Of a stretch of DNA of 64,000 nucleotides, positions 1 to 64,000 are shown piece by piece; positions within the stretch are counted from its first letter, which is position 1, and each line of letters starts with the position of its first letter. The position numbers and the translations under genes were made by a program. The DNA is from Firmicutes bacterium HGW-Firmicutes-1 (GTDB lineage: Bacteria > Bacillota > Clostridia > Lachnospirales > Vallitaleaceae). The notes below the pieces were generated by a model, which saw nothing but the letters and a program-made list of their open reading frames with translations, ran no database searches and was not told the DNA's origin. The DNA is taken from contig PHAG01000008.1 of NCBI GenBank assembly GCA_002841625.1, positions 62,001-126,000 of the forward strand, given 5' to 3'.

Positions 1-2820
1 TTAATGGAAAAGATTGGTCAACCTGTTATAGAAAGTAAAATAGTAACAACTATGGAGGAAGGCGTAGACTTTGCTGCCCAGATCGGATATCCAGTAGTTG
101 TAAGACCCGCCTATACACTTGGTGGTTCAGGCGGTGGAATCGCAGAAGACCGTGAAGAGCTCAAACAAATTCTAGCACAAGGCTTACAATTAAGCCGTGT
201 TGGTCAAGTGTTATTAGAAAAATCAATTAAGGGCTGGAAAGAAATTGAATATGAAGTAATGAGAGACGGCTTTGGTAATTGTATTACAGTATGTAATATG
301 GAAAATATAGACCCTGTAGGAGTTCATACTGGTGATAGTATCGTTGTAGCTCCATCTCAAACCCTTTCTGATGTAGAATATCAAATGCTTAGAAAAGCAT
401 CAATTGACATTATAAATGCAATTAAAATTGAAGGAGGCTGTAATGTACAATTAGCACTGCATCCAGAATCTTTTGAATATGCAATCATCGAAATAAATCC
501 TAGAGTAAGTAGGTCATCAGCACTTGCATCTAAGGCAACGGGATATCCAATAGCTAAGGTTGCAACGAAAATTGCACTAGGCTATGGACTTGATGAAATA
601 CAAAATGCAGTAACGAAGAAAACAACGGCTTGCTTTGAGCCTACCTTAGATTATTGTGTAATTAAAATTCCAAAATGGCCTTTTGATAAATTTAGAAGAG
701 CAAAGAAGACCCTTGGAACAAAAATGATGGCTACGGGTGAGGTAATGGCAATAGGAAACACCTTTGAAGCGGCTCTTCTAAAGGCAGTACGGTCCTTAGA
801 AATAGGCCAATACTCATTACACCATCCCAAAGCTGCACTTAGAGATATGGACGAGTTAAAGAGACGTGTTCAAGTACCAGATGATGAAAGATTATTTGAC
901 TTAGCAGAGCTTCTTAGAAGAAACTATAGAATTGATAAGGTATGTCGTATAACAGGTATGGATCCCTTCTTTGTGGATAAAATCAAAGGAATCGTTGATG
1001 AAGAGGAACGTTTAAGAGAAGTAACCATTACAGATATCGATAGGGACTGGATGAGAGACCTAAAAAAGAAAGGCTTCTCTGATAAAGCAATTGCTGATTT
1101 TGTTGGTTGTCCTCCAGTTGAAGTATACAATCTTAGAAGAGCTTTCCAAATTAACGCAGTCTTTAAAATGGTAGATACCTGTGGTGGAGAATTTGAAGCA
1201 GTTTCACCATATTATTACTCAACTTACGATGAATATGATGAAGTTGAAGTTACTGATAGAAAGAAAGTTATGGTTTTAGGTTCAGGACCAATTAGAATTG
1301 GACAAGGTATTGAGTTCGATTATTGCTCAGTGCATGGAATTATGGCACTGAAAAAAGCAGGTATTGAAACAATTATAGTGAATAACAATCCAGAAACTGT
1401 TAGTACAGATTTTGATATAGCAGATAAGCTTTACTTTGAACCTTTAACTGAAGAAGATGTCCTTAATATTATTGAAAAAGAGAAACCAAGTGGTGTAATC
1501 TTACAATTTGGGGGACAAACAGCCATTAAGTTAGCAAGTTTCTTAAGTGAAATGAATGTTCCAATACTTGGAACAAAACCAGAGCAAATAGATGAAGCAG
1601 AAGATAGAGAAAAGTTTGACGATCTTATGGAAAAATTAGATATTAAAAGACCAAAAGGGAAAGCTGTCTGGAAACTGAAAGAAGGCTTAGCAGAAGCTGA
1701 ATTGCTTGGTTATCCGGTACTTGTAAGGCCTTCCTATGTACTTGGTGGCCAGGGCATGGAAATCACTTACAATGAGATTGAGCTAGAAAGGTACTTGGTT
1801 CAAGCCTTTGAGAGAGATCATAAAAACCCAGTTCTAATAGACCGTTATTTAACTGGTAGAGAAATTGAAGTTGATGCAATCTGTGATGGGGAAAACATTC
1901 TTATTCCAGGAATCATGGAGCATTTGGAAAGAGCAGGCATTCACTCAGGTGATAGTATCTCCATTTATCCGCCTCAAAATATTTCTCAATCCATAAAGGA
2001 TCAAATTTTTGTGCAAACAGAAAAGATAGCCGTTGCCTTAAAGGTAATTGGGATGATTAATATTCAATATATTGAATTTAAAGGAGAGCTTTACATTATT
2101 GAAGTAAATCCTAGATCTTCAAGAACAGTGCCTTATATTAGCAAGGTTACAGGCGTACCTATGATTGAGCTTGCAACAAGAATAATGCTAGGAGAAAAGC
2201 TGGTAAATCTAGGGTTTGGTACTGGGATTTACAAGGAAGCGGACCTAGTAGCCATTAAGGTACCTGTTTTTTCAACCCAAAAGCTACCTGATGTGGAAGT
2301 AAGCCTTGGACCAGAAATGAGATCAACAGGGGAAGTGCTTGGTGTAGGTAAAACCTTTGAAGAGGCTCTTTATAAAGGATTTATAGGTTCGGGCATGGGG
2401 GTTCTTAGAGGTGGAGGAACGATTCTAGCAACAATTAAGCCTTTAGACCAACCAGAGTTTATTCCACTTGCTAAGAGATTTATCGAAATGGGTTATAGGT
2501 TTGTTGCAACAGAAGGTACTGCCAATGTATTAAAAGAATACGGTGTAAATGTTCAATTGGTTAAGAAAATTAGTGAAGGTGTTCCCAATATACTTGATAT
2601 GATTAGAAGTGGTCTTATAGATATGGTCATCAACACACCAACAAAAGTAAATGATGTTACAAGAGATGGCTTTATCATTAGAAGAGCTGCAATCGAGGCT
2701 TCCGTACCTGTACTCACTTCTCTAGATACCGCGAAGGGTATGCTTGGGATTATTTGTGCAAACATGACGGAAGAAGACACGGATATTTATAATTTAGGGT
2801 ATAGCAAAGAGGAGCAATAA
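1..2820 (+). CDS. carB: Carbamoyl-phosphate synthase large subunit, 5' end outside window
   Basis: This is the large subunit of carbamoyl-phosphate synthase, which makes carbamoyl phosphate from bicarbonate, ammonia and two ATP for pyrimidine and arginine synthesis. The frame is open from base 1, so the gene starts upstream; about 939 residues are visible against roughly 1070 for the family. The first ATP-grasp half is followed by the oligomerisation region and the second synthetase half, whose start is marked by [20 protein letters not shown] near residue 421. The last ~130 residues form the MGS-like allosteric domain ([15 protein letters not shown]). It ends one base before the pyrK start, so it is the upstream cistron of a pyr operon. 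The internal ATG at position 4 is not the true start. Confidence 0.97.
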
Positions 2821-2821
2821 A

Positions 2822-3598
2822 ATGTGCATAGATGAAAATTTAGGTAGGTCAAGATGTAAAATTATTTATAACAATCAAATTGCTGAGGGAGTCTTTGAAA
2901 TCGTTTTTGAAAGTGATTCCATTTCATCAGAGGCTAAGCCAGGACAATTTGTAAATTTATATAGTAGCTCGGGGAGTATGCTGCTCCCTAGACCAATCAG
3001 TATATGTGAGGTTAATCCAGAGGAACAATGGGTTAAGCTTGTTTATGCAGTAGTTGGAGAGGGCACCAAGGAATTCTCAACTCTTGGAAAGGGTAGTTAT
3101 ATTGATGTTTTAGGACCTGTTGGCAATGGGTACACTATAGAGACTTGTGAAGGTAGCATTTTGGTTGGTGGAGGGGTAGGCACACCACCACTTCTTGAGC
3201 TTGCCAAAAGAATTGAAGGAAAGAAAACAATCTATTTAGGCTTTAGATCTAATCCATACTTGATAAATGAACTAAAAAAATATGGAGAAGTATTTGTTGC
3301 AACAGACGATGGTAGTGAAGGTCACCATGGTACGGTTATAGAGTTAATGAATCAAACAAGTGCTATAGGTCAAAGAATTTATGCATGTGGACCAAAACCA
3401 ATGTTAAAAGCTCTACAACAATGGGCAGCCGAAAGGAACATTCCGACACAGCTATCATTAGAAGAGAGAATGGGCTGTGGCTTTGGGGCTTGTGTTGGTT
3501 GCGTGTGCAAAATAAAAGCGGATAATGAAGTCGGCTATATTTATAAAAAGGTTTGTAAGGATGGCCCTGTATTTGATGCTAAGGAGGTGCTCTTTTAA
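2822..3598 (+). CDS. pyrK: Dihydroorotate dehydrogenase B, electron-transfer subunit PyrK
   Basis: PyrK is the FAD/[2Fe-2S] subunit that passes electrons from PyrD to NAD+ in the class 1B dihydroorotate dehydrogenase. The 258-residue protein has a ferredoxin-reductase-like flavin domain (LLPRPISICEV), a nucleotide-binding domain (VGGGVGTPPLLELAKR) and a C-terminal cysteine cluster (CGFGACVGCVCK plus a later Cys) that binds the [2Fe-2S] centre. The start is one base after the carB stop and the stop overlaps the pyrD ATG by one base, indicating translational coupling. Length and motifs match the family. Confidence 0.96.
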   Translation: MCIDENLGRSRCKIIYNNQIAEGVFEIVFESDSISSEAKPGQFVNLYSSSGSMLLPRPISICEVNPEEQWVKLVYAVVGEGTKEFSTLGKGSYIDVLGPVGNGYTIETCEGSILVGGGVGTPPLLELAKRIEGKKTIYLGFRSNPYLINELKKYGEVFVATDDGSEGHHGTVIELMNQTSAIGQRIYACGPKPMLKALQQWAAERNIPTQLSLEERMGCGFGACVGCVCKIKADNEVGYIYKKVCKDGPVFDAKEVLF

Positions 3599-4500
3599 TG
3601 AATTTAGGAGTAAATATTGCTGGAGTTCAACTTAAGAATCCTATTATGACCGCATCAGGAACCTTTGGCTCTGGGAAAGAATTTGAAAAATACATTGATA
3701 TCAATAGATTAGGTGCAGTAATTGTGAAGGGTGTGGCAAATAAAGAATGGCTAGGAAACCCATCCCCAAGAATTGCTGAAACCTATGGAGGTATGCTAAA
3801 TGCAGTCGGCCTTCAAAATCCAGGAATGGAAGTATTTATCAAGGAAGACATTCCATTTTTAAGAAAATATGATACTAAAATTGTCGTAAATGTAGTTGGG
3901 AGAACGATCTCAGATTATTGTGAGGTGGCCGAAAGACTACAAAATGAAGATGTAGACTTGTTAGAGCTTAATATTTCCTGCCCAAATGTAAAAGAGGGTG
4001 GCGTTGCCTTTGGGATTAGCCCACAAATGGCAGAGCAAATAACAAGAGAAGTAAAAAAATATGCGAAACAACCTTTAATCGTTAAGCTAAGTCCTAATGT
4101 CACAGACATTGCAGAAATTGCACGAGCAGTTGAAGCTGGAGGTGCAGATGCTATTTCATTGATTAATACCTTAATAGGTATGAAAGTGGATATTCATAAA
4201 AGACAACCTGTTATAGCAAATAAGTTTGCAGGTCTATCGGGACCGGCAATTAAGCCAGTTGCAGTAAGAATGGTGTATCAAGTTTCTAAGGCTGTAAAGC
4301 TACCGATTATTGGATTAGGTGGTATTATGACAGGGGAAGATGCGATTGAATTTTTAATGGTTGGAGCAACTGCAATCGCTGTTGGAACCGCTAATTTAAT
4401 AAACCCTAGAGCAACAATGAACATACTAGATGAGCTAGAAACTTTTATGAAATCTAAAAAAATTAGTGACATTAAAGAAATAATTGGTATAATAGAATAA
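3598..4500 (+). CDS. pyrD: Dihydroorotate dehydrogenase B, catalytic subunit
   Basis: This 300-residue protein is the FMN-containing catalytic subunit that oxidises dihydroorotate to orotate in the cytoplasm. The N-terminal motif NPIMTASGTFGSG and the catalytic-loop motif NISCPNVKEGG, whose Cys replaces the Ser of the membrane-bound class 2 enzymes, identify the class 1B form. The C-terminal phosphate-binding motif IIGLGGIMTGEDAIEF is intact. It overlaps pyrK by one base, so both subunits are probably made at equal levels. Confidence 0.97.
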   Translation: MNLGVNIAGVQLKNPIMTASGTFGSGKEFEKYIDINRLGAVIVKGVANKEWLGNPSPRIAETYGGMLNAVGLQNPGMEVFIKEDIPFLRKYDTKIVVNVVGRTISDYCEVAERLQNEDVDLLELNISCPNVKEGGVAFGISPQMAEQITREVKKYAKQPLIVKLSPNVTDIAEIARAVEAGGADAISLINTLIGMKVDIHKRQPVIANKFAGLSGPAIKPVAVRMVYQVSKAVKLPIIGLGGIMTGEDAIEFLMVGATAIAVGTANLINPRATMNILDELETFMKSKKISDIKEIIGIIE

Positions 4501-4571
4501 TAACGCATGCGTGGGGGCGCATTATAGAGATACATAGAGGGTAAAACTAATAGAAGAAAGGGAATGTTAAT

Positions 4572-5246
4572 ATGGAGCAATACAAGAAAGATTTTATTGA
4601 ATTTATGGTGCAATGCGGAGTGCTTACTTTTGGAGATTTCACAACAAAAAGCGGAAGAAAAACGCCATTTTTTGTGAACACAGGCAATTATAGAACTGGA
4701 AGGCAATTAAGCCAATTAGGCGATTATTATGCAAAGGCAATCAGAGAAAATTTTGGTTTAGACTTTCAGGTGCTCTACGGCCCAGCTTATAAAGGAATCC
4801 CATTAAGCGTAGCAACTTCAATTGCATTAGCTAATTCCTATGGCGCGGATGTAGCATACTGTTCTAATAGAAAAGAAGCGAAAGATCATGGCGAAGCAGG
4901 TGTATTACTAGGAAGTAAGCTTAAAGATGGCGACAAGGTAATTATAATCGAAGACGTAACTACAGCAGGAACTTCTATTTATGAAACCATGCCACTGTTA
5001 AAAGAAGCTGCAAACGTAGAAGTCCTTGGACTAATCATATCTGTAGATAGAATGGAAAAAGGCAAAACAAATGTAAGCGCATTAAATGAATTAGCAGAAA
5101 CCTTTGATTTTAAAACATGTTCTATTGTAACAATGGAAGAAGTAATCGGATACTTACATGGTCGCAAAATTGACGGTGTATGCTATATCGACGATGAAAT
5201 CAAAGAACGAATTAATGATTACTACAATCTATATGGCGCTAAATAG
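4572..5246 (+). CDS. pyrE: Orotate phosphoribosyltransferase
   Basis: PyrE joins orotate to PRPP to give OMP. The 224-residue protein has the PRPP-binding signature VIIIEDVTTAGTSI near residue 125 and the N-terminal KSGRKTPFFVNTGNYR substrate region typical of the clostridial, slightly long form. A 71-base gap separates it from pyrD; a GAAAGGGA ribosome site lies about 6 bases upstream of the ATG. It is probably the last gene of the pyr operon. pyrF is not seen downstream, so it must lie upstream or elsewhere. Confidence 0.96.
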   Translation: MEQYKKDFIEFMVQCGVLTFGDFTTKSGRKTPFFVNTGNYRTGRQLSQLGDYYAKAIRENFGLDFQVLYGPAYKGIPLSVATSIALANSYGADVAYCSNRKEAKDHGEAGVLLGSKLKDGDKVIIIEDVTTAGTSIYETMPLLKEAANVEVLGLIISVDRMEKGKTNVSALNELAETFDFKTCSIVTMEEVIGYLHGRKIDGVCYIDDEIKERINDYYNLYGAK

Positions 5247-5248
5247 GT

Positions 5249-5304
5249 TAAAGGGGACAGGCACTTTTGTCTTAAGCTAAAAGGGACAGGCACTTTTGAC
5301 TCAG
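5249..5304 (+). repeat. Tandem GGGACAGGCACTTTTG repeat
   Basis: Two copies of AAGGGGACAGGCACTTTTG sit head to tail directly after pyrE, with variable tails (TCTTA, ACTCAG). Related copies occur at 5733-5776 and, on both strands, at 8692-8782. They look like short dispersed repeats rather than part of a gene. Confidence 0.75.
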
Positions 5305-5341
5305 TAAAAATCTATAAAGCAAAAGAAAGGATCGTGAGCAT

Positions 5342-5731
5342 ATGGCAAATTATATATGGAGCAAGGATTATTCTGTAGGAAATACGATATTAGACCAACA
5401 CCATCAAAATTTGATTAAGCTTTTTAATGATGCATTTGAAACGATTAAAGCAGATAAGCCGTTTTCTGAAACAAATAAAATAATTAGTGAATTAACAACA
5501 TATTCGATTTTTCATTTTCATGAAGAAGAGAAGCTAATGAAGGCTGCAGGTTATGTGGATTTAGAAGATCATAAAAAAGAACATGCTGAGTTTATCGCAA
5601 AGGTAAAAGAGTTCAAGCAAAATATTTCAGATGACAACAGCAAGTTAAATGAAGATATTTTCCTCTTCTTATATGATTGGCTAATTAACCATATTAATAT
5701 AACAGACAAAAAATACGTTTCAATCATATAG
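5342..5731 (+). CDS. Bacteriohemerythrin
   Basis: A 129-residue single-domain hemerythrin that binds O2 (or senses oxygen or NO) with a non-haem di-iron site in a four-helix bundle. The ligand pattern is complete: His20, the His58-x3-Glu62 pair, His77 and His81, and the His117-x4-Asp122 pair. No signal or membrane segment is present, so it is cytoplasmic. It stands alone between repeat sequences, which suggests it is its own transcription unit. In anaerobes such proteins commonly protect from or report oxygen; the exact role here is inferred. Confidence 0.93.
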   Translation: MANYIWSKDYSVGNTILDQHHQNLIKLFNDAFETIKADKPFSETNKIISELTTYSIFHFHEEEKLMKAAGYVDLEDHKKEHAEFIAKVKEFKQNISDDNSKLNEDIFLFLYDWLINHINITDKKYVSII

Positions 5732-5732
5732 C

Positions 5733-5776
5733 GTTAAAGGGGACACGTTAAAGGGGACAGGCACTTTTGTCTTAAT
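5733..5776 (+). repeat. GGGGACA repeat, partial plus full copy
   Basis: A truncated copy (GTTAAAGGGGACAC) is followed at once by a full copy (AAAGGGGACAGGCACTTTTG then TCTTA). This is the same family as 5249-5304, and it again lies immediately after a stop codon. Confidence 0.7.
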
Positions 5777-5846
5777 TCAATATAATAGTGTAATTAATTC
5801 AAAATTTAGAGACAACTATTGTTATTCAATATGTTGTCTCTTTTGA

Positions 5847-5992
5847 TTTAACCGAATGGAAGAAGTCCCCCACTTCTTAAGTGGGGGAACTAATTCCAAC
5901 ATCGGTGGGGTGGAAGCTCCCACTGATGTGCAAGTGAAGCTTCTTGCATTCGGTTACGAAACCGTAGCGAATGCGGAGGTTTTGTAACATTG
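5847..5992 (+). mobile_element. Palindromic IS605/TnpB-end-like element, copy 1
   Basis: This 146-bp element begins TTTAACCGAATG and ends GCGGAGGTTTTGTAACATTG. Inside are three stem-loops: CCCCCACTT/AAGTGGGGG, a CATCGGTGGG/CCCACTGATG pair, and a 3' stem built from ATTCG...CGAAT around GTTACG/CGTAGC. Copies with the same ends occur at 18121-18264, 26634-26664, 26723-26758 and (inverted) 48295-48398. There is no target duplication and the left flank is always A/T-rich ending TTTA, as expected for single-strand IS200/IS605-type transposition. It carries no ORF. The similarity to a TnpB omega-RNA/right end is an inference from structure. Confidence 0.7.
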
Positions 5993-6071
5993 ACTACTGG
6001 TGCATTTGATTGTTTTTGGTTAAAGTGGACAGTCTCCTTTGTCTTATCGTCTTTTCAACTTAAATATTCGT

Positions 6072-8666
6072 TTATATTGTCAGATTTTGTTCGTTTTTCA
6101 TTTTTCTTTTATGTTCATACATGGCATTGTCAGCCTGTTCAATGAGATCATCTATCGTGTTACATTCATCTTGAGAATACTCGGAAAATCCATAGCTAAT
6201 GCTAATAGTATAAGGTTTATAGCCCTTATGATTATGATCTTCAATTGTTTCGGTAATTTTCTCTAAGGCATATCGTGCATTTATTAAATCCAAATCCTTG
6301 AAAATAATCAAAAATTCATCTCCACCAAATCTACAGAACATATCAAGCTCACGTAATCTAGACTTAATTAGTGAACACAAGTCTTTGATTAACTCATCAC
6401 CTTCTCTATGACCAAAGGAGTCGTTAATCTTTTTTAGGTTATTAACATCGATAAAACAAATCGTTGTTTGAGATTCGCCTAGAATAGATTTCTCAAGTAG
6501 TTTACTTAGTTGTTCAATTCCAGCTCTTCTATTAGGAATTCCTGTTAATGGATCTGTTAATGCAAATAATCTCTCTTTTTCCTCGGCAGCTTTCCTAATT
6601 CGAATGTTCTTATACATTAAAGTAACTATCATACCTAAGCTCATAATCATCAACGCGGAAACTATGTAAAAGAAGGCTCTAAACAATTTTTTGTTGCTAT
6701 AATAAAAATCAATGAATGAAGTTGGCTCATTTATTATTTTGCTACCCATTGGCAAACTATGTTGGTTGATATGAAACTTTTTTAGCATATTGTAGTCAAA
6801 CATATATGTATTTGGGCTATTTTTAACAATTGGTATTTCAGAAGGTTTTTTGCCACCCAAGATCTGAAATGCCATTTCTCCTACTGTTTCACCATGAGTA
6901 ATGCCAGAAGTAAGCACCCCACCTAAAAGCCCTTTCCCAATATAAAAGTCCCAGACTCCATATATCGGAACACTGGCATTTGCAGAAATCAATTCTATAC
7001 TTTCGTCATAAGAAAAACTATTGTTAGACTTATCTCTATTAAAGGATAGAAGTAATATAAGACTATCACTTCCAAGGGTTTTCACTTTTTCTTGAATCTC
7101 TGACATATTAAAATCTTCCCAGAATTCAAAATGAACTTTGTCTTTATAATCAGGTATGATAATATCAAGATTTTTTTTGTTTGCTTGACCAGTTACAGTG
7201 GTATCGTTAATCACTATGATTTTTTTGATGGAAGGATTGAACTTAAGGGCAACATTAATTGTTCCAATTAAATCATAAGATTCTACTACACCAGTAATGT
7301 TTGCCGAGTTTTCAAGCATTGAATCTTCAAAATAATTTACCCCACAAAATATCGTTGGAACATCCTTGTAAATAGTATTATGGTAGAGCTGAATAAAATT
7401 AAAAGCAACATCATCTGTAGTAATAATTAGATCAAATCTCGTGTTATTATATTTTTTTATTAATAGCTCATATAAATTTTGAAGATATACAGGGTCAGCG
7501 TTTTTCTTGATATCCATATATTCATGAGTAAATTCTACATCAAATGATTTATCTGCCATAGAAGATTTAATCCCGATCTCTAAATCATCAGTCCATTTTA
7601 AGCCTTTATTATAAGAATTCAAAATTAAGACCTGTTTTTTTGCTGTCTTTTCAAGATTTATGATTATGCTATCTTGTGGGAGTGATTCTAATCTTATATC
7701 GTATTTTTTCAATTGCAGATAATCAAATTCATATTGAGTAGTTTTCTCAGTAACAACAGGTATATCAAAAGGATTTTCTCCATTTAGCACCCTAAGTGCA
7801 GTTTTTGCAGCAGTTTCACCTTGATAAAAACCACTGGTTAATTTCCCACCAACGATTCCATGGCCTAAAGTAAAATCCCATACCCCATAAATTGGTACAG
7901 AACTATCTTTCTCAATCATTGAGATGGCGTCGTTATACTCATATCGATTGTCTTCATTGTCTTTAAAGTAAATCAAAAACAAAATGATACTGTCTTCAGG
8001 TAAGCTACTTGCTTTTTTTGCTATTTGATTCAGATTTTTACCATCTAATTTTTTGAAGTTGATTTTATTTTTATATTGAGGCATTACATTAGAGAACTCT
8101 TTCATAATAGCAATACCTGTAGTTGTATCATCATCTACATAGTATATCGTATTCGTATTCGGATGTAGCTCCAAGGCAGTATTTATGGTATCACTTATAT
8201 CAAAACCCTCAACTACTCCTGTAAACAAACTATTTGGATTAAGCATATCCTTTTCAAAGTAATTGACACCACAGAAAACAACAGGAGTATTTGGGAATAA
8301 TTCATCACCATAATTTCGAAGAAAATTAAAAGCAGCATCGTCAGAGGATATAATTAAATCAAAGTGTCGGTCTTCATATTTATAGCTATAAGTTTCAAAA
8401 AGTGATTGTAAGTATCGATTATCTACAACCCTTTGTGTATCCATATATTCTACTTGAAGCTCAATGTTAACATTATCGGAGTTAAGTACTGATTTTATGC
8501 CATCGTATATATCATCACTCCACTTGTAGCCTTTATGATAGGAATTGAGAAATAAAACAGTTTTAATTTCTGGTGATTGATATTGGGCATAAACCATATC
8601 GAATGAACTACTCAAAAGGGATAGTAGTACAACAATTATCAAAAAGATCCGACTGGCTTTTCTCAT
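6072..8666 (-). CDS. Membrane diguanylate cyclase with two ABC_sub_bind sensor domains (paralog 1)
   Basis: This protein should make cyclic di-GMP in response to an extracytoplasmic ligand. A signal/anchor (MRKASRIFLIIVVLLSLLSS) precedes two tandem copies of a periplasmic-binding-like domain, each opening with a LFLNSYHKGYKWSDD- or LILNSYNKGLKWTDD-type motif, then one transmembrane helix and a C-terminal GGDEF domain. The GGDEF site is intact (CRFGGDEFLIIF) and an RELD inhibitory I-site lies five residues before it, so product-inhibited activity is expected. I start at the ATG at 8666, preceded by GGGGTGATATA; the frame stays open further upstream only through repeat DNA. It is a tandem duplicate of the next gene. 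Confidence 0.9.
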   Translation of the reverse strand: MRKASRIFLIIVVLLSLLSSSFDMVYAQYQSPEIKTVLFLNSYHKGYKWSDDIYDGIKSVLNSDNVNIELQVEYMDTQRVVDNRYLQSLFETYSYKYEDRHFDLIISSDDAAFNFLRNYGDELFPNTPVVFCGVNYFEKDMLNPNSLFTGVVEGFDISDTINTALELHPNTNTIYYVDDDTTTGIAIMKEFSNVMPQYKNKINFKKLDGKNLNQIAKKASSLPEDSIILFLIYFKDNEDNRYEYNDAISMIEKDSSVPIYGVWDFTLGHGIVGGKLTSGFYQGETAAKTALRVLNGENPFDIPVVTEKTTQYEFDYLQLKKYDIRLESLPQDSIIINLEKTAKKQVLILNSYNKGLKWTDDLEIGIKSSMADKSFDVEFTHEYMDIKKNADPVYLQNLYELLIKKYNNTRFDLIITTDDVAFNFIQLYHNTIYKDVPTIFCGVNYFEDSMLENSANITGVVESYDLIGTINVALKFNPSIKKIIVINDTTVTGQANKKNLDIIIPDYKDKVHFEFWEDFNMSEIQEKVKTLGSDSLILLLSFNRDKSNNSFSYDESIELISANASVPIYGVWDFYIGKGLLGGVLTSGITHGETVGEMAFQILGGKKPSEIPIVKNSPNTYMFDYNMLKKFHINQHSLPMGSKIINEPTSFIDFYYSNKKLFRAFFYIVSALMIMSLGMIVTLMYKNIRIRKAAEEKERLFALTDPLTGIPNRRAGIEQLSKLLEKSILGESQTTICFIDVNNLKKINDSFGHREGDELIKDLCSLIKSRLRELDMFCRFGGDEFLIIFKDLDLINARYALEKITETIEDHNHKGYKPYTISISYGFSEYSQDECNTIDDLIEQADNAMYEHKRKMKNEQNLTI

Positions 8667-8691
8667 TATATCACCCCATAAAGTATGCTGA

Positions 8692-8782
8692 GACAAAGGG
8701 GACAGGTACCTTTGTCTTAAAAGATCCGATAGGCTTACCCATAAATTTTGCTGAGGCAAAAGTGCCTGTCCCCTTTGCCTTA
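8692..8782. repeat. Inverted pair of GGGGACAGG repeats between the two cyclase genes
   Basis: A forward copy (GACAAAGGGGACAGGTACCT) and an inverted copy (AAAGTGCCTGTCCCCTTTGC) face each other across about 50 bases, so the transcript could form a long hairpin. The pair fills the gap between the two paralogous cyclase genes and reaches the stop codon of the upstream one. Confidence 0.65.
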
Positions 8783-11350
8783 TTTTTGTTCTCTTTTCAT
8801 TTTTCTTTTGTTTTTATACATTGCATTGTCTGCCTGTTCAATTAGATCATCAAGAGTATTGCATTCTTTTTGATTGTACTCCCCAAATCCATAACTAATA
8901 CTGAGCATATAAGGTTTGTATTCGTTTTGGTTATGATTTTTGATTGTTTCGTTTATTCTTTCCAAGGCTTGTTTTGCTTCTATGAGATTAGTATCATAAA
9001 ATATAATTAAAAATTCATCTCCACCAAATCGGCAGAACAGATCAATGTCACGTAATTGTGAGTTAATTAGCAAACATAAGTCTTTGATTAATTCATCACC
9101 CTCTCTATGTCCATAGGCATCGTTTGTCTTTTTTAAGTTATTTACATCAATAAAACAAACTGTTGTTTGGAAATTACCTTCTTTGGATTTCTCCAGTAGA
9201 GCATTTAAATGTTCAATGCCAGCTCTTCTATTGGGCATTCCTGTGAGAGAATCTGTTAAGGCGTAAAGCCTCTCTTTTTCCTCAGCAGCCTTCCTGATTC
9301 GAATGTTCTTATACATTAAAGATAATATTATGCCTAGGGCGAAAAGTATATAAAGGAAGGGTAGTAATAATTTTTTGTTGTTCGTATAAAAATCTATAAG
9401 AGAGTTTGGCTCGTTGATTATTTTACTCCCATAAGGCAAACTAGTTATGTTTATTTCGAATTTATCGAGCATTTTGTAATCGAACATGTATATATTTGGA
9501 CTATTGATTACTACTGGTATATCAGAGGGTTTTTTGCCGCTAAGAATTTCTAATGCCATCTCACCAACAGTTTGACCATGGGTAGTTCCAGAGGTAAGTA
9601 CACCACCTAACAATCCTTTTCCAATATAAAAGTCCCATACACCATAAATTGGTACACTGGCATACTCTGATATCATCCCAATACTTTCGTCATAGGAAAA
9701 AGTGTTGTTCGATTTATCTCTGTTAAAGGACAATAGTAATATAACGCTATCGTTTTTCAATGTCTTAACTTTTTCCTGTATTTCTGACATATTCATGTCA
9801 TCCCATATCTCAAAAGAAAGCTTGTCTTGATAATCAGGTATTAGTAAATCTAGATTTTTCTTGTTGGCTTGACCCGTTACTGAAGTATCATTGATTACTA
9901 TGAATTTCTTAATGGAAGGGTTGATTTCAAGAGCAACATTAATCGTTCCTCTTAAATCATAAGACTCTACTACGCCAGTAAAGCTTTCCTTATTCTCAAG
10001 CATTGAATCCTCAAAGTAATTTACGCCACAAAAGATAGTTGGAACATCTTTGTAAATAGTGTCGTGATACATCTTGATAAATTTAAAAGCAACATCATCA
10101 GTAGTTATAATTAAATCGAACTTCTTATTCTTGTATTTTCGAATTAGTAGCTCATACAAATTCTGAAGATATACTGGATCAGTATTTTTCTGAACATCCA
10201 TAAATTCATAAGTAAACTCAATATCATCAAGGCTATCTACTAGAGCAGATTTAATACCAATTTCTAAGTCATCAGTCCATTTCAAGCCTTTATTATAGGA
10301 ATTTAAAATTAATATCTGCTTTTTTGATGTCTTCTCTAGATTGATGATGATGCTATTTTGAGGAAGCAAGTCTACTTCAATTCCATTTTCTTTCAATTGT
10401 TGGTAATCAAATTGATAATGAGTCGTCATCTCAGTAACTACAGGTATGTCAGAAGGATTTTCACCATTTAGTACTCTAACAGCTATATTAGCAGCCGTTT
10501 CGCCCTGATAAAAACCACTGGTTAATTTTCCTCCAATTATTCCATAACCTAATGTAAAATCCCATACACCATAAATAGGTGTTGAGCTATTTTGCGATAG
10601 CATAGATATAGCTTCGTTATACTCATAATGAGTACCTTCATTATCCTTAAAATAAACCAGGTACAAAATAATACTATTCTCTGGTAGGTCTCGAGACTTT
10701 TTGATTATTTCATCAAGGTTTGCTCCATCTAGTTTGGCAAAGTTTAATTTATCTTTGTAGGCGGGCATAACCTTTGAGAATTCTTTCATAATAGCAATGC
10801 CAGTAGTTGTATCATCATCTACGTAGTATACAGTCTCAGTAGTTGGATGATGCGTTAAAGCGGTATCAATTGTACTACCAATATCAAAACCTTCTACGAC
10901 ACCAGTATAAGAAGCATGCTTTTTAAGCATATCCTCTTCGAGATAATTCACACCACAAAAAACAACTGGAATACCTGGGAATAATTCATCACCATATTCT
11001 AGAAGGAAGTTGAAGGCAGCGTCATCAGAGGAAATGATTAAATCAAAATGTCTATCCTTAAATTTATATTTATATGTATCGAAAAGTGATTGAATGTATT
11101 GCCTATCGACTACTCGTTGTGCATCCATATATTCTACTTGAAGCTCAATCTTAGCATCATCAGAGTTAAGTACTGACTTAATGCCATCGTAAATATCATC
11201 GCTCCATTTGTAGCCTTTGTGATAGGAGTTGAGAAATAAGACGGTTTTCATTTCTGATGAATTATCATCAGCATAAATAAATCCCAATGAATTAAATATA
11301 AAAGATAATAGCACTAAACTTAGAAGGATGAGCTGACAGTTCTTCTTCAT
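8780..11350 (-). CDS. Membrane diguanylate cyclase with two ABC_sub_bind sensor domains (paralog 2)
   Basis: This is a close paralog of the 6072-8666 gene with the same order: signal peptide (MKKNCQLILLSLVLLSF), two ABC_sub_bind domains, one membrane helix and GGDEF. The active site (CRFGGDEFLIIF) and the RDID I-site are intact. The start at 11350 is supported by an AGGGGAT ribosome site; the open frame upstream lacks one. The two genes are co-directional and separated by an inverted repeat pair, so they may be co-transcribed with this gene first. Binding-domain divergence between the paralogs would allow different ligands, but no ligand can be named from sequence. Confidence 0.9.
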   Translation of the reverse strand: MKKNCQLILLSLVLLSFIFNSLGFIYADDNSSEMKTVLFLNSYHKGYKWSDDIYDGIKSVLNSDDAKIELQVEYMDAQRVVDRQYIQSLFDTYKYKFKDRHFDLIISSDDAAFNFLLEYGDELFPGIPVVFCGVNYLEEDMLKKHASYTGVVEGFDIGSTIDTALTHHPTTETVYYVDDDTTTGIAIMKEFSKVMPAYKDKLNFAKLDGANLDEIIKKSRDLPENSIILYLVYFKDNEGTHYEYNEAISMLSQNSSTPIYGVWDFTLGYGIIGGKLTSGFYQGETAANIAVRVLNGENPSDIPVVTEMTTHYQFDYQQLKENGIEVDLLPQNSIIINLEKTSKKQILILNSYNKGLKWTDDLEIGIKSALVDSLDDIEFTYEFMDVQKNTDPVYLQNLYELLIRKYKNKKFDLIITTDDVAFKFIKMYHDTIYKDVPTIFCGVNYFEDSMLENKESFTGVVESYDLRGTINVALEINPSIKKFIVINDTSVTGQANKKNLDLLIPDYQDKLSFEIWDDMNMSEIQEKVKTLKNDSVILLLSFNRDKSNNTFSYDESIGMISEYASVPIYGVWDFYIGKGLLGGVLTSGTTHGQTVGEMALEILSGKKPSDIPVVINSPNIYMFDYKMLDKFEINITSLPYGSKIINEPNSLIDFYTNNKKLLLPFLYILFALGIILSLMYKNIRIRKAAEEKERLYALTDSLTGMPNRRAGIEHLNALLEKSKEGNFQTTVCFIDVNNLKKTNDAYGHREGDELIKDLCLLINSQLRDIDLFCRFGGDEFLIIFYDTNLIEAKQALERINETIKNHNQNEYKPYMLSISYGFGEYNQKECNTLDDLIEQADNAMYKNKRKMKREQK

Positions 11351-11685
11351 GAGATCCCCTCGCAATATGTCGAAATATTTTGTGCTTATACACATTATTA
11401 TAACATTATCTGATAAGATTTTCAATATATTAACAATGCTATTGAAAAGATATTGGGATTGAGATACAGGGTTATAAAGGGTACTGATTCCAATATTAAA
11501 TCTATACCAGTATCCATATTGGTATATACCAGAGGTAAAAATAATCATATATTTACGCTTTTTTTATTGATGCTCCAAGGGTCGAATGATATAATCAATC
11601 CAGATAGTGTGATAAACATTATGCCTTTGTGAGCCCAAAGATGTAAGAAAGCTCATAAGACATAAAATTTGGAAGGAGTTTGTAA
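11351..11685 (+). promoter_or_regulatory. Divergent intergenic region with glmM promoter
   Basis: This 335-base gap separates the divergent cyclase and glmM genes. A sigma-A-like promoter for glmM is visible: TTGATG at 11567-11572, a 17-base spacer and TATAAT at 11590-11595. An A/T-rich palindromic stretch around 11515-11530 (CCATATTGGTATATACC) lies upstream. No gene and no glmS-type ribozyme were found in it. Confidence 0.65.
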
Positions 11686-13035
11686 ATGGGGAATTTATTT
11701 GGAACAGATGGCGTTAGAGGTATTGCAAACAAGGAATTAACAGTAGAACTAGCGTATAGATTAGGTCAAGCAGGGGCCTACGTATTAACAAAAGAGAACA
11801 AGCATAAGGCAACTATTTTAATAGGTAGAGACACAAGATTATCTGGTGAAATGCTGACAGCTGCAATGGTTGCTGGAATTTGCTCAGTAGGAGCAGATAC
11901 AGTATCAGTAGGAGTAGTACCAACACCAGCAGTATCTTATTTGACAAAAGAATATGGTGCAGATGCAGGCGTAGTTATTTCAGCATCCCATAATCCAGTA
12001 GAATACAATGGAATTAAATTTTTTAACAAGGATGGCTATAAGTTATCTGACTCCTTAGAGGAGGAAATAGAAGCTTTACTTGCAAATGACAACAAGGATA
12101 TTGAACTTCCAGTGGGTACTGATATTGGTCGAGTGGTTTATAGAACAGAGTGTATCTATGACTACATTCGTTATGCTAAAAGACAGATCAACACGAAACT
12201 AGATGGATTAAAGGTTGTTATTGATTGTGCGAACGGTGCATCTTATGTGTCTGCTCCAGAAGCTCTAAGACAACTTGGCGCAGAAGTTATCATTATTCAT
12301 AATGAACCTGATGGAACCAATATCAATAAAAAATGTGGTTCAACACATATGAACGATTTACAACTGTATGTGAAACAAGTTGAAGCGCATATTGGGTTAG
12401 CTTTTGATGGCGATGCTGATAGATGCCTTGCTGTTGATGAAAAAGGTAATATTGTAGATGGCGATCAAATTATGGCCATTTGTGCGTTATATATGAAGGA
12501 ACAAGGAATTCTTAAAAAAGATACTGTTGTAGCAACAGTAATGAGTAATCTAGGATTCTTTATCATGGGTAAAGAACAAGGACTCAACATTGAACAAACA
12601 AAGGTTGGAGATAGGTATGTTCTAGAAAAAATGCTTGAAGAAGGTTACAATCTTGGCGGAGAGCAATCTGGTCATATTATATTTTTAGACGAAAATACAA
12701 CTGGTGATGGATTACTTACTGCACTTCATTTACTTGAGGTAATGAAAATGACGGGTAAAAGTTTATCTGCTCTTACATCAGTAATGGAAGTTTTACCACA
12801 AGTTCTAGTAAATGCAAAAATTAAAATTGAGAAAAAAGATTTATATGAATCGGATGAAGTGATTGCTAAAGCAATTGCAGCTGTTGAAGCAAAGTTTTCC
12901 GGTAGCGGCAGAGTGCTTATTAGACCTTCAGGTACAGAACCTCTTATTAGAGTCATGATTGAAGGAAAAAATCAACAAGAGTTATTAATAGAAGCAACAG
13001 GGTTAGCAAAATTAATTGAAAATAGATTAAATTAG
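11686..13035 (+). CDS. glmM: Phosphoglucosamine mutase
   Basis: GlmM converts glucosamine-6-phosphate to glucosamine-1-phosphate for peptidoglycan and lipid precursor synthesis. The 449-residue protein has the phosphoserine loop ISASHNP (Ser101), the metal loop DGDADR near residue 245 and the C-terminal phosphate-binding [12 protein letters not shown]. Length equals the family norm. An AAGGAG ribosome site precedes the ATG, and glmS follows after 11 bases, so the two hexosamine genes form an operon. Confidence 0.97.
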
Positions 13036-13046
13036 GAGGCAATGAT

Positions 13047-14879
13047 ATGTGTGGGATAGTTGGATATATTGGTAAACAGGAAGCAACGCCTATTCTGATT
13101 GAAGGGCTTAGAAGTTTAGAGTATAGAGGTTATGATTCAGCAGGTGTTGTAGTATTTAAAGATGGATTGAATCTTGTAAAGGCTAAGGGAAGACTTGCTA
13201 ATCTTGAAGAAAAATTAGTTGAGCAAGCTTCCAATGGATTGATGGGTATTGGCCACACTAGATGGGCAACTCATGGAGAACCATCAGATGTGAATTCACA
13301 TCCTCATATGAACGCAAATAGTACGATTGCTTTAGTACACAATGGTATTATTGAAAATTATTTATCCTTAAAGGATGAATTAGAACTTGAAGGATATCAG
13401 TTTTTATCTGAAACAGATACTGAAGTAGGCTTAATGCTTATTGATTATTACTATAAACAAGCAGGTAATTTGTTGGATGCTGTAATTATGGCAACAGATA
13501 GATTCGAAGGGTCTTATGCATTGGCAGTTGTGTGCCAAGATGATCCGAATAAGATTATTGCAACAAGAAAAGACAGTCCATTAATCATAGGATTAGGAAA
13601 AGGTGAGAACTTTGTTGCCTCTGATATTCCTGCGATTTTAAAGTATACAAGAAATATTTATTTACTTGAAGATGCTGAGTTAGCGATTGTAACAAAAGAT
13701 GATGTTACGATTCTTAACGAGAAGAAAGAAGTTGTTAATAGGAAAGTGTTTAAGGTTACTTGGGATATTGCTGCAGCTGAAAAGGGCGGCTATGAACATT
13801 TTATGTTGAAAGAGATATTTGAACAACCTAAGGTTATTAGGGATACTTTAATTCCTAGATTGCCTTTAGACAAGGATCAAATTGAGTTAGATCAAATTAA
13901 GTTAACAAAGAAAGATTTGGCTAAGATCAATAAAATATATATTGTGGCTTGTGGTACTGCTTTTTATAGTGGATTTGTTGGTAAGTATCTTATAGAGCGT
14001 GTATCTAGAATTCCAGTTGTTGCTGAAACTGCTTCGGAATTCAGATATAGAGAACCAATTATTGATAAGAATACACTTCTTATCGTGGTATCTCAATCTG
14101 GAGAAACTGCTGATACAGTTGCAGCACTACGAATGGGTAAGAAGGCAGGAGCTCATGTAATTGGAGTGGTTAATGTAGTGGGATCAACGATTGCGAGAGA
14201 GGCTACTGATATTTTATATACATTGGCTGGTCCTGAAATTGCAGTTGCATCCACGAAAGCATATTCTGCACAGTTATGTGCGATGTATTTGATTTCTACT
14301 AAGATCGCAATGGAGCTTGGAGAAATCACTGATGAAGAATTTGCAGAAATTAAGGAAGAATTATATAGCCTTCCTGAAAAGGTAGAAACGATTTTAGCGC
14401 AATCTGGTTATATTAAATCGTTAGCGGATAAATATATTAATCTGAAAAATGTATTCTATATTGGAAGAGGCATGGACTATGCGGTTTCAATGGAGGGTGC
14501 GTTAAAGATTAAAGAGATTGCTTATTTACACGCTGAGCCTTATGCAGCAGGAGAGTTAAAGCATGGACCGATTGCGTTGATTGAAAATGGATCGTTGTTG
14601 GTGGGGCTAGTAGCTCAAGAAGAGTTGTTTGATAAGACGGTGAGCAATATTAAGGAAGTGAAGTCAAGAGGTGCGAGTATATTAGCAATCGCACTTGAAG
14701 GGAATACTGAGATTCAAAAAGTTGCAGATGATGTGATTTATGTTCCAAGAACACATTGGATGTTTACGTCAGTGCTAGAAAATATACCACAACAGTTGTT
14801 TGCTTATTATATCGCTTGTGGGTTGGGTCATGATGTGGATAAACCAAGGAATTTGGCGAAGAGCGTTACGGTAGAGTAA
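13047..14879 (+). CDS. glmS: Glutamine-fructose-6-phosphate aminotransferase
   Basis: GlmS makes glucosamine-6-phosphate from fructose-6-phosphate and glutamine, the first step of the hexosamine pathway. The 610-residue protein begins MCGIVGYIG, placing the catalytic Cys at position 2 after Met removal. Two SIS domains follow (CGTAFYSG, SQSGETADT) and the C-terminus is the canonical KSVTVE. AGGAGG lies 6 bases before the ATG. No glmS ribozyme lies between glmM and glmS, so feedback, if any, must act elsewhere. Confidence 0.97.
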   Translation: MCGIVGYIGKQEATPILIEGLRSLEYRGYDSAGVVVFKDGLNLVKAKGRLANLEEKLVEQASNGLMGIGHTRWATHGEPSDVNSHPHMNANSTIALVHNGIIENYLSLKDELELEGYQFLSETDTEVGLMLIDYYYKQAGNLLDAVIMATDRFEGSYALAVVCQDDPNKIIATRKDSPLIIGLGKGENFVASDIPAILKYTRNIYLLEDAELAIVTKDDVTILNEKKEVVNRKVFKVTWDIAAAEKGGYEHFMLKEIFEQPKVIRDTLIPRLPLDKDQIELDQIKLTKKDLAKINKIYIVACGTAFYSGFVGKYLIERVSRIPVVAETASEFRYREPIIDKNTLLIVVSQSGETADTVAALRMGKKAGAHVIGVVNVVGSTIAREATDILYTLAGPEIAVASTKAYSAQLCAMYLISTKIAMELGEITDEEFAEIKEELYSLPEKVETILAQSGYIKSLADKYINLKNVFYIGRGMDYAVSMEGALKIKEIAYLHAEPYAAGELKHGPIALIENGSLLVGLVAQEELFDKTVSNIKEVKSRGASILAIALEGNTEIQKVADDVIYVPRTHWMFTSVLENIPQQLFAYYIACGLGHDVDKPRNLAKSVTVE

Positions 14880-14900
14880 TAATAAAATTAAGTTGTTCAA

Positions 14901-14946
14901 AAAAGGCATGTAATTGGGAACGAAAATCTCATTACATGTCTTTTGG
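14901..14946 (+). terminator. Rho-independent terminator after glmS
   Basis: The stem AAAAGGCATGTAAT pairs with ATTACATGTCTTTT across a 16-base loop and is followed by a T-rich run. It lies 22 bases after the glmS stop and can also serve the convergent small gene on the other strand. Confidence 0.8.
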
Positions 14947-14967
14947 TTTTCTAGAAATAGTAAAAAA

Positions 14968-15180
14968 TTAGCCTAGCTTATTTATTTTATACCCATTATT
15001 TTGCAAATGATTATTGATCTCTGCATCTGATGTTTCCTCGTCAAAATTTACATCTAAAAATGTTTCATCTTCACTCAAGTATATATCCTGCACACCTCGC
15101 ATTCCTTCTAATTGGTTTATAACTTTAACTTGTGTTTCTTTTTGCTCTAACCCTTCGATGTTAAGTCTTATACTCTGCAT
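14968..15180 (-). CDS. HMA-like (ferredoxin-fold) small protein without CxxC
   Basis: A 70-residue protein with the beta-alpha-beta-beta-alpha-beta pattern of heavy-metal-associated domains (SIRLNIEGL at the start, then GVQDIYLSEDETFLDVNFDEE). The metal-binding CxxC loop is absent, so it probably does not bind copper in the usual way and may be a regulatory or degenerate HMA domain. The ATG at 15180 follows an AGGAG site 8 bases upstream; the longer reading from 15234 has no ribosome site. It is convergent with glmS. Confidence 0.7.
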   Translation of the reverse strand: MQSIRLNIEGLEQKETQVKVINQLEGMRGVQDIYLSEDETFLDVNFDEETSDAEINNHLQNNGYKINKLG

Positions 15181-15400
15181 ATGCGCTACTCCTCTCTTTT
15201 TATGGGGTGTAATTATATTATTTGCAACAAACAATATTTCATACCAACTATCGCTAAGTAAGAACGATCAAAATTCATATTTAGCAAATAATTGATAAGT
15301 TGAAATAAAATCTATTGAATATAAAGTAGGCATATGACACAATTATATTACCATATACGGAGAAAATTAATAAAATTCTTATAGAAAGGAAAAAGTGAAT

Positions 15401-16270
15401 ATGAACGCATTAAGAAAAGAGTATGATTGTTTCGGACCATGGTTGCTAGAAATCAACAATCAAGAAGAAGTTCCTCCGATATTCAAAGATGCTTATCATT
15501 ATGGGGATGATGTAAAATTTGCATTTAAAATTCCAGTACATGTTGAACGCAGGAATACATCACCTGGAAGTATTCTTTATGACAGTGTAATAAGTTTAAA
15601 TGATGAACAAATTTATATTTTTAATCTTGTAAAAACATCAGTTTCAGCAAGAGTAATTCATTATCGAGAAATTTTATTCATTCAAAATATAAAAAATTTA
15701 TTGAAAGGAGAGTTGAAAATATATATTTCAGGTGAACCTATTTTCATTCATTATAATACGATCTCGAGTACTGTTATTGACCATGTGGTCGAAATATTAA
15801 GACAAAAGTATACGCAAGAAAATATAAAAACCTATGAACTCCCCCATCTAAATGAAGTACCTACAATGATTCCACTATTTGAAAACTTATGGAATCAATT
15901 AGAAAGAAAAGAACAAGTAGCTATTTTGAATTACCAACCAGTGGTGAAGTTGTCAGCAAATAAAAAGAGCTTACTAGAAAAAATTTTTCAGTGGAGATAT
16001 AGGATAGAATTACAAGGTAATGTTTTTGCGAGTAACAAAAAAGAACTGATTATAATGAGTAGAATAAATTGTACAAAGTACTCTCGCAGGGCAGATTATA
16101 GTGATATGCATACATACATTCCTTTCAATCATATTAGTGATATTACAATAGAACAAAATAATGAATTCGATAACTTGAAAAACATTAGTATTCAGATTGA
16201 TAACCATGTTGTTGTATTCATGATTAATAAGAATCTTCACATGGAGGAATGGGTGAATCTTTTACGATAG
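15401..16270 (+). CDS. Conserved-looking protein of unknown function
   Basis: This 289-residue protein is not recognised. It has no signal peptide, membrane helix or Cys cluster. The C-terminal ~100 residues show alternating hydrophobic strands (FNHISDITIEQNN..., ISIQIDNHVVVFMI) that resemble a PH-like domain ending in an amphipathic helix (HMEEWVNLLR); this is an impression only. The ATG at 15401 has AAAGGA about 10 bases upstream; an in-frame GTG at 15395 is an alternative start but sits only 4 bases from that site. It stands alone before the ArsR operon. Confidence 0.7.
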   Translation: MNALRKEYDCFGPWLLEINNQEEVPPIFKDAYHYGDDVKFAFKIPVHVERRNTSPGSILYDSVISLNDEQIYIFNLVKTSVSARVIHYREILFIQNIKNLLKGELKIYISGEPIFIHYNTISSTVIDHVVEILRQKYTQENIKTYELPHLNEVPTMIPLFENLWNQLERKEQVAILNYQPVVKLSANKKSLLEKIFQWRYRIELQGNVFASNKKELIIMSRINCTKYSRRADYSDMHTYIPFNHISDITIEQNNEFDNLKNISIQIDNHVVVFMINKNLHMEEWVNLLR

Positions 16271-16338
16271 GTAGGAAATTATGTAAGAGCTTATAATGGG
16301 GAAAAGATTGGAAAAAACATTTTCATTAAAAAGAGTAA

Positions 16339-16398
16339 TTGACATTTATCAAAAAATCAGTTAAGATACTTATATACCCATATGGGAATAAGAGTATC
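16339..16398 (+). promoter_or_regulatory. Promoter and palindromic operator of the first arsR operon
   Basis: TTGACA (16339-16344), a 17-base spacer and TAAGAT (16362-16367) form a strong sigma-A promoter. An imperfect 34-bp palindrome runs from 16365 to 16398, with GATACT and AGTATC at its ends and the perfect core CCCATATGGG in the middle. It overlaps the -10 and the likely start point, as expected for an ArsR/SmtB operator. It is followed by TTTTTT, so an RNA hairpin role cannot be excluded. Confidence 0.7.
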
Positions 16399-16445
16399 TT
16401 TTTTGGTTATAATAAATCTAATGACAAAACAAAGGATGTGCTATA

Positions 16446-16793
16446 ATGGATAATTTAATTAATTTGTTTAAAGTTTTATCCGATGAGACAAGATTGAGAA
16501 TTTTAATTTTACTATACCATAGGTCGCTTTGTGTTTGCCAGATGCAGGCAATCTTGGAAGAACAACAGCCGAAAATTTCAAAGCATCTTGGTAAACTGAG
16601 AGATATGGGGTTTGTAAAATATAAACGACAAGAACAACTTATATACTATTATTTAGATGATACAAATAGTGTCCTTGCAGATGCATTGCAGATGATCGTA
16701 TGTAATATGAAGGATGATATTGGATTTAAAAGAGATTTAGAAAGACTGGATAAGGTTGAGGAATATCTACAAGTTCAGAACTTACAGTTATAA
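16446..16793 (+). CDS. arsR: ArsR/SmtB-family metalloregulator
   Basis: A 115-residue winged-helix repressor that should leave DNA when it binds a trivalent arsenical or thiophilic metal. The N-terminal VLSDETRLRIL and the recognition helix around QPKISKHLGKLRDMGFV (residues 41-57) are typical. A CVC motif (Cys29, Cys31) sits where classical ArsR has ELCVCDL, so at least two thiolates of the As(III) site are present. It leads the operon arsR, permease, glutaredoxin and probably acts on the palindrome at 16365-16398. Confidence 0.92.
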   Translation: MDNLINLFKVLSDETRLRILILLYHRSLCVCQMQAILEEQQPKISKHLGKLRDMGFVKYKRQEQLIYYYLDDTNSVLADALQMIVCNMKDDIGFKRDLERLDKVEEYLQVQNLQL

Positions 16794-16865
16794 AGAAATG
16801 TAGAATTCATAAAGATAACTAGCCGGAGATTCAATGGTAAACGAAACAAGGAAGGTGTATAAACT

Positions 16866-17873
16866 ATGCTTAATTTTTTTAATGGAATTTGGAGTGTATT
16901 TACTAGTATTTTAAAGTTTGAGTGGTTATATTATTTAGTAGAAAAGCTTGTAGAAAATGTATTTAAATTGTCAATGGATACGAATTTAGGATCATCAGTG
17001 CATTTCTTTATATATGATGTCATCAAAATTTTAATGTTATTGAGTATTATGATTTTTGTTATATCATATGTTCGTAGTTATTTTCCACCAGAGAGAACAA
17101 AGAAAATTCTCGAAAAGTTCAGTGGAATAAAAGGTAATATTATGGCTTCATTACTTGGAACAGTAACACCATTTTGTTCATGTTCCTCAGTTCCGATTTT
17201 TATTGGCTTCGTTGAAAGTGGTATTCCACTAGGAGTAACCTTTTCATTTTTAATCACCTCTCCATTAATTAATCAAGGAGCAATTATTGTTCTTTTAGCG
17301 GCATTTGGATGGAAAGTGGCAGCTCTATATATTGCTATGGGTGTTTTGATTGGAATAGTAGGTGGGATTGTTATTGGTAAGTTAAAGCTTGAAGGTGAAG
17401 TAGAAGGTTATGTATACGAGATGTCAATGGGTGAAGTTGTTATAGAAACCATGACAAAAAAACAACGTGTTGATTTTTCTATTAATGAGGTTAAAGCAAT
17501 TGTAAAGCATGTATGGTTATATTTGTTAATTGGAATTGGTTTAGGCGCCGCTATTCATGGATGGGCACCAGCTGATATTCTTAGCAAATATGCGGGACCG
17601 GGTAATCCATTTGCTGTACTGGTTGGTGTGGCAGTTGGGATTCCTTTATATGGCGATGTTATAGGAACGATACCAATAGCGGAAGCATTGATTGCAAAAG
17701 GTATGGGTATAGGTACAGCGCTTTCTTTTATGATGGCTGTAGCAGCATTATCCTTGCCTGCCATGATTCTCCTACGCAAGGTAATTAAGCCAAAGCTACT
17801 TGCCATTTTTGTAGGGATTACAGGAACTGCAATCATTGTTGTGGGTTATATGTTTAATTTTATACTACATTAA
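16866..17873 (+). CDS. Permease of the DUF318/ArsP-like family
   Basis: This 335-residue protein has about eight membrane helices and the family signature TPFCSCSSVPIFIGF, with Cys104 and Cys106, repeated in relaxed form as GIPLYGDVIGTIPI in the second half. Members include ArsP, an efflux permease for trivalent organoarsenicals, and other permeases of unknown cargo. Position behind arsR and directly before a TM0996-type glutaredoxin is the common arrangement for this family. Thiophilic metalloid export is inferred; the substrate is not proven by sequence. Confidence 0.85.
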   Translation: MLNFFNGIWSVFTSILKFEWLYYLVEKLVENVFKLSMDTNLGSSVHFFIYDVIKILMLLSIMIFVISYVRSYFPPERTKKILEKFSGIKGNIMASLLGTVTPFCSCSSVPIFIGFVESGIPLGVTFSFLITSPLINQGAIIVLLAAFGWKVAALYIAMGVLIGIVGGIVIGKLKLEGEVEGYVYEMSMGEVVIETMTKKQRVDFSINEVKAIVKHVWLYLLIGIGLGAAIHGWAPADILSKYAGPGNPFAVLVGVAVGIPLYGDVIGTIPIAEALIAKGMGIGTALSFMMAVAALSLPAMILLRKVIKPKLLAIFVGITGTAIIVVGYMFNFILH

Positions 17874-17894
17874 AATTCTAAGGAGGTACTTTTT

Positions 17895-18125
17895 ATGGAA
17901 ATCAAAGTTTTAGGACCGGGTTGTAAGAACTGTAAGGTATTAGAAGAAAACACACAAAAAGCAGTGAAAGCGTTAAATCTTGATGCGACAATTGAAAAAG
18001 TAACAGACATGAAGGAAATTATTGGATATGGTGTTATGAGAACACCAGCTCTTGTTGTAGATGGTACGGTTAAGGTGATGGGAAGAGTTCCTTCACCAGA
18101 AGAAATTAAAGAGTTGTTAATTTAA
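17895..18125 (+). CDS. TM0996/MTH895-type glutaredoxin-like protein
   Basis: A 76-residue minimal thioredoxin-fold protein with the redox motif GCKNC (Cys10, Cys13) and a cis-Pro loop RTPALVVDG. Such proteins usually follow DUF318 permeases and probably reduce the permease or its cargo. It begins 21 bases after the permease with AAGGAGG upstream. Its stop codon lies inside the first bases of an inserted palindromic element (TTTAA), so the insertion fell exactly at the 3' end of the gene. Confidence 0.88.
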   Translation: MEIKVLGPGCKNCKVLEENTQKAVKALNLDATIEKVTDMKEIIGYGVMRTPALVVDGTVKVMGRVPSPEEIKELLI

Positions 18126-18264
18126 CCGAATGGAATTAGTTCCCCCACTTCTTAAGTGGGTGAACTAATTCCAACATCGGTGGGGATTCGAGCCCCACTG
18201 ATGTGCAAGTCAAGATTGCATTCGGTAACGAAACCGTAGCGAATGCGGAGGTTTTGTAACATTG
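18121..18264 (+). mobile_element. Palindromic IS605/TnpB-end-like element, copy 2
   Basis: This 144-bp copy has the same ends as the 5847-5992 element (TTTAACCGAATGG, ...GTTTTGTAACATTG) and the same three stems, with the first stem extended to GGAATTAGTTCCCCCACTT pairing with its complement. It overlaps the stop codon of the glutaredoxin gene and is followed by a terminator. It contains no coding capacity. Confidence 0.72.
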
Positions 18265-18300
18265 AATGCTAAAAAGTGGTGTTACTAACCTTAAGTTATT

Positions 18301-18345
18301 ACTAAACAAAACCCACCATGACATAATGAGTGGGTTTTGTTTAGT
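18301..18345 (+). terminator. Terminator after the permease/glutaredoxin unit
   Basis: A perfect 16-bp stem (ACTAAACAAAACCCAC with GTGGGTTTTGTTTAGT) around a 13-base loop is followed by A/T-rich DNA. The stem contains internal T runs. It separates the glutaredoxin gene and its palindromic element from the next operon. Confidence 0.75.
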
Positions 18346-18386
18346 ATAAATAGAGTAAAACAAATTAATTAATAGGGGGAATTTAT

Positions 18387-18905
18387 TTGAACAAGAAAAG
18401 CTGGGTGATTATTGGAGTTGTTATATTGCTAGTAATATCAACATTTTTAATAAAAAATATTATCGGGAAAGACAAAGAGCAAGAGCAGAGTGTGGTCATC
18501 TCAAAACAAACTGAAGATAAGGACAAAGATTTATCTAAAACGAATCTCGAGGAGCAATTTGACTATATCAATAGTCAATCAAAACCAACTTTAATCATTT
18601 TTTCATATGAAGGGGATTGTTGTGAAAGCACGAAGAAGTTTTTTGACGAATACAATACCAATGTTTCACAATTGATGACAGAGTATGAAGATGAATTCGA
18701 ATCACTGCTTATTAATACTGGACTTATTACAAGTGAAGAAGAAAAGGAAGTGCTTATAAAAATTGCAAATGATTATGGAGTTTCAACATTACCTTCAATA
18801 CTTATATGCGATAAAAAAGGTGAGAAAGTTCAGGTGATTGAAGGCCCCTTTGACCTTGAAAAAGTTAAAATAGTAATGAATGAGGTGGTTGACAGTGAGT
18901 CTTAG
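18387..18905 (+). CDS. Membrane-anchored thioredoxin-like protein with vicinal CC
   Basis: A 172-residue protein with one N-terminal membrane helix (WVIIGVVILLVISTFLI), a charged linker and a thioredoxin-like domain ending in a cis-Pro loop (VSTLPSILICDKKG). The usual CxxC is replaced by adjacent cysteines in GDCCES (Cys78, Cys79). The TTG start at 18387 has AGGGGGA 6 bases upstream. It overlaps the following CcdA gene, so it is probably the extracytoplasmic redox partner of CcdA. Adjacent cysteines could also bind As(III); this is speculation. Confidence 0.75.
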   Translation: MNKKSWVIIGVVILLVISTFLIKNIIGKDKEQEQSVVISKQTEDKDKDLSKTNLEEQFDYINSQSKPTLIIFSYEGDCCESTKKFFDEYNTNVSQLMTEYEDEFESLLINTGLITSEEEKEVLIKIANDYGVSTLPSILICDKKGEKVQVIEGPFDLEKVKIVMNEVVDSES

Positions 18906-19563
18906 TTCTGATATGAATATAATAGCTGCATTATTGATTGTCTTTTTCACTGGGCTAATTAGTGGATTAAGTCCTTGTACATTGCCAACAGTAGCTTTTA
19001 CAGTTGCTTATGTAAGTGGTAAACAAAGTACGTCTAAAAAGAAAGCTTTTATTCTATCCCTTGCGTTTGTACTTGGTATTGCATTTATGTTGACAATACT
19101 TGGTATGTTTGCTGGTATGTTAGGAAATGCCTTTCTGAGGAGCAATATCATTAATTACATTATGAGTGGTATATTGATTATCATGGGATTATGGATGTTA
19201 AAGGTAATTGATTTTAGTAGAAATAAGTGCGGTCATAGATTAGAGGCTCATATTCCTAATAAAGGAAGTGGCATTTTAGGGGCATTTGTTCTGGGAATTC
19301 CTTTTGGGATATCTGCATCTCCGTGTACAATGCCGATCACTGCTTCAGTATTGGCTTATTCGGCAACAACACAAAGTGCATTTATTGGAATGCTTATGAT
19401 GTTTACATATGCGATAGGAAGAAGCATCCCGCTGCTAATCGTTGGTACTTTTACAGGCTTACTGAACAACTTAAAAACTATTTCAAAATATCAAAGTAAG
19501 ATAGAAAAAATGAGTGGAGTTTTATTAATTATACTTGCCTTATATTTTATATGGAAGGCGTAA
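18895..19563 (+). CDS. ccdA: CcdA/DsbD-type thiol-reducing membrane protein
   Basis: About six membrane helices with two half-site motifs, GLSPCTLPTVAF and SASPCTMPITAS, mark the CcdA family, which carries electrons from cytoplasmic thioredoxin to extracytoplasmic thiol proteins. I choose the GTG at 18895 (GAGGTGG 6 bases upstream) giving 222 residues; an ATG at 18880 in the same frame is possible. It overlaps the tethered thioredoxin-like gene by 11 bases. The pairing suggests reduction of a disulfide or metalloid outside the membrane. Confidence 0.88.
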   Translation: MSLSSDMNIIAALLIVFFTGLISGLSPCTLPTVAFTVAYVSGKQSTSKKKAFILSLAFVLGIAFMLTILGMFAGMLGNAFLRSNIINYIMSGILIIMGLWMLKVIDFSRNKCGHRLEAHIPNKGSGILGAFVLGIPFGISASPCTMPITASVLAYSATTQSAFIGMLMMFTYAIGRSIPLLIVGTFTGLLNNLKTISKYQSKIEKMSGVLLIILALYFIWKA

Positions 19564-19582
19564 AGAATTTGGAGGATAAAAT

Positions 19583-19816
19583 ATGTCGAAAATGTGGTAT
19601 CCTGTAATAGATTATAGTTTATGCAAAGAATGTGGGGCATGTATTAATCTATGCAGACAGGGCGTTTATGAAAAAGAAGTGTTTAAACCAAAAGTAATTA
19701 ATCCAGATGGATGCATTCAAGGATGTCATGGTTGTGGGAATTTATGCCCTTTAAGTGCAATAGAATATGTGGGCGATACAAACGATTTGAAGAATATTGG
19801 ATGTACCTGTTCGTAA
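19583..19816 (+). CDS. 2[4Fe-4S] ferredoxin-like protein
   Basis: A 77-residue protein with two cysteine clusters: CKECGACINLC near the N-terminus and CIQGCHGCGNLCP in the second half, followed by an extra CTC tail. The second cluster has a C-x3-C-x2-C-x3-C spacing, slightly unlike classical ferredoxins. It lies between ccdA and an MFS transporter, suggesting electron supply to the thiol-redox proteins nearby or to an arsenical reductase not found here. Confidence 0.82.
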   Translation: MSKMWYPVIDYSLCKECGACINLCRQGVYEKEVFKPKVINPDGCIQGCHGCGNLCPLSAIEYVGDTNDLKNIGCTCS

Positions 19817-19856
19817 TAATAGTGAAATATTACACTTGCTTTATATTGGAGGATGT

Positions 19857-21140
19857 ATGTTACAACGAGATGAAACGAATATAGATACGAATGAAAAGAA
19901 TCCCTTAGGACAAAACACTACAGATGAATTCAACGGTTGGAAGAAGAATGTTGTACTCTTTTTGTCGGGTCAAACAATCTCTTTGTTTGGCTCGGCATTG
20001 GTTCAATTTGCTATCATTTGGCATATCACCCTTACAACAAAATCTGGAGTGATGATGACGATATCAACAGTATGCGCCTTTTTGCCTCAATTACTGATAT
20101 CATTATTTGCTGGGGTTTGGGCAGATAGATACAATAGAAAGCTTCTGATTATTTTATCAGATATTTTAATAGCTTCTTCAACCTTTGTATTAGCCATTCT
20201 CTTTTTACTTGGATATGGAAGTCTGTGGCAATTATTCTTGATATCAGGCATAAGGTCTATAGGAACCGGAATTCAATCACCAGCTGTGAACGCCTTTTTA
20301 CCTCAGATTGTTCCAGAGAAAAAGTTGATGAAGGTTAACGGAATTAACAGTAGTATCGGGTCGTCAATTATGTTGATCTCGCCGATTGTTAGTGGTGCGT
20401 TACTTGCAACATCAAAATTTGAGACAACCTTATTTATTGATGTTGTAACTGCTTGTATTGCGGTTTTCATTATGATTCTTTTGAAGGTTTCTCCACACAA
20501 AAAAGCTTCGCAAATACAAACCACTGGTTATTTTGATGATCTAAAAGAAGGACTAAAGTATGTTCAAGATAATCATTTTATCAAAGAGCTTTTATGGTTT
20601 TATGCGCTATTTTTCTTTTTACTGGTTCCAGTTGCGTTCTTAACACCTTTGATGGTGGCGCGCTCCTTCGGTGATGAAGTTTGGAGACTTACAGCGAATG
20701 AGGTCGTATTTTTTTCGGGCTCAATACTCGGTGGAATTGCTATTTCCTTATGGGGAGGTTTGAAAAATCGTATCCATACAATTGCGTTTTCTTGTACTAT
20801 TTTTGGCGTTCTGACGCTTGCTTTAGGGCTATCAAATACCTTTTTTATCTATCTGTTTTTTATGTTTTTGAGTGGCACTGTTGTACCTTTCTTTAGCTCA
20901 GCGATTACAGTATTTCTACAAGAGGAAATTGAGCAAGATATGCAGGGGAGAGTTTTTGGTTTAACTCAAATCGTTATAACTGCTGTTATGCCTTTAGGAA
21001 TGGCATTTTTTGGTCCTATTGCAGATTTGATAAAAATAGAAATTCTATTAATGATAACTGGACTTCTATTAGCTGTATTAGGTGCTAGAATATATTTTGA
21101 TAAGCGAATTACCATAAATGGCTTGACAAATAAATCTTAA
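19857..21140 (+). CDS. MFS transporter, MFS_3-like efflux family
   Basis: A 427-residue, 12-helix major facilitator of the type used for drug or lipid efflux. The loop 2-3 signature GVWADRYNRKLLII is present. I start at the ATG at 19857, which follows TTGGAGGATGT; an earlier in-frame ATG at 19797 lies inside the ferredoxin gene and has no ribosome site. It ends 56 bases before the second arsR, whose promoter overlaps its last codons. Cargo is unknown; location suggests metalloid or thiol-conjugate export. Confidence 0.85.
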   Translation: MLQRDETNIDTNEKNPLGQNTTDEFNGWKKNVVLFLSGQTISLFGSALVQFAIIWHITLTTKSGVMMTISTVCAFLPQLLISLFAGVWADRYNRKLLIILSDILIASSTFVLAILFLLGYGSLWQLFLISGIRSIGTGIQSPAVNAFLPQIVPEKKLMKVNGINSSIGSSIMLISPIVSGALLATSKFETTLFIDVVTACIAVFIMILLKVSPHKKASQIQTTGYFDDLKEGLKYVQDNHFIKELLWFYALFFFLLVPVAFLTPLMVARSFGDEVWRLTANEVVFFSGSILGGIAISLWGGLKNRIHTIAFSCTIFGVLTLALGLSNTFFIYLFFMFLSGTVVPFFSSAITVFLQEEIEQDMQGRVFGLTQIVITAVMPLGMAFFGPIADLIKIEILLMITGLLLAVLGARIYFDKRITINGLTNKS

Positions 21141-21151
21141 AGAGGTAATAT
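21123..21151 (+). promoter_or_regulatory. Promoter of the second arsR operon
   Basis: TTGACA (21123-21128), a 17-base spacer and TAATAT (21146-21151). The -35 lies inside the last codons of the MFS gene, so arsR2-arsD-arsA can be transcribed independently of the upstream genes. Confidence 0.65.
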
Positions 21152-21196
21152 ATTAGTATAATCGAGTTCACTCATATACGAAGGAGGCTATCTAAA

Positions 21197-21583
21197 TTGA
21201 TTTTATCTGAATTATTTAAAGCATTAGGTGATGAAAATAGACTTAGAATTTTGAATTTATTAATTAATGAAGAGCTTTGTGTATGTGAGGTTGAGATGGT
21301 ATTGAATATGACCCAATCTAATGTATCAAGACATCTGAGTAAATTAAAAAGCATGGGCTTGATTGCTTCCTATAAAAAAGCACAATGGGTTTATTATGAA
21401 ATGGATAGTAATTTTATCAATCAATATCCTTTGCTATATGAGTTTCTACAAAATGAGAGCAAGAAGAGCAAAGAATATATGAAAGATATTGAAATCCTTT
21501 CTAAATATAAAAAGAGTAGTTGCACTTTTGTGGAATTTAAAGAATCATTTATCAAAGACAATGAATTTTATGTATCCAAATAA
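21197..21583 (+). CDS. arsR: ArsR-family arsenical repressor
   Basis: A 128-residue winged-helix repressor containing the full ELCVCE motif (Cys28, Cys30) of As(III)/Sb(III)-sensing ArsR proteins and the recognition helix TQSNVSRHLSKLKSMGLI. The start is a TTG with AAGGAGG 9 bases upstream. It precedes arsD and arsA by about 100 bases and probably represses this unit. Confidence 0.93.
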   Translation: MILSELFKALGDENRLRILNLLINEELCVCEVEMVLNMTQSNVSRHLSKLKSMGLIASYKKAQWVYYEMDSNFINQYPLLYEFLQNESKKSKEYMKDIEILSKYKKSSCTFVEFKESFIKDNEFYVSK

Positions 21584-21642
21584 CCCAAAAAGAATATAAT
21601 AGTATATGAGTAGGAAATCCTACTTATTTATTTGACTATTAT

Positions 21643-21666
21643 ATGCTTAAATTCAATTATAAGCAT
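21643..21666 (+). promoter_or_regulatory. Inverted repeat upstream of arsD, possible ArsR operator
   Basis: ATGCTTA and TAAGCAT flank a 10-base A/T-rich centre just upstream of the arsD ribosome site (AAGGAG). A weak TTGACT/AATTAT pair overlaps it. A hairpin-like GTAGGAAATCCTAC palindrome lies about 30 bases earlier and may end the arsR transcript. Operator function is inferred. Confidence 0.45.
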
Positions 21667-21680
21667 GAAGGAGATATATT

Positions 21681-21986
21681 ATGATAATAGAGTTTTATGA
21701 TCCACCAATGTGTTGTTCCACAGGACTTTGTGGCCCAAGTGTTGACGAGAACCTTGTTAAATTAGGTCAAAACATAGATGCACTTAAGACAAAGTATAAG
21801 GATATTCAGATTGAAAGATATATGATTACTCAACAGCCTTTAAAATTCAAAGAAAACACAAGCGTTTTTGAAAAGGTAAAGAAAGAGGGCAAGTCAGTTC
21901 TTCCTATTACGACATTAAATGGAGAAATCATCAAAGTTGGTGAATATCCGACATTAGAAGAATTGGAGGAAAAAATAAATGCCTAA
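21681..21986 (+). CDS. arsD: Arsenic metallochaperone ArsD
   Basis: ArsD carries As(III) or Sb(III) to the ArsA ATPase. The 101-residue protein has the essential cysteines Cys11, Cys12 and Cys17 in PPMCCSTGLCGP, matching Cys12/13/18 of characterised ArsD. The extra C-terminal vicinal cysteine pairs of the plasmid R773 protein are absent, as in many Firmicutes. Its stop overlaps the arsA start by 8 bases, indicating coupled translation with its client. Confidence 0.95.
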   Translation: MIIEFYDPPMCCSTGLCGPSVDENLVKLGQNIDALKTKYKDIQIERYMITQQPLKFKENTSVFEKVKKEGKSVLPITTLNGEIIKVGEYPTLEELEEKINA

Positions 21987-23859
21987 CAAAACGGAATTTA
22001 TTTTCTTTTCAGGCAAAGGCGGAGTAGGCAAAACATCCATGGCATGTACAACTGCAGTTCATTATGCAGACACTGGAAAGAAAACAATGATAGTAACGAC
22101 GGATCCAGCAGCTAATTTATCAGATGTATTTGAACAAGAAATTGGACATAATATAACAAAGATTACTGGTATAAATAATTTGTATGCGATGGAGATTGAT
22201 CCTGATCAATCAACGAAGGAATACAAGGAAAGATCGCTAGAACCAATGAGAGAGCTTTTCGATGAAGAGATGTTGAAAATTGCAGAAGAACAATTAAGTG
22301 GTCCTTGTACCGAAGAAATGGCTTCCTTTGATAAATTTATTGATTTCATGGATGATGATAATTATGATATCATTATTTTTGATACAGCACCTACAGGGCA
22401 CACAATCAGACTGTTGGAGCTTCCGGTTGATTGGAGCAGGCATATTGAAGATAGTTCAAAAGGTAGCGGGCAAACTTGTATGGGCCCAGTTGCATTGATT
22501 CAAGAAAGCAAGCAAAAGTATGATGATGCAGTTGCAAAGCTTAGAGACCCAGAGCAAACTGATTTTGTATTTGTAATGCAACCAGAACAGACTTCTTTTC
22601 AAGAAACAATTAGAGCTTCTAACGAACTTGCACAGATTGGGATAACTACTACAAGAATTATTATCAATGGATTTATACCGAAAGAAGAAGCCATTAATCC
22701 TTTCTTTAAGGCTAGATATGAGATGCAAAGTGAATACCTTAAAAAAGCGAAAGAGACATTTCATAATCTTACAATTCAAACTATGGAATTATTTGATGGC
22801 GAGTTAAAAGGTATACCAATGTTTAGAAAAAGTGGAAGTAAGTTATTCAAGGAGAATTATACAAACGTTGATCCTACAGAGAAAGGTGATTCTGAGGTTA
22901 AAGTGCCAACAATAAACTCGGTAAAAAATGACTTGCAAATGAATGATTCTGAATTAGATCTTGCAACACTTATATATCCTGTAAAGGGTAAGAGAAAACA
23001 CATATTTTTCTCTGGAAAAGGTGGTGTAGGAAAAACTTCTTTAGCATGTCTTACCGCTGTTCAAACAGCAAAAAAAGGTTTTAAGACTTTGCTAATGACA
23101 ACCGATCCAGCAGCTCATATTGGTAATGTATTAGATAAACCAGTATCTGATGAAGTAACAGAGATTGACGGCGTAAAAAATCTATACGCAGTTAAAATTG
23201 ATCAAAAGAAAGCCACAGAAGATTACAAAGAATCCATATTAGTGGATGCTAGAAAAAACTTTGAAGCAGGTACTATTAAAGCAATGGAAGAGGAATTAGA
23301 TTCACCTTGTACCGAGGAAATGGCATCTTTCCAAAAGTTTATGGAATATGTAGGTGGGGATGAATTTGAAGTTATTGTATTTGATACCGCACCTACAGGT
23401 CATACACTTAGATTGTTAGAACTACCAATGGACTGGAGTAAACAAATACAACTAAAAGCAGGACTTTCAACGAAAATTAGCGAAGCTGATAAAATTCAAA
23501 AAGAAAGATTTGACAAAGTCATCGAAATGATGAAAAATAAAGAAGAAACAACCTTTGGATTTGTTATGTATCCAGAAAAAACACCAATTATAGAAGCGTA
23601 TAGAGCCTCTGAAGAATTAAGAACAGTGGGTGTTAACACACAGCTTGTTGTTGCTAATCTTATTATTCCGGAAGAACAAGCAATTACACCGTTTTTTGAA
23701 AATCGTAGGAATATGCAACAAAAATATTTAAAAGAAATTCATGAACAATTTGCTAATGCTAAGATTCTAAAAGTACCAATGCAAGAAAAAGAGATCAGAG
23801 GCATTGCAATGTTAACTAAAATGTCAGAAAACATATTTGGAGGGAAAGAACATGAGTAA
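21979..23859 (+). CDS. arsA: Two-domain arsenite-stimulated ATPase ArsA
   Basis: ArsA is the cytoplasmic ATPase that energises As(III) extrusion through ArsB/Acr3-type pumps. The 626-residue protein holds two homologous ATPase halves, each with a deviant Walker A (FFSGKGGVGKTS, residues ~9-20 and ~340-351) and the DTAPTGHTxRLLELP switch II motif. A Cys is kept in each half in the metal-site region (GPCTEEMASF, SPCTEEMASF). arsD overlaps the start and a Cys-rich gene overlaps the end. No ArsB or Acr3 gene is nearby. Confidence 0.95.
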   Translation: MPNKTEFIFFSGKGGVGKTSMACTTAVHYADTGKKTMIVTTDPAANLSDVFEQEIGHNITKITGINNLYAMEIDPDQSTKEYKERSLEPMRELFDEEMLKIAEEQLSGPCTEEMASFDKFIDFMDDDNYDIIIFDTAPTGHTIRLLELPVDWSRHIEDSSKGSGQTCMGPVALIQESKQKYDDAVAKLRDPEQTDFVFVMQPEQTSFQETIRASNELAQIGITTTRIIINGFIPKEEAINPFFKARYEMQSEYLKKAKETFHNLTIQTMELFDGELKGIPMFRKSGSKLFKENYTNVDPTEKGDSEVKVPTINSVKNDLQMNDSELDLATLIYPVKGKRKHIFFSGKGGVGKTSLACLTAVQTAKKGFKTLLMTTDPAAHIGNVLDKPVSDEVTEIDGVKNLYAVKIDQKKATEDYKESILVDARKNFEAGTIKAMEEELDSPCTEEMASFQKFMEYVGGDEFEVIVFDTAPTGHTLRLLELPMDWSKQIQLKAGLSTKISEADKIQKERFDKVIEMMKNKEETTFGFVMYPEKTPIIEAYRASEELRTVGVNTQLVVANLIIPEEQAITPFFENRRNMQQKYLKEIHEQFANAKILKVPMQEKEIRGIAMLTKMSENIFGGKEHE

Positions 23860-24184
23860 CAAAGTGGAAGTAACTGTATTTGGATTGAAGGATGAGGCTC
23901 CAGCAGAAAGTGGATGTGGCTGCAGCTGTGGAGATTCTGGATGTGGACCAACACCAACGATGGGAGAAATGTTTCAAGAATTAACGGAGTTTATAACTCC
24001 AAAAATGGAGGATATTGAATTTAAGTTCATTGATATTCTTGAAGACGATTTGGATGAGCATGACGATGTATTAGGTCTCCTTGAAAAGCAATTTCCAATA
24101 CCGTATACAAAAATAAACGGTAAAATGGCATTCTATGGTGGAATATCTAATGATGCGATTTATGAGGAAATAAAAAAGTTATAA
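23852..24184 (+). CDS. Cys-rich thioredoxin-fold-like protein of the ars operon
   Basis: A 110-residue protein overlapping arsA by 8 bases. After a first beta-strand (VEVTVFGLKD) comes a cysteine cluster GCGCSCGDSGCG (Cys22, 24, 26, 31), then a helix, a second strand (IEFKFIDILEDD) and a cis-Pro-like loop (FPIPYTKINGKMAFYGG) ending in a helix. This order fits a thioredoxin-like fold in which the active-site loop has become a thiol cluster. It resembles ArsD in layout without being ArsD; metalloid binding next to ArsA is inferred. The ATG at 23852 follows GGAGGG. Confidence 0.75.
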   Translation: MSNKVEVTVFGLKDEAPAESGCGCSCGDSGCGPTPTMGEMFQELTEFITPKMEDIEFKFIDILEDDLDEHDDVLGLLEKQFPIPYTKINGKMAFYGGISNDAIYEEIKKL

Positions 24185-24227
24185 ATATCAAAATAATAGA
24201 AAATAAATAAAAAACTCCCTATATAAA

Positions 24228-24260
24228 AGCACTTCCTACCAAAGTTGAGGAAGTGTTTTT
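24228..24260 (+). terminator. Terminator after the arsDA unit
   Basis: CACTTCCT pairs with AGGAAGTG across a 10-base loop and is followed by TTTTT. Confidence 0.85.
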
Positions 24261-24731
24261 ATCATTTTTCAAAGGTTAAGAAATATTTTGTAAAATGATT
24301 AATCTAACTTTTTAACTTTTTTATTATATTCTTAAAAATACTCCAAAAGGTGAGTGGAAATATAATAAGTGACAACTGTAAAAGCAAGAGACCGAGGTTT
24401 TTATATATGTATTTGGAGACGACATTTATTTGTATTTATATACAAAATTCATACGGGTTTTATGAAAAATATTGTTCCTTTTTTTGTTTTAATGTGCTAT
24501 TATTTAGTTTAAGAGTATTAAAAATTAAAAGTTGTAAATGAATTAGTTATTTATTGTTGTAGTTTTTGCACAATAACCGAAGTTATTAGTTGAAAATATT
24601 ATGAGAATGGCAGAAGTCACTTTTTTATGCATTAGGAAAGTTAAGAAGAACTTTCCATGCCTTATAAGTATGCTGCGTAAAACGCGTAAGAGAAATAAGC
24701 TCTTCTTGTAAAAAAGAAAGGATGTAGACTC
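24261..24731 (+). promoter_or_regulatory. 470-base leader upstream of the chemosensory cluster
   Basis: No convincing gene is present. The region is A/T-rich and ends in a structured segment: GCAT..GGAAAGTT pairs with AACTTTCC..ATGC (24629-24660), and AAGAG/CTCTT forms a small stem near 24688-24707, before the AGAAAGGATG ribosome site of cheY. The features could be a long 5' UTR. I could not match it to a c-di-GMP or other known riboswitch, and no clear sigma-D promoter was seen. Confidence 0.4.
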
Positions 24732-25115
24732 ATGGGAACTAGAAATAAGATACTTTCAGTTGACGATTCTTTAACAATGAGAAAGATAATTAAAAGTCAT
24801 GTTGAGGCATTAGGCTATGAATTGTTAGAAGCATCAGAGGGCGCAAATGGACTACAAGTTCTCAACAACGAAATTCACAATATAGGTCTTATTTTACTTG
24901 ATTGGAATATGCCGGGCATGAATGGGATGGAATTTTTGCAGAAGGTTAAAAGTAATGTCCTATATCATAATATCCCTATTATTATGGTGACAACGGAAGC
25001 GGAAAGAGAAAGTATAGTAAAAGCTGTGCAACAAGGAGTGAGTAACTATATCCTAAAACCGTTTACCAACGAAGAGCTAACAAAAAAAATCAATCAGTGT
25101 ATAAGGAGAGATTAG
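24732..25115 (+). CDS. cheY: CheY-like single-domain response regulator
   Basis: A 127-residue receiver domain: acidic pair DD (residues 11-12), phospho-acceptor Asp57 in LLDWNMPGMNG, Thr in MVTTEAE and Lys in LKPFT. The DWNMP and TTEAE motifs are those of the PatA/CheY-like group found with MCP clusters. It sits 4 bases before cheX, whose product would dephosphorylate it. With no flagellar genes in view, the output target is unknown. Confidence 0.93.
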   Translation: MGTRNKILSVDDSLTMRKIIKSHVEALGYELLEASEGANGLQVLNNEIHNIGLILLDWNMPGMNGMEFLQKVKSNVLYHNIPIIMVTTEAERESIVKAVQQGVSNYILKPFTNEELTKKINQCIRRD

Positions 25116-25119
25116 ATTC

Positions 25120-25599
25120 ATGAATATAGGCGAAATAAAAGGAATAGAATTTGGAAATCAATTCGCTAAAGTCATAAAAGATATTATGAATTCAACATCT
25201 AATTTGAATCTAACTGTTCAAAATGCAAGTGAAGAAAATGAAAAAGAATATCCCAGTTTTATAACAGGAATAATGGTGCTACAGGGAACAAGAGATGTTG
25301 TATTGACATTAACCTTTTCGAAAATGGCTGCGGCTGAAATCGTTAAATCTTTATTGGGAATCAAATATGATAAGATGGTTGATGTGGAAGTTTATGATAC
25401 GGTAATGGAAATTACAAACATGATAGCTGGAAGGCTGAAAACAGCAATTATAGCTACGGGTGAACACTATCAACTTACCACTCCATTTGTGTTTGTGGGA
25501 GCTAACCATTTTATAGGAGCCAAAACGAGACCAATAGGTATTGTTAAAAAATTTAAAGACAGTCATTTTGAAATGCTAGCAGGAGTTTTCTTTCTGTAA
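25120..25599 (+). CDS. cheX: CheX-like chemotaxis phosphatase
   Basis: A 159-residue protein of the CheX/CheC phosphatase superfamily, which removes phosphate from CheY. The catalytic E-x2-N motif is present in VMEITNMIAGRLKTAI (Glu97, Asn100) followed by the expected helix. Adjacent cheY supports the assignment. A stem-loop region follows the stop. Confidence 0.88.
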   Translation: MNIGEIKGIEFGNQFAKVIKDIMNSTSNLNLTVQNASEENEKEYPSFITGIMVLQGTRDVVLTLTFSKMAAAEIVKSLLGIKYDKMVDVEVYDTVMEITNMIAGRLKTAIIATGEHYQLTTPFVFVGANHFIGAKTRPIGIVKKFKDSHFEMLAGVFFL

Positions 25600-25650
25600 G
25601 GAAAGCTTCAATGGTTGCCTCCCTGAGAGCTTTCTTTCTTTCAGGGGGGT
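25600..25650. terminator. Two mutually exclusive hairpins between cheX and the DUF2225 gene
   Basis: GAAAGCT (25601-25607) can pair with AGCTTTC (25628-25634) followed by TTTC. Alternatively CCTCCCTGA (25618-25626) can pair with TCAGGGGGG (25641-25649). The gap separates convergent genes and most likely acts as a bidirectional terminator. Confidence 0.6.
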
Positions 25651-25670
25651 GGAATGTATTTTTAGGGCTC

Positions 25671-26420
25671 CTATTTCAAACTAGCATAGCCAGGAGATCT
25701 TTTAACAAGCTGTATTTGATCGCGAGTGTTTTCGAAAATCTTTGAAGTTTCCGAAGTTTGTGGTAATCGTAGAACCTGACCAAACCAATGCATAGCTTCT
25801 TTTAAATTACCTGCTCTACGGTTCAATTCACCTATTAAATAAGCACATGTAACATAATCAAATTTTCCAATTGGAAGGGGTTCCATTTGATAAGCGTTAA
25901 TAAAACAATTTGCAGCTTCTTTCAAATATTCCAGCTCCTTTGGATTTTCCATAAATCGGTAGATCCATCCTATTCTCATCAACGTCTTAGCTTTTAAACT
26001 AGAAGGAGCATTTCGAGCCTCTAAAGCTAAGATTAGTATTTCAAAAGCTTCTAATGCTGTGAGAAGATCTCTTTCTCCATTACTATTTAGTGAGTCAAGA
26101 TACTTATAGACTTTTTTATGGAACTCCGCTAATTCAAAAGGATTTTTACTAGGATCTTGGGTAAATTTATCCAAACATAATTTTTTTAGCGCTTCAATTT
26201 CCGGACCTGATAGGGCAGCAAAATTTGACTCGTACCCAGCATATCCACAGTGTTCGCAAATCCAGGGATCGTATAGTAAAGGATTTATTTCTTTGTAGTG
26301 CATACAGAAATCTTCATCTACTCGATCCAACTTAAAAGCAGAAGACTTTACCTTAACGACATTAAAACTTTTTTCACAAATAGGACAGGTGGTCAAAACA
26401 GAATACAACCCATTATCCAT
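25671..26420 (-). CDS. DUF2225 family protein
   Basis: A 249-residue cytoplasmic protein beginning with a zinc-ribbon-like pair (CPICEKSF and, later, WICEHCGYAGYESNF) followed by TPR-like helices (LDSLNSNGERDLLTALEAFEILILALEARNAPS..., AYLIGELNRRAGNLKEAMHWFGQVL). This matches the DUF2225 family of Firmicutes, function unknown. The start is supported by AGGTGATATTCT. It lies on the opposite strand inside the chemosensory cluster, so it probably has its own promoter. Confidence 0.85.
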   Translation of the reverse strand: MDNGLYSVLTTCPICEKSFNVVKVKSSAFKLDRVDEDFCMHYKEINPLLYDPWICEHCGYAGYESNFAALSGPEIEALKKLCLDKFTQDPSKNPFELAEFHKKVYKYLDSLNSNGERDLLTALEAFEILILALEARNAPSSLKAKTLMRIGWIYRFMENPKELEYLKEAANCFINAYQMEPLPIGKFDYVTCAYLIGELNRRAGNLKEAMHWFGQVLRLPQTSETSKIFENTRDQIQLVKRSPGYASLK

Positions 26421-26633
26421 AGAATATCACCTACTTTTTATATTTTTTTAATTCAAGATTAAACGCTGTAAAGATAAAACAACATAATCTCAAACAGCTG
26501 TTTTGTGAGGAAAGGGTCCAAATTTTACTTTGCGATATCTATATTATATTCAGTATATAAGTGTGAAATCCTTCAAATTCTTCAAATAAAGACATTTACT
26601 GAGGATGATTTTAATTTTAGCTTTTGATTCTAT

Positions 26634-26664
26634 TTTAACCGAATGCGGAGGTTTTGTAACATTG
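26634..26664 (+). mobile_element. Minimal palindromic element, copy 3 (internal deletion)
   Basis: TTTAACCGAATG joins directly to GCGGAGGTTTTGTAACATTG. It equals the two ends of the 146-bp element with the whole stem-loop interior missing, the GAATG shared by both ends being the junction. It is 31 bp long. Confidence 0.65.
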
Positions 26665-26722
26665 ACAAATAGGAACAGTTTCTGCGGCTATTACAAAAAA
26701 TAGAATGAGAAGTTAAATTTAA

Positions 26723-26758
26723 TTTAACCGAATGTAAGGCGGAGGTTTTGTAACATTG
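26723..26758 (+). mobile_element. Minimal palindromic element, copy 4 (internal deletion)
   Basis: TTTAACCGAATGTAAGGC continues as GGAGGTTTTGTAACATTG. The interior is reduced to a few bases, so this is a second deletion derivative only about 60 bases from copy 3. Its 3' end lies 35 bases before the channel gene start. Confidence 0.62.
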
Positions 26759-26793
26759 TAGAGAAAATCTGGTAGTCATGAAAGGATTTGACA

Positions 26794-28023
26794 ATGCAAA
26801 AACTTAATATTAAGACAATGGGAAAAACAATTAGGGAAATCGCCAGTCAAAGAAAAGCTGAAAACAAGACGTTTTGTACCGATTACTTAAAAACACTATC
26901 GCAAGATCAAAACATTACCCCAGAGACTGTTGAGTCCAATGATATGAATTGTACCGACGGTTATTTTGAGCTGACTAAAAATGAGTATAAACTAACAACA
27001 TTTAGCGATATAACCTTTGGCAAAGGCAAAGCAGTTAGCGAAGATGATTTAATCAAGATTTCAGGAGTTTGCTTTTATTACTGTAGCTTTTCTATGTGTG
27101 GTTTCAGTAACATATCCTTTGAAAATTGTTCCTTTGTTGGGTGTGATTTTATTGAATGTTATACACTTGGAATGGTTTTAGTATTTAGAAATTGTAGTTT
27201 CGTAAGTCGTTCGCTTGGGAAAAAAAGCATAGAGGACATGCCTTCATTATTTGAAAGTTGTGAATTTACCGTGAAATTTTTTAATTGTGATGTGTCTTCG
27301 ATTATTTTTAATAAAACCCAATTCTACTTTTCCTATTTTGAAAATGTAAATATGTACGATGCGATTTTTCTAGATTGTAGCTTTGATACTACGCAAATAC
27401 GCGGATGCAATCTAAAAAGCACTAGAATTATCAATCCTAAATTCATAGAATTTTATGTAGATGATCTGGATAAAAAGACGAAAGTGGATCGAAAAACGTT
27501 TTTAGATTATATCTGCTACAATAAAAAAGAGAAAAGAGAGGTTAGAGATGCCATTGAAGTCTACTATGCCTTCAGTGAATTATTTGAAAACAATAAAATA
27601 ATGGACTTTAGCGGTGAGTACTTTTTTTTGAGTCAGACGACAGGAATTAGACAGCTGGAAGGCTTTGCGAAGTTCAAATCCATTATAAGTCTTATCGCCT
27701 GTGGTTATGGAGAAAGACCTTCCTACGGTCTTATGACTTCGATGACCTTGGTGCTGGTATGTGGAACCTTATATATGATATTTGGTGTAAATGTTAACAA
27801 TGAAGTATTTGCTTTTCAACCAACCCTAGGAAATCTTTTTCCAACAATTGATAATTTGATTATGTGGTATCATTTTAGTCTGGTGACATTCTGTACCGTT
27901 GGTTACGGAAATGTTCTTCCGATTGGAGGGAGTCTCATCGTATCCGCTATTGAAATGGTGCTTGGCGTTGTAATGATAGGAATTTGGGTATCTACTTTGG
28001 TCAGGAAGATGACAAGGAATTAA
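26794..28023 (+). CDS. Pentapeptide-repeat protein fused to a potassium-type ion channel
   Basis: This 409-residue protein has a cytoplasmic N-terminal half with degenerate pentapeptide repeats (CSFSMCGFSNISFENCSFVGCDF and later FENVNMYDAIFLDCSF), then a two-helix channel module. The pore holds the selectivity filter TVGYGN between two membrane helices (LVLVCGTLYMIFGV and VSAIEMVLGVVMIGIWVSTLV). Only one pore unit is encoded, so a tetramer is expected. ATG 26794 with AAAGGA 7 bases upstream is preferred over TTG 26788. Its place between two CheY-type operons suggests a role in chemosensory signalling; this is inference. Confidence 0.85.
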   Translation: MQKLNIKTMGKTIREIASQRKAENKTFCTDYLKTLSQDQNITPETVESNDMNCTDGYFELTKNEYKLTTFSDITFGKGKAVSEDDLIKISGVCFYYCSFSMCGFSNISFENCSFVGCDFIECYTLGMVLVFRNCSFVSRSLGKKSIEDMPSLFESCEFTVKFFNCDVSSIIFNKTQFYFSYFENVNMYDAIFLDCSFDTTQIRGCNLKSTRIINPKFIEFYVDDLDKKTKVDRKTFLDYICYNKKEKREVRDAIEVYYAFSELFENNKIMDFSGEYFFLSQTTGIRQLEGFAKFKSIISLIACGYGERPSYGLMTSMTLVLVCGTLYMIFGVNVNNEVFAFQPTLGNLFPTIDNLIMWYHFSLVTFCTVGYGNVLPIGGSLIVSAIEMVLGVVMIGIWVSTLVRKMTRN

Positions 28024-28081
28024 TTTGGTACCTTTGAAGTACATATAAAGAGATAAAAATTTAATTAAAGGTGGAATGAAT

Positions 28082-28456
28082 ATGAGCAATAAAATTCTAT
28101 TTGTAGACGATTCTTCGGTAATAAAAAAGATTGTCCAACGTACAGTTGAATCCGCTGGGTTTGAATTTCTAGGGGCTTCTGATGGGAAAGAGGCACTTTT
28201 GGTACTAACCAAGGAAAGTAGTAACACGAAACTGATTTTATCTGATTGGAATATGCCAGTAATGAATGGATTTGATTTTTTAAAAGAGGTGAAAAAAAAT
28301 AATACATATAAGCATATACCTGTAATCATGATCACCACTGAAGCAGAAAAAAGCAATATCAATAAAGCAATACAGGCTGGTGCTGCAAATTATCTATTAA
28401 AACCCTTTAACCCAGAAGATTTACTTTTAAAGATTAAGCAAACTGCCCTTGAGTGA
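28082..28456 (+). CDS. cheY: CheY-like single-domain response regulator (second copy)
   Basis: A 124-residue receiver domain related to the product of 24732-25115: DD pair at residues 9-10, phospho-acceptor Asp55 in LSDWNMPVMNGF, ITTEAEK and LLKPFNP. ATG 28082 with AAAGGTGG 7 bases upstream is the better start; the ATG at 28076 is too close to that site. Having two cheY genes in one cluster allows one to act as a phosphate sink or to serve a different output. Confidence 0.92.
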   Translation: MSNKILFVDDSSVIKKIVQRTVESAGFEFLGASDGKEALLVLTKESSNTKLILSDWNMPVMNGFDFLKEVKKNNTYKHIPVIMITTEAEKSNINKAIQAGAANYLLKPFNPEDLLLKIKQTALE

Positions 28457-28490
28457 GGTTCGTGTGTATGTTACATAAAAATATTGTGTG

Positions 28491-28592
28491 GTGTCAAAAG
28501 TAAGTTGTTCTAATTCTGTACAGCATATTGTGATGGTTAATACGTCCATACACAATATGCTGTACAGAAAGAACAACTAAAACTTTTGACAC
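28491..28592. repeat. 102-bp inverted repeat beginning GTGTCAAAAGT
   Basis: Two 42-base arms with a few mismatches (GTGTCAAAAGT...CAGCATATTGTG and its complement) flank an 18-base loop. The right end abuts the ribosome site of the following MCP gene. It could be a MITE or a transcript hairpin; a decayed copy of its left arm recurs at 30198. No ORF. Confidence 0.75.
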
Positions 28593-28607
28593 GAGGAGGG
28601 AAAAAAA

Positions 28608-30188
28608 TTGTATAAGAAAAGAAAAAGCTCAAATTCCATAACATGGTTTGGATATATTCGTAATACACTTCTAATTGTTATTCCATGTGCCGCAGGTATA
28701 TCATATCTCGTGGGCTTGGGTATTGGAATCAGCAAACATACAATGCTACCGTATGTTATATCCAATACAATGATTGCCATATTCATCGTAATTTTGGCCA
28801 GTTCAAAGAATTATCTCTTGTATGTTAAGCCTGCTACGAAATTTATTAATGTTCTAAAAAAAATCGTAACAGAACATGACTTGACCAGTAAAATTATAAA
28901 GCTATCCAGAAGAGAAATTGGTGAAATAGAACGGTATTTTAATCAATTTACGGATGAAATTCAAGCTGTAATGAAAAATATATATTCAACAACCCAGACC
29001 TTGAATAAATCTTCTGATGATTTATCCCTTATTTCAGGTAATATGGCAGATACCAGCAAAGAGACGAATGATAAAACTGTAATCGTTAAGTTCACCATTG
29101 AGGGTATTGCCACAAATTTGGAAGAAACGGCATCTGCCTTATCAGAGGTCAGTGGGAATATGCAGGTGATGACCTCTTCAGTAGTGAATATGTCAGATAC
29201 GGCTGTTAATTTGGCGGCTATTTCTGGGCAAACATCTATAGCTGTAGAACATGTGGCCGATATTTCGATTGAGATTTCGGGAAGCATCAATAGCGTCTCT
29301 GATTCAGCCAAGGAAGTATCCTTATCAGTCAACAGTGTTGCAACAGCGGTAAAGGAAATTAGTATTTCTCTCAATGAGATCAGTAAAAATTGCGAGCGAT
29401 CTATACATATCACTAACGATGCGGAAATAAACGCTAAAGATACAAATTCAATCATTGCCAAACTCAATGAATCCTCCAAACAAATTGGTAAAATAGTAAA
29501 TGTGATTAATGATATTGCGGATCAAACCAATATGCTTGCGCTGAACGCTGCTATTGAAGCAGCAGGTGCAGGGGAAGCGGGAAAAGGCTTTGCAGTGGTC
29601 GCCAATGAAGTAAAGGAACTGGCGAAACAAACCGCTGAAGCCACAGAGGAAATAAGTGAGCAGATTGAAGCTATGCAGAAAAATATGACGGGAGCTGTCA
29701 AATCAGTTGGAACCTTTAATTCTGTAATTGAAGAAATCACTGCCATCACAAACACGATTGCGGCGGCAGTAACCGAGCAGACAGCAATTACAGGGAATAT
29801 TTCAAGTGCTGTACTAAAAGCAGCAGAGAAGTCTAGTCATATAACAAAGGACATGGTCGAAATTGCATCCAATACTGGAAATGTAACGATGGTCTTAGGT
29901 GAAACATCAAATAGTGTTAAGAATATTGCAAATGCTTCAAGGGATCTATCTAGTGATTTGGGTGTCGTGGTTAAAAATGTAGAAAAATCTTATGTAAAGA
30001 TTGAGGAAATAACAAAAGTGACGCATGAAATTTCGAAAGGCACGAATGAAATTTTTCAAAATATGCAAGAGATTAGTGTGACAACAGGGGAAATCACTCA
30101 TACTTCTATTCAAACTAACAATTCAGCTAAGGACCTTTCGGAGGTTGCACAGAAACTGGAGGCACTTACCAAGAAATTTAAGATATGA
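28608..30188 (+). CDS. Methyl-accepting chemotaxis protein without a large external sensor
   Basis: A 526-residue chemoreceptor. Two membrane helices near residues 15-65 are joined by a very short loop, so there is no periplasmic sensor domain; it may sense within the membrane or the cytoplasm. The signalling tip [26 protein letters not shown] is intact with [10 protein letters not shown] in place of the common AARAGEQGRG. Its C-terminal half is very similar to that of the hydrogenase-type receptor downstream, so the two probably arose by duplication. The start is a TTG behind GAGGAGGG. Confidence 0.9.
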
Positions 30189-30197
30189 CGAAGGGTA

Positions 30198-30267
30198 GTG
30201 TCAAGAGTAAGTTGTTCTAATTCTGTCAAATCATATGGTGATTATAGTGTCAAAATTAAACTGACTT
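30198..30267 (+). repeat. Partial copy of the GTGTCAA repeat
   Basis: GTGTCAAGAGTAAGTTGTTC matches the left arm of the 28491-28592 inverted repeat with one change, and a second GTGTCAAAATT begins at 30247. The inverted arm is missing, so this is a decayed or partial copy between the two receptor genes. Confidence 0.55.
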
Positions 30268-30285
30268 AGAGGAGGTTGAAATTCA

Positions 30286-32469
30286 ATGGAAAATGTTATT
30301 TTTGTTAATGAGGAAAAATGTGTAGGTTGTAACAAGTGTATAAGAAATTGTTTGGTAGTGGGTGCGAATGCCTCCTACTTATTAGAGGGCGAAAACAAAG
30401 TAAAGATAAATTCGGAAAAGTGTATTTTGTGCGGAAAATGTATTGAAGTATGTAGCCATGAGGCCAGAGATTTTATGGATGATACTGAAATATTTTTTGA
30501 AGATTTGGGAAGAGGTAAAAAAATATCAGTAGTTGTAGCACCTTCTGTCAGAGTGAATTTCGTAGATTATGAAAACTTGTTTGGATTTCTCAAGTCAAAA
30601 GGCGTGGACGTAATTTATGATGTATCCTTCGGAGCAGACATCACTACATGGGCCTATTTAAAGGTGATTAAGGATATGAATTTATCAACGGTAGTTGCTC
30701 AGCCATGTCCAGCAATTGTTAGCTATATAGAAAAATATAAGCCTGAACTTATTCCAAGGCTAGCACCAATTCACAGTCCAATGACTTGTACAGCAGTGTA
30801 CCTGAAACGATATGCAAATGTTTTTAGTGATATAGCCTTTTTATCTCCTTGTATTGGTAAAATAAATGAAATTAATGATTCGAATACCAACGATTATGTT
30901 AAATACAATTTAACTTTTAAAAAATTGACTGACTATATGGAGAAGAATAAAATAAACCTGGCTAACTACCAAAAAGCTGAATTTGAGGATATTGGTTGTA
31001 GTCTAGGCTGCTTGTTTAGTAGACCAGGGGGACTTCGTGAAAATGTGGAAGTCAAGGTGAAGAATGCATGGATCAGACAAGTAGAAGGTCAAGAGCATGC
31101 TTATAGCTATCTGGATGAATATAGTGACAGATTAAAAAACAATGAACCTGTCCCACTGTTGGTGGATATTTTAAACTGTCCACATGGATGTAGTCTTGGT
31201 ACAGCCACCTCGAAAAACATTACAATAGATGATTCGGATTTTAGATTGAACAAATTAAAGGTAGAAAAACTGAGTGATAAGGGTGGAAAATTGGTCACAA
31301 GAAAAATAGACTGGCTTTACCAACAATTTGATAAAACACTTAAACTGGATGACTTTACAAGGAAATACAATACTAATTTGAGAATAGAGTCCTTGAAAGT
31401 ACCTACAGATGCACAATACGATGAAATTTTTACCAAGATGCATAAAGTTACAAAGCGAGAAAAAGAATTGAACTGTTCGGCATGTGGATTCAATACCTGC
31501 CACGAAATGGTAGAGGCTATTTTTAACGGATTAAATGACATTTCTAGCTGTATTTATTATAACAAGAGTGAAATTAATCTGGAGAGAGAGCATTTGGAAT
31601 TGAACAATAACACCTTGGAAGCCAAAAACAGCGAAATGAACAATGCATTAGAAGAAGTTAAAATGTTAAGTGAAGAAAGACTTAAAAAATCAGAGGAAAT
31701 AGAGACCATTATCAAGAAACTGGCAGCAGCTTCGACAAAAACCTCGTCTGGAATAGAAGAAATAAATTCGATTATGGGTGGAATTGCTGATAATACGAAC
31801 AACGTATCCAATTTTACAAAGGATGTTTCTTCGTCTGTAAATAGTGTGGTTTTGGCTATGAAGGAGATTAATATTTCACTTAATGAGATCAGTCATAATT
31901 GCGAGCGTTCTAAAAACATAACGACTGATGCAGAGGAAAAAGCTAAAGATACCAACAGAATTATTGATACCTTGAATACCTCATCCAAGCAGATTGGAAA
32001 AATTGTAAAGGTAATAAACGAGATTGCCGACCAAACAAATATGCTGGCACTGAATGCTGCAATCGAAGCAGCCGGTGCTGGAGAAGCCGGCAAGGGATTT
32101 GCTGTTGTTGCAGGTGAAGTAAAAGAATTGGCAAGACAAACCGCAGATTCTACAGAAGAAATTGGACAACAGATTGAAGTCATGCAAAATAATATGGCTG
32201 ATGTAGTGAGTGCTATGGGGACTATAATAGAGGTCATCGATGAGATGACAAGCATTACAAACACCATTGCTGCAGCGGTATCAGAGCAGTCGGCGGTTTC
32301 AGGAAATATTTCAGGTGCAGCAGTCACTGCAGCTGAAAAGGTTAACCTGATCACAGAAAAGACTAGGGACATTGCTGTTAGCTCGCAAAATGCTGCAAAA
32401 AGTATCGCCGAAGCTGCTGTAGGCATCAAGGATCTGGCATCAACAGCTTCTGAACTTTCAGTTGTATAA
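30286..32469 (+). CDS. Soluble chemoreceptor: ferredoxin + H-cluster-like (FeFe hydrogenase) domain + FeS domain + MCP signalling domain
   Basis: This 727-residue protein has no membrane helix. Order: 2[4Fe-4S] ferredoxin (Cys12/15/18/22 and 46/49/52/56); hydrogenase large-subunit-like domain with all four H-cluster ligand positions (Cys141 in VAQPCPAIV, Cys189 in [10 protein letters not shown], Cys298 and Cys302 in [10 protein letters not shown]); a [4Fe-4S] motif Cys397/400/405/422 (CSACGFNTC); a coiled coil (~430-480); an MCP signalling domain with tip [18 protein letters not shown] (~579-596). The proton-shuttle Cys that precedes the first ligand in catalytic enzymes is Pro140, and the GGG of motif L3 is altered, pointing to sensing of H2 or redox state rather than turnover. 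It lies directly upstream of cheA. Confidence 0.92.
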
Positions 32470-32501
32470 GGGAAAATAAACAGGGGAGTTGATTCATTAG
32501 T

Positions 32502-35500
32502 ATGCTGGATGATAATGATTTTGTGCAAAGTTTTGTTGAGGAAGCTAGGGTTCATGTTGAAACGGTTGAAACCGAACTGATGCAATTAGATTTAAGTAAT
32601 GTAAATGATGAAGCCATTAATAACATTTTTCGTGCGGTGCATAGTATTAAAGGAACATCAGGATTTTTGGATCTTACAAAAATCGTGAAGCTTTCTCATT
32701 CTATGGAAAATATCTTTGGTGAAATCCGTTCGGGAAAGATGAAAATCAATGATGGAATGATTGATATTTTATTGTCTGCCAATGATTGTATGAAAACCAT
32801 GGTGGATGATGTGAAAAGTAGTGAAGAGGTTGAGATTTCGGAATTTCTGGATAAACTATCAACTATTTTGTCGGGTCAGTTTTCAGAAAAAGTAGAGCTT
32901 ACAAAAACTGTTAATTCTGCCCCAAATACTTTGGGTAGTAGTGTTTTTGCGGCAACAGAAGTGAAAAAACAAAAAATTCAGGATTCAGTTGGGCGAGGAC
33001 ATAAAATATATCGAATAAAGAAAAGCCTTGAAAAGGATTTGATTCAAAATGACATTACGTTGATTCAGTTTATACAACAGGTTGGTTCTTATGGCACGGT
33101 TATCGACTGCTCAGTAGATATGGAAGGATTGTTGGACTCAGGCGATGAAACACAGGATGTAGGTCTAGAGTTTTTATTTACAACTGTCCTAGAAAAGGAT
33201 TTATTGTCTATGGCACTTAATTTGTCAGAAGAAGATATCTGCGAAATGAATCCGCTGGAGGAAGAAGAAAAACCAGTGGAAATGGGAAAGGAGGAACCAC
33301 CAACGCAGGTTCCTGTGGAAAATGTAGTAGTGGTTGCACATGAAGAAGGTGATAAGGAAGTACATACAAATAAGGGACAGTCGATTGTTCCAGAAGACAG
33401 TATTCGTGTAAATGTCATGCTGCTTAACGATTTATTAAATTTGGCTAGTGAAATGGTACTTGCCAAGAATCAATTGCTTAGATCAATTGATAGCCATAGA
33501 AAGAGTATTCCAGGAATTGAGCCCATTTTTCAAAACATCAATCATATCACCACCAATCTGCAGGAAAAAATTATGCAGACAAGGATGCAACCCATAGCTA
33601 TTGTTTTCAATAAATTCCCAAGGATTATCCGAGAATTGTCTAAAAAGCTTGGTAAGGATATTCATCTGGAAATGGAAGGGATCGACGTTGAACTTGACAA
33701 ATCTATTATCGAAGCGTTAGGAGACCCGCTAACCCATCTTATAAGAAATGCAGTAGACCATGGCTTAGAATTACCTGATGCCAGAGAGAAGCAAGGAAAG
33801 AAAAGGGTAGGCTCAGTCACATTAAAGGCATATCACGAAGGTGGCTATGTGAATATCGATATTATTGATGATGGTAAGGGAATTGATATTGAATATATAA
33901 AAGAAAAGGCACTTTCGAAGGGTTTTGTAGATAAGTTTGATATAGCTACAATGGGTGATCAGGACATACTTAAATTGCTCTTCAAACCAGGATTTTCAAC
34001 TGCTGAGATCGTAACAGACATTTCGGGCAGAGGCGTTGGAATGGATGTAGTAAAAACCAATATTGAAAAGCTAGGTGGGACTATCGAGATATTTACCGTT
34101 CTACATGTTGGAACGACATTTCGACTTTTATTACCCCTAACACTTGCAATTATTCCATCTTTAATTGTGGAGTCTGAAAATCAGAAATTTGCACTACCTC
34201 AGGTGAACCTGCAGGAGATTGTACGTATTAAAGCAAGTGATCCCGCAAGAAGAATTGAGTATATCAATAATGCAGAAGTATTACGACTCCGAGACAAACT
34301 ATTGCCTATTGTTCACCTTTCAGAAGTTTTAGGAATGGAGAGAACTTTTATTGACCAGAATACGGGTGAAAGGGTCGAGGAAAAAAGAAGAAACCTGTTT
34401 CATTCAAGGCGCGTCAATCAGCAAACTGTTCCCAAAGAAAATGATCTGCGTGAGATTGGTGATCGCCGACAATTAAATAATATTAATATTGTAAGAATTC
34501 TCGTTATCAAAATTGGATCTAGGCGGCTTGGACTTGCGGTAGATGCCATTCATGGTAGTGAAGAAATTCTTGTTAAAACCTTACCAGTCTATGTCAAAGA
34601 TTGTAAGTGCTATTCAGGGGTAACCATCCTTGGAGATGGAAAGACATCTATGATTTTGGATCCAAGCGGAATTATTGAAAAAGCAAATCTACATTATTTT
34701 GATGGAATGGATGAAAAAAATCTCAAAGATGTGACCTTGGAAAGTGAAAATATGAGAGAGACTCAGAATCTTCTTCTGTTTCAATGCTCGGGACCTGAAA
34801 CATTGGCCCTTAATATGGCTATGGTGTCCAGGGTTGAGGAGATTAAAGCGGAAGACATTGACAAAATAGGAGACAAGGAATATATCAAATTCAGAGGAGA
34901 ATCTCTTAGGGTAGTCAGACCCGAAGATTTTATTCCCATAACCAATCAAAAAAGTCTGAAAAGTAAATATTATGTCATCATTCCTAAATTAGTAGGCCAT
35001 CCTATGGGAATTCTCATTGAAAAAATTCAGGACACAGTTCAGGCGGTAGTTCATATCAAGCAGGATGACAATATTACGGAGAAGGGATTGATTGGATCTA
35101 CCATTTTAAACAATACTATTATTTTGTTGGTAAATATTTATGAGCTTTTTGAGAAAGCCAATCCAGAACATTACAAAGTTGAAACCACAATAAAGAAAGG
35201 TGTGAAAATGAACATCCTTCTAGTAGAAGATACGCCATTCTTTCAAAAACTTGAAAAAAGTTATCTTGAAGATGCGGGATACAATGTGCATTTGTCAGAG
35301 AATGGTAAAGAAGCTATGGAATTTTTACAAACTGAAAAAGTTGATGCGGTTGTAAGTGATATCGTCATGCCTATAATGAATGGTTTGGAGCTTGTTAGAA
35401 AAATTCGTGCAAATCCTGCTTTGAACCACTTGCCAGTAATAGCCATCACATCTCTAACAGGTGAATCACAGATAAAAGAGGGCATGAAAGCTGGATTTGA

Positions 35501-35582
35501 TGCCTATGAGTTTAAATTGGATAGGCAAAAACTACTTGATATTCTTGAGCAGGCTATACAAAAAAGGAGTGTAGAGGTATGA
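32502..35582 (+). CDS. cheA: CheA histidine kinase with two CheW-like domains and a C-terminal receiver
   Basis: A 1026-residue hybrid CheA. The Hpt domain has His47 in VHSIKGTSGF. A divergent CheY-binding region and an acidic/Pro linker follow, then the dimerisation helix (NDLLNLASEMVLAKNQLL), the ATPase boxes (N: HLIRNAVDHG; G1: DDGKGID; G2: SGRGVGMDVV), a CheW domain, a second CheW-like domain (~750-880) and a receiver with acceptor Asp in VVSDIVMPIMNG. Such hybrid CheA proteins usually serve non-flagellar chemosensory pathways. The ATG at 32502 has GGGGAG 13 bases upstream, a long spacing; no better in-frame start exists because a stop lies just upstream. Confidence 0.93.
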   Translation: MLDDNDFVQSFVEEARVHVETVETELMQLDLSNVNDEAINNIFRAVHSIKGTSGFLDLTKIVKLSHSMENIFGEIRSGKMKINDGMIDILLSANDCMKTMVDDVKSSEEVEISEFLDKLSTILSGQFSEKVELTKTVNSAPNTLGSSVFAATEVKKQKIQDSVGRGHKIYRIKKSLEKDLIQNDITLIQFIQQVGSYGTVIDCSVDMEGLLDSGDETQDVGLEFLFTTVLEKDLLSMALNLSEEDICEMNPLEEEEKPVEMGKEEPPTQVPVENVVVVAHEEGDKEVHTNKGQSIVPEDSIRVNVMLLNDLLNLASEMVLAKNQLLRSIDSHRKSIPGIEPIFQNINHITTNLQEKIMQTRMQPIAIVFNKFPRIIRELSKKLGKDIHLEMEGIDVELDKSIIEALGDPLTHLIRNAVDHGLELPDAREKQGKKRVGSVTLKAYHEGGYVNIDIIDDGKGIDIEYIKEKALSKGFVDKFDIATMGDQDILKLLFKPGFSTAEIVTDISGRGVGMDVVKTNIEKLGGTIEIFTVLHVGTTFRLLLPLTLAIIPSLIVESENQKFALPQVNLQEIVRIKASDPARRIEYINNAEVLRLRDKLLPIVHLSEVLGMERTFIDQNTGERVEEKRRNLFHSRRVNQQTVPKENDLREIGDRRQLNNINIVRILVIKIGSRRLGLAVDAIHGSEEILVKTLPVYVKDCKCYSGVTILGDGKTSMILDPSGIIEKANLHYFDGMDEKNLKDVTLESENMRETQNLLLFQCSGPETLALNMAMVSRVEEIKAEDIDKIGDKEYIKFRGESLRVVRPEDFIPITNQKSLKSKYYVIIPKLVGHPMGILIEKIQDTVQAVVHIKQDDNITEKGLIGSTILNNTIILLVNIYELFEKANPEHYKVETTIKKGVKMNILLVEDTPFFQKLEKSYLEDAGYNVHLSENGKEAMEFLQTEKVDAVVSDIVMPIMNGLELVRKIRANPALNHLPVIAITSLTGESQIKEGMKAGFDAYEFKLDRQKLLDILEQAIQKRSVEV

Positions 35583-36022
35583 AGATGAAGGTACTTACAT
35601 TTTATCTTTGTGAAAGTCTCCTGGGTATTGATGTAACTTTGGTGAAGGAAATCAACAGAAATGTGGATTTTTCAGTCGTACCGGGATCACAGCAGTATAT
35701 CGTTGGATTTTTAAATATGCGAGGACAGGTAGTAACACTCTTTAACTTAGCAAATCTTATTAATCTGGAAAGTGAAAATATTCAAAAAGCGCATACGTGT
35801 ATTATCTTGAAATCTCCAAAGGATCCTGATCAGGTGGGATTTTTAATAGACCATCCAGGTGATGTAATAGATATTGATCAAGAGGAATGTGAACTGCCAC
35901 CTGCTAATGTTGGTGGGGTCGAGGGTGAATTTATCAGTAGTATTGTTAAACTTGAAAATGAACTTTTAATCATAATAGATCCTACAAAGATATTTAAAGA
36001 TCAAAGAAATATTGAGGGATAA
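35579..36022 (+). CDS. cheW: CheW coupling protein
   Basis: A 147-residue CheW, which docks CheA to receptors. The fold signature FYLCESLLGIDVTLVKEI and the hallmark VVPGSQQYIVGFLNMRGQVVTLFNL are clear. It overlaps cheA by 4 bases. It begins with MKMKV; the first ATG is used because it has GTAGAGGT just upstream. Confidence 0.93.
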   Translation: MKMKVLTFYLCESLLGIDVTLVKEINRNVDFSVVPGSQQYIVGFLNMRGQVVTLFNLANLINLESENIQKAHTCIILKSPKDPDQVGFLIDHPGDVIDIDQEECELPPANVGGVEGEFISSIVKLENELLIIIDPTKIFKDQRNIEG

Positions 36023-36073
36023 TTCGTTGCGCTGCATGTTACTTGAGAACATATCATAATGGGGGGATGTTTT

Positions 36074-37204
36074 TTGAAAAGCCTGAAGATATTGTTAGTG
36101 GATAGTTCTGTCATAACAAGAATGGCTATGCTTGAAGTCATCAATGCAACGCGGTACGGTGTTGTAGAGCGAGCAACTTCCGATGGAAGCATTGCGCTTG
36201 AATGGCTAAAGCAGTGTGTGATTGATGTTGTAATGATTGATGTTATGATTATAAGAAAAGAAGGTCTTGACCTACTCGAATTGATAAAAAGTAGTTATCC
36301 GGAAATTGAAATTATCATCATGAGTAACGATCATCCGGAAAGCCCTTCAATTACATTGGATTCACTTAAAGCAGGTGCAATGGATTTTATACAAAAATTA
36401 CCTGAAAAGGAATTGGTGAAAAGACAAGGCGAGTTAAAAGCACAACTCCAAGACCTTTTTACACAGATTTTATTAAAAAAATTCTCGGATGTTTCCAGAA
36501 TTAGTATACCAAGTGAATACAAAGAGAAAGTTAGAAACGAAGGAACTATGATTAACGCTACGGATCAGCAAAAAAGAGAGAACAATACATGGAAAAGCGA
36601 AATATTCGGTGGTATTGATTTGATTTTGATTGCATCTTCAACGGGAGGTCCAGTAGCTTTAGATACTATATTCAGTACGTTCGGTTCAAAAATTCATAAA
36701 CCCATATTGATTGTTCAACATATGCCCCCTGATTTTACAAATATAATGGCGCAGAAGTTGCATGATAAATACAATTTGCAAATTACAGAAGGCAAAGACA
36801 AAGAAGTTATAAATGATGGAAATATTATGATTGCCCCAGGCGGTCTGCACATGACCATTGAAGCATGTGGAAGATTTGAAAAGGTCATTCGCCTAATAGA
36901 TGAAGGCTTTGTGAATGGGGTTAAACCTTCTGCAGATGTTCTCTTTCAATCTGTCGCTGATTCCTTCGAAGGTAAAAATATCTTGGTCGTAATTCTTACT
37001 GGTATGGGTAATGATGGTACGCAAGGGATTATTAAACTAAAGAAGCATTGCAATTGTTACTGCATAACCCAAAGTGAAAGTACTTGTGTGGTGTATGGAA
37101 TGCCCAAGTGTGTTTATGAGGCAGGATTGTCAGATGAAGTGGTTGATCTAGGAGATATTGCTTCTCGTATCCATCAGATTGCACTGGAACGGGGAGGGCG
37201 TTAG
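36074..37204 (+). CDS. cheB: CheB methylesterase
   Basis: CheB removes receptor methyl groups when phosphorylated. The receiver domain keeps the acceptor region (VVMIDVMIIRKEGLDLL) but has VDSS in place of the usual double-acid pair, so phosphorylation may be weak. The catalytic triad is intact: Ser in ASSTGGPVAL, His in QHMPPDFT, Asp in GMGNDGTQG. I favour the TTG at 36074 (GGGGGG 7 bases upstream); an ATG at 36059 overlaps that site. Length is 376 residues. Confidence 0.93.
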   Translation: MKSLKILLVDSSVITRMAMLEVINATRYGVVERATSDGSIALEWLKQCVIDVVMIDVMIIRKEGLDLLELIKSSYPEIEIIIMSNDHPESPSITLDSLKAGAMDFIQKLPEKELVKRQGELKAQLQDLFTQILLKKFSDVSRISIPSEYKEKVRNEGTMINATDQQKRENNTWKSEIFGGIDLILIASSTGGPVALDTIFSTFGSKIHKPILIVQHMPPDFTNIMAQKLHDKYNLQITEGKDKEVINDGNIMIAPGGLHMTIEACGRFEKVIRLIDEGFVNGVKPSADVLFQSVADSFEGKNILVVILTGMGNDGTQGIIKLKKHCNCYCITQSESTCVVYGMPKCVYEAGLSDEVVDLGDIASRIHQIALERGGR

Positions 37205-37205
37205 G

Positions 37206-38054
37206 GTGGGGAAAGTACTGACATCAAAAGAGATTAGCATGATCCAGAAGCTTATTGAAGATAGATTTGGAATCTTTTTAGAGGAAGAAAAAACATACCT
37301 GCTTGATAACAAGCTGAGTAAAATCCTATCCAAGTCAAGCCTTGGGAGTTTTGAGGAATTATATACCCAAATATGCCATAGGAATAATCCTGAGCTTATT
37401 GACGATATCATAGATGCAATTACAGTGAATGAGACCTTCTGGTTTAGAGACAGAACTCCCTGGTTTATTATGGAAGAGATATTGCTTCCAACCTATATAG
37501 CCGAGTTCAGAGAGGGGAAGCGGGACCTTGTACGGATTTGGAGTGGCGCCTGCTCTTATGGTCAGGAACCATATTCAATTGCCATGAGTATTGACCGTTA
37601 TCTAAAACACCATAACATCCATGAGCTTAACCTTAGTCATTTCGAAATTTTAGCCACTGATATATCGCGTACCGTTCTTCAAAGGGCCAAGATGGGAGTA
37701 TATGACAATATTTCTATTCAACGTGGGTTGGATGAAGCCAATAGATTAGAGTATTTTAAAAACGACGGAAAGATATGGAGCATAAATGATAAAATTAGGA
37801 ATGCGGTTAGGTTTGAACAAATTAATCTCATTCAGGAATCCTTTCCTAGTAAGAGATTTGACATCATCTTTTTCAGAAATGTTTTGATTTATTTTTCGGA
37901 CAAACAAAAAAAAGAAATGATGTGTAAAATCAAAGATGTATTAAGGCCAGGAGGAACACTATTTATAGGGAGTTCAGAGTTATTTGAGGATCATAAACCG
38001 AATTTCTCCATGGCACAGTATAAAAATGGGATTTATTTTAGATTAGAGGAATGA
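37206..38054 (+). CDS. cheR: CheR chemoreceptor methyltransferase
   Basis: A 282-residue SAM-dependent methyltransferase that methylates receptor glutamates. The N-terminal helical domain leads to the conserved NETFWFRD, IWSGACSYGQEPYSIAM and FFRNVLIYFS motifs. The GTG at 37206 follows GGGGAGGG at a normal distance and lies one base after the cheB stop; a longer frame from 37158 would overlap cheB. With cheB it makes the adaptation module for the two receptors. It is the last gene of the cluster. Confidence 0.93.
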   Translation: MGKVLTSKEISMIQKLIEDRFGIFLEEEKTYLLDNKLSKILSKSSLGSFEELYTQICHRNNPELIDDIIDAITVNETFWFRDRTPWFIMEEILLPTYIAEFREGKRDLVRIWSGACSYGQEPYSIAMSIDRYLKHHNIHELNLSHFEILATDISRTVLQRAKMGVYDNISIQRGLDEANRLEYFKNDGKIWSINDKIRNAVRFEQINLIQESFPSKRFDIIFFRNVLIYFSDKQKKEMMCKIKDVLRPGGTLFIGSSELFEDHKPNFSMAQYKNGIYFRLEE

Positions 38055-38092
38055 TTTCATTTGGGTACCACCATACGGGCTAAGTTCACAAG

Positions 38093-38151
38093 GTCTCATT
38101 TAAGATAAACCAACTTTGTTTATAGAAAGGTTATCTTTAATGAGATTTTTT
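38093..38151 (+). terminator. Terminator after cheR
   Basis: GTCTCATTTAAGATAA pairs with TTATCTTTAATGAGAT, with G-T and one mismatch, followed by TTTTTT. It closes the chemosensory cluster. Confidence 0.82.
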
Positions 38152-38258
38152 GATGCAATAGAATTTTGTTTTCTTAATAAAATTTCTTCAAGTGTTTCTG
38201 GAATGTGATATAATAAACGACGACATAGAGCATCTTAACAAACTAGGAGGATAATATT

Positions 38259-39452
38259 TTGAAAGAGCAATCATTTTACGCACAACTTGATCAACACAGC
38301 AAATACATTCTAAAATGTTGTTTTTTTGTTTTTGCAGTTAACGGGTTATATGGTATGATTTTAGGTTCCATATTACCACTCATTAGCAATGAATATGGAC
38401 TAAACAATATAATAAGTGGTGCATTGTTATCTGCCCACCAGGTAGGCAACTTGATAGCGGGCTTTATCGCAGGAATATTGCCTATTTATTTGGGCAGAAA
38501 AAAATCAATTATGTTTTTATGTAGCTTTGTAGTAATGGGATTTATGATTATGATATTAACAGGGAATCCAGTACTATTAATCTTGGGATTTTTATTTACA
38601 GGACTTAGTAGGGGTAGTATCTCGAATTTTAACAATACTGTTGTAAATGAGGTATCAAACAGTAGCCCAGTAGCTCTTAATATTTTACATAGTATTTTTG
38701 CTGTTGGGGCGTTATCTGCACCTTTCTTAGTTATTCTATGTACGTATATTGGAGGGGATATTGGCTGGAAATTAGCTGCAGGCGTTATTATCCTACTAGC
38801 AATTATTTCAATCCATCTATTTTCTAGAATGAAAATAGAGGATAGTGCAAAAAATAAGAGCAATAAAAAAATGTCCTATCAATTTCTTGGGAATAAGTAT
38901 TTTTGGATTAGCGCTGGAATTTTGTTTTTTTATTTATGTGCAGAAGCATCCATTAATGGATGGATTGTTAAGTACTTTGTAGATTCAAATATAATGACGA
39001 TTCAATATGCCCAAATACTTGCTTCATTATTATGGGTAGTTATTCTTGCAGGTAGACTAACTTGTGCCTTTTTGGGAAATAAAGTATCTAAGAAAGTATT
39101 GCTATTGACTACTAGCATAGGAACTGCTGTTTTTTATTTGTTATTGCTTTCTACACAAGATTTATTGATTATTACGATCGCTATAATGGGATTAGGGTTT
39201 TCGATGGCAGGTATTTACCCTACAACAATTTCTACTGTTGGGGTTATCCTTAAGGCTTATCCTATGTCAATGGGAGTCTTGCTTATGTTAAGTGGTGCGG
39301 GTGCCATTATGATGCCAATCATTACAGGTGCATTATCTGACGCTTTTGGAATTTTGGCTGGTATGAGTGCAATTATAGTTGCAATCATTTTGATGATTCT
39401 TTGTGTGGTTTTAAATGTGCTTAGTAAAAAAGATAAAAGGGTGATTGATTAA
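38259..39452 (+). CDS. MFS transporter (FucP/sugar-type fold)
   Basis: A 397-residue, 12-helix major facilitator. The N-terminal NGLYGMILGSILPLISNEYGL and the loop motif GILPIYLGRKKSIM are typical of the group that includes FucP-like sugar and YfkF-like permeases. TTG start with AGGAGG 8 bases upstream. It ends in a 4-base convergent overlap with eutP. Substrate cannot be read from sequence. Confidence 0.85.
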   Translation: MKEQSFYAQLDQHSKYILKCCFFVFAVNGLYGMILGSILPLISNEYGLNNIISGALLSAHQVGNLIAGFIAGILPIYLGRKKSIMFLCSFVVMGFMIMILTGNPVLLILGFLFTGLSRGSISNFNNTVVNEVSNSSPVALNILHSIFAVGALSAPFLVILCTYIGGDIGWKLAAGVIILLAIISIHLFSRMKIEDSAKNKSNKKMSYQFLGNKYFWISAGILFFYLCAEASINGWIVKYFVDSNIMTIQYAQILASLLWVVILAGRLTCAFLGNKVSKKVLLLTTSIGTAVFYLLLLSTQDLLIITIAIMGLGFSMAGIYPTTISTVGVILKAYPMSMGVLLMLSGAGAIMMPIITGALSDAFGILAGMSAIIVAIILMILCVVLNVLSKKDKRVID

Positions 39453-39910
39453 ATTGATTCGCTATCCCATGGAAGTACATCATGTTGATCTCTTAAGTAT
39501 TCCAGTATTTCACCGACCCCCTCACCTGTATATGCACTCACATGGAAAATGTCCTTACAGCCTACTAGTCTAAGCCATTCTTCAGCTTGAGTAGGATTTG
39601 CTTTTTCTGCATCAATTTGCGTTACGATGCCAATGACTGGTCTTGTAACTTGGCCTACTATACAGGGAGGATACAGGGAATAGTGTTCAGTAGAACTAAT
39701 TAAGAACCCTATTATATCGGCTTCATAAGCAAATAGTGCTAAAGCTCTTGCCAAGGCATGATTTTCAGCATATTCTCCAGGAGTATCTATAATGACATTA
39801 AAATGATTGATATATTGGGTTTTTCTATATCGGATTTTTTTGCCCTGAAGTGCCTGTGTTAAAGTCGTTTTACCGCAGCCACTCTTACCCATTAGAATGA
39901 TTTTTTTCAT
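39449..39910 (-). CDS. eutP: EutP/PduV-like small GTPase
   Basis: A 153-residue P-loop protein: GKSGCGKTT at the N-terminus, switch II DTPGEYAEN and a TQID motif in the base-recognition position. This is the EutP/PduV family found in ethanolamine and propanediol microcompartment operons; EutP can have acetate-kinase activity and PduV associates with shells. It lies 9 bases after eutS and forms a two-gene unit with it. No other eut or pdu genes are seen nearby. Confidence 0.9.
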   Translation of the reverse strand: MKKIILMGKSGCGKTTLTQALQGKKIRYRKTQYINHFNVIIDTPGEYAENHALARALALFAYEADIIGFLISSTEHYSLYPPCIVGQVTRPVIGIVTQIDAEKANPTQAEEWLRLVGCKDIFHVSAYTGEGVGEILEYLRDQHDVLPWDSESI

Positions 39911-39919
39911 ATTTTAGCC

Positions 39920-40297
39920 CTATGTTCTTGTCAGTTCACATATTGTGAAACCAAGATTCTCTTTGGTGTATTTTATTATGGCTTGAATGGAGGCTTCTAC
40001 TTCGGAAACCTTACCTGTAATAATGAGTGTACCACTAAATCTATCAATAAAGCCCAATTCTACATTAGCGGTTTTGATTGCTAAATCTCCAGCGATAACA
40101 GACACTTCACTTGGACTCGTGGTTAAGATACCAATGGCGGATCTTGCGTAATCTAAATCAGGGTTAAGACCTAGTTTTTTGTAAATGGTGGGATCAGGAC
40201 TAGCGATAATATGAGCCAAAGTAATTTGCTTACCAGGTACTAATTCTTGTACAATTCTAATTTTTTCTTCTGAAGATATCATGTTTTTTAAATCCAT
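39920..40297 (-). CDS. eutS: Microcompartment shell protein EutS/PduU
   Basis: A 125-residue BMC-domain protein of the circularly permuted EutS/PduU type, with the N-terminal strand RIVQELVPGKQITLAHIIASP and the LDYARSAIGILTTSPSE helix region. It would form hexamers in a microcompartment shell. ATG 40297 lies 7 bases after AAAAGGGGT; a possible upstream start lies in that site. Followed by eutP. Confidence 0.92.
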   Translation of the reverse strand: MDLKNMISSEEKIRIVQELVPGKQITLAHIIASPDPTIYKKLGLNPDLDYARSAIGILTTSPSEVSVIAGDLAIKTANVELGFIDRFSGTLIITGKVSEVEASIQAIIKYTKENLGFTICELTRT

Positions 40298-40609
40298 GTT
40301 TGTACCCCTTTTCAAAGTGATTTTTATGTGACTAACAGCGTACTGTGTTAATTATGTTAAATAATCTAAATCTATTATTCTATATCATAAATCAATAGGA
40401 CTAAAAGGTGATAGTAGATTTATAGACATATTATTGGAGAATTTTGTCCCTTCACATTTTTGCGGACATTCAGTTCCTAAATTATGAGTGTAAATACTAG
40501 TAAAGCCATCCTGTTTAAGGAATAAACATATCTTGATTTAAGCTTTCCAATATGGTATATTCACGTCAAAAGATATGATAAAATACATGAAAGAATATAG
40601 AGGAAAAGT
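40298..40609. promoter_or_regulatory. Divergent gap between eutS and the PTS IIC gene
   Basis: A 312-base gap with no gene. A small palindrome, AACAGCGTACTGTGTT (around 40335-40350), lies near the eutS start and could be an operator. A TATGATAAAAT stretch near 40575 may hold the -10 of the PTS gene. No cobalamin riboswitch pattern was recognised. Confidence 0.35.
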
Positions 40610-41674
40610 ATGAATCCAAAACAAATGCTCAAGAAGTTTTCCAATCGGTATTTAATTGATGGCTTAAGTGGTATGGCGCTAGGCTTATTTTCTACTTTGA
40701 TCGTTGGATTAATTTTAAAACAATTTGGTACATTAATAGGCCTGAAGCAACTTGTATGGCTAGGCTCGATAGCTACGATATGCACTGGGGCTGGGATTGG
40801 TATTAGTGTTGCCTATAAGTTCAAGAGTGCACCGTTGATCATCTATGCTTCAGGGGTATCAGGCATGGTCGGAGCATATGCGAGCAAAATTATAAGTGGA
40901 GCTGCCTTTGAAGGGACAAACATTGTACTCAGTGGTCCTGGTGAACCATTAGGTGCATTTATTGGTGCAGTCATAGGAATAGAAATTGGTCGTTTGATTT
41001 CTGGAAAGACGAAGCTTGATATTGTATTAACACCCATAGTCACAATTATTACTGGTGGGACAGTGGGTTTGTTAGTTGGGCCACCGATTTCCTCGTTAAT
41101 GAATTTGCTAGGAAGTTTCATTATGGCTACGACTGAGCAAGCTCCAGTGATTATGGGGATTTTAGTATCTACAATTATGGGCATTATTTTAACGCTTCCA
41201 ATAAGTTCGGCAGCTCTATCCATTATTTTAGGTTTAAGCGGTACTGCAGCAGGGGCGGCAACAGTTGGTTGTTCAACACAAATGGTTGGGTTTGCAGTGA
41301 TTAGCTATAGAGAAAACAAATTAAATGGGCTTTTGGCTCAAGGTTTGGGCACGAGCATGTTACAAGTACCGAATATTGTTCGAAATCCTAGAATTTGGAT
41401 ACCACCAATTCTTACAAGCGCTATATTAGGACCGTTGGCAACAAAAGTATTTGAAATGCAAAATAATCCAGCAGGTGGTGGTATGGGCACTTCAGGATTA
41501 GTAGGTCAGTTAATGACATGGCAAACGATGGCTGGAAGTCGACCTGATACCATTTTGTTTTTTGAGATTGTATTGCTACATTTTATCTTGCCAGCTATTA
41601 TAACGCTGATTATTTCGGAATTTATGAGGAAGAAAAAATGGATCAAGCCTGGAGATATGAAGCTCGAAGTCTAA
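40610..41674 (+). CDS. Orphan PTS transporter subunit IIC (PTS_EIIC_2 family)
   Basis: A 354-residue membrane protein with about ten helices and Gly-rich loops (GVSGMVGAYASKI, GEPLGAFIGAVIGIEIGR) characteristic of the stand-alone IIC-like family often annotated as regulator or sugar permease. No IIA or IIB genes are near, so phosphotransfer would need partners elsewhere. Its stop codon is in a 14-bp tandem duplication. Confidence 0.8.
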   Translation: MNPKQMLKKFSNRYLIDGLSGMALGLFSTLIVGLILKQFGTLIGLKQLVWLGSIATICTGAGIGISVAYKFKSAPLIIYASGVSGMVGAYASKIISGAAFEGTNIVLSGPGEPLGAFIGAVIGIEIGRLISGKTKLDIVLTPIVTIITGGTVGLLVGPPISSLMNLLGSFIMATTEQAPVIMGILVSTIMGIILTLPISSAALSIILGLSGTAAGAATVGCSTQMVGFAVISYRENKLNGLLAQGLGTSMLQVPNIVRNPRIWIPPILTSAILGPLATKVFEMQNNPAGGGMGTSGLVGQLMTWQTMAGSRPDTILFFEIVLLHFILPAIITLIISEFMRKKKWIKPGDMKLEV

Positions 41675-41688
41675 AGCTCGAAGTCTAA
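41661..41688 (+). repeat. 14-bp tandem duplication at the PTS gene stop
   Basis: AGCTCGAAGTCTAA occurs twice in a row; the first copy supplies the stop codon. It is probably a recent slippage event. Confidence 0.8.
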
Positions 41689-41768
41689 AGCGCCATGACC
41701 TAAGCAGAAAGAATTTGTGAGAATGTATGAAGGTATCGATATAGATAAAAGATGAAGGGGGTATAAAG

Positions 41769-44321
41769 ATGAGGTGGAGACAGGGGTGTTTGATCATTCT
41801 GGTTGCAATTTTAATATCTAGTTGCAAAAGTGAGACTGTTTATCAACAAGATATGAATCACATTTCACAGGAGCAAACAGAAACGATTTTGAAGCAGTAC
41901 GGAGGTATTGAAGGTATTAGAAGCATACAATTTTATCAAGAAGTCGAAAATCCAAAGGAGTGGCTACTATTTACCAACTTAGATTTTAACCAAGCTGATT
42001 GTTTGCTGAAAAAGGATGGGTCTGAAATCAAACATTTTAATGGGAAGCAGATGGGTACTGATAAATTCAACGGATACCAAGAGTATCTTAAATATAATTC
42101 AGATCATGGATTGTTGTTTGCAGAAAATGGAGAGGTGTATTTTTTTGATGATTCATCAGCATTATATGCCATTGACAAAAACGATCAATTGAGACTTTTA
42201 ATCCCAAATATAATCAACATTGATAGGTTGAGTTTCAACGATAACAAGTTATATTTTATAGCAACAATGGAAAATGACAATGGATTATTTGTACTGGATA
42301 TTGCCACCAATCATTGCACCAAAATTGATAGTGGTGATATTAGTGAATATCAAGTGGTAAATGGTATTGTTTACTATATATTAAACAGCTATGAAGTTCC
42401 TCAAGTACAAGTAATACAATATGAAAGTGGTAATAAAAAGAATATTTTAACAACTAAAAGATACATAGAATGGTTTCATATAACCGGAGATATGCTATAT
42501 TACATTCCCGAATATGGCACCATCTTGAAGGTTAATCTTAGTGCACCAGAACAAGTACTAGTTAAGAGAGAGGATGCTACCAGTTCTAAAATATATTGTG
42601 ATGATCAATGGATTTATCTTTGGTCAGAGGGTAGTGCTGTTTATAAAATGGATATGAACTTAGAAAATATCCAAGTTTTGTATGTGAACCAAAGTAATAG
42701 CCAAATATTTAAAATTGGCGATCGAGTATATGGTGCTTTATATGATGGATTAGTTGGGGTAAACCTAAGTGCATTTCATGCTAAAAATTTTGACAAGCAA
42801 GCAGCGCTTAGTAATAGTGATCTATCTATAAAGGATAAAGTCTGTCAAGTTCAAGTAGAGAAAGAACATGTTTATTACATAAACGCAGACAATAAAAATC
42901 AACTTTTTCAAGCAGACACGAACTGGACGAACCCCGATATTTTTATAAAGAAGTCAATATTCGATTATACCATGGATCGGCAAGCAATTTACTATACGGT
43001 TATGGAAGACAACTTTGGAATTTGGAAATATGATAAGGAAAGCCAGCAAGATTTGCAGTTAAAGAAGCATGGGTATGGTTTGAAACGAGATGGGGATTAT
43101 CTATATTATTTAAATAGTCAGGATAAAAATAAGCTCTATAGAATGTCTTTGACACAAGATCAAAATGAAAAATTACTTGAACATACGCCAAATGAATATG
43201 AAATCTATAACAATAATTTATATTACCAGAATTTGAATGATGGGGCCAGATTATATAAATTAGATCTAAAAACACATAAAGAGATTAGGTTATCAGAATA
43301 TCCAGTGAAAAATCTTGTGCAGAGCGATGAAGGACTTTTTGTCACGCTAACAATGGGTGGGACGCTACTATTTGATGTGGATGATGATAAGGATTCGCTA
43401 CTCTTTCATTCGTTTTGTAGTCATTTCGGAACTGAAGTACTCCTTGAGGATGGTATTATTTACCAGCTTGTTCAAGATGAAGGTGGCAATAGCCTTTTAA
43501 TCAGAAATTTAGAGGAAGAAAAGGTGGTAGGAAAATATAGTATTGACGGTTGGGTCTATTATTACAACTGGACCTGGAAAAGCACAGGATATCTTTATGC
43601 AATTCACAATGAAAGCAGGAAAATCAAATGGATAGTCAAGGATTCCTTGACAAATTATTGTATTGATGGCAATGATTTGTTTTACGGAAATAATTACTAT
43701 GGTGGTTATATTTCTTATCTAAATCTAAAAACAGGGGAGTTTTATGATATTGAAGCAACACCGACCTCAACTGCATTGGGATACTATGATTTTCTTGTAT
43801 TGGAGAACCAGTTCTATTATTTGAACACGGATCAAAAGGGTGATGGGAAAATAAAAAAATATGATCGCAAAAACAATATATCTACAGAATTAAAAGGGAG
43901 TTATCATGCGTCTGATTTACTGGGTGGTGACGATACACTGTTGGTTTTCTATGATTATCTGAAAGGATATTATACGTATAATCTGCTTTCCTCAGAAGTA
44001 AAACCTTTATTAGAGGATATTAACTATACCTATATGGGTTGTGATGAAACCAATCTCTATGTAACAAAAACGGAGGATGCTTACACTTACGTCTATAAGG
44101 TGGGAATAAGGGGTACAGATATCGAAAAAGTGGTGGAACAAGGCTACGAAAATGGTAACTTCTACAATCACTATGTTTTTTATACTGAAAAAAACAACCA
44201 AAAGCTTTGGAACGTTTATGATATCAAAAAAGGCACAAAGACACAAATTGAGATGGAGGCCAATGAATATATCAATTGGGACTATTTCAACGAAGTGTTG
44301 AGGTATGGGGGAAGTATGTAG
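41769..44321 (+). CDS. Large surface lipoprotein with DUF5050-like propeller repeats
   Basis: An 850-residue exported lipoprotein. The signal peptide ends in the lipobox LISSC, giving a lipid-modified Cys near residue 19. The mature part is made of repeated units such as DGDYLYYLNSQDKNKLYRMSL and EHVYYINADNKNQLFQADT, typical of DUF5050-type beta-propeller proteins of Clostridia. A ligand or partner cannot be named. Strong ribosome site (GAAGGGGGT). It appears to be a single-gene unit. Confidence 0.85.
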   Translation: MRWRQGCLIILVAILISSCKSETVYQQDMNHISQEQTETILKQYGGIEGIRSIQFYQEVENPKEWLLFTNLDFNQADCLLKKDGSEIKHFNGKQMGTDKFNGYQEYLKYNSDHGLLFAENGEVYFFDDSSALYAIDKNDQLRLLIPNIINIDRLSFNDNKLYFIATMENDNGLFVLDIATNHCTKIDSGDISEYQVVNGIVYYILNSYEVPQVQVIQYESGNKKNILTTKRYIEWFHITGDMLYYIPEYGTILKVNLSAPEQVLVKREDATSSKIYCDDQWIYLWSEGSAVYKMDMNLENIQVLYVNQSNSQIFKIGDRVYGALYDGLVGVNLSAFHAKNFDKQAALSNSDLSIKDKVCQVQVEKEHVYYINADNKNQLFQADTNWTNPDIFIKKSIFDYTMDRQAIYYTVMEDNFGIWKYDKESQQDLQLKKHGYGLKRDGDYLYYLNSQDKNKLYRMSLTQDQNEKLLEHTPNEYEIYNNNLYYQNLNDGARLYKLDLKTHKEIRLSEYPVKNLVQSDEGLFVTLTMGGTLLFDVDDDKDSLLFHSFCSHFGTEVLLEDGIIYQLVQDEGGNSLLIRNLEEEKVVGKYSIDGWVYYYNWTWKSTGYLYAIHNESRKIKWIVKDSLTNYCIDGNDLFYGNNYYGGYISYLNLKTGEFYDIEATPTSTALGYYDFLVLENQFYYLNTDQKGDGKIKKYDRKNNISTELKGSYHASDLLGGDDTLLVFYDYLKGYYTYNLLSSEVKPLLEDINYTYMGCDETNLYVTKTEDAYTYVYKVGIRGTDIEKVVEQGYENGNFYNHYVFYTEKNNQKLWNVYDIKKGTKTQIEMEANEYINWDYFNEVLRYGGSM

Positions 44322-44504
44322 TATCTAGAAATCAATATAAAAAGCTACAATACTATTTAATTGTTTTATTTGGTAATATGATAAAACAAATGATGAGGAA
44401 AAGCAGTCAAAAGTATTGCATGTAAATGAGAAGAACATCCTTTATGATACTAGGCATATTAAAGAGGATGTTTTGTCATGTAAACAAATAGTTTATATAG
44501 AGAG
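44322..44504 (+). other. Intergenic DNA after the lipoprotein gene
   Basis: The 355-base gap to the methyltransferase gene begins here. A possible terminator is AACATCCT/AGGATGTTTTG (about 44435-44475). The rest is A/T-rich with no gene. Confidence 0.4.
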
Positions 44505-44568
44505 TTGACATAATTACCCTATTAGTATACAATCAGAACATATGAACGAACATTCATATGTTCTGATT
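44505..44568 (+). promoter_or_regulatory. Promoter overlapping a perfect 16-bp-arm palindrome
   Basis: TTGACA (44505-44510), a 17-base spacer and TACAAT (44528-44533) form a consensus promoter. From 44531 to 44568 lies a perfect palindrome with arms AATCAGAACATATGAA and its complement around a 6-base centre. It overlaps the -10 and start point, so a dimeric repressor (for example TetR-type) is likely. It controls the methyltransferase gene. Confidence 0.7.
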
Positions 44569-44676
44569 AATAGTTTGATAATTAAATAAGTATTTTTACA
44601 AGTTGTAATACATATCAGCAAGCAAAGGCAATACTAGTATAATGACAGAAAATAAAAGCGTAAAGGAGATTAAAGA

Positions 44677-45324
44677 ATGGGATATTACTCAAATTATCTT
44701 TATCCACGAATCGTTGATAAAATACTTTCAACTTCTCGTGTATCTCAATATCGAAAAGAAATTTTATCACATGTAATAGGGGAAATTTTAGAAATCGGTT
44801 TTGGCACAGGTCTTAACCTTTCTTACTATCCAGCTTGGGTTAAGGAGATCACAGTAATAGATAATAACGAAGGCATGAATTCATTGGCACAAAAAAGAGT
44901 AAAACATTCAAAAATAAATGTCAATTTAAAATTATTAAACGCAGAAATACTTCCTTTTGAGGATAAAAGCTTTGATAGTATAGTTAGTACGTTTACTTTT
45001 TGTAGTATTGAAAATATTGACTCAGCTTTAAAAGAAATATATAGGGTTTTGAAACCAGATGGAAAGTTAATTTTTTTAGAACATGGACTAAGCTCGAACA
45101 AAAAGCTACGCAATCTGCAACATCGATTGAATCCACTTTATAAAGTTGTTTCGGGGGGATGTAATTTGAATCGTGATATGAAGGACGTTATTGAACGGAA
45201 TAATTTTAAATTTGATTTTATAGAGGAATTCACGAGTAAAGATATGAGTAAGTTAACAGGCTATTTATATAAAGGCATTGCAATAAAAAGGGGAACATTT
45301 GAAAAATTTAAGCTTTTGTTATAA
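44677..45324 (+). CDS. SAM-dependent methyltransferase (class I, UbiE/PmtA-like)
   Basis: A 215-residue Rossmann-fold methyltransferase: motif I EILEIGFGTGLNLSYYP, post-motif II LPFEDKSFDSIVSTFTFCSI and LKPDGKLIFLEHG. The last is common in phospholipid or quinone methyltransferases, and in small-molecule detoxifying enzymes. Single gene under the palindromic promoter at 44505-44568 and closed by a terminator. Substrate unknown. Confidence 0.85.
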   Translation: MGYYSNYLYPRIVDKILSTSRVSQYRKEILSHVIGEILEIGFGTGLNLSYYPAWVKEITVIDNNEGMNSLAQKRVKHSKINVNLKLLNAEILPFEDKSFDSIVSTFTFCSIENIDSALKEIYRVLKPDGKLIFLEHGLSSNKKLRNLQHRLNPLYKVVSGGCNLNRDMKDVIERNNFKFDFIEEFTSKDMSKLTGYLYKGIAIKRGTFEKFKLLL

Positions 45325-45360
45325 ATGGAGTATGTTGAGTTTTGGAAATTACATTTGTCT

Positions 45361-45390
45361 AAAAAAGCTTTGTTGATGAAGCTTTTTTTT
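45361..45390 (+). terminator. Terminator after the methyltransferase gene
   Basis: AAAAAAGCTT pairs with AAGCTTTTTT across an 8-base loop and ends in a T run. Confidence 0.88.
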
Positions 45391-45481
45391 GATATTCCCA
45401 GAATTATTGGAAAAAAACATAGCTTATGTTGTAGTGTAATAATCTAGAATATGGATTTATACTTGTATCCTTTCTACTTGC

Positions 45482-45513
45482 TTCATATATTCTTCATATC
45501 TTATTGCTACAAT
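45482..45513 (+). promoter_or_regulatory. Direct-repeat promoter 1 (TTCATA-N5-TTCATA-N9-TACAAT)
   Basis: TTCATA at 45482 and 45493 are exactly 11 bp apart, and TACAAT begins 15 bp after the second. There is no good -35, which fits an OmpR-type activator binding over the -35 region. This exact geometry recurs at 48417, 52885, 57949, 61582 and 63251. It drives the DUF2318-regulator-kinase operon, implying autoregulation. Confidence 0.75.
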
Positions 45514-45546
45514 ATACACATCAAACAAAATCGAGGTGCAAATAAA

Positions 45547-46074
45547 ATGGCAAATAAAACATACAAGACGAATAAACAAAACCAAAAGATATTAAAGATT
45601 GGTGGCTTAATTGCAACGGCTTTAGTCGCTCTTATCGTTATATTCCTTCTTAATAAGGACGGCGATAATGTGGAAAGCTTTCAAACATCTGAAACATCTG
45701 AAACTTCCGGAAATGTTTTGAAAATTCTAAAAAGCGAAGTAACTGACCAAGCGAAGTTTTATCCGTATGAAGTAAATGGGATAAATATGGAAGTATTAGC
45801 CTTTGTAGCAAGTGACAAAACAATTAGGACTGCTCTAAATACCTGTCAAGTTTGCTATGATTCAGGTAGAGGCTATTACGTTCAAGAAGGCGATGAACTT
45901 GTATGCCAAAACTGTGGAAATAGATTTAAAGCGGACCAAGTTGAAATTATCAAAGGTGGTTGTAACCCAGTACCTATTATGGCAGAAAACAAAACTGATG
46001 ATGGCACTTATATAACTATATCCAATGACTTTTTAGAGCAAAACACTTATCTATTTGCAAACTGGAAAAAATAG
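45547..46074 (+). CDS. DUF2318 membrane-anchored Cys-rich protein
   Basis: A 175-residue protein with one N-terminal membrane helix (LIATALVALIVIFLL) and an extracytoplasmic DUF2318-like domain holding two CxxC pairs (Cys100/103 in CQVCYDSGRGYY and Cys120/123 in CQNCGNRF) and a further Cys139 in GGCNPVP. Relatives occur with iron or copper uptake systems and are predicted to bind Fe-S or metal. ATG 45547 with GAGGTG upstream is the start; an earlier in-frame ATG at 45451 would precede the promoter. It leads the operon with the two-component pair. Confidence 0.82.
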   Translation: MANKTYKTNKQNQKILKIGGLIATALVALIVIFLLNKDGDNVESFQTSETSETSGNVLKILKSEVTDQAKFYPYEVNGINMEVLAFVASDKTIRTALNTCQVCYDSGRGYYVQEGDELVCQNCGNRFKADQVEIIKGGCNPVPIMAENKTDDGTYITISNDFLEQNTYLFANWKK

Positions 46075-46120
46075 TATTTTTGATTATGACGAGCTGATTT
46101 ATTGACGGAGGACAAAATGA

Positions 46121-46834
46121 ATGAATACTTGTGCAAATAAAATATTGGTTGTTGACGATGAAGAAAAAATAGTTGAGGTTGTAAAATCTTACTTGGAACA
46201 TGCAGGTTATGACGTATATACAGCTTATAACGGTAAACAAGCACTTGAAACATTCGAAAGAGTATCGCCTGCTCTTGTTGTGTTAGATTTAATGCTTCCA
46301 GATATAACCGGTGAGGACATTTGCAAAATGCTTAGAAAGCAATCAAGAGTTCCGATTATTATGGTGACAGCGAAAGTTGAGGAAGAGGATATTTTACAAG
46401 GGCTTGCTTTTGGAGCGGATGATTATGTTACCAAGCCATTTAGTCCAAAGCAATTAATCGCAAGAGTATCGGCACTTCTTAGAAGAACCACTGATGATCC
46501 GCTACTTCTAGCCGACTTAATTTCCTATAATAACAACCATCTTATTGTTGATTGTATGCAACGAGAGGTTAGAAAGAATGGAAATGTTGTTAACCTGACA
46601 CCAAAGGAATATAGAATTTTGTTAACAATGATCAAATATCCGAAAAAGACATTTACAAGAGAAGAGTTAATTTTTATGGCAATGGGTGAGGATTTCGACG
46701 GCTATGATCGAACAGTAGATACACATATAAAAAACTTGAGATCAAAAGTAGAAGTAGATCCTAAAACACCTAACTATATCTTAACAGTACATGGAGTTGG
46801 TTATAGATTTGGTGGTGAGAAAAATGAAATATAG
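46121..46834 (+). CDS. OmpR/PhoB-family response regulator
   Basis: A 237-residue regulator: receiver domain with DDE (residues 12-14), phospho-acceptor Asp56 in VVLDLMLPDITG and Lys in VTKPFSPK, then a winged helix (NLTPKEYRILLTMIKYPKKTFTREELIF ... VDTHIKNLRSKVE). It overlaps the kinase gene by 11 bases. OmpR-type proteins bind direct repeats with about 11-bp phasing, matching the repeats found upstream of its own operon and five other units in this region; I propose it as their regulator. Confidence 0.95.
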   Translation: MNTCANKILVVDDEEKIVEVVKSYLEHAGYDVYTAYNGKQALETFERVSPALVVLDLMLPDITGEDICKMLRKQSRVPIIMVTAKVEEEDILQGLAFGADDYVTKPFSPKQLIARVSALLRRTTDDPLLLADLISYNNNHLIVDCMQREVRKNGNVVNLTPKEYRILLTMIKYPKKTFTREELIFMAMGEDFDGYDRTVDTHIKNLRSKVEVDPKTPNYILTVHGVGYRFGGEKNEI

Positions 46835-48218
46835 TTTAAGAACGAAGCTTTCATTATCATACATTCTTGTTGCGTTAATTTGCGTCGCCCTAATAAGCTT
46901 TCTTACAAACTATCTCGTGGATAAACAATTTCAATCCTATATTAAAAATAATCTAGAACAAGAAAACAAATCAGTGGTAGCTACGATAACACAGCAATAC
47001 CAAGCTAATAATAACTGGAATATGGATTTAATTGAAAGCATTGGTATTGCTGCAATTGAAAATGGATTAATTATTAAGATAAAAGATAAAAATGGCAAAA
47101 TGATTTGGGATGCAACTGTCCATAACAATGGAATGTGTGAAGAAATCCTTAAGAAAATGGCAAGTAATATGGAAAATAGTTATCCAAGCTTAAAGGGCGG
47201 GTATGTAGAAAAGATTTACCCAATTCTTTATGAAGCAAATACAGTTGGTAGTATAGATATTGGATATTATGGACCTTTTTTCTTAAATGATAATGATATG
47301 GATTTTATAAGTAGAATGAATCGACTATTTATCGTTGTTGGTATTTTTTCGTTGATTTTTGCTCTTGTGTTAGGTTTCTTCATGGCAAGAAGACTGAGTA
47401 CACCAATTGCAAAAGTGATTAATACTGCGGAAATGATTTCTAAAGGCTTTTTTAATAATCGAATACATGAAAATCCGAATACTAAGGAAATGAGTCAACT
47501 TACAGAAACGGTCAATCACCTTGCGGAAACTTTAGGAACACAGGAGTCTTTAAGAAAAAGATTAACTGCAGATGTGGCTCATGAACTAAGAACACCAATA
47601 GCAACGTTACAAGGTCATATGGAAGCTATGATTGATGGCATATGGGAACCAGATGCCAAAAGACTAAATAGTTGTCATGAAGAGATAATGAGAATCGGCA
47701 GGTTAGTTGATAATCTTGGGAAACTTGAAAAGTATGAAAATGAAAATCTAACATTAGATAAAACAGAATTTGATATTTCTAAGATAATAAGCCGAATACT
47801 ACAAAACTTTGAAAGCCAATTTATTAGTAAGAGTATTGAAGTTGCTTTCATTGAACGTAAAGAGTTTCTTTATGCTGATCAAGATAAAGTAAGTCAAGTT
47901 ATCGTGAATCTTCTGTCTAATGCCCTAAAATATACCCAAGAAAGTGGAAGGGTTGAAATCACTGTAAAAAGCAAGAGGGATCATGTGGAAATTGTTGTTA
48001 AGGATAACGGACAGGGTATTTCTGTGAAGGACCTTCCATATGTATTTGAGCGATTTTATAGAGTAGATAAATCTAGAAATAGATTGACTGGTGGAGCGGG
48101 AATTGGTCTTACAATTGTCAAAGCCATCGTGGAAGCTCATATGGGAGAAATAAGTGTTCAAAGTGAAATAAATGTTGGTTCTCAGTTTGTTGTGGTATTA
48201 CCAAAACATATGAAGTAA
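46824..48218 (+). CDS. Sensor histidine kinase
   Basis: A 464-residue membrane kinase: two helices (~14-35 and ~168-190) flank an extracytoplasmic domain of about 130 residues with no Cys-rich metal site apparent; then HAMP, HisKA with the phospho-site DVAHELRTPIATLQGH and an HATPase domain (VNLLSNALKYT, DNGQGI, GGAGIGLTIVKAIVEAH). ATG 46824, inside the regulator gene end, has GGTGGTGAG upstream. It forms a pair with the OmpR-type regulator. Confidence 0.95.
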   Translation: MKYSLRTKLSLSYILVALICVALISFLTNYLVDKQFQSYIKNNLEQENKSVVATITQQYQANNNWNMDLIESIGIAAIENGLIIKIKDKNGKMIWDATVHNNGMCEEILKKMASNMENSYPSLKGGYVEKIYPILYEANTVGSIDIGYYGPFFLNDNDMDFISRMNRLFIVVGIFSLIFALVLGFFMARRLSTPIAKVINTAEMISKGFFNNRIHENPNTKEMSQLTETVNHLAETLGTQESLRKRLTADVAHELRTPIATLQGHMEAMIDGIWEPDAKRLNSCHEEIMRIGRLVDNLGKLEKYENENLTLDKTEFDISKIISRILQNFESQFISKSIEVAFIERKEFLYADQDKVSQVIVNLLSNALKYTQESGRVEITVKSKRDHVEIVVKDNGQGISVKDLPYVFERFYRVDKSRNRLTGGAGIGLTIVKAIVEAHMGEISVQSEINVGSQFVVVLPKHMK

Positions 48219-48236
48219 TAATAAACCCATAACAAT

Positions 48237-48279
48237 AAACTCCTACACGCTTCATTAATGAGGTATGTAGGAGTTTTTA
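48237..48279 (+). terminator. Terminator after the kinase gene
   Basis: AAACTCCTACA pairs with TGTAGGAGTTT across an 18-base loop, followed by a T run. Confidence 0.88.
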
Positions 48280-48294
48280 TTACTAATATCAAGT

Positions 48295-48398
48295 CAATGT
48301 TACAAAACCTCCGCATTCGCTACGGTTTCGTAATCGAATGCAAGCTTCGCTTGCACATCAGTGGGGGCCCCCACCCCCACTTCTTCCATTCGGTTAAA
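48295..48398 (-). mobile_element. Palindromic IS605/TnpB-end-like element, copy 5 (inverted)
   Basis: On the minus strand this reads TTTAACCGAATGG...GTTTTGTAACATTG, the same ends as the other copies. It is about 104 bp, with a shortened first stem (GTGGGGG/CCCCCAC) and an intact 3' stem. It lies just after a terminator and before the direct-repeat promoter at 48417. Confidence 0.7.
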
Positions 48399-48416
48399 TA
48401 AATATTATGTTGAATC

Positions 48417-48448
48417 TTCATAAAAACTCCACATAACATTTGTAGAAT
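48417..48448 (+). promoter_or_regulatory. Direct-repeat promoter 2
   Basis: TTCATA (48417), TCCACA (48428, 11 bp later) and TAGAAT (48443, 15 bp later) match the geometry of promoter 1. It lies upstream of the small peptide gene and the Met-rich membrane protein operon. Confidence 0.65.
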
Positions 48449-48490
48449 AACACCATAGAAACAAAGCATTTGCAGAAAGGAGGTCATTCT

Positions 48491-48604
48491 ATGAGTAAAA
48501 AAATAATTACATCAAACAGTTATAGCAGTTCTTTTAATATAAATAACAGCAGGCTTTGGTATTTGCTAACTATTTATCCTACGTTGGGAGAAGGAACTAT
48601 GTAA
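48491..48604 (+). CDS. Small 37-residue peptide, unknown
   Basis: A short frame with an excellent ribosome site (AAAGGAGG, 7 bases before the ATG). It encodes a 37-residue Ser/Asn-rich peptide (MSKKIITSNSYSSS...) with a short hydrophobic patch (LWYLLTIYPTL). It sits directly between promoter 2 and the first large gene of the operon, so it could be a true small protein or a leader peptide. No family recognised. Confidence 0.55.
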   Translation: MSKKIITSNSYSSSFNINNSRLWYLLTIYPTLGEGTM

Positions 48605-48634
48605 TGAATTATAGAAGTCGAAGGAGTGAAGACG

Positions 48635-49789
48635 ATGAAAAAGTTTTTTAGTAGGCTGTTTGTATTTTTATTAGTTATAGTAATAATTGGTGGAATAGGA
48701 TTTATCGGTTACACCTATCTTAATATGAATCAAACTAATCAGCAGGCATTTGATGAAGCAAATAAAACAAGTAATAGTAACACAACCTCACAAGAAAACG
48801 TTCAGCAAGATACCTCAATGGGATCGATGCAAATGAATAAGGAGCAGCCAGTTTCAACTAGCTTAACTACAACACTAAAGAATAAAGAGAACTTAGATAA
48901 GATAAGAACTAGTTTTAAAGATGCTCTAAAATATATGACATTGGACCCGTATGCAGCTAATGATGCGGATAATCAAGCGGATATGCAAATGGATATGGGA
49001 AATATGCAACAGGGTACAGACGCTACAAGTAATACTAGCCAATCCATAACACAACAAGCAGTAACGGCTGCAGATACAACTATGCAAAATATGGGATTAG
49101 CTTATGATTCAAACAAAATGGAGCAATTACATTCGGGCTTATTTAGTATGGCTGTTGGAATGGCATTATTAGACCAACTAAGTGATAAACTTATAGACCA
49201 AGCAGCATTTGCTAATATTAATACCCAAAATCCTATTCAAGATCTTACGAATCAATATAATTTAACAGTACAAAATAAAGCAAGTTTGAACCAAGCGATG
49301 GGTTATTTAGAAGAATCAGCCAAACTCGTTAATATCAACCCTTACATATCTTCAGACGGATTTGTTTATGATAAAGAAAGAATGGAAAATATTCATCAGA
49401 GCGTATTTAAGTTAGCAGAAGGTGTAGCATTAATGAATTTACTCGATAATGAATTAACGAATCAATCTATTTATCTTGCAAATACTACTCAGGTTTATAT
49501 TAATAATGCAAGTATGATGAATGCAGCTAATACAGCGAATTCTACAACTATTGAGGACACTACGAACAGTGCTCATAATAGCCTAACAGATACAACTAAT
49601 TCTACGGTAACAACCACAGGATTTTTGGGCGGAATATTTGACAATATAAACATCTCAAGCGTTGTAAATATTATTCTAATTATATTTGTTATTGGCCTGA
49701 TCTTAGGAATTTTTGGTTTCATTATGAGTCTATTTAAAGCACCTAAAGTATCGCCTACGGTAGATCAACAACATGGTGAAACACTATAA
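48635..49789 (+). CDS. Membrane protein with two transmembrane ends and a Met/Asn/Gln-rich external domain
   Basis: This 384-residue protein is not recognised. One helix at the N-terminus (LFVFLLVIVIIGGIGFIGYTYL), a long external domain, and one helix near the C-terminus (VVNIILIIFVIGLILGIFGFIMSLF). The external part has Met-rich patches (TSMGSMQMN, MQMDMGNMQ) and two similar helical repeats around HSGLFSMAVGMALLDQLSDKL and HQSVFKLAEGVALMNLLDNEL, each preceded by a YDSNKME/YDKERME-type turn. ATG 48635 is 8 bases from AAGGAG. It heads the Met-rich operon; metal binding is inferred only from composition. Confidence 0.75.
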   Translation: MKKFFSRLFVFLLVIVIIGGIGFIGYTYLNMNQTNQQAFDEANKTSNSNTTSQENVQQDTSMGSMQMNKEQPVSTSLTTTLKNKENLDKIRTSFKDALKYMTLDPYAANDADNQADMQMDMGNMQQGTDATSNTSQSITQQAVTAADTTMQNMGLAYDSNKMEQLHSGLFSMAVGMALLDQLSDKLIDQAAFANINTQNPIQDLTNQYNLTVQNKASLNQAMGYLEESAKLVNINPYISSDGFVYDKERMENIHQSVFKLAEGVALMNLLDNELTNQSIYLANTTQVYINNASMMNAANTANSTTIEDTTNSAHNSLTDTTNSTVTTTGFLGGIFDNINISSVVNIILIIFVIGLILGIFGFIMSLFKAPKVSPTVDQQHGETL

Positions 49790-49803
49790 AGGAGGAAGAT
49801 AGT

Positions 49804-50562
49804 ATGTGGGAAGCCATAAAGAATGATCCATTATTAAAAGCCGTAACAATTATCATTTTAGGTATTCTAGGGTTTGGGTTTGCATTTAATATCCTGTTCG
49901 GACGAAATTATGGAAGCTCTATGGATGGTGGAGAAATGGGAGGTATGATGGGTGGTGGTTACTCTTTAGAAAACACATTGTCCTATATTCTTCTAATAGC
50001 ATTCAAGTTATTTTTAATAGCACTGGTGGTTGTAATCTTTATCGCCTTAATAAAACTTGCAGAATATCTTTTAAAAGGAGAAAAAATAATTATGGAAAAC
50101 TTAAATAAAGATTCAATTTTAAAAACTTTAGGTATTATAATTCTAGCAATCGTTGCTATTGGACTAGTTCTAAGTTTATTTGGTGGAATGAATGGGAACG
50201 GAAATTTCTACGGTATGAATAGTAATGATATGAACAATATGATGAATGGAAACTACAATGGTTATAGCATGATGGGCAATGGTTATAATTTTGGTTTATA
50301 TGGGTTGCTAGCATTTTTAGTAAAATTATTACTGTTTGTATCCGTTACCGGTTTTATTGTAGGATTAGCGATGTACATATTTAGAAACTTCCCAAAGAAC
50401 AATGGACAAATCATAGAAGCATCAACAACAAAAAATGTAACAACAACTTTATGTAGCTCATGTGGTACAGAGCTGAAAAAAGAATGGAAGTGTTGTCCAA
50501 GTTGTGGAGAAGAAAAAGTTAAGTTAGCTAGTGAAAGTAAAACAACAGTAACAGAAGAATAG
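49804..50562 (+). CDS. Duplicated two-helix membrane modules with Met/Gly-rich loops and a C-terminal zinc ribbon
   Basis: A 252-residue protein made of two similar modules (residues 1-94 and 97-200), each helix, Gly/Met/Asn-rich loop (GGEMGGMMGGG; MNSNDMNNMMNGNYNG), helix. It ends in a zinc ribbon (CSSCGTELKKEWKCCPSCGE). The second module has its own AAAGGAG and ATG (50092), so either two genes have fused or a shorter 156-residue form is also made; that form parallels the stand-alone paralog at 57085. Predicted topology puts the Met-rich loops outside and the ribbon inside. Function unknown. Confidence 0.78.
   Translation: MWEAIKNDPLLKAVTIIILGILGFGFAFNILFGRNYGSSMDGGEMGGMMGGGYSLENTLSYILLIAFKLFLIALVVVIFIALIKLAEYLLKGEKIIMENLNKDSILKTLGIIILAIVAIGLVLSLFGGMNGNGNFYGMNSNDMNNMMNGNYNGYSMMGNGYNFGLYGLLAFLVKLLLFVSVTGFIVGLAMYIFRNFPKNNGQIIEASTTKNVTTTLCSSCGTELKKEWKCCPSCGEEKVKLASESKTTVTEE
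50074..50094 (+). promoter_or_regulatory. Internal ribosome site and start at the module junction
   Basis: AAAGGAG at 50074-50080 precedes an in-frame ATG at 50092 by 11 bases. The ATG is exactly where the second module starts, matching the beginning of the paralog at 57085. Confidence 0.5.
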
Positions 50563-50592
50563 AGCCATGTGGTTTAAGGGAGGTGTGCTATA

Positions 50593-51066
50593 GTGAACCT
50601 ACGATTTGATTTTGTTATGCATTGGCTCTACGCAATAGTATGGTCACTCCTAGCACTGAGTGGGTTTGGTATGGTTGGTGCAAAAAATGGATGGCTTGTG
50701 GATTTTAATTATGCTACAGCCGATTATACCCACCGTGTTTTCGCAGTAATATTTGTACTTTTAACCTTAATATCGATTTTTTATGAAATTTGGAGAAATA
50801 TTAAAAATGATAATAAAAAATCAGCATGGATGATCATTGGCGGAACTGGATATCAATTGTTTACTTTTATTATTTCTTTGATCTTAATTATAACAGGTGC
50901 TTTAATATGGATATGTATAGAATTTGATTTGACGTTTGTCGCTTTTGCACTTGCTATACATGAATATATATCCTATATAGCTCTTGCAAGCGTAATCTGG
51001 CATATTTATAAGAAATGCCATGCACTAAAATGGCCAACTCGTCAGGGTAAGCTTAAGCAGGGATAG
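50593..51066 (+). CDS. Cytochrome b561-like four-helix membrane protein
   Basis: A 157-residue protein with four helices and His residues within them (HWLY near residue 10, THRVF near 46, LAIHEYISY and VIWHIYKKCH in the last helix region), as in b561/FdhI-type di-haem cytochromes or DUF4405 relatives. It would pass electrons across or within the membrane. GTG start with GGGAGGTG upstream. It is the only likely redox protein in the Met-rich operon; haem binding is inferred from the His pattern. Confidence 0.72.
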   Translation: MNLRFDFVMHWLYAIVWSLLALSGFGMVGAKNGWLVDFNYATADYTHRVFAVIFVLLTLISIFYEIWRNIKNDNKKSAWMIIGGTGYQLFTFIISLILIITGALIWICIEFDLTFVAFALAIHEYISYIALASVIWHIYKKCHALKWPTRQGKLKQG

Positions 51067-51077
51067 GCGGTGATCAT

Positions 51078-51389
51078 ATGATGCAAAAGATCTGGTTTAA
51101 AATATTTATATGGTTCATGTCGACATTCTTCTTCTTCCTAGCTTCAGGGGTGCTGATTTCATTATTTAAGCCAGGACCAACTGAAAGCGAAGTGATGAGG
51201 TTCCAAGAAGGCTTTATGAATGCAATGGATAGGTCATTAATGGGAGTCGCAATGGGATTCGAAAGCAATGCTACACTTAAGTTTGTCGTAGAATTTTCTG
51301 CTTACATAATCGTTTCAATAATATTATTAAGTGTGTTAGCGGGTTTTGCAATAAGGTGGTCGCAGCGGAGGGATGATAAAAATGTTTGA
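51078..51389 (+). CDS. Small two-helix membrane protein, unknown
   Basis: A 103-residue protein with two hydrophobic segments (IFIWFMSTFFFFLASGVLISLF and FSAYIIVSIILLSVLAGFAI) joined by a polar loop with several Met. It overlaps the next gene by 8 bases. No family recognised; operon position suggests a subunit of the same membrane complex. Confidence 0.7.
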   Translation: MMQKIWFKIFIWFMSTFFFFLASGVLISLFKPGPTESEVMRFQEGFMNAMDRSLMGVAMGFESNATLKFVVEFSAYIIVSIILLSVLAGFAIRWSQRRDDKNV

Positions 51390-51738
51390 TAAAAAGAAGC
51401 TTAATTTCTGGGGGCTAACCTTTATCTTCGCTGGGTTTACGTTAATTACATTGTTTTTGTTATGGAGTTCTCCAACAGAACCAAAAGCACAAATGATGAA
51501 TACGAGTATGGGTAGTATGATGAAGCAAATGCACCTATCAAACATCACCCTCTATGATTTACTAGGAAATCCTAAGCAAGAAAATCAGATGGGTGATATG
51601 AGCGAGATGTTAAAACATCATCAGAATCAAGCGCAAGTAATTGTAAAATTAAATTTTATTACAACAGCTATTATATTTTTGCTTTTGCCATTCCTAATTG
51701 GAGGATCAATCGTATTAGCGATCATTTGGAAAAAATAA
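51382..51738 (+). CDS. Small two-helix membrane protein with Met/His-rich loop
   Basis: A 118-residue protein: helix (FWGLTFIFAGFTLITLFLLW), external loop rich in Met and His (AQMMNTSMGSMMKQMHLSN, MGDMSEMLKHHQNQ), then a second helix (ATAIIF-type, LLLPFLIGGSIVLAIIW). ATG 51382 is 9 bases from GGAGGG; an earlier ATG at 51373 abuts it. The loop is the kind of sequence that binds Cu(I) or Cu(II); no family recognised. Confidence 0.72.
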   Translation: MFDKKKLNFWGLTFIFAGFTLITLFLLWSSPTEPKAQMMNTSMGSMMKQMHLSNITLYDLLGNPKQENQMGDMSEMLKHHQNQAQVIVKLNFITTAIIFLLLPFLIGGSIVLAIIWKK

Positions 51739-51752
51739 AGAGGTGATTTAAG

Positions 51753-52511
51753 GTGAATGCGCTTGGGTCTATAAGTCAGATGTATATGTTTATTCTATTA
51801 GCGCTTTTGTTTATGGGCTCTGGCTTTGCGGTGTGGGGATTTGTGAATTTCCTAATGACCAGAACCACACCAAAAAAAGGAGTGATTAAAAAAAGCAAGG
51901 TAATTGCTCCAACAATAGTTTTAGAAAAAGCTACAACCAATAATATTAAAAATTTGAATGGAGGATATTTTATGAATAACAATGGATGGATTAAACTAGC
52001 GGTATTTTCTTTTGTAGGTATTATTGTAAGTGTAATTGTTCTTGGTTTTGTTTCAACAAATGGTACAGGAGGAGCTACTAATCACCAACAACAACAGGGT
52101 GCACAAGTTCAAGGTGGTATGAATGTTGCTACACCAATGGGGAATATGCAGGTGCAGGGCAATATGAATGGAGCTACTAATGATCAAGTGATGATGCAAC
52201 AACAATTAAATCAAATGCAACAACAACTATCCCAAATGCAACAACAACAAATGAGTAATATGCAAGGTAATATGCCAGCACAAAACAACATGAGTTCAAT
52301 GCCAGCACAAAATAACATGAGTTCAATGCCACAAGACACCAGTAACGCTGGAATGATGATGGATAGTATGATGAATAAGATGGATAGCATGATGAATATG
52401 ATGAACAACATGAATAATATGCAGCAACAAAACAGTAATATGACCAATATGGCACCAAGTAATGGTGGAGGTAGCAACAGCGGTGGTAGCATGAGCATGC
52501 CAATGATGTAA
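51753..52511 (+). CDS. Membrane protein with strongly Met/Gln/Asn-rich low-complexity tail
   Basis: A 252-residue protein. An N-terminal helix module (residues 1-72) is followed by a second unit that begins at an internal ATG (51972) with GGAGG 7 bases upstream: one helix (WIKLAVFSFVGIIVSVIVLGFV) and a ~150-residue external tail made almost only of Met, Gln, Asn, Ser and Gly. A 27-bp tandem repeat encodes PAQNNMSSM twice (about 52278-52331). The tail has no Cys and almost no His. The unit resembles the stand-alone protein at 57515. Options: Met-thioether metal binding, or a prion-like/adhesive low-complexity domain. Confidence 0.78.
   Translation: MNALGSISQMYMFILLALLFMGSGFAVWGFVNFLMTRTTPKKGVIKKSKVIAPTIVLEKATTNNIKNLNGGYFMNNNGWIKLAVFSFVGIIVSVIVLGFVSTNGTGGATNHQQQQGAQVQGGMNVATPMGNMQVQGNMNGATNDQVMMQQQLNQMQQQLSQMQQQQMSNMQGNMPAQNNMSSMPAQNNMSSMPQDTSNAGMMMDSMMNKMDSMMNMMNNMNNMQQQNSNMTNMAPSNGGGSNSGGSMSMPMM
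51960..51974 (+). promoter_or_regulatory. Internal ribosome site and start at the module junction
   Basis: GGAGG (51960-51964) lies 7 bases before an in-frame ATG (51972). Initiation here would give a 179-residue protein equivalent to the 57515 paralog. Confidence 0.55.
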
Positions 52512-52609
52512 ATGTAAAAGGTTAGCGAACCAAACGAATGCTAACGTAGAGTGCTATTGATATAATTCTAATTTCTAATAAGAGCTGGGCTAGAACAGCA
52601 TCATGTAAA

Positions 52610-52640
52610 AACCCTCTAAAACAATTTGTTTTAGAGGGTT
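52610..52640 (+). terminator. Terminator after the Met-rich operon
   Basis: AACCCTCTAAAACA pairs with TGTTTTAGAGGGTT in a perfect stem with a tiny loop. It lies about 100 bases past the last stop. Confidence 0.8.
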
Positions 52641-52733
52641 AGATGATGTTAGGTTATAGCCTTTTTAGTATTTAGATTTTGTTTTAGAAATGTAAAATAT
52701 TAATATGAATTACATCACGCCGTAGGAGGAATG

Positions 52734-52823
52734 ATGCAAAAAGATATTTACACAGATTATATACCCAATTACATCCCCAATTACATCCCTAATCCGACAA
52801 ATACTACAAATAAGTCTGAATAA
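52734..52823 (+). CDS. 29-residue peptide with YIPN repeats
   Basis: A short frame behind AGGAGG encodes MQKDIYTDYIPNYIPNYIPN followed by PTNTTNKSE. The YIPN unit is repeated three times. The ribosome site is close (4 bases) to the chosen ATG and closer to an ATG one codon earlier. No family recognised; it could be a real small protein because the repeat and ribosome site coincide. Confidence 0.45.
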   Translation: MQKDIYTDYIPNYIPNYIPNPTNTTNKSE

Positions 52824-52884
52824 ATACACTAAATCAAAAGGTGGTTTTAAACTACTAATTTGACATTGTTAAAACGAAGAATTC

Positions 52885-52916
52885 TTCATAAAATCTACAT
52901 ATTGTTGGTTTACAAT
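52885..52916 (+). promoter_or_regulatory. Direct-repeat promoter 3
   Basis: TTCATA (52885), TACATA (52896) and TACAAT (52911) show the same 11-bp and 15-bp spacing as promoter 1. It drives the SHOCT protein gene. Confidence 0.72.
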
Positions 52917-52939
52917 AAAGGAAAAAGGAGGAATGTCTT

Positions 52940-53161
52940 ATGTTTTTTGTTCCGTTATTATTAATAACATTACTAGTATTAGCCGGTGTATTTATATTTA
53001 GAATTGGAACTATCAATACATCTAATACTTCAGGGTATACAAATCAGATTACCAATAATTCCAACGATAATAAACCAATTGAATTTTTAAAAGAGCGTTA
53101 TGCAAAAGGTGAAATTACCGAAGATGAATATATGAGAATAAAGAGAAACCTTGAAGGTTAA
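52940..53161 (+). CDS. Small membrane protein with SHOCT domain
   Basis: A 73-residue protein: one N-terminal helix (FVPLLLITLLVLAGVFIFRI), a polar linker, and a C-terminal SHOCT motif (PIEFLKERYAKGEITEDEYMRIKRNLE). SHOCT domains are short oligomerisation helices common in small membrane proteins of copper-resistance and stress loci. Preceded by AAAGGAGG and promoter 3. Confidence 0.85.
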   Translation: MFFVPLLLITLLVLAGVFIFRIGTINTSNTSGYTNQITNNSNDNKPIEFLKERYAKGEITEDEYMRIKRNLEG

Positions 53162-53222
53162 ATCAATGTAGGTATATTTATACTACCAAATATTAAGTTG
53201 TTTATCAATATGAAATGAAAAT

Positions 53223-53253
53223 GATGCACTGTAGCCAAGGTTACAGTGCATTG
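53223..53253. promoter_or_regulatory. Near-perfect palindrome upstream of the sigma-54 promoter
   Basis: TGCACTGTA and TACAGTGCA flank a CCAAGG-like centre, so almost the whole 26-bp stretch is symmetric. It lies about 30 bases upstream of the -24 element. It could be an enhancer site for the NtrC-type regulator or a terminator for the SHOCT gene (no T run follows). Confidence 0.45.
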
Positions 53254-53279
53254 AACAGTAACGCTAATACCAATCATAC

Positions 53280-53294
53280 TGGCATGATTCTTGC
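53280..53294 (+). promoter_or_regulatory. Sigma-54 (-24/-12) promoter A
   Basis: TGGCAT-G-ATTC-TTGC matches the sigma-54 consensus TGGCAC-G-N4-TTGC with the correct spacing. It lies upstream of the zinc-ribbon, kinase and NtrC-type activator operon. A TATAAT-like sequence follows at 53299 and could be a secondary sigma-A site. Confidence 0.75.
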
Positions 53295-53332
53295 GCATTA
53301 TAATTGTAAAAGAATGATATGGAGGAATCTTT

Positions 53333-53662
53333 ATGAATAATAGAAAACCAATTTTGTATATTTTACTGACGGCATTAGGGCTTATATTAATATATAACTA
53401 TGTAATTGCGCCCTATCAAATGCAAAACAACTATTCGATTGGTATGGGAATGCATTGGAGGATGTATCAAAATACGAATTACATAGTTGATTATCGATGG
53501 ATCCTTATAATTGCAGTTATAATTGCTGGATTTTTGCTTTTTGAATTATTAAATCCACAAGCAAATCTTCGCAAATGTCTTAAGTGTGGTAAGGAAATTG
53601 AAAGTGATCAGTGGCGAATTTGTCCTGTGTGTGGTAACACAATAAATAATAAGAAAGGGTGA
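53333..53662 (+). CDS. Two-helix membrane protein with C-terminal zinc ribbon
   Basis: A 109-residue protein: helix (ILYILLTALGLILIYNYVI), short external loop with Met and aromatic residues (YSIGMGMHWRMYQNTNY), helix (WILIIAVIIAGFLLFELL), then a zinc ribbon (CLKCGKEIESDQWRICPVCGN). Same architecture as the second module of the 49804 gene and the 57085 protein. First gene after sigma-54 promoter A; strong GGAGGA ribosome site. Confidence 0.75.
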   Translation: MNNRKPILYILLTALGLILIYNYVIAPYQMQNNYSIGMGMHWRMYQNTNYIVDYRWILIIAVIIAGFLLFELLNPQANLRKCLKCGKEIESDQWRICPVCGNTINNKKG

Positions 53663-53667
53663 TACAT

Positions 53668-53925
53668 ATGACATTATTTTTGCTTGTACTAACGGCGTTA
53701 GCAAGCTATTACTTTTTTATATATAAAGACAGAAATAGATTTAGCTTTTTTGCAGGTAATGATAAAAGATGTCCTAGTTGTAATAATGTAGTTGAGAAGA
53801 GTTTTAATGTGTGCCCAATCTGTAAAGAAACCTTAAAAAGGAAATGCGTATCCTGTGGAGAGACAATAGATGCAGCATGGGTATTTTGTCCGTACTGTGA
53901 GAACTCTGTTGGAAAGAGTGAATAA
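53668..53925 (+). CDS. Membrane-anchored double zinc ribbon protein
   Basis: An 85-residue protein: an N-terminal helix (LFLLVLTALASYYFFIY) and two zinc ribbons formed by four C-x2-C pairs (CPSCNN, CPICKE, CVSCGE, CPYCEN). It belongs to the double-zinc-ribbon (DZR) group, usually protein-protein adaptors. ATG 53668 is 8 bases past AAAGGG. Immediately upstream of the kinase gene, so it may couple membrane proteins to signalling. Confidence 0.78.
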   Translation: MTLFLLVLTALASYYFFIYKDRNRFSFFAGNDKRCPSCNNVVEKSFNVCPICKETLKRKCVSCGETIDAAWVFCPYCENSVGKSE

Positions 53926-53926
53926 T

Positions 53927-55330
53927 ATGAAAAAAAGATTAGGCATGAAAAGTTTTATTTTGTTACTAATAATTATTTTAAGCCTACTTCTTTATTTTGG
54001 AAGCGATGGGGATCTGCCTGTTAAGAATATTTTCAGGCTTTTGTACTTTATTCCTATTATACTCGCTGCATTAAATTTTGGGTTTAGAGGTGGTGTAGCT
54101 GCATCGTTGGTAGTAAGCTTGATTTATTCTCCTTTTATACTGCTTACACTCTACACTTTTAATATCCAGACAATCAATGATTTTTTAGATATTTTGATGT
54201 TTTTTACTGTTGGTATTATAACAGGGACACTTGTCGAAAAGAAGAATTTAAATATGATTAAGTTTGATGACGAGCTTAAACGACATTTAATACTCGAAAA
54301 CTACACAAATAGCATTATCGAGAGTATAAAAAGCGGTGTAATCGTAGTAAATAATGATATGCTAATTACAATCGCAAATCAAGGTGCTCAGAGTATAATG
54401 GGGGTTGGTTGTGAGTGTATTGGACAACATTTTACAGAAGCTTTTTCTTGCTGTGAAAGTATCAAGGATAGCATTTTGAATGCTTTTTTAGATAGTGAGG
54501 CAAATGAAAATATAGAGGTTGCTTTTACAATAAACGAAAAAGATATAGACATAAGGATAAGTGTATATCCATTAAGCTTTGAAAACATAAAAAAGGGTTT
54601 GGTTATTATTATAGATGACATTACAGATATTAAGAAGCTTCATAAGGATTTGTTGCGTAATGAGAAACTAGCAGCTCTTGGAGAGTTATCAACTGGAGTA
54701 GCCCATGAAATAAGAAATCCACTTGGTATCATTAAGGCTATTGAACAAACAATGAAAAAAGAATTTAAGGATAATCATGAGGCCGTAAAACAACTTGATA
54801 TAATTGATGAAGAGATAGAGAGAACCAACAAGGTTATTAAGGCTTTAATGGAATTTGGTAGGCCTCCAAAGGATGAAAAACAATTATTTTCTGTAGATAC
54901 TGTTCTTGAGGATGTTTTAACAGTTGCAAATAAATATATCCTGCAGCATGGAGTGAAAATACAGCATAATCACGCAGAGGATACATTTGCAGTAATTGAT
55001 AAGGAGCTTTTAAAGCAGGCTTTTGTTAATATTATTTTTAATGCTGTACAGGCTATGCCACACGGCGGTGACCTTATCATATCCACAACTAATACATATG
55101 AACTATTTGTTAAAATATCTTTTGAGGATACTGGAATTGGTATTTCTGAATCCAATATTGAAAAAATCTTCAATCCATTTTATACAACTAAGGCGGAGGG
55201 TACTGGTCTTGGCCTAGCAATTGTGAATAGGATTATTGAAGAACATAACGGAACAATTAGCGTATCTAGTAAAGAAGGTCTGGGGACAAGCTTTGAAATT
55301 ACACTTCCTACTAGGAGGAATGACGAATAA
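53927..55330 (+). CDS. Membrane histidine kinase of the NtrB type
   Basis: A 467-residue kinase: four N-terminal helices with almost no external loop, a PAS-like domain (~125-225), HisKA with the phospho-site GVAHEIRNPLGIIKA and an HATPase (FNAVQAMPHGG, DTGIGI, GTGLGLAIVNRI). This is the kinase class that pairs with sigma-54 activators. ATG 53927 lies close after the ribbon gene; the ribosome site (AAAGAGTG) is weak, suggesting coupled translation. Sensing within the membrane is likely, given no external domain. Confidence 0.92.
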   Translation: MKKRLGMKSFILLLIIILSLLLYFGSDGDLPVKNIFRLLYFIPIILAALNFGFRGGVAASLVVSLIYSPFILLTLYTFNIQTINDFLDILMFFTVGIITGTLVEKKNLNMIKFDDELKRHLILENYTNSIIESIKSGVIVVNNDMLITIANQGAQSIMGVGCECIGQHFTEAFSCCESIKDSILNAFLDSEANENIEVAFTINEKDIDIRISVYPLSFENIKKGLVIIIDDITDIKKLHKDLLRNEKLAALGELSTGVAHEIRNPLGIIKAIEQTMKKEFKDNHEAVKQLDIIDEEIERTNKVIKALMEFGRPPKDEKQLFSVDTVLEDVLTVANKYILQHGVKIQHNHAEDTFAVIDKELLKQAFVNIIFNAVQAMPHGGDLIISTTNTYELFVKISFEDTGIGISESNIEKIFNPFYTTKAEGTGLGLAIVNRIIEEHNGTISVSSKEGLGTSFEITLPTRRNDE

Positions 55331-56679
55331 TGAAGAAAATTCTGATTGCAGATGATGAAAAAAACATGCGCTGGATTCTTGGGAAAAATTTAAAGAGTGA
55401 TGGATTTAACGTTATTGAGGCTTCAAATGGAGAAGAAGCTTTTGAATTCTTTATTGATCAAGAGCCGGATATGGTGATCCTTGACTATCGTATGCCAGAT
55501 ATAGATGGCATGGAGGTTTTAAGAAGAATCAAAACCATTAATGATAAGGTGCCTGTTATTATGGTTACAGCTCATGGAAGTACAGATGCAGCTGTTGAGG
55601 CAATGAAGCTTGGGGCTATTGATTATATTTCAAAGCCATTTGACATTGAAGAGCTTAAGCTGGCAATAAGAAAGGCATTAAATATTGAAGAATTAAACAA
55701 TACAATAGAGTACTTGAAGAAACAGGTTATAGAAGCATATGACAAAAGAATTATTGGAAGCAGTAAACGTATGCAGGATATATTTGAAATGATTGATAAG
55801 GTAGCAGATACGAATGCAACTGTTCTTATTACTGGAGAAACTGGTACGGGAAAGGAACTTATTGCTCATGCCCTTCACAATAAAAGCGCAAGGCGGGATA
55901 AACCTTATATTACTGTAAATTGTGGTGCAATTCCAGAAACTTTACTTGAAAGTGAGCTTTTTGGTTATGAAAAAGGTGCCTTTACTGGGGCTTCGAATCG
56001 AAAGCTTGGTAGGTTTGATAGGGCACAAGGTGGGACACTTTTTTTAGATGAAATAGGAGAACTACCTTTATCGCTTCAAGTAAAAATACTAAGAGTCCTA
56101 CAGGAAAGAGAATTTGAAAGAGTGGGAGGAACTGAAGTTATAAAGGCTGATATAAGGATTATATCGGCAACCAATAGGGATCTTGAAAAACAAGTTGTTG
56201 AGGGTAAATTTAGAGAGGATCTTCTTTATCGACTTAAAATTATACCTATAGAAATTCCTGCCCTATCGGAAAGAAAAGAAGATATTTCATTGTTGGTGGA
56301 ATTCTTTATTGATAAATATGCTATGGAGATGAATAAAGGGCATGTTAAGATTGCAGAAGATGCGCTAGCCATATTAATGCAATATAATTATCCGGGTAAT
56401 ATAAGAGAACTTGAAAATATTATTGAACGTTTAGTTATTTTAGCTTTAGATGGGGAAATTACAGTGCCAATCCTGCCGAAGGAAGTCATTAAAGGGGCGT
56501 ATTCTAAAAAGGATGATTTTATTTTGCCAGATGAGGGGATTTCTCTTGAAGTAGTTGAAGAGAGCTTTGTAAGACAGGCAATTGAAATGGCAAAAGGTAA
56601 TCAAACACATGCAGCAAAGCTTTTAGGTATATCTAGACATGCGTTAATTTATAGAATTGAAAAATATAAAATTATGTGA
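55330..56679 (+). CDS. NtrC-family sigma-54-dependent response regulator
   Basis: A 449-residue activator: receiver with Asp52 in VILDYRMPDIDG; AAA+ domain with Walker A GETGTGKE, the sigma-54 contact loop GAFTGA and Walker B GGTLFLDEIGEL; and a C-terminal Fis-type HTH (GNQTHAAKLLGISRHALIYRI). The GAFTGA loop shows it really works with sigma-54. It overlaps the kinase gene by one base and is flanked by two sigma-54-type promoters (53280 and 56810), its obvious targets. rpoN begins at 63541. Confidence 0.96.
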   Translation: MKKILIADDEKNMRWILGKNLKSDGFNVIEASNGEEAFEFFIDQEPDMVILDYRMPDIDGMEVLRRIKTINDKVPVIMVTAHGSTDAAVEAMKLGAIDYISKPFDIEELKLAIRKALNIEELNNTIEYLKKQVIEAYDKRIIGSSKRMQDIFEMIDKVADTNATVLITGETGTGKELIAHALHNKSARRDKPYITVNCGAIPETLLESELFGYEKGAFTGASNRKLGRFDRAQGGTLFLDEIGELPLSLQVKILRVLQEREFERVGGTEVIKADIRIISATNRDLEKQVVEGKFREDLLYRLKIIPIEIPALSERKEDISLLVEFFIDKYAMEMNKGHVKIAEDALAILMQYNYPGNIRELENIIERLVILALDGEITVPILPKEVIKGAYSKKDDFILPDEGISLEVVEESFVRQAIEMAKGNQTHAAKLLGISRHALIYRIEKYKIM

Positions 56680-56715
56680 AGATACTTTGTATGAAACAAG
56701 CGAATGGTTATTTGG

Positions 56716-56765
56716 AAGATGTGTTCAAAATCCAACAGTTGAGTGTTGGATTTTGAACACATCTT
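56716..56765. repeat. Perfect inverted repeat with 22-bp arms
   Basis: AAGATGTGTTCAAAATCC plus 4 more bases (56716-56737) is perfectly complementary to 56744-56765, with a 6-base loop GTTGAG. It lies between the activator gene and sigma-54 promoter B. It may be a terminator, although only TTTC follows, or an activator binding region. Confidence 0.7.
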
Positions 56766-56809
56766 TCATTGAATATAATAGAACTTACAGTTTTAAGGAA
56801 TATTTATGT

Positions 56810-56824
56810 TGGCATACTTCTTGC
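56810..56824 (+). promoter_or_regulatory. Sigma-54 (-24/-12) promoter B
   Basis: TGGCAT-A-CTTC-TTGC has the sigma-54 -24/-12 pattern, and its TTCTTGCGC end is identical to promoter A. It lies 55 bases upstream of the 56879 gene. Confidence 0.75.
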
Positions 56825-56878
56825 GCTATACTATTGTGAGAACAAAAAATCTCTAGAATAAAATTAGGAGGAATGTAT

Positions 56879-57058
56879 ATGTCAGGAATGCAAGGTGTAT
56901 CAGGTTCAGGAAGCATGATGAAGAATTGTGGAATGAAAGGAATGCATGAGAATCAACAAAAGCAGAAGGAACGAATTGAAGTTAAGCAACAAGCAGATGC
57001 AGTTTTGGAACGTATTCCGAATGAAATCGCAGGTAAAAGATTTGATATGAGTGTTTAG
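56879..57058 (+). CDS. Small Met/Gly-rich protein, unknown
   Basis: A 59-residue soluble protein. The N-terminal third is Met/Gly-rich with one Cys and one His (MSGMQGVSGSGSMMKNCGMK, then GMHENQQ), followed by a charged helix (QKERIEVKQQADAVLERIPNEIAGKRF). ATG 56879 is 6 bases from AGGAGG; an earlier ATG at 56873 abuts it. First gene under sigma-54 promoter B. No family recognised. Confidence 0.65.
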   Translation: MSGMQGVSGSGSMMKNCGMKGMHENQQKQKERIEVKQQADAVLERIPNEIAGKRFDMSV

Positions 57059-57084
57059 GTAAAAAGAAGTAAGGAGGCATAGGT

Positions 57085-57522
57085 ATGAGTACAACGAATA
57101 ATAAATCAATTTTAAAACTATTGATAGGTCTTATTATAATTATCTTCGGTTTGTATCTTATCAATACATTATTCTCAGGTTCAGTCACTAGTGGAGGTGG
57201 TTATATGTATATGGGTTCAGGAGCTAGTTATGGAAGTGCAGGTACAATATCTTTAATACTATTGTTATTAATCAAAATTCTATTTGTACTTTTTATTGTA
57301 GGGTTAGTCGTTGGTATCTTAGTAGCAGTTACAAGGTATTTGCTTAATGAAGAGGATGTAAAGACAATAAAGGGTACTTTTAACAATCAAAAGATAATTG
57401 TAATAAAAGAAACCTGCACATTATGTGGCAAACAACAACATAAGGATTGGAAAGTATGTCCTTACTGTGGGCAAGAAATTGAAAAAAGTCAGACATTAAA
57501 GGAGGTCGAAGTATATGAATAA
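57085..57522 (+). CDS. Two-helix membrane protein with Gly/Met loop and zinc ribbon
   Basis: A 145-residue protein: helix (LLIGLIIIIFGLYLINTLF), Gly/Ser/Tyr/Met loop (SGGGYMYMGSGASYGSAG), helix (LILLLLIKILFVLFIVGLVVGIL), zinc ribbon (CTLCGKQQHKDWKVCPYCGQ). It is a clear paralog of the second module of the 49804 gene (KDSILKTLGIIILAI versus NKSILKLLIGLIIII). It overlaps the next gene by 8 bases and belongs to the sigma-54 promoter B operon. Confidence 0.77.
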   Translation: MSTTNNKSILKLLIGLIIIIFGLYLINTLFSGSVTSGGGYMYMGSGASYGSAGTISLILLLLIKILFVLFIVGLVVGILVAVTRYLLNEEDVKTIKGTFNNQKIIVIKETCTLCGKQQHKDWKVCPYCGQEIEKSQTLKEVEVYE

Positions 57523-57886
57523 TACTAGTTCACTTGACAATACTTGGTTTAAATTAGCAATCGTTTCGCTTGTTGGAATAATTCTAATATTTGGTGTTTT
57601 ATGGGGTGTTGGTCAGTTCAACAGAAGCTTTGGTTATGGTTACATGGGTAATGCATATCAATCGAACGGCGTACAAATGAACGGTATGCAAATGAATCCA
57701 CAATATGATAATACAAGTATTGGAAATAATAGTGGAATGAATATGCAAGGTAATGTTCAAATGCAAGGGAATATGCAAATGCAAGGCAATATGCAAGTGC
57801 AAGGCAATATGAATGGTACAATGCAAAATGACATGGGAATGATGAATAAAATGCAAGGTAAAATGGGTGGTATGGGAATGCGTTAA
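57515..57886 (+). CDS. Membrane protein with Met-rich repeat tail
   Basis: A 123-residue protein: a short N-terminus, one helix (WFKLAIVSLVGIILIFGVLWGV) and an external tail with about 20 Met in 85 residues and no Cys or His. The tail contains an 18-bp repeat encoding QMQGNM/NMQVQG units (about 57755-57811). It is a paralog of the second unit of the 51753 gene (WIKLAVFSFVGIIVSVIVLG). Met-only clusters suggest Cu(I)/Ag(I) thioether binding; structural roles remain possible. GGAGG 10 bases upstream. Confidence 0.77.
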   Translation: MNNTSSLDNTWFKLAIVSLVGIILIFGVLWGVGQFNRSFGYGYMGNAYQSNGVQMNGMQMNPQYDNTSIGNNSGMNMQGNVQMQGNMQMQGNMQVQGNMNGTMQNDMGMMNKMQGKMGGMGMR

Positions 57887-57903
57887 TTAATTCAAGATCG
57901 ATG

Positions 57904-57931
57904 AAACCTGACAGTAATGTCAGGTTTTTTT
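57904..57931 (+). terminator. Terminator after the second Met-rich operon
   Basis: AAACCTGACA pairs with TGTCAGGTTT around a 4-base loop and is followed by a T run. Confidence 0.9.
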
Positions 57932-57948
57932 CAAACTAAAACTAATTC

Positions 57949-57980
57949 TTCACAAAATCTACAAAAAGACTTGATATAAT
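57949..57980 (+). promoter_or_regulatory. Direct-repeat promoter 4
   Basis: TTCACA (57949), TACAAA (57960) and TATAAT (57975) keep the 11-bp and 15-bp spacing. It drives the HMA-protein gene. Confidence 0.72.
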
Positions 57981-58004
57981 TGAATAAAACAACGGAGGAT
58001 TAAC

Positions 58005-58229
58005 ATGAAAACTCAAACTATCATATTAAAACAGGTAAATATGTTATGCCATAGATGTGTCATGAATGTTATTAGTACTTTAAGCCAGGTACAGGGTATA
58101 AAAGAATTGAACGTAGATTTAGAAACACATTATATCAAATTTAAGTACATCAATTCCAGTTTCACTAGGGGAATGGTAAAGAGGCTAATCAAAGAGTCTA
58201 TTGAAGGGGTTCAGGTAGGTGATATATAA
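58005..58229 (+). CDS. HMA-domain (copper-chaperone-like) protein
   Basis: A 74-residue single heavy-metal-associated domain with the metal loop MLCHRC (Cys15, Cys18) at the correct place after the first strand (QTIILKQVN), and the remaining beta-alpha-beta pattern. This supports a soft-metal role for the regulon it belongs to. The usual GMxCxxC is NMLCHRC here, which is within family variation. GGAGG 6-7 bases upstream. Single gene under promoter 4. Confidence 0.82.
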   Translation: MKTQTIILKQVNMLCHRCVMNVISTLSQVQGIKELNVDLETHYIKFKYINSSFTRGMVKRLIKESIEGVQVGDI

Positions 58230-58408
58230 TGAGTGCTACGATACTAAATGAGAGTTAAAGGTGGCATTAAATTAATGCTGTTTCAAGTTTATAGAGAGTT
58301 AATATTATGTACCATTTAGTATGCGTATTGAATAAGAATATGAGTAAACATATTTAATAAATAAAGTCTACATGCTATAATAATGATCAACTAAGGGAGG
58401 TGCATTTA

Positions 58409-60106
58409 ATGGGGTTTAAGCAAAAGTTAGTTATTGGTTTTACTGCTATCATGATAATCATGGTTTTACTTGGATCATTTGGTCTCTATGAAATGAGTAA
58501 AATCAATACGAAAGTGGAAGCTATGTTTAATAATCAATTAATGGGATTGTATTACGTAAAAGAAGTTCAATACAATATCATTATGGTACAGCGGGCAGAG
58601 AAAAATGTATTGTTAGCCACATCAGAAGAGGAAAAAATGGAACATGTAATGCATTTTGATAAGACTTATTCTGAAGGTATAATTCAAAATCTTAACACCT
58701 ATATGGAGCTAATGAAGGACGAAGGAAATACTACTGTAATAGAAGGTTTGATTAATAAAGTAAAAGAACTAAAAGTTATACAAAGTGATGTCATTGATAC
58801 AAGTATTAAAGGTAACCAAGATGAAGCATTAATATTATCAAAGAAAACCACAGAAGCTTTTGGAGAATTAGATAAAGCCATATCTGAACTTTCACAACAT
58901 GAAATTGATGAAGCTAGAGAGAGCTTTCAAAATAGTAATACTATTTTTAATAAATCTTTCATTTTGTTTATTGGCATTATTGCATTTGCTATAGTTTCGG
59001 GGATTTTAATTATGGTTAATATAGCTGCTTCGGTTATCAAACCATTAAAAAAATCAGTCCTGTTTGCTGAAAATATATCAAAAGGTCAGCTGGGAAATAA
59101 GATAGACATTGAGATAACAAATGATGAAATAGGTATGCTAATCAATGCTTTGAATAGTACTGGTAGTGAGCTCCGTAAGATTGTATCAGAAATTAGCACT
59201 ACTTCTCATGGTCTAGAAGAGAGCACGGAACAACTTAATGTAGCAACAGAAGAATCTAATGAAGTTATGTCAGAAATTGGAAGTTCTATAGGAACTATTA
59301 CGAATAGAATAGAAAATGTTGTTACTTCGGTAGAAAGTATAAGTGATAATATTAAGCGTATTGCGGTAAGCTCAGGAGAGATATCTAAGTTGACTAGAGA
59401 AGCACAAAACGATTCACAAATCTTAATAGAATCAGCAAATAGAGGTAGACAATCCGTAGAAATACTGGTGGTTAATACGAAAGATATTGAAAAATCTACT
59501 AAAGAAGTACAGGTTACCATTGATGATCTTAAAGTTCTATCTGAGAAAATCGGTAGTATCATTACAATTATTAAAAATATAGCTGAACAAACCAATATGT
59601 TAGCACTTAATGCTGCAATTGAAGCGGCAAGAGCAGGAGAACAGGGACGTGGTTTCTCGGTGGTTGCTGAAGAAGTAAGAAAATTAGCTGAAGAAAGTTC
59701 TTTGGCGGCAAAGAATATAGAAAATACAATTATTGAGGTGCAAAATAAAACAGGTATTGCTGTCCAAAATATGCTAATTACAGAACGTAAAGTATCAGAA
59801 GGTAATCATGCAACTGTAGTTGCCGATACAAATCTATCTGCAATATTAGAAAGTATAGGATTTTTAGCGGATAAGATTCAAAAAATTGCAGGTCAATCGA
59901 AGGCTCAAGCAAGCTTAGCAGAGGAAAGCTCAATACATATGGAAAGCGCTGTAGTTAATTCAAAAGATGTATCATTATCTGCTCAGAACATTAATGGAAA
60001 TATTGGTGAACAAATCGCCACAATAGAAGAAATTAGTGCAGTCTCCGCACCACTACTTACTATGACTGAAAACCTAAATGAATTGATTCGATATTTTAAA
60101 GTGTAG
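58409..60106 (+). CDS. Methyl-accepting chemotaxis protein with 4-helix-bundle sensor
   Basis: A 565-residue receptor: helix 1 (LVIGFTAIMIIMVLLGSFGLY), an extracytoplasmic four-helix bundle (~30-185) with ligand-type residues such as MVQRAEKNVLLATSEEEKMEH, helix 2 (FILFIGIIAFAIVSGILIMVNI), HAMP and a signalling domain with canonical tip [27 protein letters not shown] 58409 is 8 bases from GGGAGG. It lies in the metal/stress region, away from the che cluster, and has the AARAGEQGRG tip unlike the two receptors there, so it may feed a different CheA. Confidence 0.9.
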   Translation: MGFKQKLVIGFTAIMIIMVLLGSFGLYEMSKINTKVEAMFNNQLMGLYYVKEVQYNIIMVQRAEKNVLLATSEEEKMEHVMHFDKTYSEGIIQNLNTYMELMKDEGNTTVIEGLINKVKELKVIQSDVIDTSIKGNQDEALILSKKTTEAFGELDKAISELSQHEIDEARESFQNSNTIFNKSFILFIGIIAFAIVSGILIMVNIAASVIKPLKKSVLFAENISKGQLGNKIDIEITNDEIGMLINALNSTGSELRKIVSEISTTSHGLEESTEQLNVATEESNEVMSEIGSSIGTITNRIENVVTSVESISDNIKRIAVSSGEISKLTREAQNDSQILIESANRGRQSVEILVVNTKDIEKSTKEVQVTIDDLKVLSEKIGSIITIIKNIAEQTNMLALNAAIEAARAGEQGRGFSVVAEEVRKLAEESSLAAKNIENTIIEVQNKTGIAVQNMLITERKVSEGNHATVVADTNLSAILESIGFLADKIQKIAGQSKAQASLAEESSIHMESAVVNSKDVSLSAQNINGNIGEQIATIEEISAVSAPLLTMTENLNELIRYFKV

Positions 60107-60190
60107 ATAAAGTTAAATTGTAAAATAATAAGAAATAGAAAATTTGTAATCTTTGTTAAATTACTATATTCAAAGTATTGTAGGTGAGTC

Positions 60191-61483
60191 ATGAAAAAAA
60201 AATCATTAATAAAATCTTTTTCAATATATAGCCTTATTGCATTTATAATAACTGGTATAGTGTTATCCTATTTTATATCTGACCATATAAAAGAAGATAA
60301 ACTTGCTAATTTTAAGGATATTTCATATTTTGTTGTAGACAATATAGTTAAAGATAGTCTTAGCGAATCGGACTTCAAGGGTATTATTGAGAGTTCAAAA
60401 AGAGACAGTATTATAAAAAGCATGAACAATGCAAGAGATTATTACAAAATGATTTCAATAACTATTATAAATAGCGAAGAAACTGTAATTCTATCTAGTG
60501 GTGGTTTATTGAACGAAGAAAAAGTTGTTAAAGATACTAATGTAGATAAAATTCTGAATTCAAAATTAGGGGAATCATATATTATTACAAAACCGTACAA
60601 GCTGGAAATCGCAGGAGAGAACTTAGAAAGAAAAGAGGTATTTAACATATATACAGCAGTTACATATGGACAAAAGATAATTGGTGTATATAAAATAATA
60701 GTTCCTTATGAAGAAATAAGTACACATATTAATATGTTGAAGTCTATTATATATAAAACTCTTTTTTTAGGACTTTTAATATTATTCTTATTACTCATGA
60801 AGATCATTCATAATGCATCAAAAACATTAGTGAACCAAAACAAAGAACTAAATGAAAAGAAAATAAAGCTTGAAGAATCCTATAAGAAGCTTAATGGTTC
60901 ATATAAGAATACTGTAGTTGCTCTTTCTAATGCGGTTGATGCTCGGGATCAGTATACTGCAGGACATTCAACAAGAGTGGCAGAAATATCGCTTGAAATT
61001 GGTAAAGCGTTGGGGTTTTTGGAAGAAAATCTTACAGACTTAGAGTGTGCAGCATTATTTCATGATATTGGTAAGATTGGCATACCCGATTATATATTAA
61101 ATAAAAATGAAAAACTTACCAATGAAGAATATGACAAAATAAAGCAACATCCAGAGATAGGAGTTAGTATATTAAAAACAATCGATTTTATGAAAGAAGG
61201 ATTACCTATCATTCGCTATCATCATGAAAGATATGATGGTAGAGGTTATCCTACGGGCATCGATGGTGAGAATATTCCGCTAGGAGCACGGATAATAGCT
61301 ATAGCTGATACATATGATGCAATGACTTCAAATCGACCTTATAGGAATGGACTTTCTCACGAGATAGCAATTAATGAAATTTTATTAAATAAAGGATTAC
61401 AATTTGATGGAACGCTTGTTGATGTATTTATGACAATAGAACAAAAGATCAAAACGATATGTAAAGTGAGGGATTTACGTTAG
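60191..61483 (+). CDS. Membrane HD-GYP c-di-GMP phosphodiesterase
   Basis: A 430-residue protein: N-terminal helix (YSLIAFIITGIVLSYFI), an external Cache-like sensor (~35-180), a second helix (LFLGLLILFLLLMKII), a coiled coil and an HD-GYP domain. The metal site HD-IGKIG, the HPEIG and RYHHERYDGRGYP motifs and AIADTYDAM are intact, so active breakdown of c-di-GMP is expected. It would counter the two GGDEF proteins at 6-11 kb. It follows the MCP gene by 84 bases. Confidence 0.92.
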   Translation: MKKKSLIKSFSIYSLIAFIITGIVLSYFISDHIKEDKLANFKDISYFVVDNIVKDSLSESDFKGIIESSKRDSIIKSMNNARDYYKMISITIINSEETVILSSGGLLNEEKVVKDTNVDKILNSKLGESYIITKPYKLEIAGENLERKEVFNIYTAVTYGQKIIGVYKIIVPYEEISTHINMLKSIIYKTLFLGLLILFLLLMKIIHNASKTLVNQNKELNEKKIKLEESYKKLNGSYKNTVVALSNAVDARDQYTAGHSTRVAEISLEIGKALGFLEENLTDLECAALFHDIGKIGIPDYILNKNEKLTNEEYDKIKQHPEIGVSILKTIDFMKEGLPIIRYHHERYDGRGYPTGIDGENIPLGARIIAIADTYDAMTSNRPYRNGLSHEIAINEILLNKGLQFDGTLVDVFMTIEQKIKTICKVRDLR

Positions 61484-61581
61484 ATGAAGTTGGGTCTGTC
61501 GATTTAAGAAAATGAATTTAATGAGAAAAAGGTTAGGTTATCAAGATGGGAGTCTTTTCTTGCTTTCACAATTTTGTAAAC

Positions 61582-61613
61582 TACACACAATCTACATAAG
61601 ACAGTAGTATAAT
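61582..61613 (+). promoter_or_regulatory. Direct-repeat promoter 5
   Basis: TACACA (61582), TACATA (61593) and TATAAT (61608) keep the 11-bp and 15-bp spacing. It drives the 42-residue protein gene. Confidence 0.7.
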
Positions 61614-61654
61614 TAAGTTAGGAAGAAAAAAATAACAATAGGACGGTGTTATTT

Positions 61655-61783
61655 ATGGTTAAATGGGTACAGAAATTTCTAGAGAAACTAGCTAAGGCAA
61701 ATGCTGATACTTTCCAAGGACAAAAGCTAGATTGTTGCGATTTAAACAAGCAAAGTAATAAACAAGGTCAGAAAAGTAAATAG
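61655..61783 (+). CDS. Small 42-residue protein with vicinal CC
   Basis: A short frame under promoter 5: an amphipathic helix (MVKWVQKFLEKLAKANADTF), then QGQKLDCCDL with adjacent cysteines and a Lys/Gln tail. It is closed by its own terminator, so it has a complete transcription unit (promoter, weak GGACGG ribosome site, frame, terminator), which is the main support for it being real. No family recognised. Confidence 0.6.
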   Translation: MVKWVQKFLEKLAKANADTFQGQKLDCCDLNKQSNKQGQKSK

Positions 61784-61810
61784 AAGCTATAAATAAAATG
61801 AATATGTGAT

Positions 61811-61845
61811 ACTAAAAGGCAACTCTTGAGTTGCTTTTTTAGTTC
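61811..61845 (+). terminator. Terminator after the 42-residue protein gene
   Basis: GGCAACTC pairs with GAGTTGCT around a short loop and ends TTTTTT. Confidence 0.88.
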
Positions 61846-62047
61846 TAACCATGATACTTCTCCAGTTGCTTATACGTAAAGATAATAATCCCTAATTGTA
61901 TTACAATAAGGAAGTGCTTTTGTAAAGTTTCGCAGTATCTTCCAATCATATCAATCTTTAGTGGCATGATTGTCATTATGATAGGAGTTATGGTATTTAG
62001 CAATAAAGTTAATATATTGAGTCGCGTTTTGAATTCCATAACCTTTT

Positions 62048-62302
62048 ATGGAATGGAGAATAAATATAAGAAAAAATTTGATTATTTGGGTATTTGCAGC
62101 AGTGCTTGTTATTATTGCAATCTATACTGTGAAAAACAATCAAGACAAACAAATTACAGAAAATACAAATTCGAACAAAGGGAAAAATATTTCCGATAAC
62201 AAAAAGGAGCAAAGCCAAGAAAGTAATCCTTCTAAAATCAAACAAAAAAGTGATCTTAGATATTTCAAGATCACTTTTAAGTATTGTAGTTTACGACATT
62301 GA
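62048..62302 (+). CDS. Possible small membrane protein (weak)
   Basis: An 84-residue frame with a clear membrane helix (LIIWVFAAVLVIIAIYTV) and a polar Lys/Asn/Gln tail, as in small anchored proteins. There is no ribosome site at the ATG, and the frame runs through a terminator stem (62245-62278) before stopping, so the 3' end is suspect. It may be a remnant. Low confidence. Confidence 0.3.
   Translation: MEWRINIRKNLIIWVFAAVLVIIAIYTVKNNQDKQITENTNSNKGKNISDNKKEQSQESNPSKIKQKSDLRYFKITFKYCSLRH
62245..62278 (-). terminator. Bidirectional terminator
   Basis: AAAAAGTGATCTT pairs with AAGATCACTTTT around a 9-base loop, with A and T runs on both sides. It lies just past the stop of the minus-strand Cys-hairpin gene. 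Confidence 0.8.
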
Positions 62303-62491
62303 TGGATTTTGTAGTTCTTGAATCGAATATTGACATTCCTCAATACATAATTTTAGATGATGAGAGCCTTCTCTTAACATCATTTTTTCTTGAGGATTTG
62401 TCGATTGTTCAGACATAGTATTAAGCTTTTTGACCGTTTGTTCACAGTTTTGCATACAAGTTTGAATATCATTTACTGCACTAGTTGCCAT
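62291..62491 (-). CDS. Cys-hairpin mini-protein A (two CxxxC motifs)
   Basis: A 66-residue helical protein with two C-x3-C motifs (TCMQNC, Cys12/16; LCIEEC, Cys49/53) exactly 32 residues apart. In a two-helix hairpin these would face each other and bind metal or form disulfides, much like half of a DUF326/Csp copper-storage bundle. AAGGAG lies 10 bases upstream of the ATG. It pairs with a paralog just upstream. Function unknown. Confidence 0.75.
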   Translation of the reverse strand: MATSAVNDIQTCMQNCEQTVKKLNTMSEQSTNPQEKMMLREGSHHLKLCIEECQYSIQELQNPSMS

Positions 62492-62534
62492 GACAGGAGA
62501 TCTCCTTTTTAAAAGATTTTAAAGACATATTGTT

Positions 62535-62708
62535 TTATTGCATTGAAACATTTTCACATTGACGTATACACATCTCAATATGACCAGCTCCCAAAGTGAG
62601 CATTTCTCTAATATTTGATTTTGGGATAGCGTTTGCTGATGAACGAATCATGTTAGCTGCATTGGTGCAATCATCAATGCATTGTTGAATATCTTGTTTT
62701 GATGTCAA
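62535..62708 (-). CDS. Cys-hairpin mini-protein B (paralog of A)
   Basis: A 57-residue protein starting at a TTG with GGGAGG 6 bases upstream. It has the same pattern as protein A: QCIDDC (Cys10/14) and MCIRQC (Cys47/51), again with 32 residues between, and the same helix-loop-helix layout (SKQDIQQCIDDCTNAANMI ... IREMLTLGAGHIEMCIRQC). The two genes are 43 bases apart and co-directional, so likely an operon with this one first. Confidence 0.75.
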   Translation of the reverse strand: MTSKQDIQQCIDDCTNAANMIRSSANAIPKSNIREMLTLGAGHIEMCIRQCENVSMQ

Positions 62709-62868
62709 AATAATACCTCCCTTCTAATAAATTTCTAAATAGATACAGTTATTTGCTACAAGTAATAACATATATTAGTATTTAAAAAAAATAATAACTT
62801 TATCCGTTAATTTGAAATAATGAGTATGTTTTTAAATTATTGTCCTGATATAATTTTTTTAAGTCCTG

Positions 62869-63126
62869 CTATAGCTGAGTAACCTGCTGCATTTTTCCAT
62901 CTCTCATTTCAGTAAACATCTGCCGTACTTCCGCATTTACCATACGTACTGCTGCTAAACTTGCAATCCCTGCTGCTACAAGGTAGTTGTGACCTGAAAG
63001 TATCGACAATTGCCGCTGTCTCATATATCTTGTAGTAATAATAAGTGCTATATATAGCAGTATTGCTCTTATAGAAAAAGCCCAAAACGGGAGCTCTTTA
63101 GCCCCAAACCATAAATCCTTCCACAT
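62869..63126 (-). CDS. DUF421-like N-terminal fragment
   Basis: An 85-residue protein resembling the membrane part of DUF421/YetF proteins (FSIRAILLYIALIITTRYMRQRQLSILSGHNYLVAAGIASLAA), which are normally over 150 residues with a C-terminal soluble domain. Here that domain is replaced by a short tail (VNAEVRQMFTEMRDGKMQQ). It may be a truncated gene or a small variant. The ribosome site is weak (AAGGCGATG). Confidence 0.5.
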   Translation of the reverse strand: MWKDLWFGAKELPFWAFSIRAILLYIALIITTRYMRQRQLSILSGHNYLVAAGIASLAAVRMVNAEVRQMFTEMRDGKMQQVTQL

Positions 63127-63250
63127 CTTACATCGCCTTGGTTTATAGTTTCATACAACATCTTCACTTTTATTCTTAGTAGGTACAATTAAATGGAAAT
63201 GGGTTAACAATCCATATATTTTGTCATAGCTTTGGTGATAATTATTTATC

Positions 63251-63282
63251 TACATATAAACTTCATAAATGTTGTTTATAAT
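63251..63282 (+). promoter_or_regulatory. Direct-repeat promoter 6
   Basis: TACATA (63251), TTCATA (63262) and TATAAT (63277) keep the 11-bp and 15-bp spacing. It drives the Spo0E-like gene and possibly rpoN. Confidence 0.73.
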
Positions 63283-63320
63283 AATGGCATTAGTAAAAAA
63301 AATATTGATGGAGGATTATC

Positions 63321-63470
63321 ATGAAAAAATTAGTGCAACTTAAACTGGATTTTAATGAGTCAGTTTCATCAGGTGACAAGAATCAGATTCTTGTAATAAG
63401 TAAGAGGCTTGATAAGCTAATTGATGATTTCATTAAGAAGAGTATACATATTGAGTTAAAGAAAAATTGA
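63321..63470 (+). CDS. Spo0E-like aspartyl-phosphate phosphatase
   Basis: A 49-residue protein with the Spo0E-family core ILVISKRLDKLIDDFIKK (SxxLDxLI, with Ser27, Leu30 and Asp31), preceded by a first helix region. Spo0E-like proteins dephosphorylate Spo0A and block sporulation. It has GGAGG 6 bases upstream and promoter 6. This would link the metal/envelope regulon to sporulation control; family membership is by motif and length only. Confidence 0.68.
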   Translation: MKKLVQLKLDFNESVSSGDKNQILVISKRLDKLIDDFIKKSIHIELKKN

Positions 63471-63540
63471 CTGGTAAAGATTCCTTAAATAATAATTACC
63501 GGAGTACTAATACTTATATAACAATCAAGTAGGTGGGATA

Positions 63541-64000
63541 ATGAATACTTCTCAAGGAAATCAGCTAATACAAAATCAGCGCTTGACACTTACCCCTAAA
63601 ATGATAGAAGAACTGAAACTATTGCATATGTGTAGCATTGAATTATGCCAATATATTGGGGAGGTATTAAATGAAAATCCGCTACTAGAGAGTGATCAAA
63701 AGAATGATTGGATAGAAAAACATGCTGAATATTGTCGTCTAAACAATGAAAAGACATATGCGAATTTTAATGACGCTGATCAAGCTTCAATAGATTATAC
63801 TGAATATACGGAAGCGCCTATATCTCTAAGGCAGTATTTGATTTCACAGCTAGGTGAAATTAAGATAGATTGTTTATCCAGAAAGATTGCAGAGTATATT
63901 ATTCAATGCATAGATGATAAGGGTTATTTTGAAGAAAATCTTTCGGAAGTTGGAATATCAATAGGTGCACCCTTAAAAAGAGTTGTAAAAGCATTAAAGC
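63541..64000 (+). CDS. rpoN: RNA polymerase sigma-54 factor, 3' end outside window
   Basis: The first 153 residues show the N-terminal activator-interacting region of sigma-54 (NQRLTLTPKMIEELKLLHMC, then YIGEVLNENPLLE), followed by an acidic linker and the start of the core-binding domain (ISLRQYLISQLGEIKID ... IIQCIDDKGYFEENLSEV). The gene runs off the window. AGGTGGG precedes the ATG. It supplies the sigma factor for the promoters at 53280 and 56810 and for the NtrC-type activator. Confidence 0.95.
   Translation, partial: MNTSQGNQLIQNQRLTLTPKMIEELKLLHMCSIELCQYIGEVLNENPLLESDQKNDWIEKHAEYCRLNNEKTYANFNDADQASIDYTEYTEAPISLRQYLISQLGEIKIDCLSRKIAEYIIQCIDDKGYFEENLSEVGISIGAPLKRVVKALK

Follow-up and report, generated by a model that had tools for sequence, protein, structure and literature searches.

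A soluble chemoreceptor with a hydrogenase-fold sensor domain: iron-sulfur redox switch or hydrogen receptor?

Directly upstream of cheA, Firmicutes bacterium HGW-Firmicutes-1 carries a gene in which a hydrogenase-type domain is joined to a chemoreceptor signaling domain, and the question is what such a receptor senses. We analyzed the gene within a 64,000-nucleotide stretch of the genome, here called the window, together with its relatives in other genomes. The receptor probably reads the redox state of the cell or hydrogen and steers swimming.

The first-pass annotation had described a chemoreceptor fused to an H-cluster-type domain, with two ferredoxin clusters and a further CxxC-x4-C...C motif. 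This description was confirmed. PF02906 and MCPsignal both scored over cut-off in one open reading frame, the ferredoxin sites were found by Pfam, and all cysteines were located (Table 1). The C-terminal motif is exactly Cx2Cx4Cx16C and consists of C397, C400, C405 and C422. Neither the transmembrane segments nor the HAMP domain of a transmembrane-type MCP were found in the protein: the maximal 19-residue hydropathy mean was 1.14, and Pfam gave no HAMP match and no PAS match (PAS at E 0.001). The NCBIfam models of [FeFe] hydrogenases scored under their cut-offs (TIGR04105 127.1 vs 450; TIGR02512 105.3 vs 405.95).

Table 1. The receptor gene and its neighborhood, with positions in the window; fractions give the number of related modules that keep a residue.
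Feature	Position	Strand	Basis or conservation
Receiver gene (cheY-like)	24732..25115	+	Pfam
cheX phosphatase gene	25120..25599	+	Pfam
Pentapeptide-repeat stretch fused to ion-channel-like domain	26788-28023		Pentapeptide over cut-off, Ion_trans_2 just below
Second receiver gene (cheY-like)	28076..28456	+	Domain search
Neighboring MCP with N-terminal hydrophobic segment	28608..30188	+	Pfam, hydropathy
Whole receptor gene: 727-aa soluble chemoreceptor with hydrogenase-fold sensor	30286..32469	+	ATG start; Pfam
Two [4Fe-4S] ferredoxin sites, about aa 5-60 (C12/15/18/22, C46/49/52/56)	30298..30465	+	Pfam ferredoxin families, matches within aa 6-60
H-domain PF02906 (Fe_hyd_lg_C), aa 78-305, ligands C141/C189/C298/C302	30517..31200	+	Pfam 107.7 bits, cut-off 22.1
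L1 signature QPCP, aa 139-142, with Pro140 in place of the proton-relay Cys	30700..30711	+	Q139 in 120/129, P140 in 123/129
C168 in SPxxC, three residues past P165	30787..30789	+	C in 123/129
L2 signature SPCIGKINE, aa 187-195, Ser at the M353 (CpI) position	30844..30870	+	S187 117/129, K192 123/129, E195 129/129
L3 signature DILNCPHGC, aa 294-302	31165..31191	+	D294 124/129, L296 121/129, N297 110/129
C-terminal cluster domain FeS (PF04060), aa 395-424	31468..31557	+	Pfam 29.8 bits, cut-off 23
Predicted helix, aa 423-534, directly after C422, connector to MCP stalk	31552..31887	+	AF2 model; no Pro, HAMP or PAS
MCP signaling domain MCPsignal (PF00015), aa 538-716	31897..32433	+	Pfam 121.6 bits, cut-off 34.6
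cheA: Hpt, H-kinase_dim, HATPase, three CheW stretches, receiver	32502..35582	+	Pfam
cheW	35579..36022	+	Pfam
cheB	36059..37204	+	Pfam
cheR; read from its first start it overlaps cheB, but translation may begin further downstream	37158..38054	+	

The annotation had placed the MCP output outside the known sensory hydrogenases. This does not hold, and we rejected the idea that the MCP fusion is unprecedented, since HydDB (2016) already names [FeFe] group C2 'Chemotactic (putative)' (PMC5037454, Table 1). As described there, C2 is like the window protein in having an H-domain tied to an MCP as a presumed sensor, PF00015 being found in the same window protein; the group is defined by sequence cluster, with its role given as undetermined (PMC5037454). 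C2 matches were discarded as not validated in PMC9431212, and surveys count group C genes as putative sensory hydrogenases (e.g., PMC12578642). Searches of the open-access literature listed no experimental study of an MCP-tied H-domain.

Relatives of the first 435 aa were found in 86 of the 392 genomes of the order to which the window genome belongs (E 1e-48). Among GTDB species genomes there are at least 584 relatives, of which the best 80 were kept; those listed include Clostridium acetireducens, Alkalithermobacter paradoxus and several Desulfosporosinus, and also proteins from Spirochaetales, Selenomonadales and Acidobacteriota genomes. The detailed comparison covers 129 modules of 85 of these 86 genomes of the order; the module of G088, with in-frame stops, was left out. 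The H-cluster ligand cysteines are at positions 141, 189, 298 and 302 as the annotation claimed, and all four are cysteines in 129 of 129 modules. The proton-shuttle cysteine was likewise found to be replaced by proline, Pro140 standing at the position of C299 in CpI. The L3 motif, also claimed to be altered, differs from EIMACPGGCIGGGGQP of a group A enzyme of the same genome, and Leu296 is found at the M497 (CpI) position. The L2-motif lysine, K358 in CpI, is kept as K192. The position of C168 is Met or Ala in all 14 reference rows. In short, the family is marked by QPCP, SPCxxKxxE and DxLNC. All four cysteines of the C-terminal cluster are kept in every one of the 129 modules and the ferredoxin cysteines in 126 or 127, the remainder being gaps.

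The group D protein TamHydS is reported to relay protons via E252 and E289 and not via C299, and the residual H2 oxidation activity of its E252V variant is below 0.01 as given in the paper (PMC10407848). Mapped through an alignment with a group D-like protein, the E252 position is Leu250 (Leu in 118 of 129 modules) and the E289 position is Asp294 (Asp in 124 of 129). The positions of C299 (group A) and E252 (group D), the two known proton relays next to the [2Fe] site, are Pro and Leu, respectively. A Leu at the E252 position argues against fast turnover, because E252V is nearly dead in TamHydS. The loss of the relay was not accepted as proof against an H-cluster, since TmHydS is described as active despite Ala at C299, and group C as lacking a kept E252 (PMC10055695, PMC10407848). 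Pro is reported at the C299 position in about 10% of HydDB sensory sequences (PMC10055695).

As published, the group C protein TmHydS (M2f) resembles the window protein in its H-domain, its Cx2Cx4Cx16C cluster and the loss of C299. It differs in its PAS domain and in the residues at M353 (Gly) and M497 (Ser), whereas the window protein has no PAS match and has S187 and L296. TamHydS (M2e) shares with the window protein Ser at M353, Leu at M497 and the C-terminal cluster motif, but is described with no further domain and uses E252 and E289, where the window protein has an MCP tail, Leu250 and Asp294. TamHydS takes up the H-cluster in vitro.

The phylogeny that the annotation had proposed as a check placed the window protein outside the group A and B rows, in a clade of its own. 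The QPCP modules form one side of a branch in an unrooted tree (45 of 95 rows, SH-aLRT 100), with reference rows of 19 group A, 8 group B, 9 C-like and 14 group D-like proteins. These labels were assigned by size and motifs, for the group D-like rows by length, motif and the residues published for TamHydS, and the sequences of TmHydS and TamHydS are not among the rows. The split persisted in a second tree without five long or odd rows, although the long D and QPCP branches meet there, which calls for caution. The sensor thus forms a clade distinct from the A, B, C-like and D-like rows, which is new here. The window protein differs from group A by this separate clade and by Pro140, Ser187 and Leu296 at C299, M353 and M497, and from group D by Leu250 and Asp294 at E252 and E289 and a clade apart from the D-like rows. 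The C-like rows with a PAS-like tail likewise fall in a different clade from the window protein. Of four C-like tails scanned, those of L027, L030 and L033 gave weak PAS matches with scores near the cut-offs and that of L047 gave none; the whole proteins L027 and L033 yielded none at E 1e-4 either. The QPCP clade is presumably HydDB group C2. Unlike C2 as described, it is also coupled to kinases and to GGDEF and EAL domains, and its occurrence does not follow that of HydG. In the tree, L236, from a record titled Calditrichales bacterium, is sister to the window protein and that of G004, with a module 68% identical; this placement points to a mislabeled genome or a transfer.

Structure prediction, another check proposed by the annotation, gave a hydrogenase fold. 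An AF2 model of aa 1-430, made from an alignment of 70 family members, had a pLDDT of 93.7, and its best solved matches were [FeFe]-hydrogenases (Foldseek E 7e-22). VIA aligned 347 residues to CbA5H (Z 39.7, rmsd 2.8), with CpI and HydA also listed; its rows mostly span aa 1-368, so that the C-terminal cluster domain is hardly covered by the fold comparison. The full-length AF2 model had a mean pLDDT of 76, with the MCP part below 65. In this model aa 423-534 form a single helix of which the first part alone is firm, pLDDT being below 70 from about aa 461. There is no Pro within aa 423-560 of the window protein.

One sensor is plugged into several outputs, of which the MCP is the commonest in these samples. 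In 20 members scanned with Pfam we found seven MCPs, seven histidine kinases with receiver (Hpt in three), two GGDEF and three GGDEF-EAL proteins, and in one no output domain was found. By text pattern, the 129 modules comprise 83 with MCP, 27 with kinase or c-di-GMP output judged by length, two with GGDEF, six with none and 11 unsure. The distance from the last cluster cysteine to the MCP tip, readable in 32 of the 129 members, is 104, 108, 110, 111 or 160 residues, and that of the window protein, 160, is seven heptads more than 111. We read the connector as a rigid coiled coil that, as modeled, would couple sensor and output without HAMP or PAS. Seven members of 558-564 aa (L133, L134, L141-L143, L151 and L154; family code f12) have a helical C-terminal part, in which Pfam found no output domain in the one scanned (L142). 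All seven f12 loci have a conserved neighbor of 355-420 aa upstream.

The position of the gene directly before cheA was as annotated, cheA starting 32 bp downstream. The che run is mostly on the same strand, with one opposite-strand gene and the pentapeptide/channel-like gene between CheX and the second receiver. The MCP part of the receptor is 56% identical to the neighboring MCP (155/276). Since this alignment is free of gaps over 276 residues, it suggests that the fusion receptor and the neighboring MCP may talk to the same CheA. Arsenic-resistance genes are located just before the che cluster at 16446-23856 (two ArsR-type regulators, ArsP permease, ArsD and ArsA). The H2 or redox taxis which the annotation deduced is plausible for a hydrogenase-fold sensor that sits on a chemoreceptor, falls outside groups A and B and has lost its relay residues. 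Adjacency to cheA is not a family rule: among 202 loci with clustered neighbors, cheA is directly downstream in only three, those of the window (G000) and of its two nearest relatives, G004 and L236. The CheA neighbor cluster comprises five loci, and in G114 and G128 CheA is five genes upstream. No linkage to hydrogenase genes stood out among the 30 largest neighbor clusters of these loci, judged from one example per cluster and, for six clusters, from more.

HydG is a maturase of the H-cluster. The genes hydEFG, named by the annotation as a further check, were found in the window genome with all three products over cut-off (HydE 548.9, HydF 593.4 and HydG 662.6 bits), HydE having been sought in this genome only. 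The same genome encodes five other PF02906 proteins: three are as large as group A enzymes, a fourth has 476 aa, and the fifth, of 441 aa, is group D-like. HydG was found in 170 of the 392 genomes of the order at a threshold of E 1e-100. With the kinship of genomes ignored throughout these counts, the module was not associated with HydG (36 of 86 module genomes vs 134 of 306 others, p 0.81), nor was it when the comparison was limited to genomes that have a further PF02906 hydrogenase at E 1e-45 (36/80 vs 133/275, p 0.61). PF02906 proteins at E 1e-45 or better did track HydG (169 of 355 genomes vs 1 of 37). This set comprises groups A and B and some C-like proteins, and is not groups A and B alone because the C-like L027 and L033 reach E 1.8e-52 and 2.6e-48. 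Group D-like proteins were weakly associated with HydG (48/79 vs 122/313, p 0.0006), an association that faded outside the family of the window genome (31/61 vs 120/309, p 0.09). A recheck at 1e-15, covering the 50 HydG-negative module genomes, added G097, over cut-off in pieces (37/86); the association counts and the pocket counts by HydG treat G097 as negative, and the 306 other genomes were searched at 1e-100 only. Neither HydG nor HydF was found in 42 of the 86 module genomes, HydF having been sought in the 50 HydG-negative ones only. Six genomes (L204-L209; G166, G145, G250, G286, G292 and G131) and G379 have HydF with an adjoining radical SAM protein, taken for HydE, and no HydG over cut-off.

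Six module genomes have no PF02906 match at E 1e-12 other than QPCP modules, which number 11 in total. HydG was found in none of these six and HydF in one; they are 96, 90, 99, 61, 71 and 99% complete. P140, C168, S187, K192 and E195 are kept in all 11 modules, and the pocket signature is likewise kept in the 83 modules of HydG-negative and the 46 of HydG-positive genomes. If the pocket served a [2Fe] subcluster it would be expected to drift where no [2Fe] is made, so the unchanged pocket counts for a pocket working without [2Fe].

The absence of HydG was rejected as proof of such a pocket, because HydG was also undetected in 186 of the 355 genomes with other PF02906 hydrogenases (E 1e-45), nearly complete ones included, and in 31 of the 79 with group D-like proteins. 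Among 13 group A-like enzymes examined in genomes scored negative for HydG, six show the usual motif, TSCCPAW or TSCCPGW. In eight of 19 fetched group A-like rows (L005 from the window genome, L216, L220-L224 and L227) L1 is TSCSPGW, with Ser at the usual ligand Cys position; this motif is printed in PMC3787301. ProPhylo is reported to have turned up a few species that carry genes for [FeFe]-hydrogenase yet lack the maturases (PMC3226654), and a motif-based search did not detect HydG in five out of eight acetogens of the genus Clostridium (PMC9431212). Either detection or the knowledge of maturation is incomplete, and therefore we hold a [2Fe]-free pocket at about even odds.

A strong rival to a redox receptor is a true H2 chemoreceptor, as in the hypothesis behind HydDB C2, in which a full H-cluster is inserted by HydEFG, its redox state follows H2 or the H+/H2 balance while turnover stays low, and the cell is guided by H2 through the MCP domain. 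The hydrogenase fold, the four ligands, the L2 lysine and the pocket prolines are all kept, HydE, HydF and HydG occur in the window genome beside five other PF02906 proteins, and TmHydS and TamHydS are reported to work without C299. The module is, however, not associated with HydG and occurs in genomes without HydG or another PF02906 protein, and the E252 position is Leu in 118 of 129 modules, where the E252V variant of TamHydS is described as barely responding to H2. We regard H2 reception as a serious possibility at distinctly less than an even chance. Much less probable is gas avoidance, by which O2, NO or CO would bind to C168 or to the adjoining open site of a pocket with a [4Fe-4S] cluster alone, in place of taxis to the redox state of ferredoxin; the family-specific C168 (123 of 129) would suit it, and presumed anaerobes would gain from avoiding O2, but both ferredoxin sites are intact, which speaks for an exchange of electrons with carriers. 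A catalytic hydrogenase with an incidental MCP tail would agree with the fold and the ligands, but was rejected as very improbable, since the protein falls in its own clade outside the group A and B rows, its relay residues are lost, and 68 of the 80 named relatives (the best 80 of at least 584) have the MCP pattern, others having kinases or c-di-GMP domains.

The explanation that we prefer, at an even chance for the reading as a whole, is a soluble cytoplasmic chemoreceptor in which the QPCP-clade H-domain acts as a redox switch based on iron-sulfur clusters. Reduced ferredoxin, or a comparable low-potential carrier, would pass electrons to the two N-terminal [4Fe-4S] sites, and these electrons would determine the state of a cluster presumably held by C141, C189, C298 and C302. 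The state of this cluster may shift the packing against the C-terminal Cx2Cx4Cx16C domain. The C-terminal cluster is spoken against as the switch itself, because that of TamHydS is described as unchanged in redox state under H2 (PMC13104023). The last cysteine of this cluster is at the start of the long helix that is predicted to run into the MCP hairpin without HAMP or PAS, and the hairpin would control CheA together with the neighboring MCP.

For this redox switch, we consider it slightly more probable than not that the [2Fe] subcluster is dispensable for signaling. The lack of association with HydG and the unchanged pocket in genomes without it are suggestive only. The L2 lysine kept in 123 of 129 modules, the HydE, HydF and HydG of the window genome and the activity of TmHydS count against a [2Fe]-free pocket, as does the low completeness of two of the six decisive genomes (61% and 71%). 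A precedent is given by Nar1/IOP1, whose H-domain is reported to work without [2Fe] (PMC12621388). The likeness is meant as precedent only, Nar1/IOP1 being eukaryotic and acting in Fe-S assembly whereas the QPCP clade is a bacterial sensor. Tentatively, and at somewhat below an even chance, we propose that Nar1 has a widespread bacterial counterpart in the QPCP clade, whose hydrogenase fold would have lost [2Fe] and become a plug-in Fe-S redox sensor of chemoreceptors, histidine kinases and c-di-GMP enzymes, in which case the 'chemotactic hydrogenases' of C2 would not be hydrogenases.

The MCP tie was known from HydDB C2, whereas the separate clade, its signatures and its spread in 86 of 392 genomes are new, and this family-level result is the part worth following. 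If the pocket does hold an H-cluster, the protein would be a direct receptor for H2 taxis. If it works without [2Fe], inventories of sensory hydrogenases would list too many H2 sensors, and chemoreceptors of a large class may respond directly to the redox state of ferredoxin.
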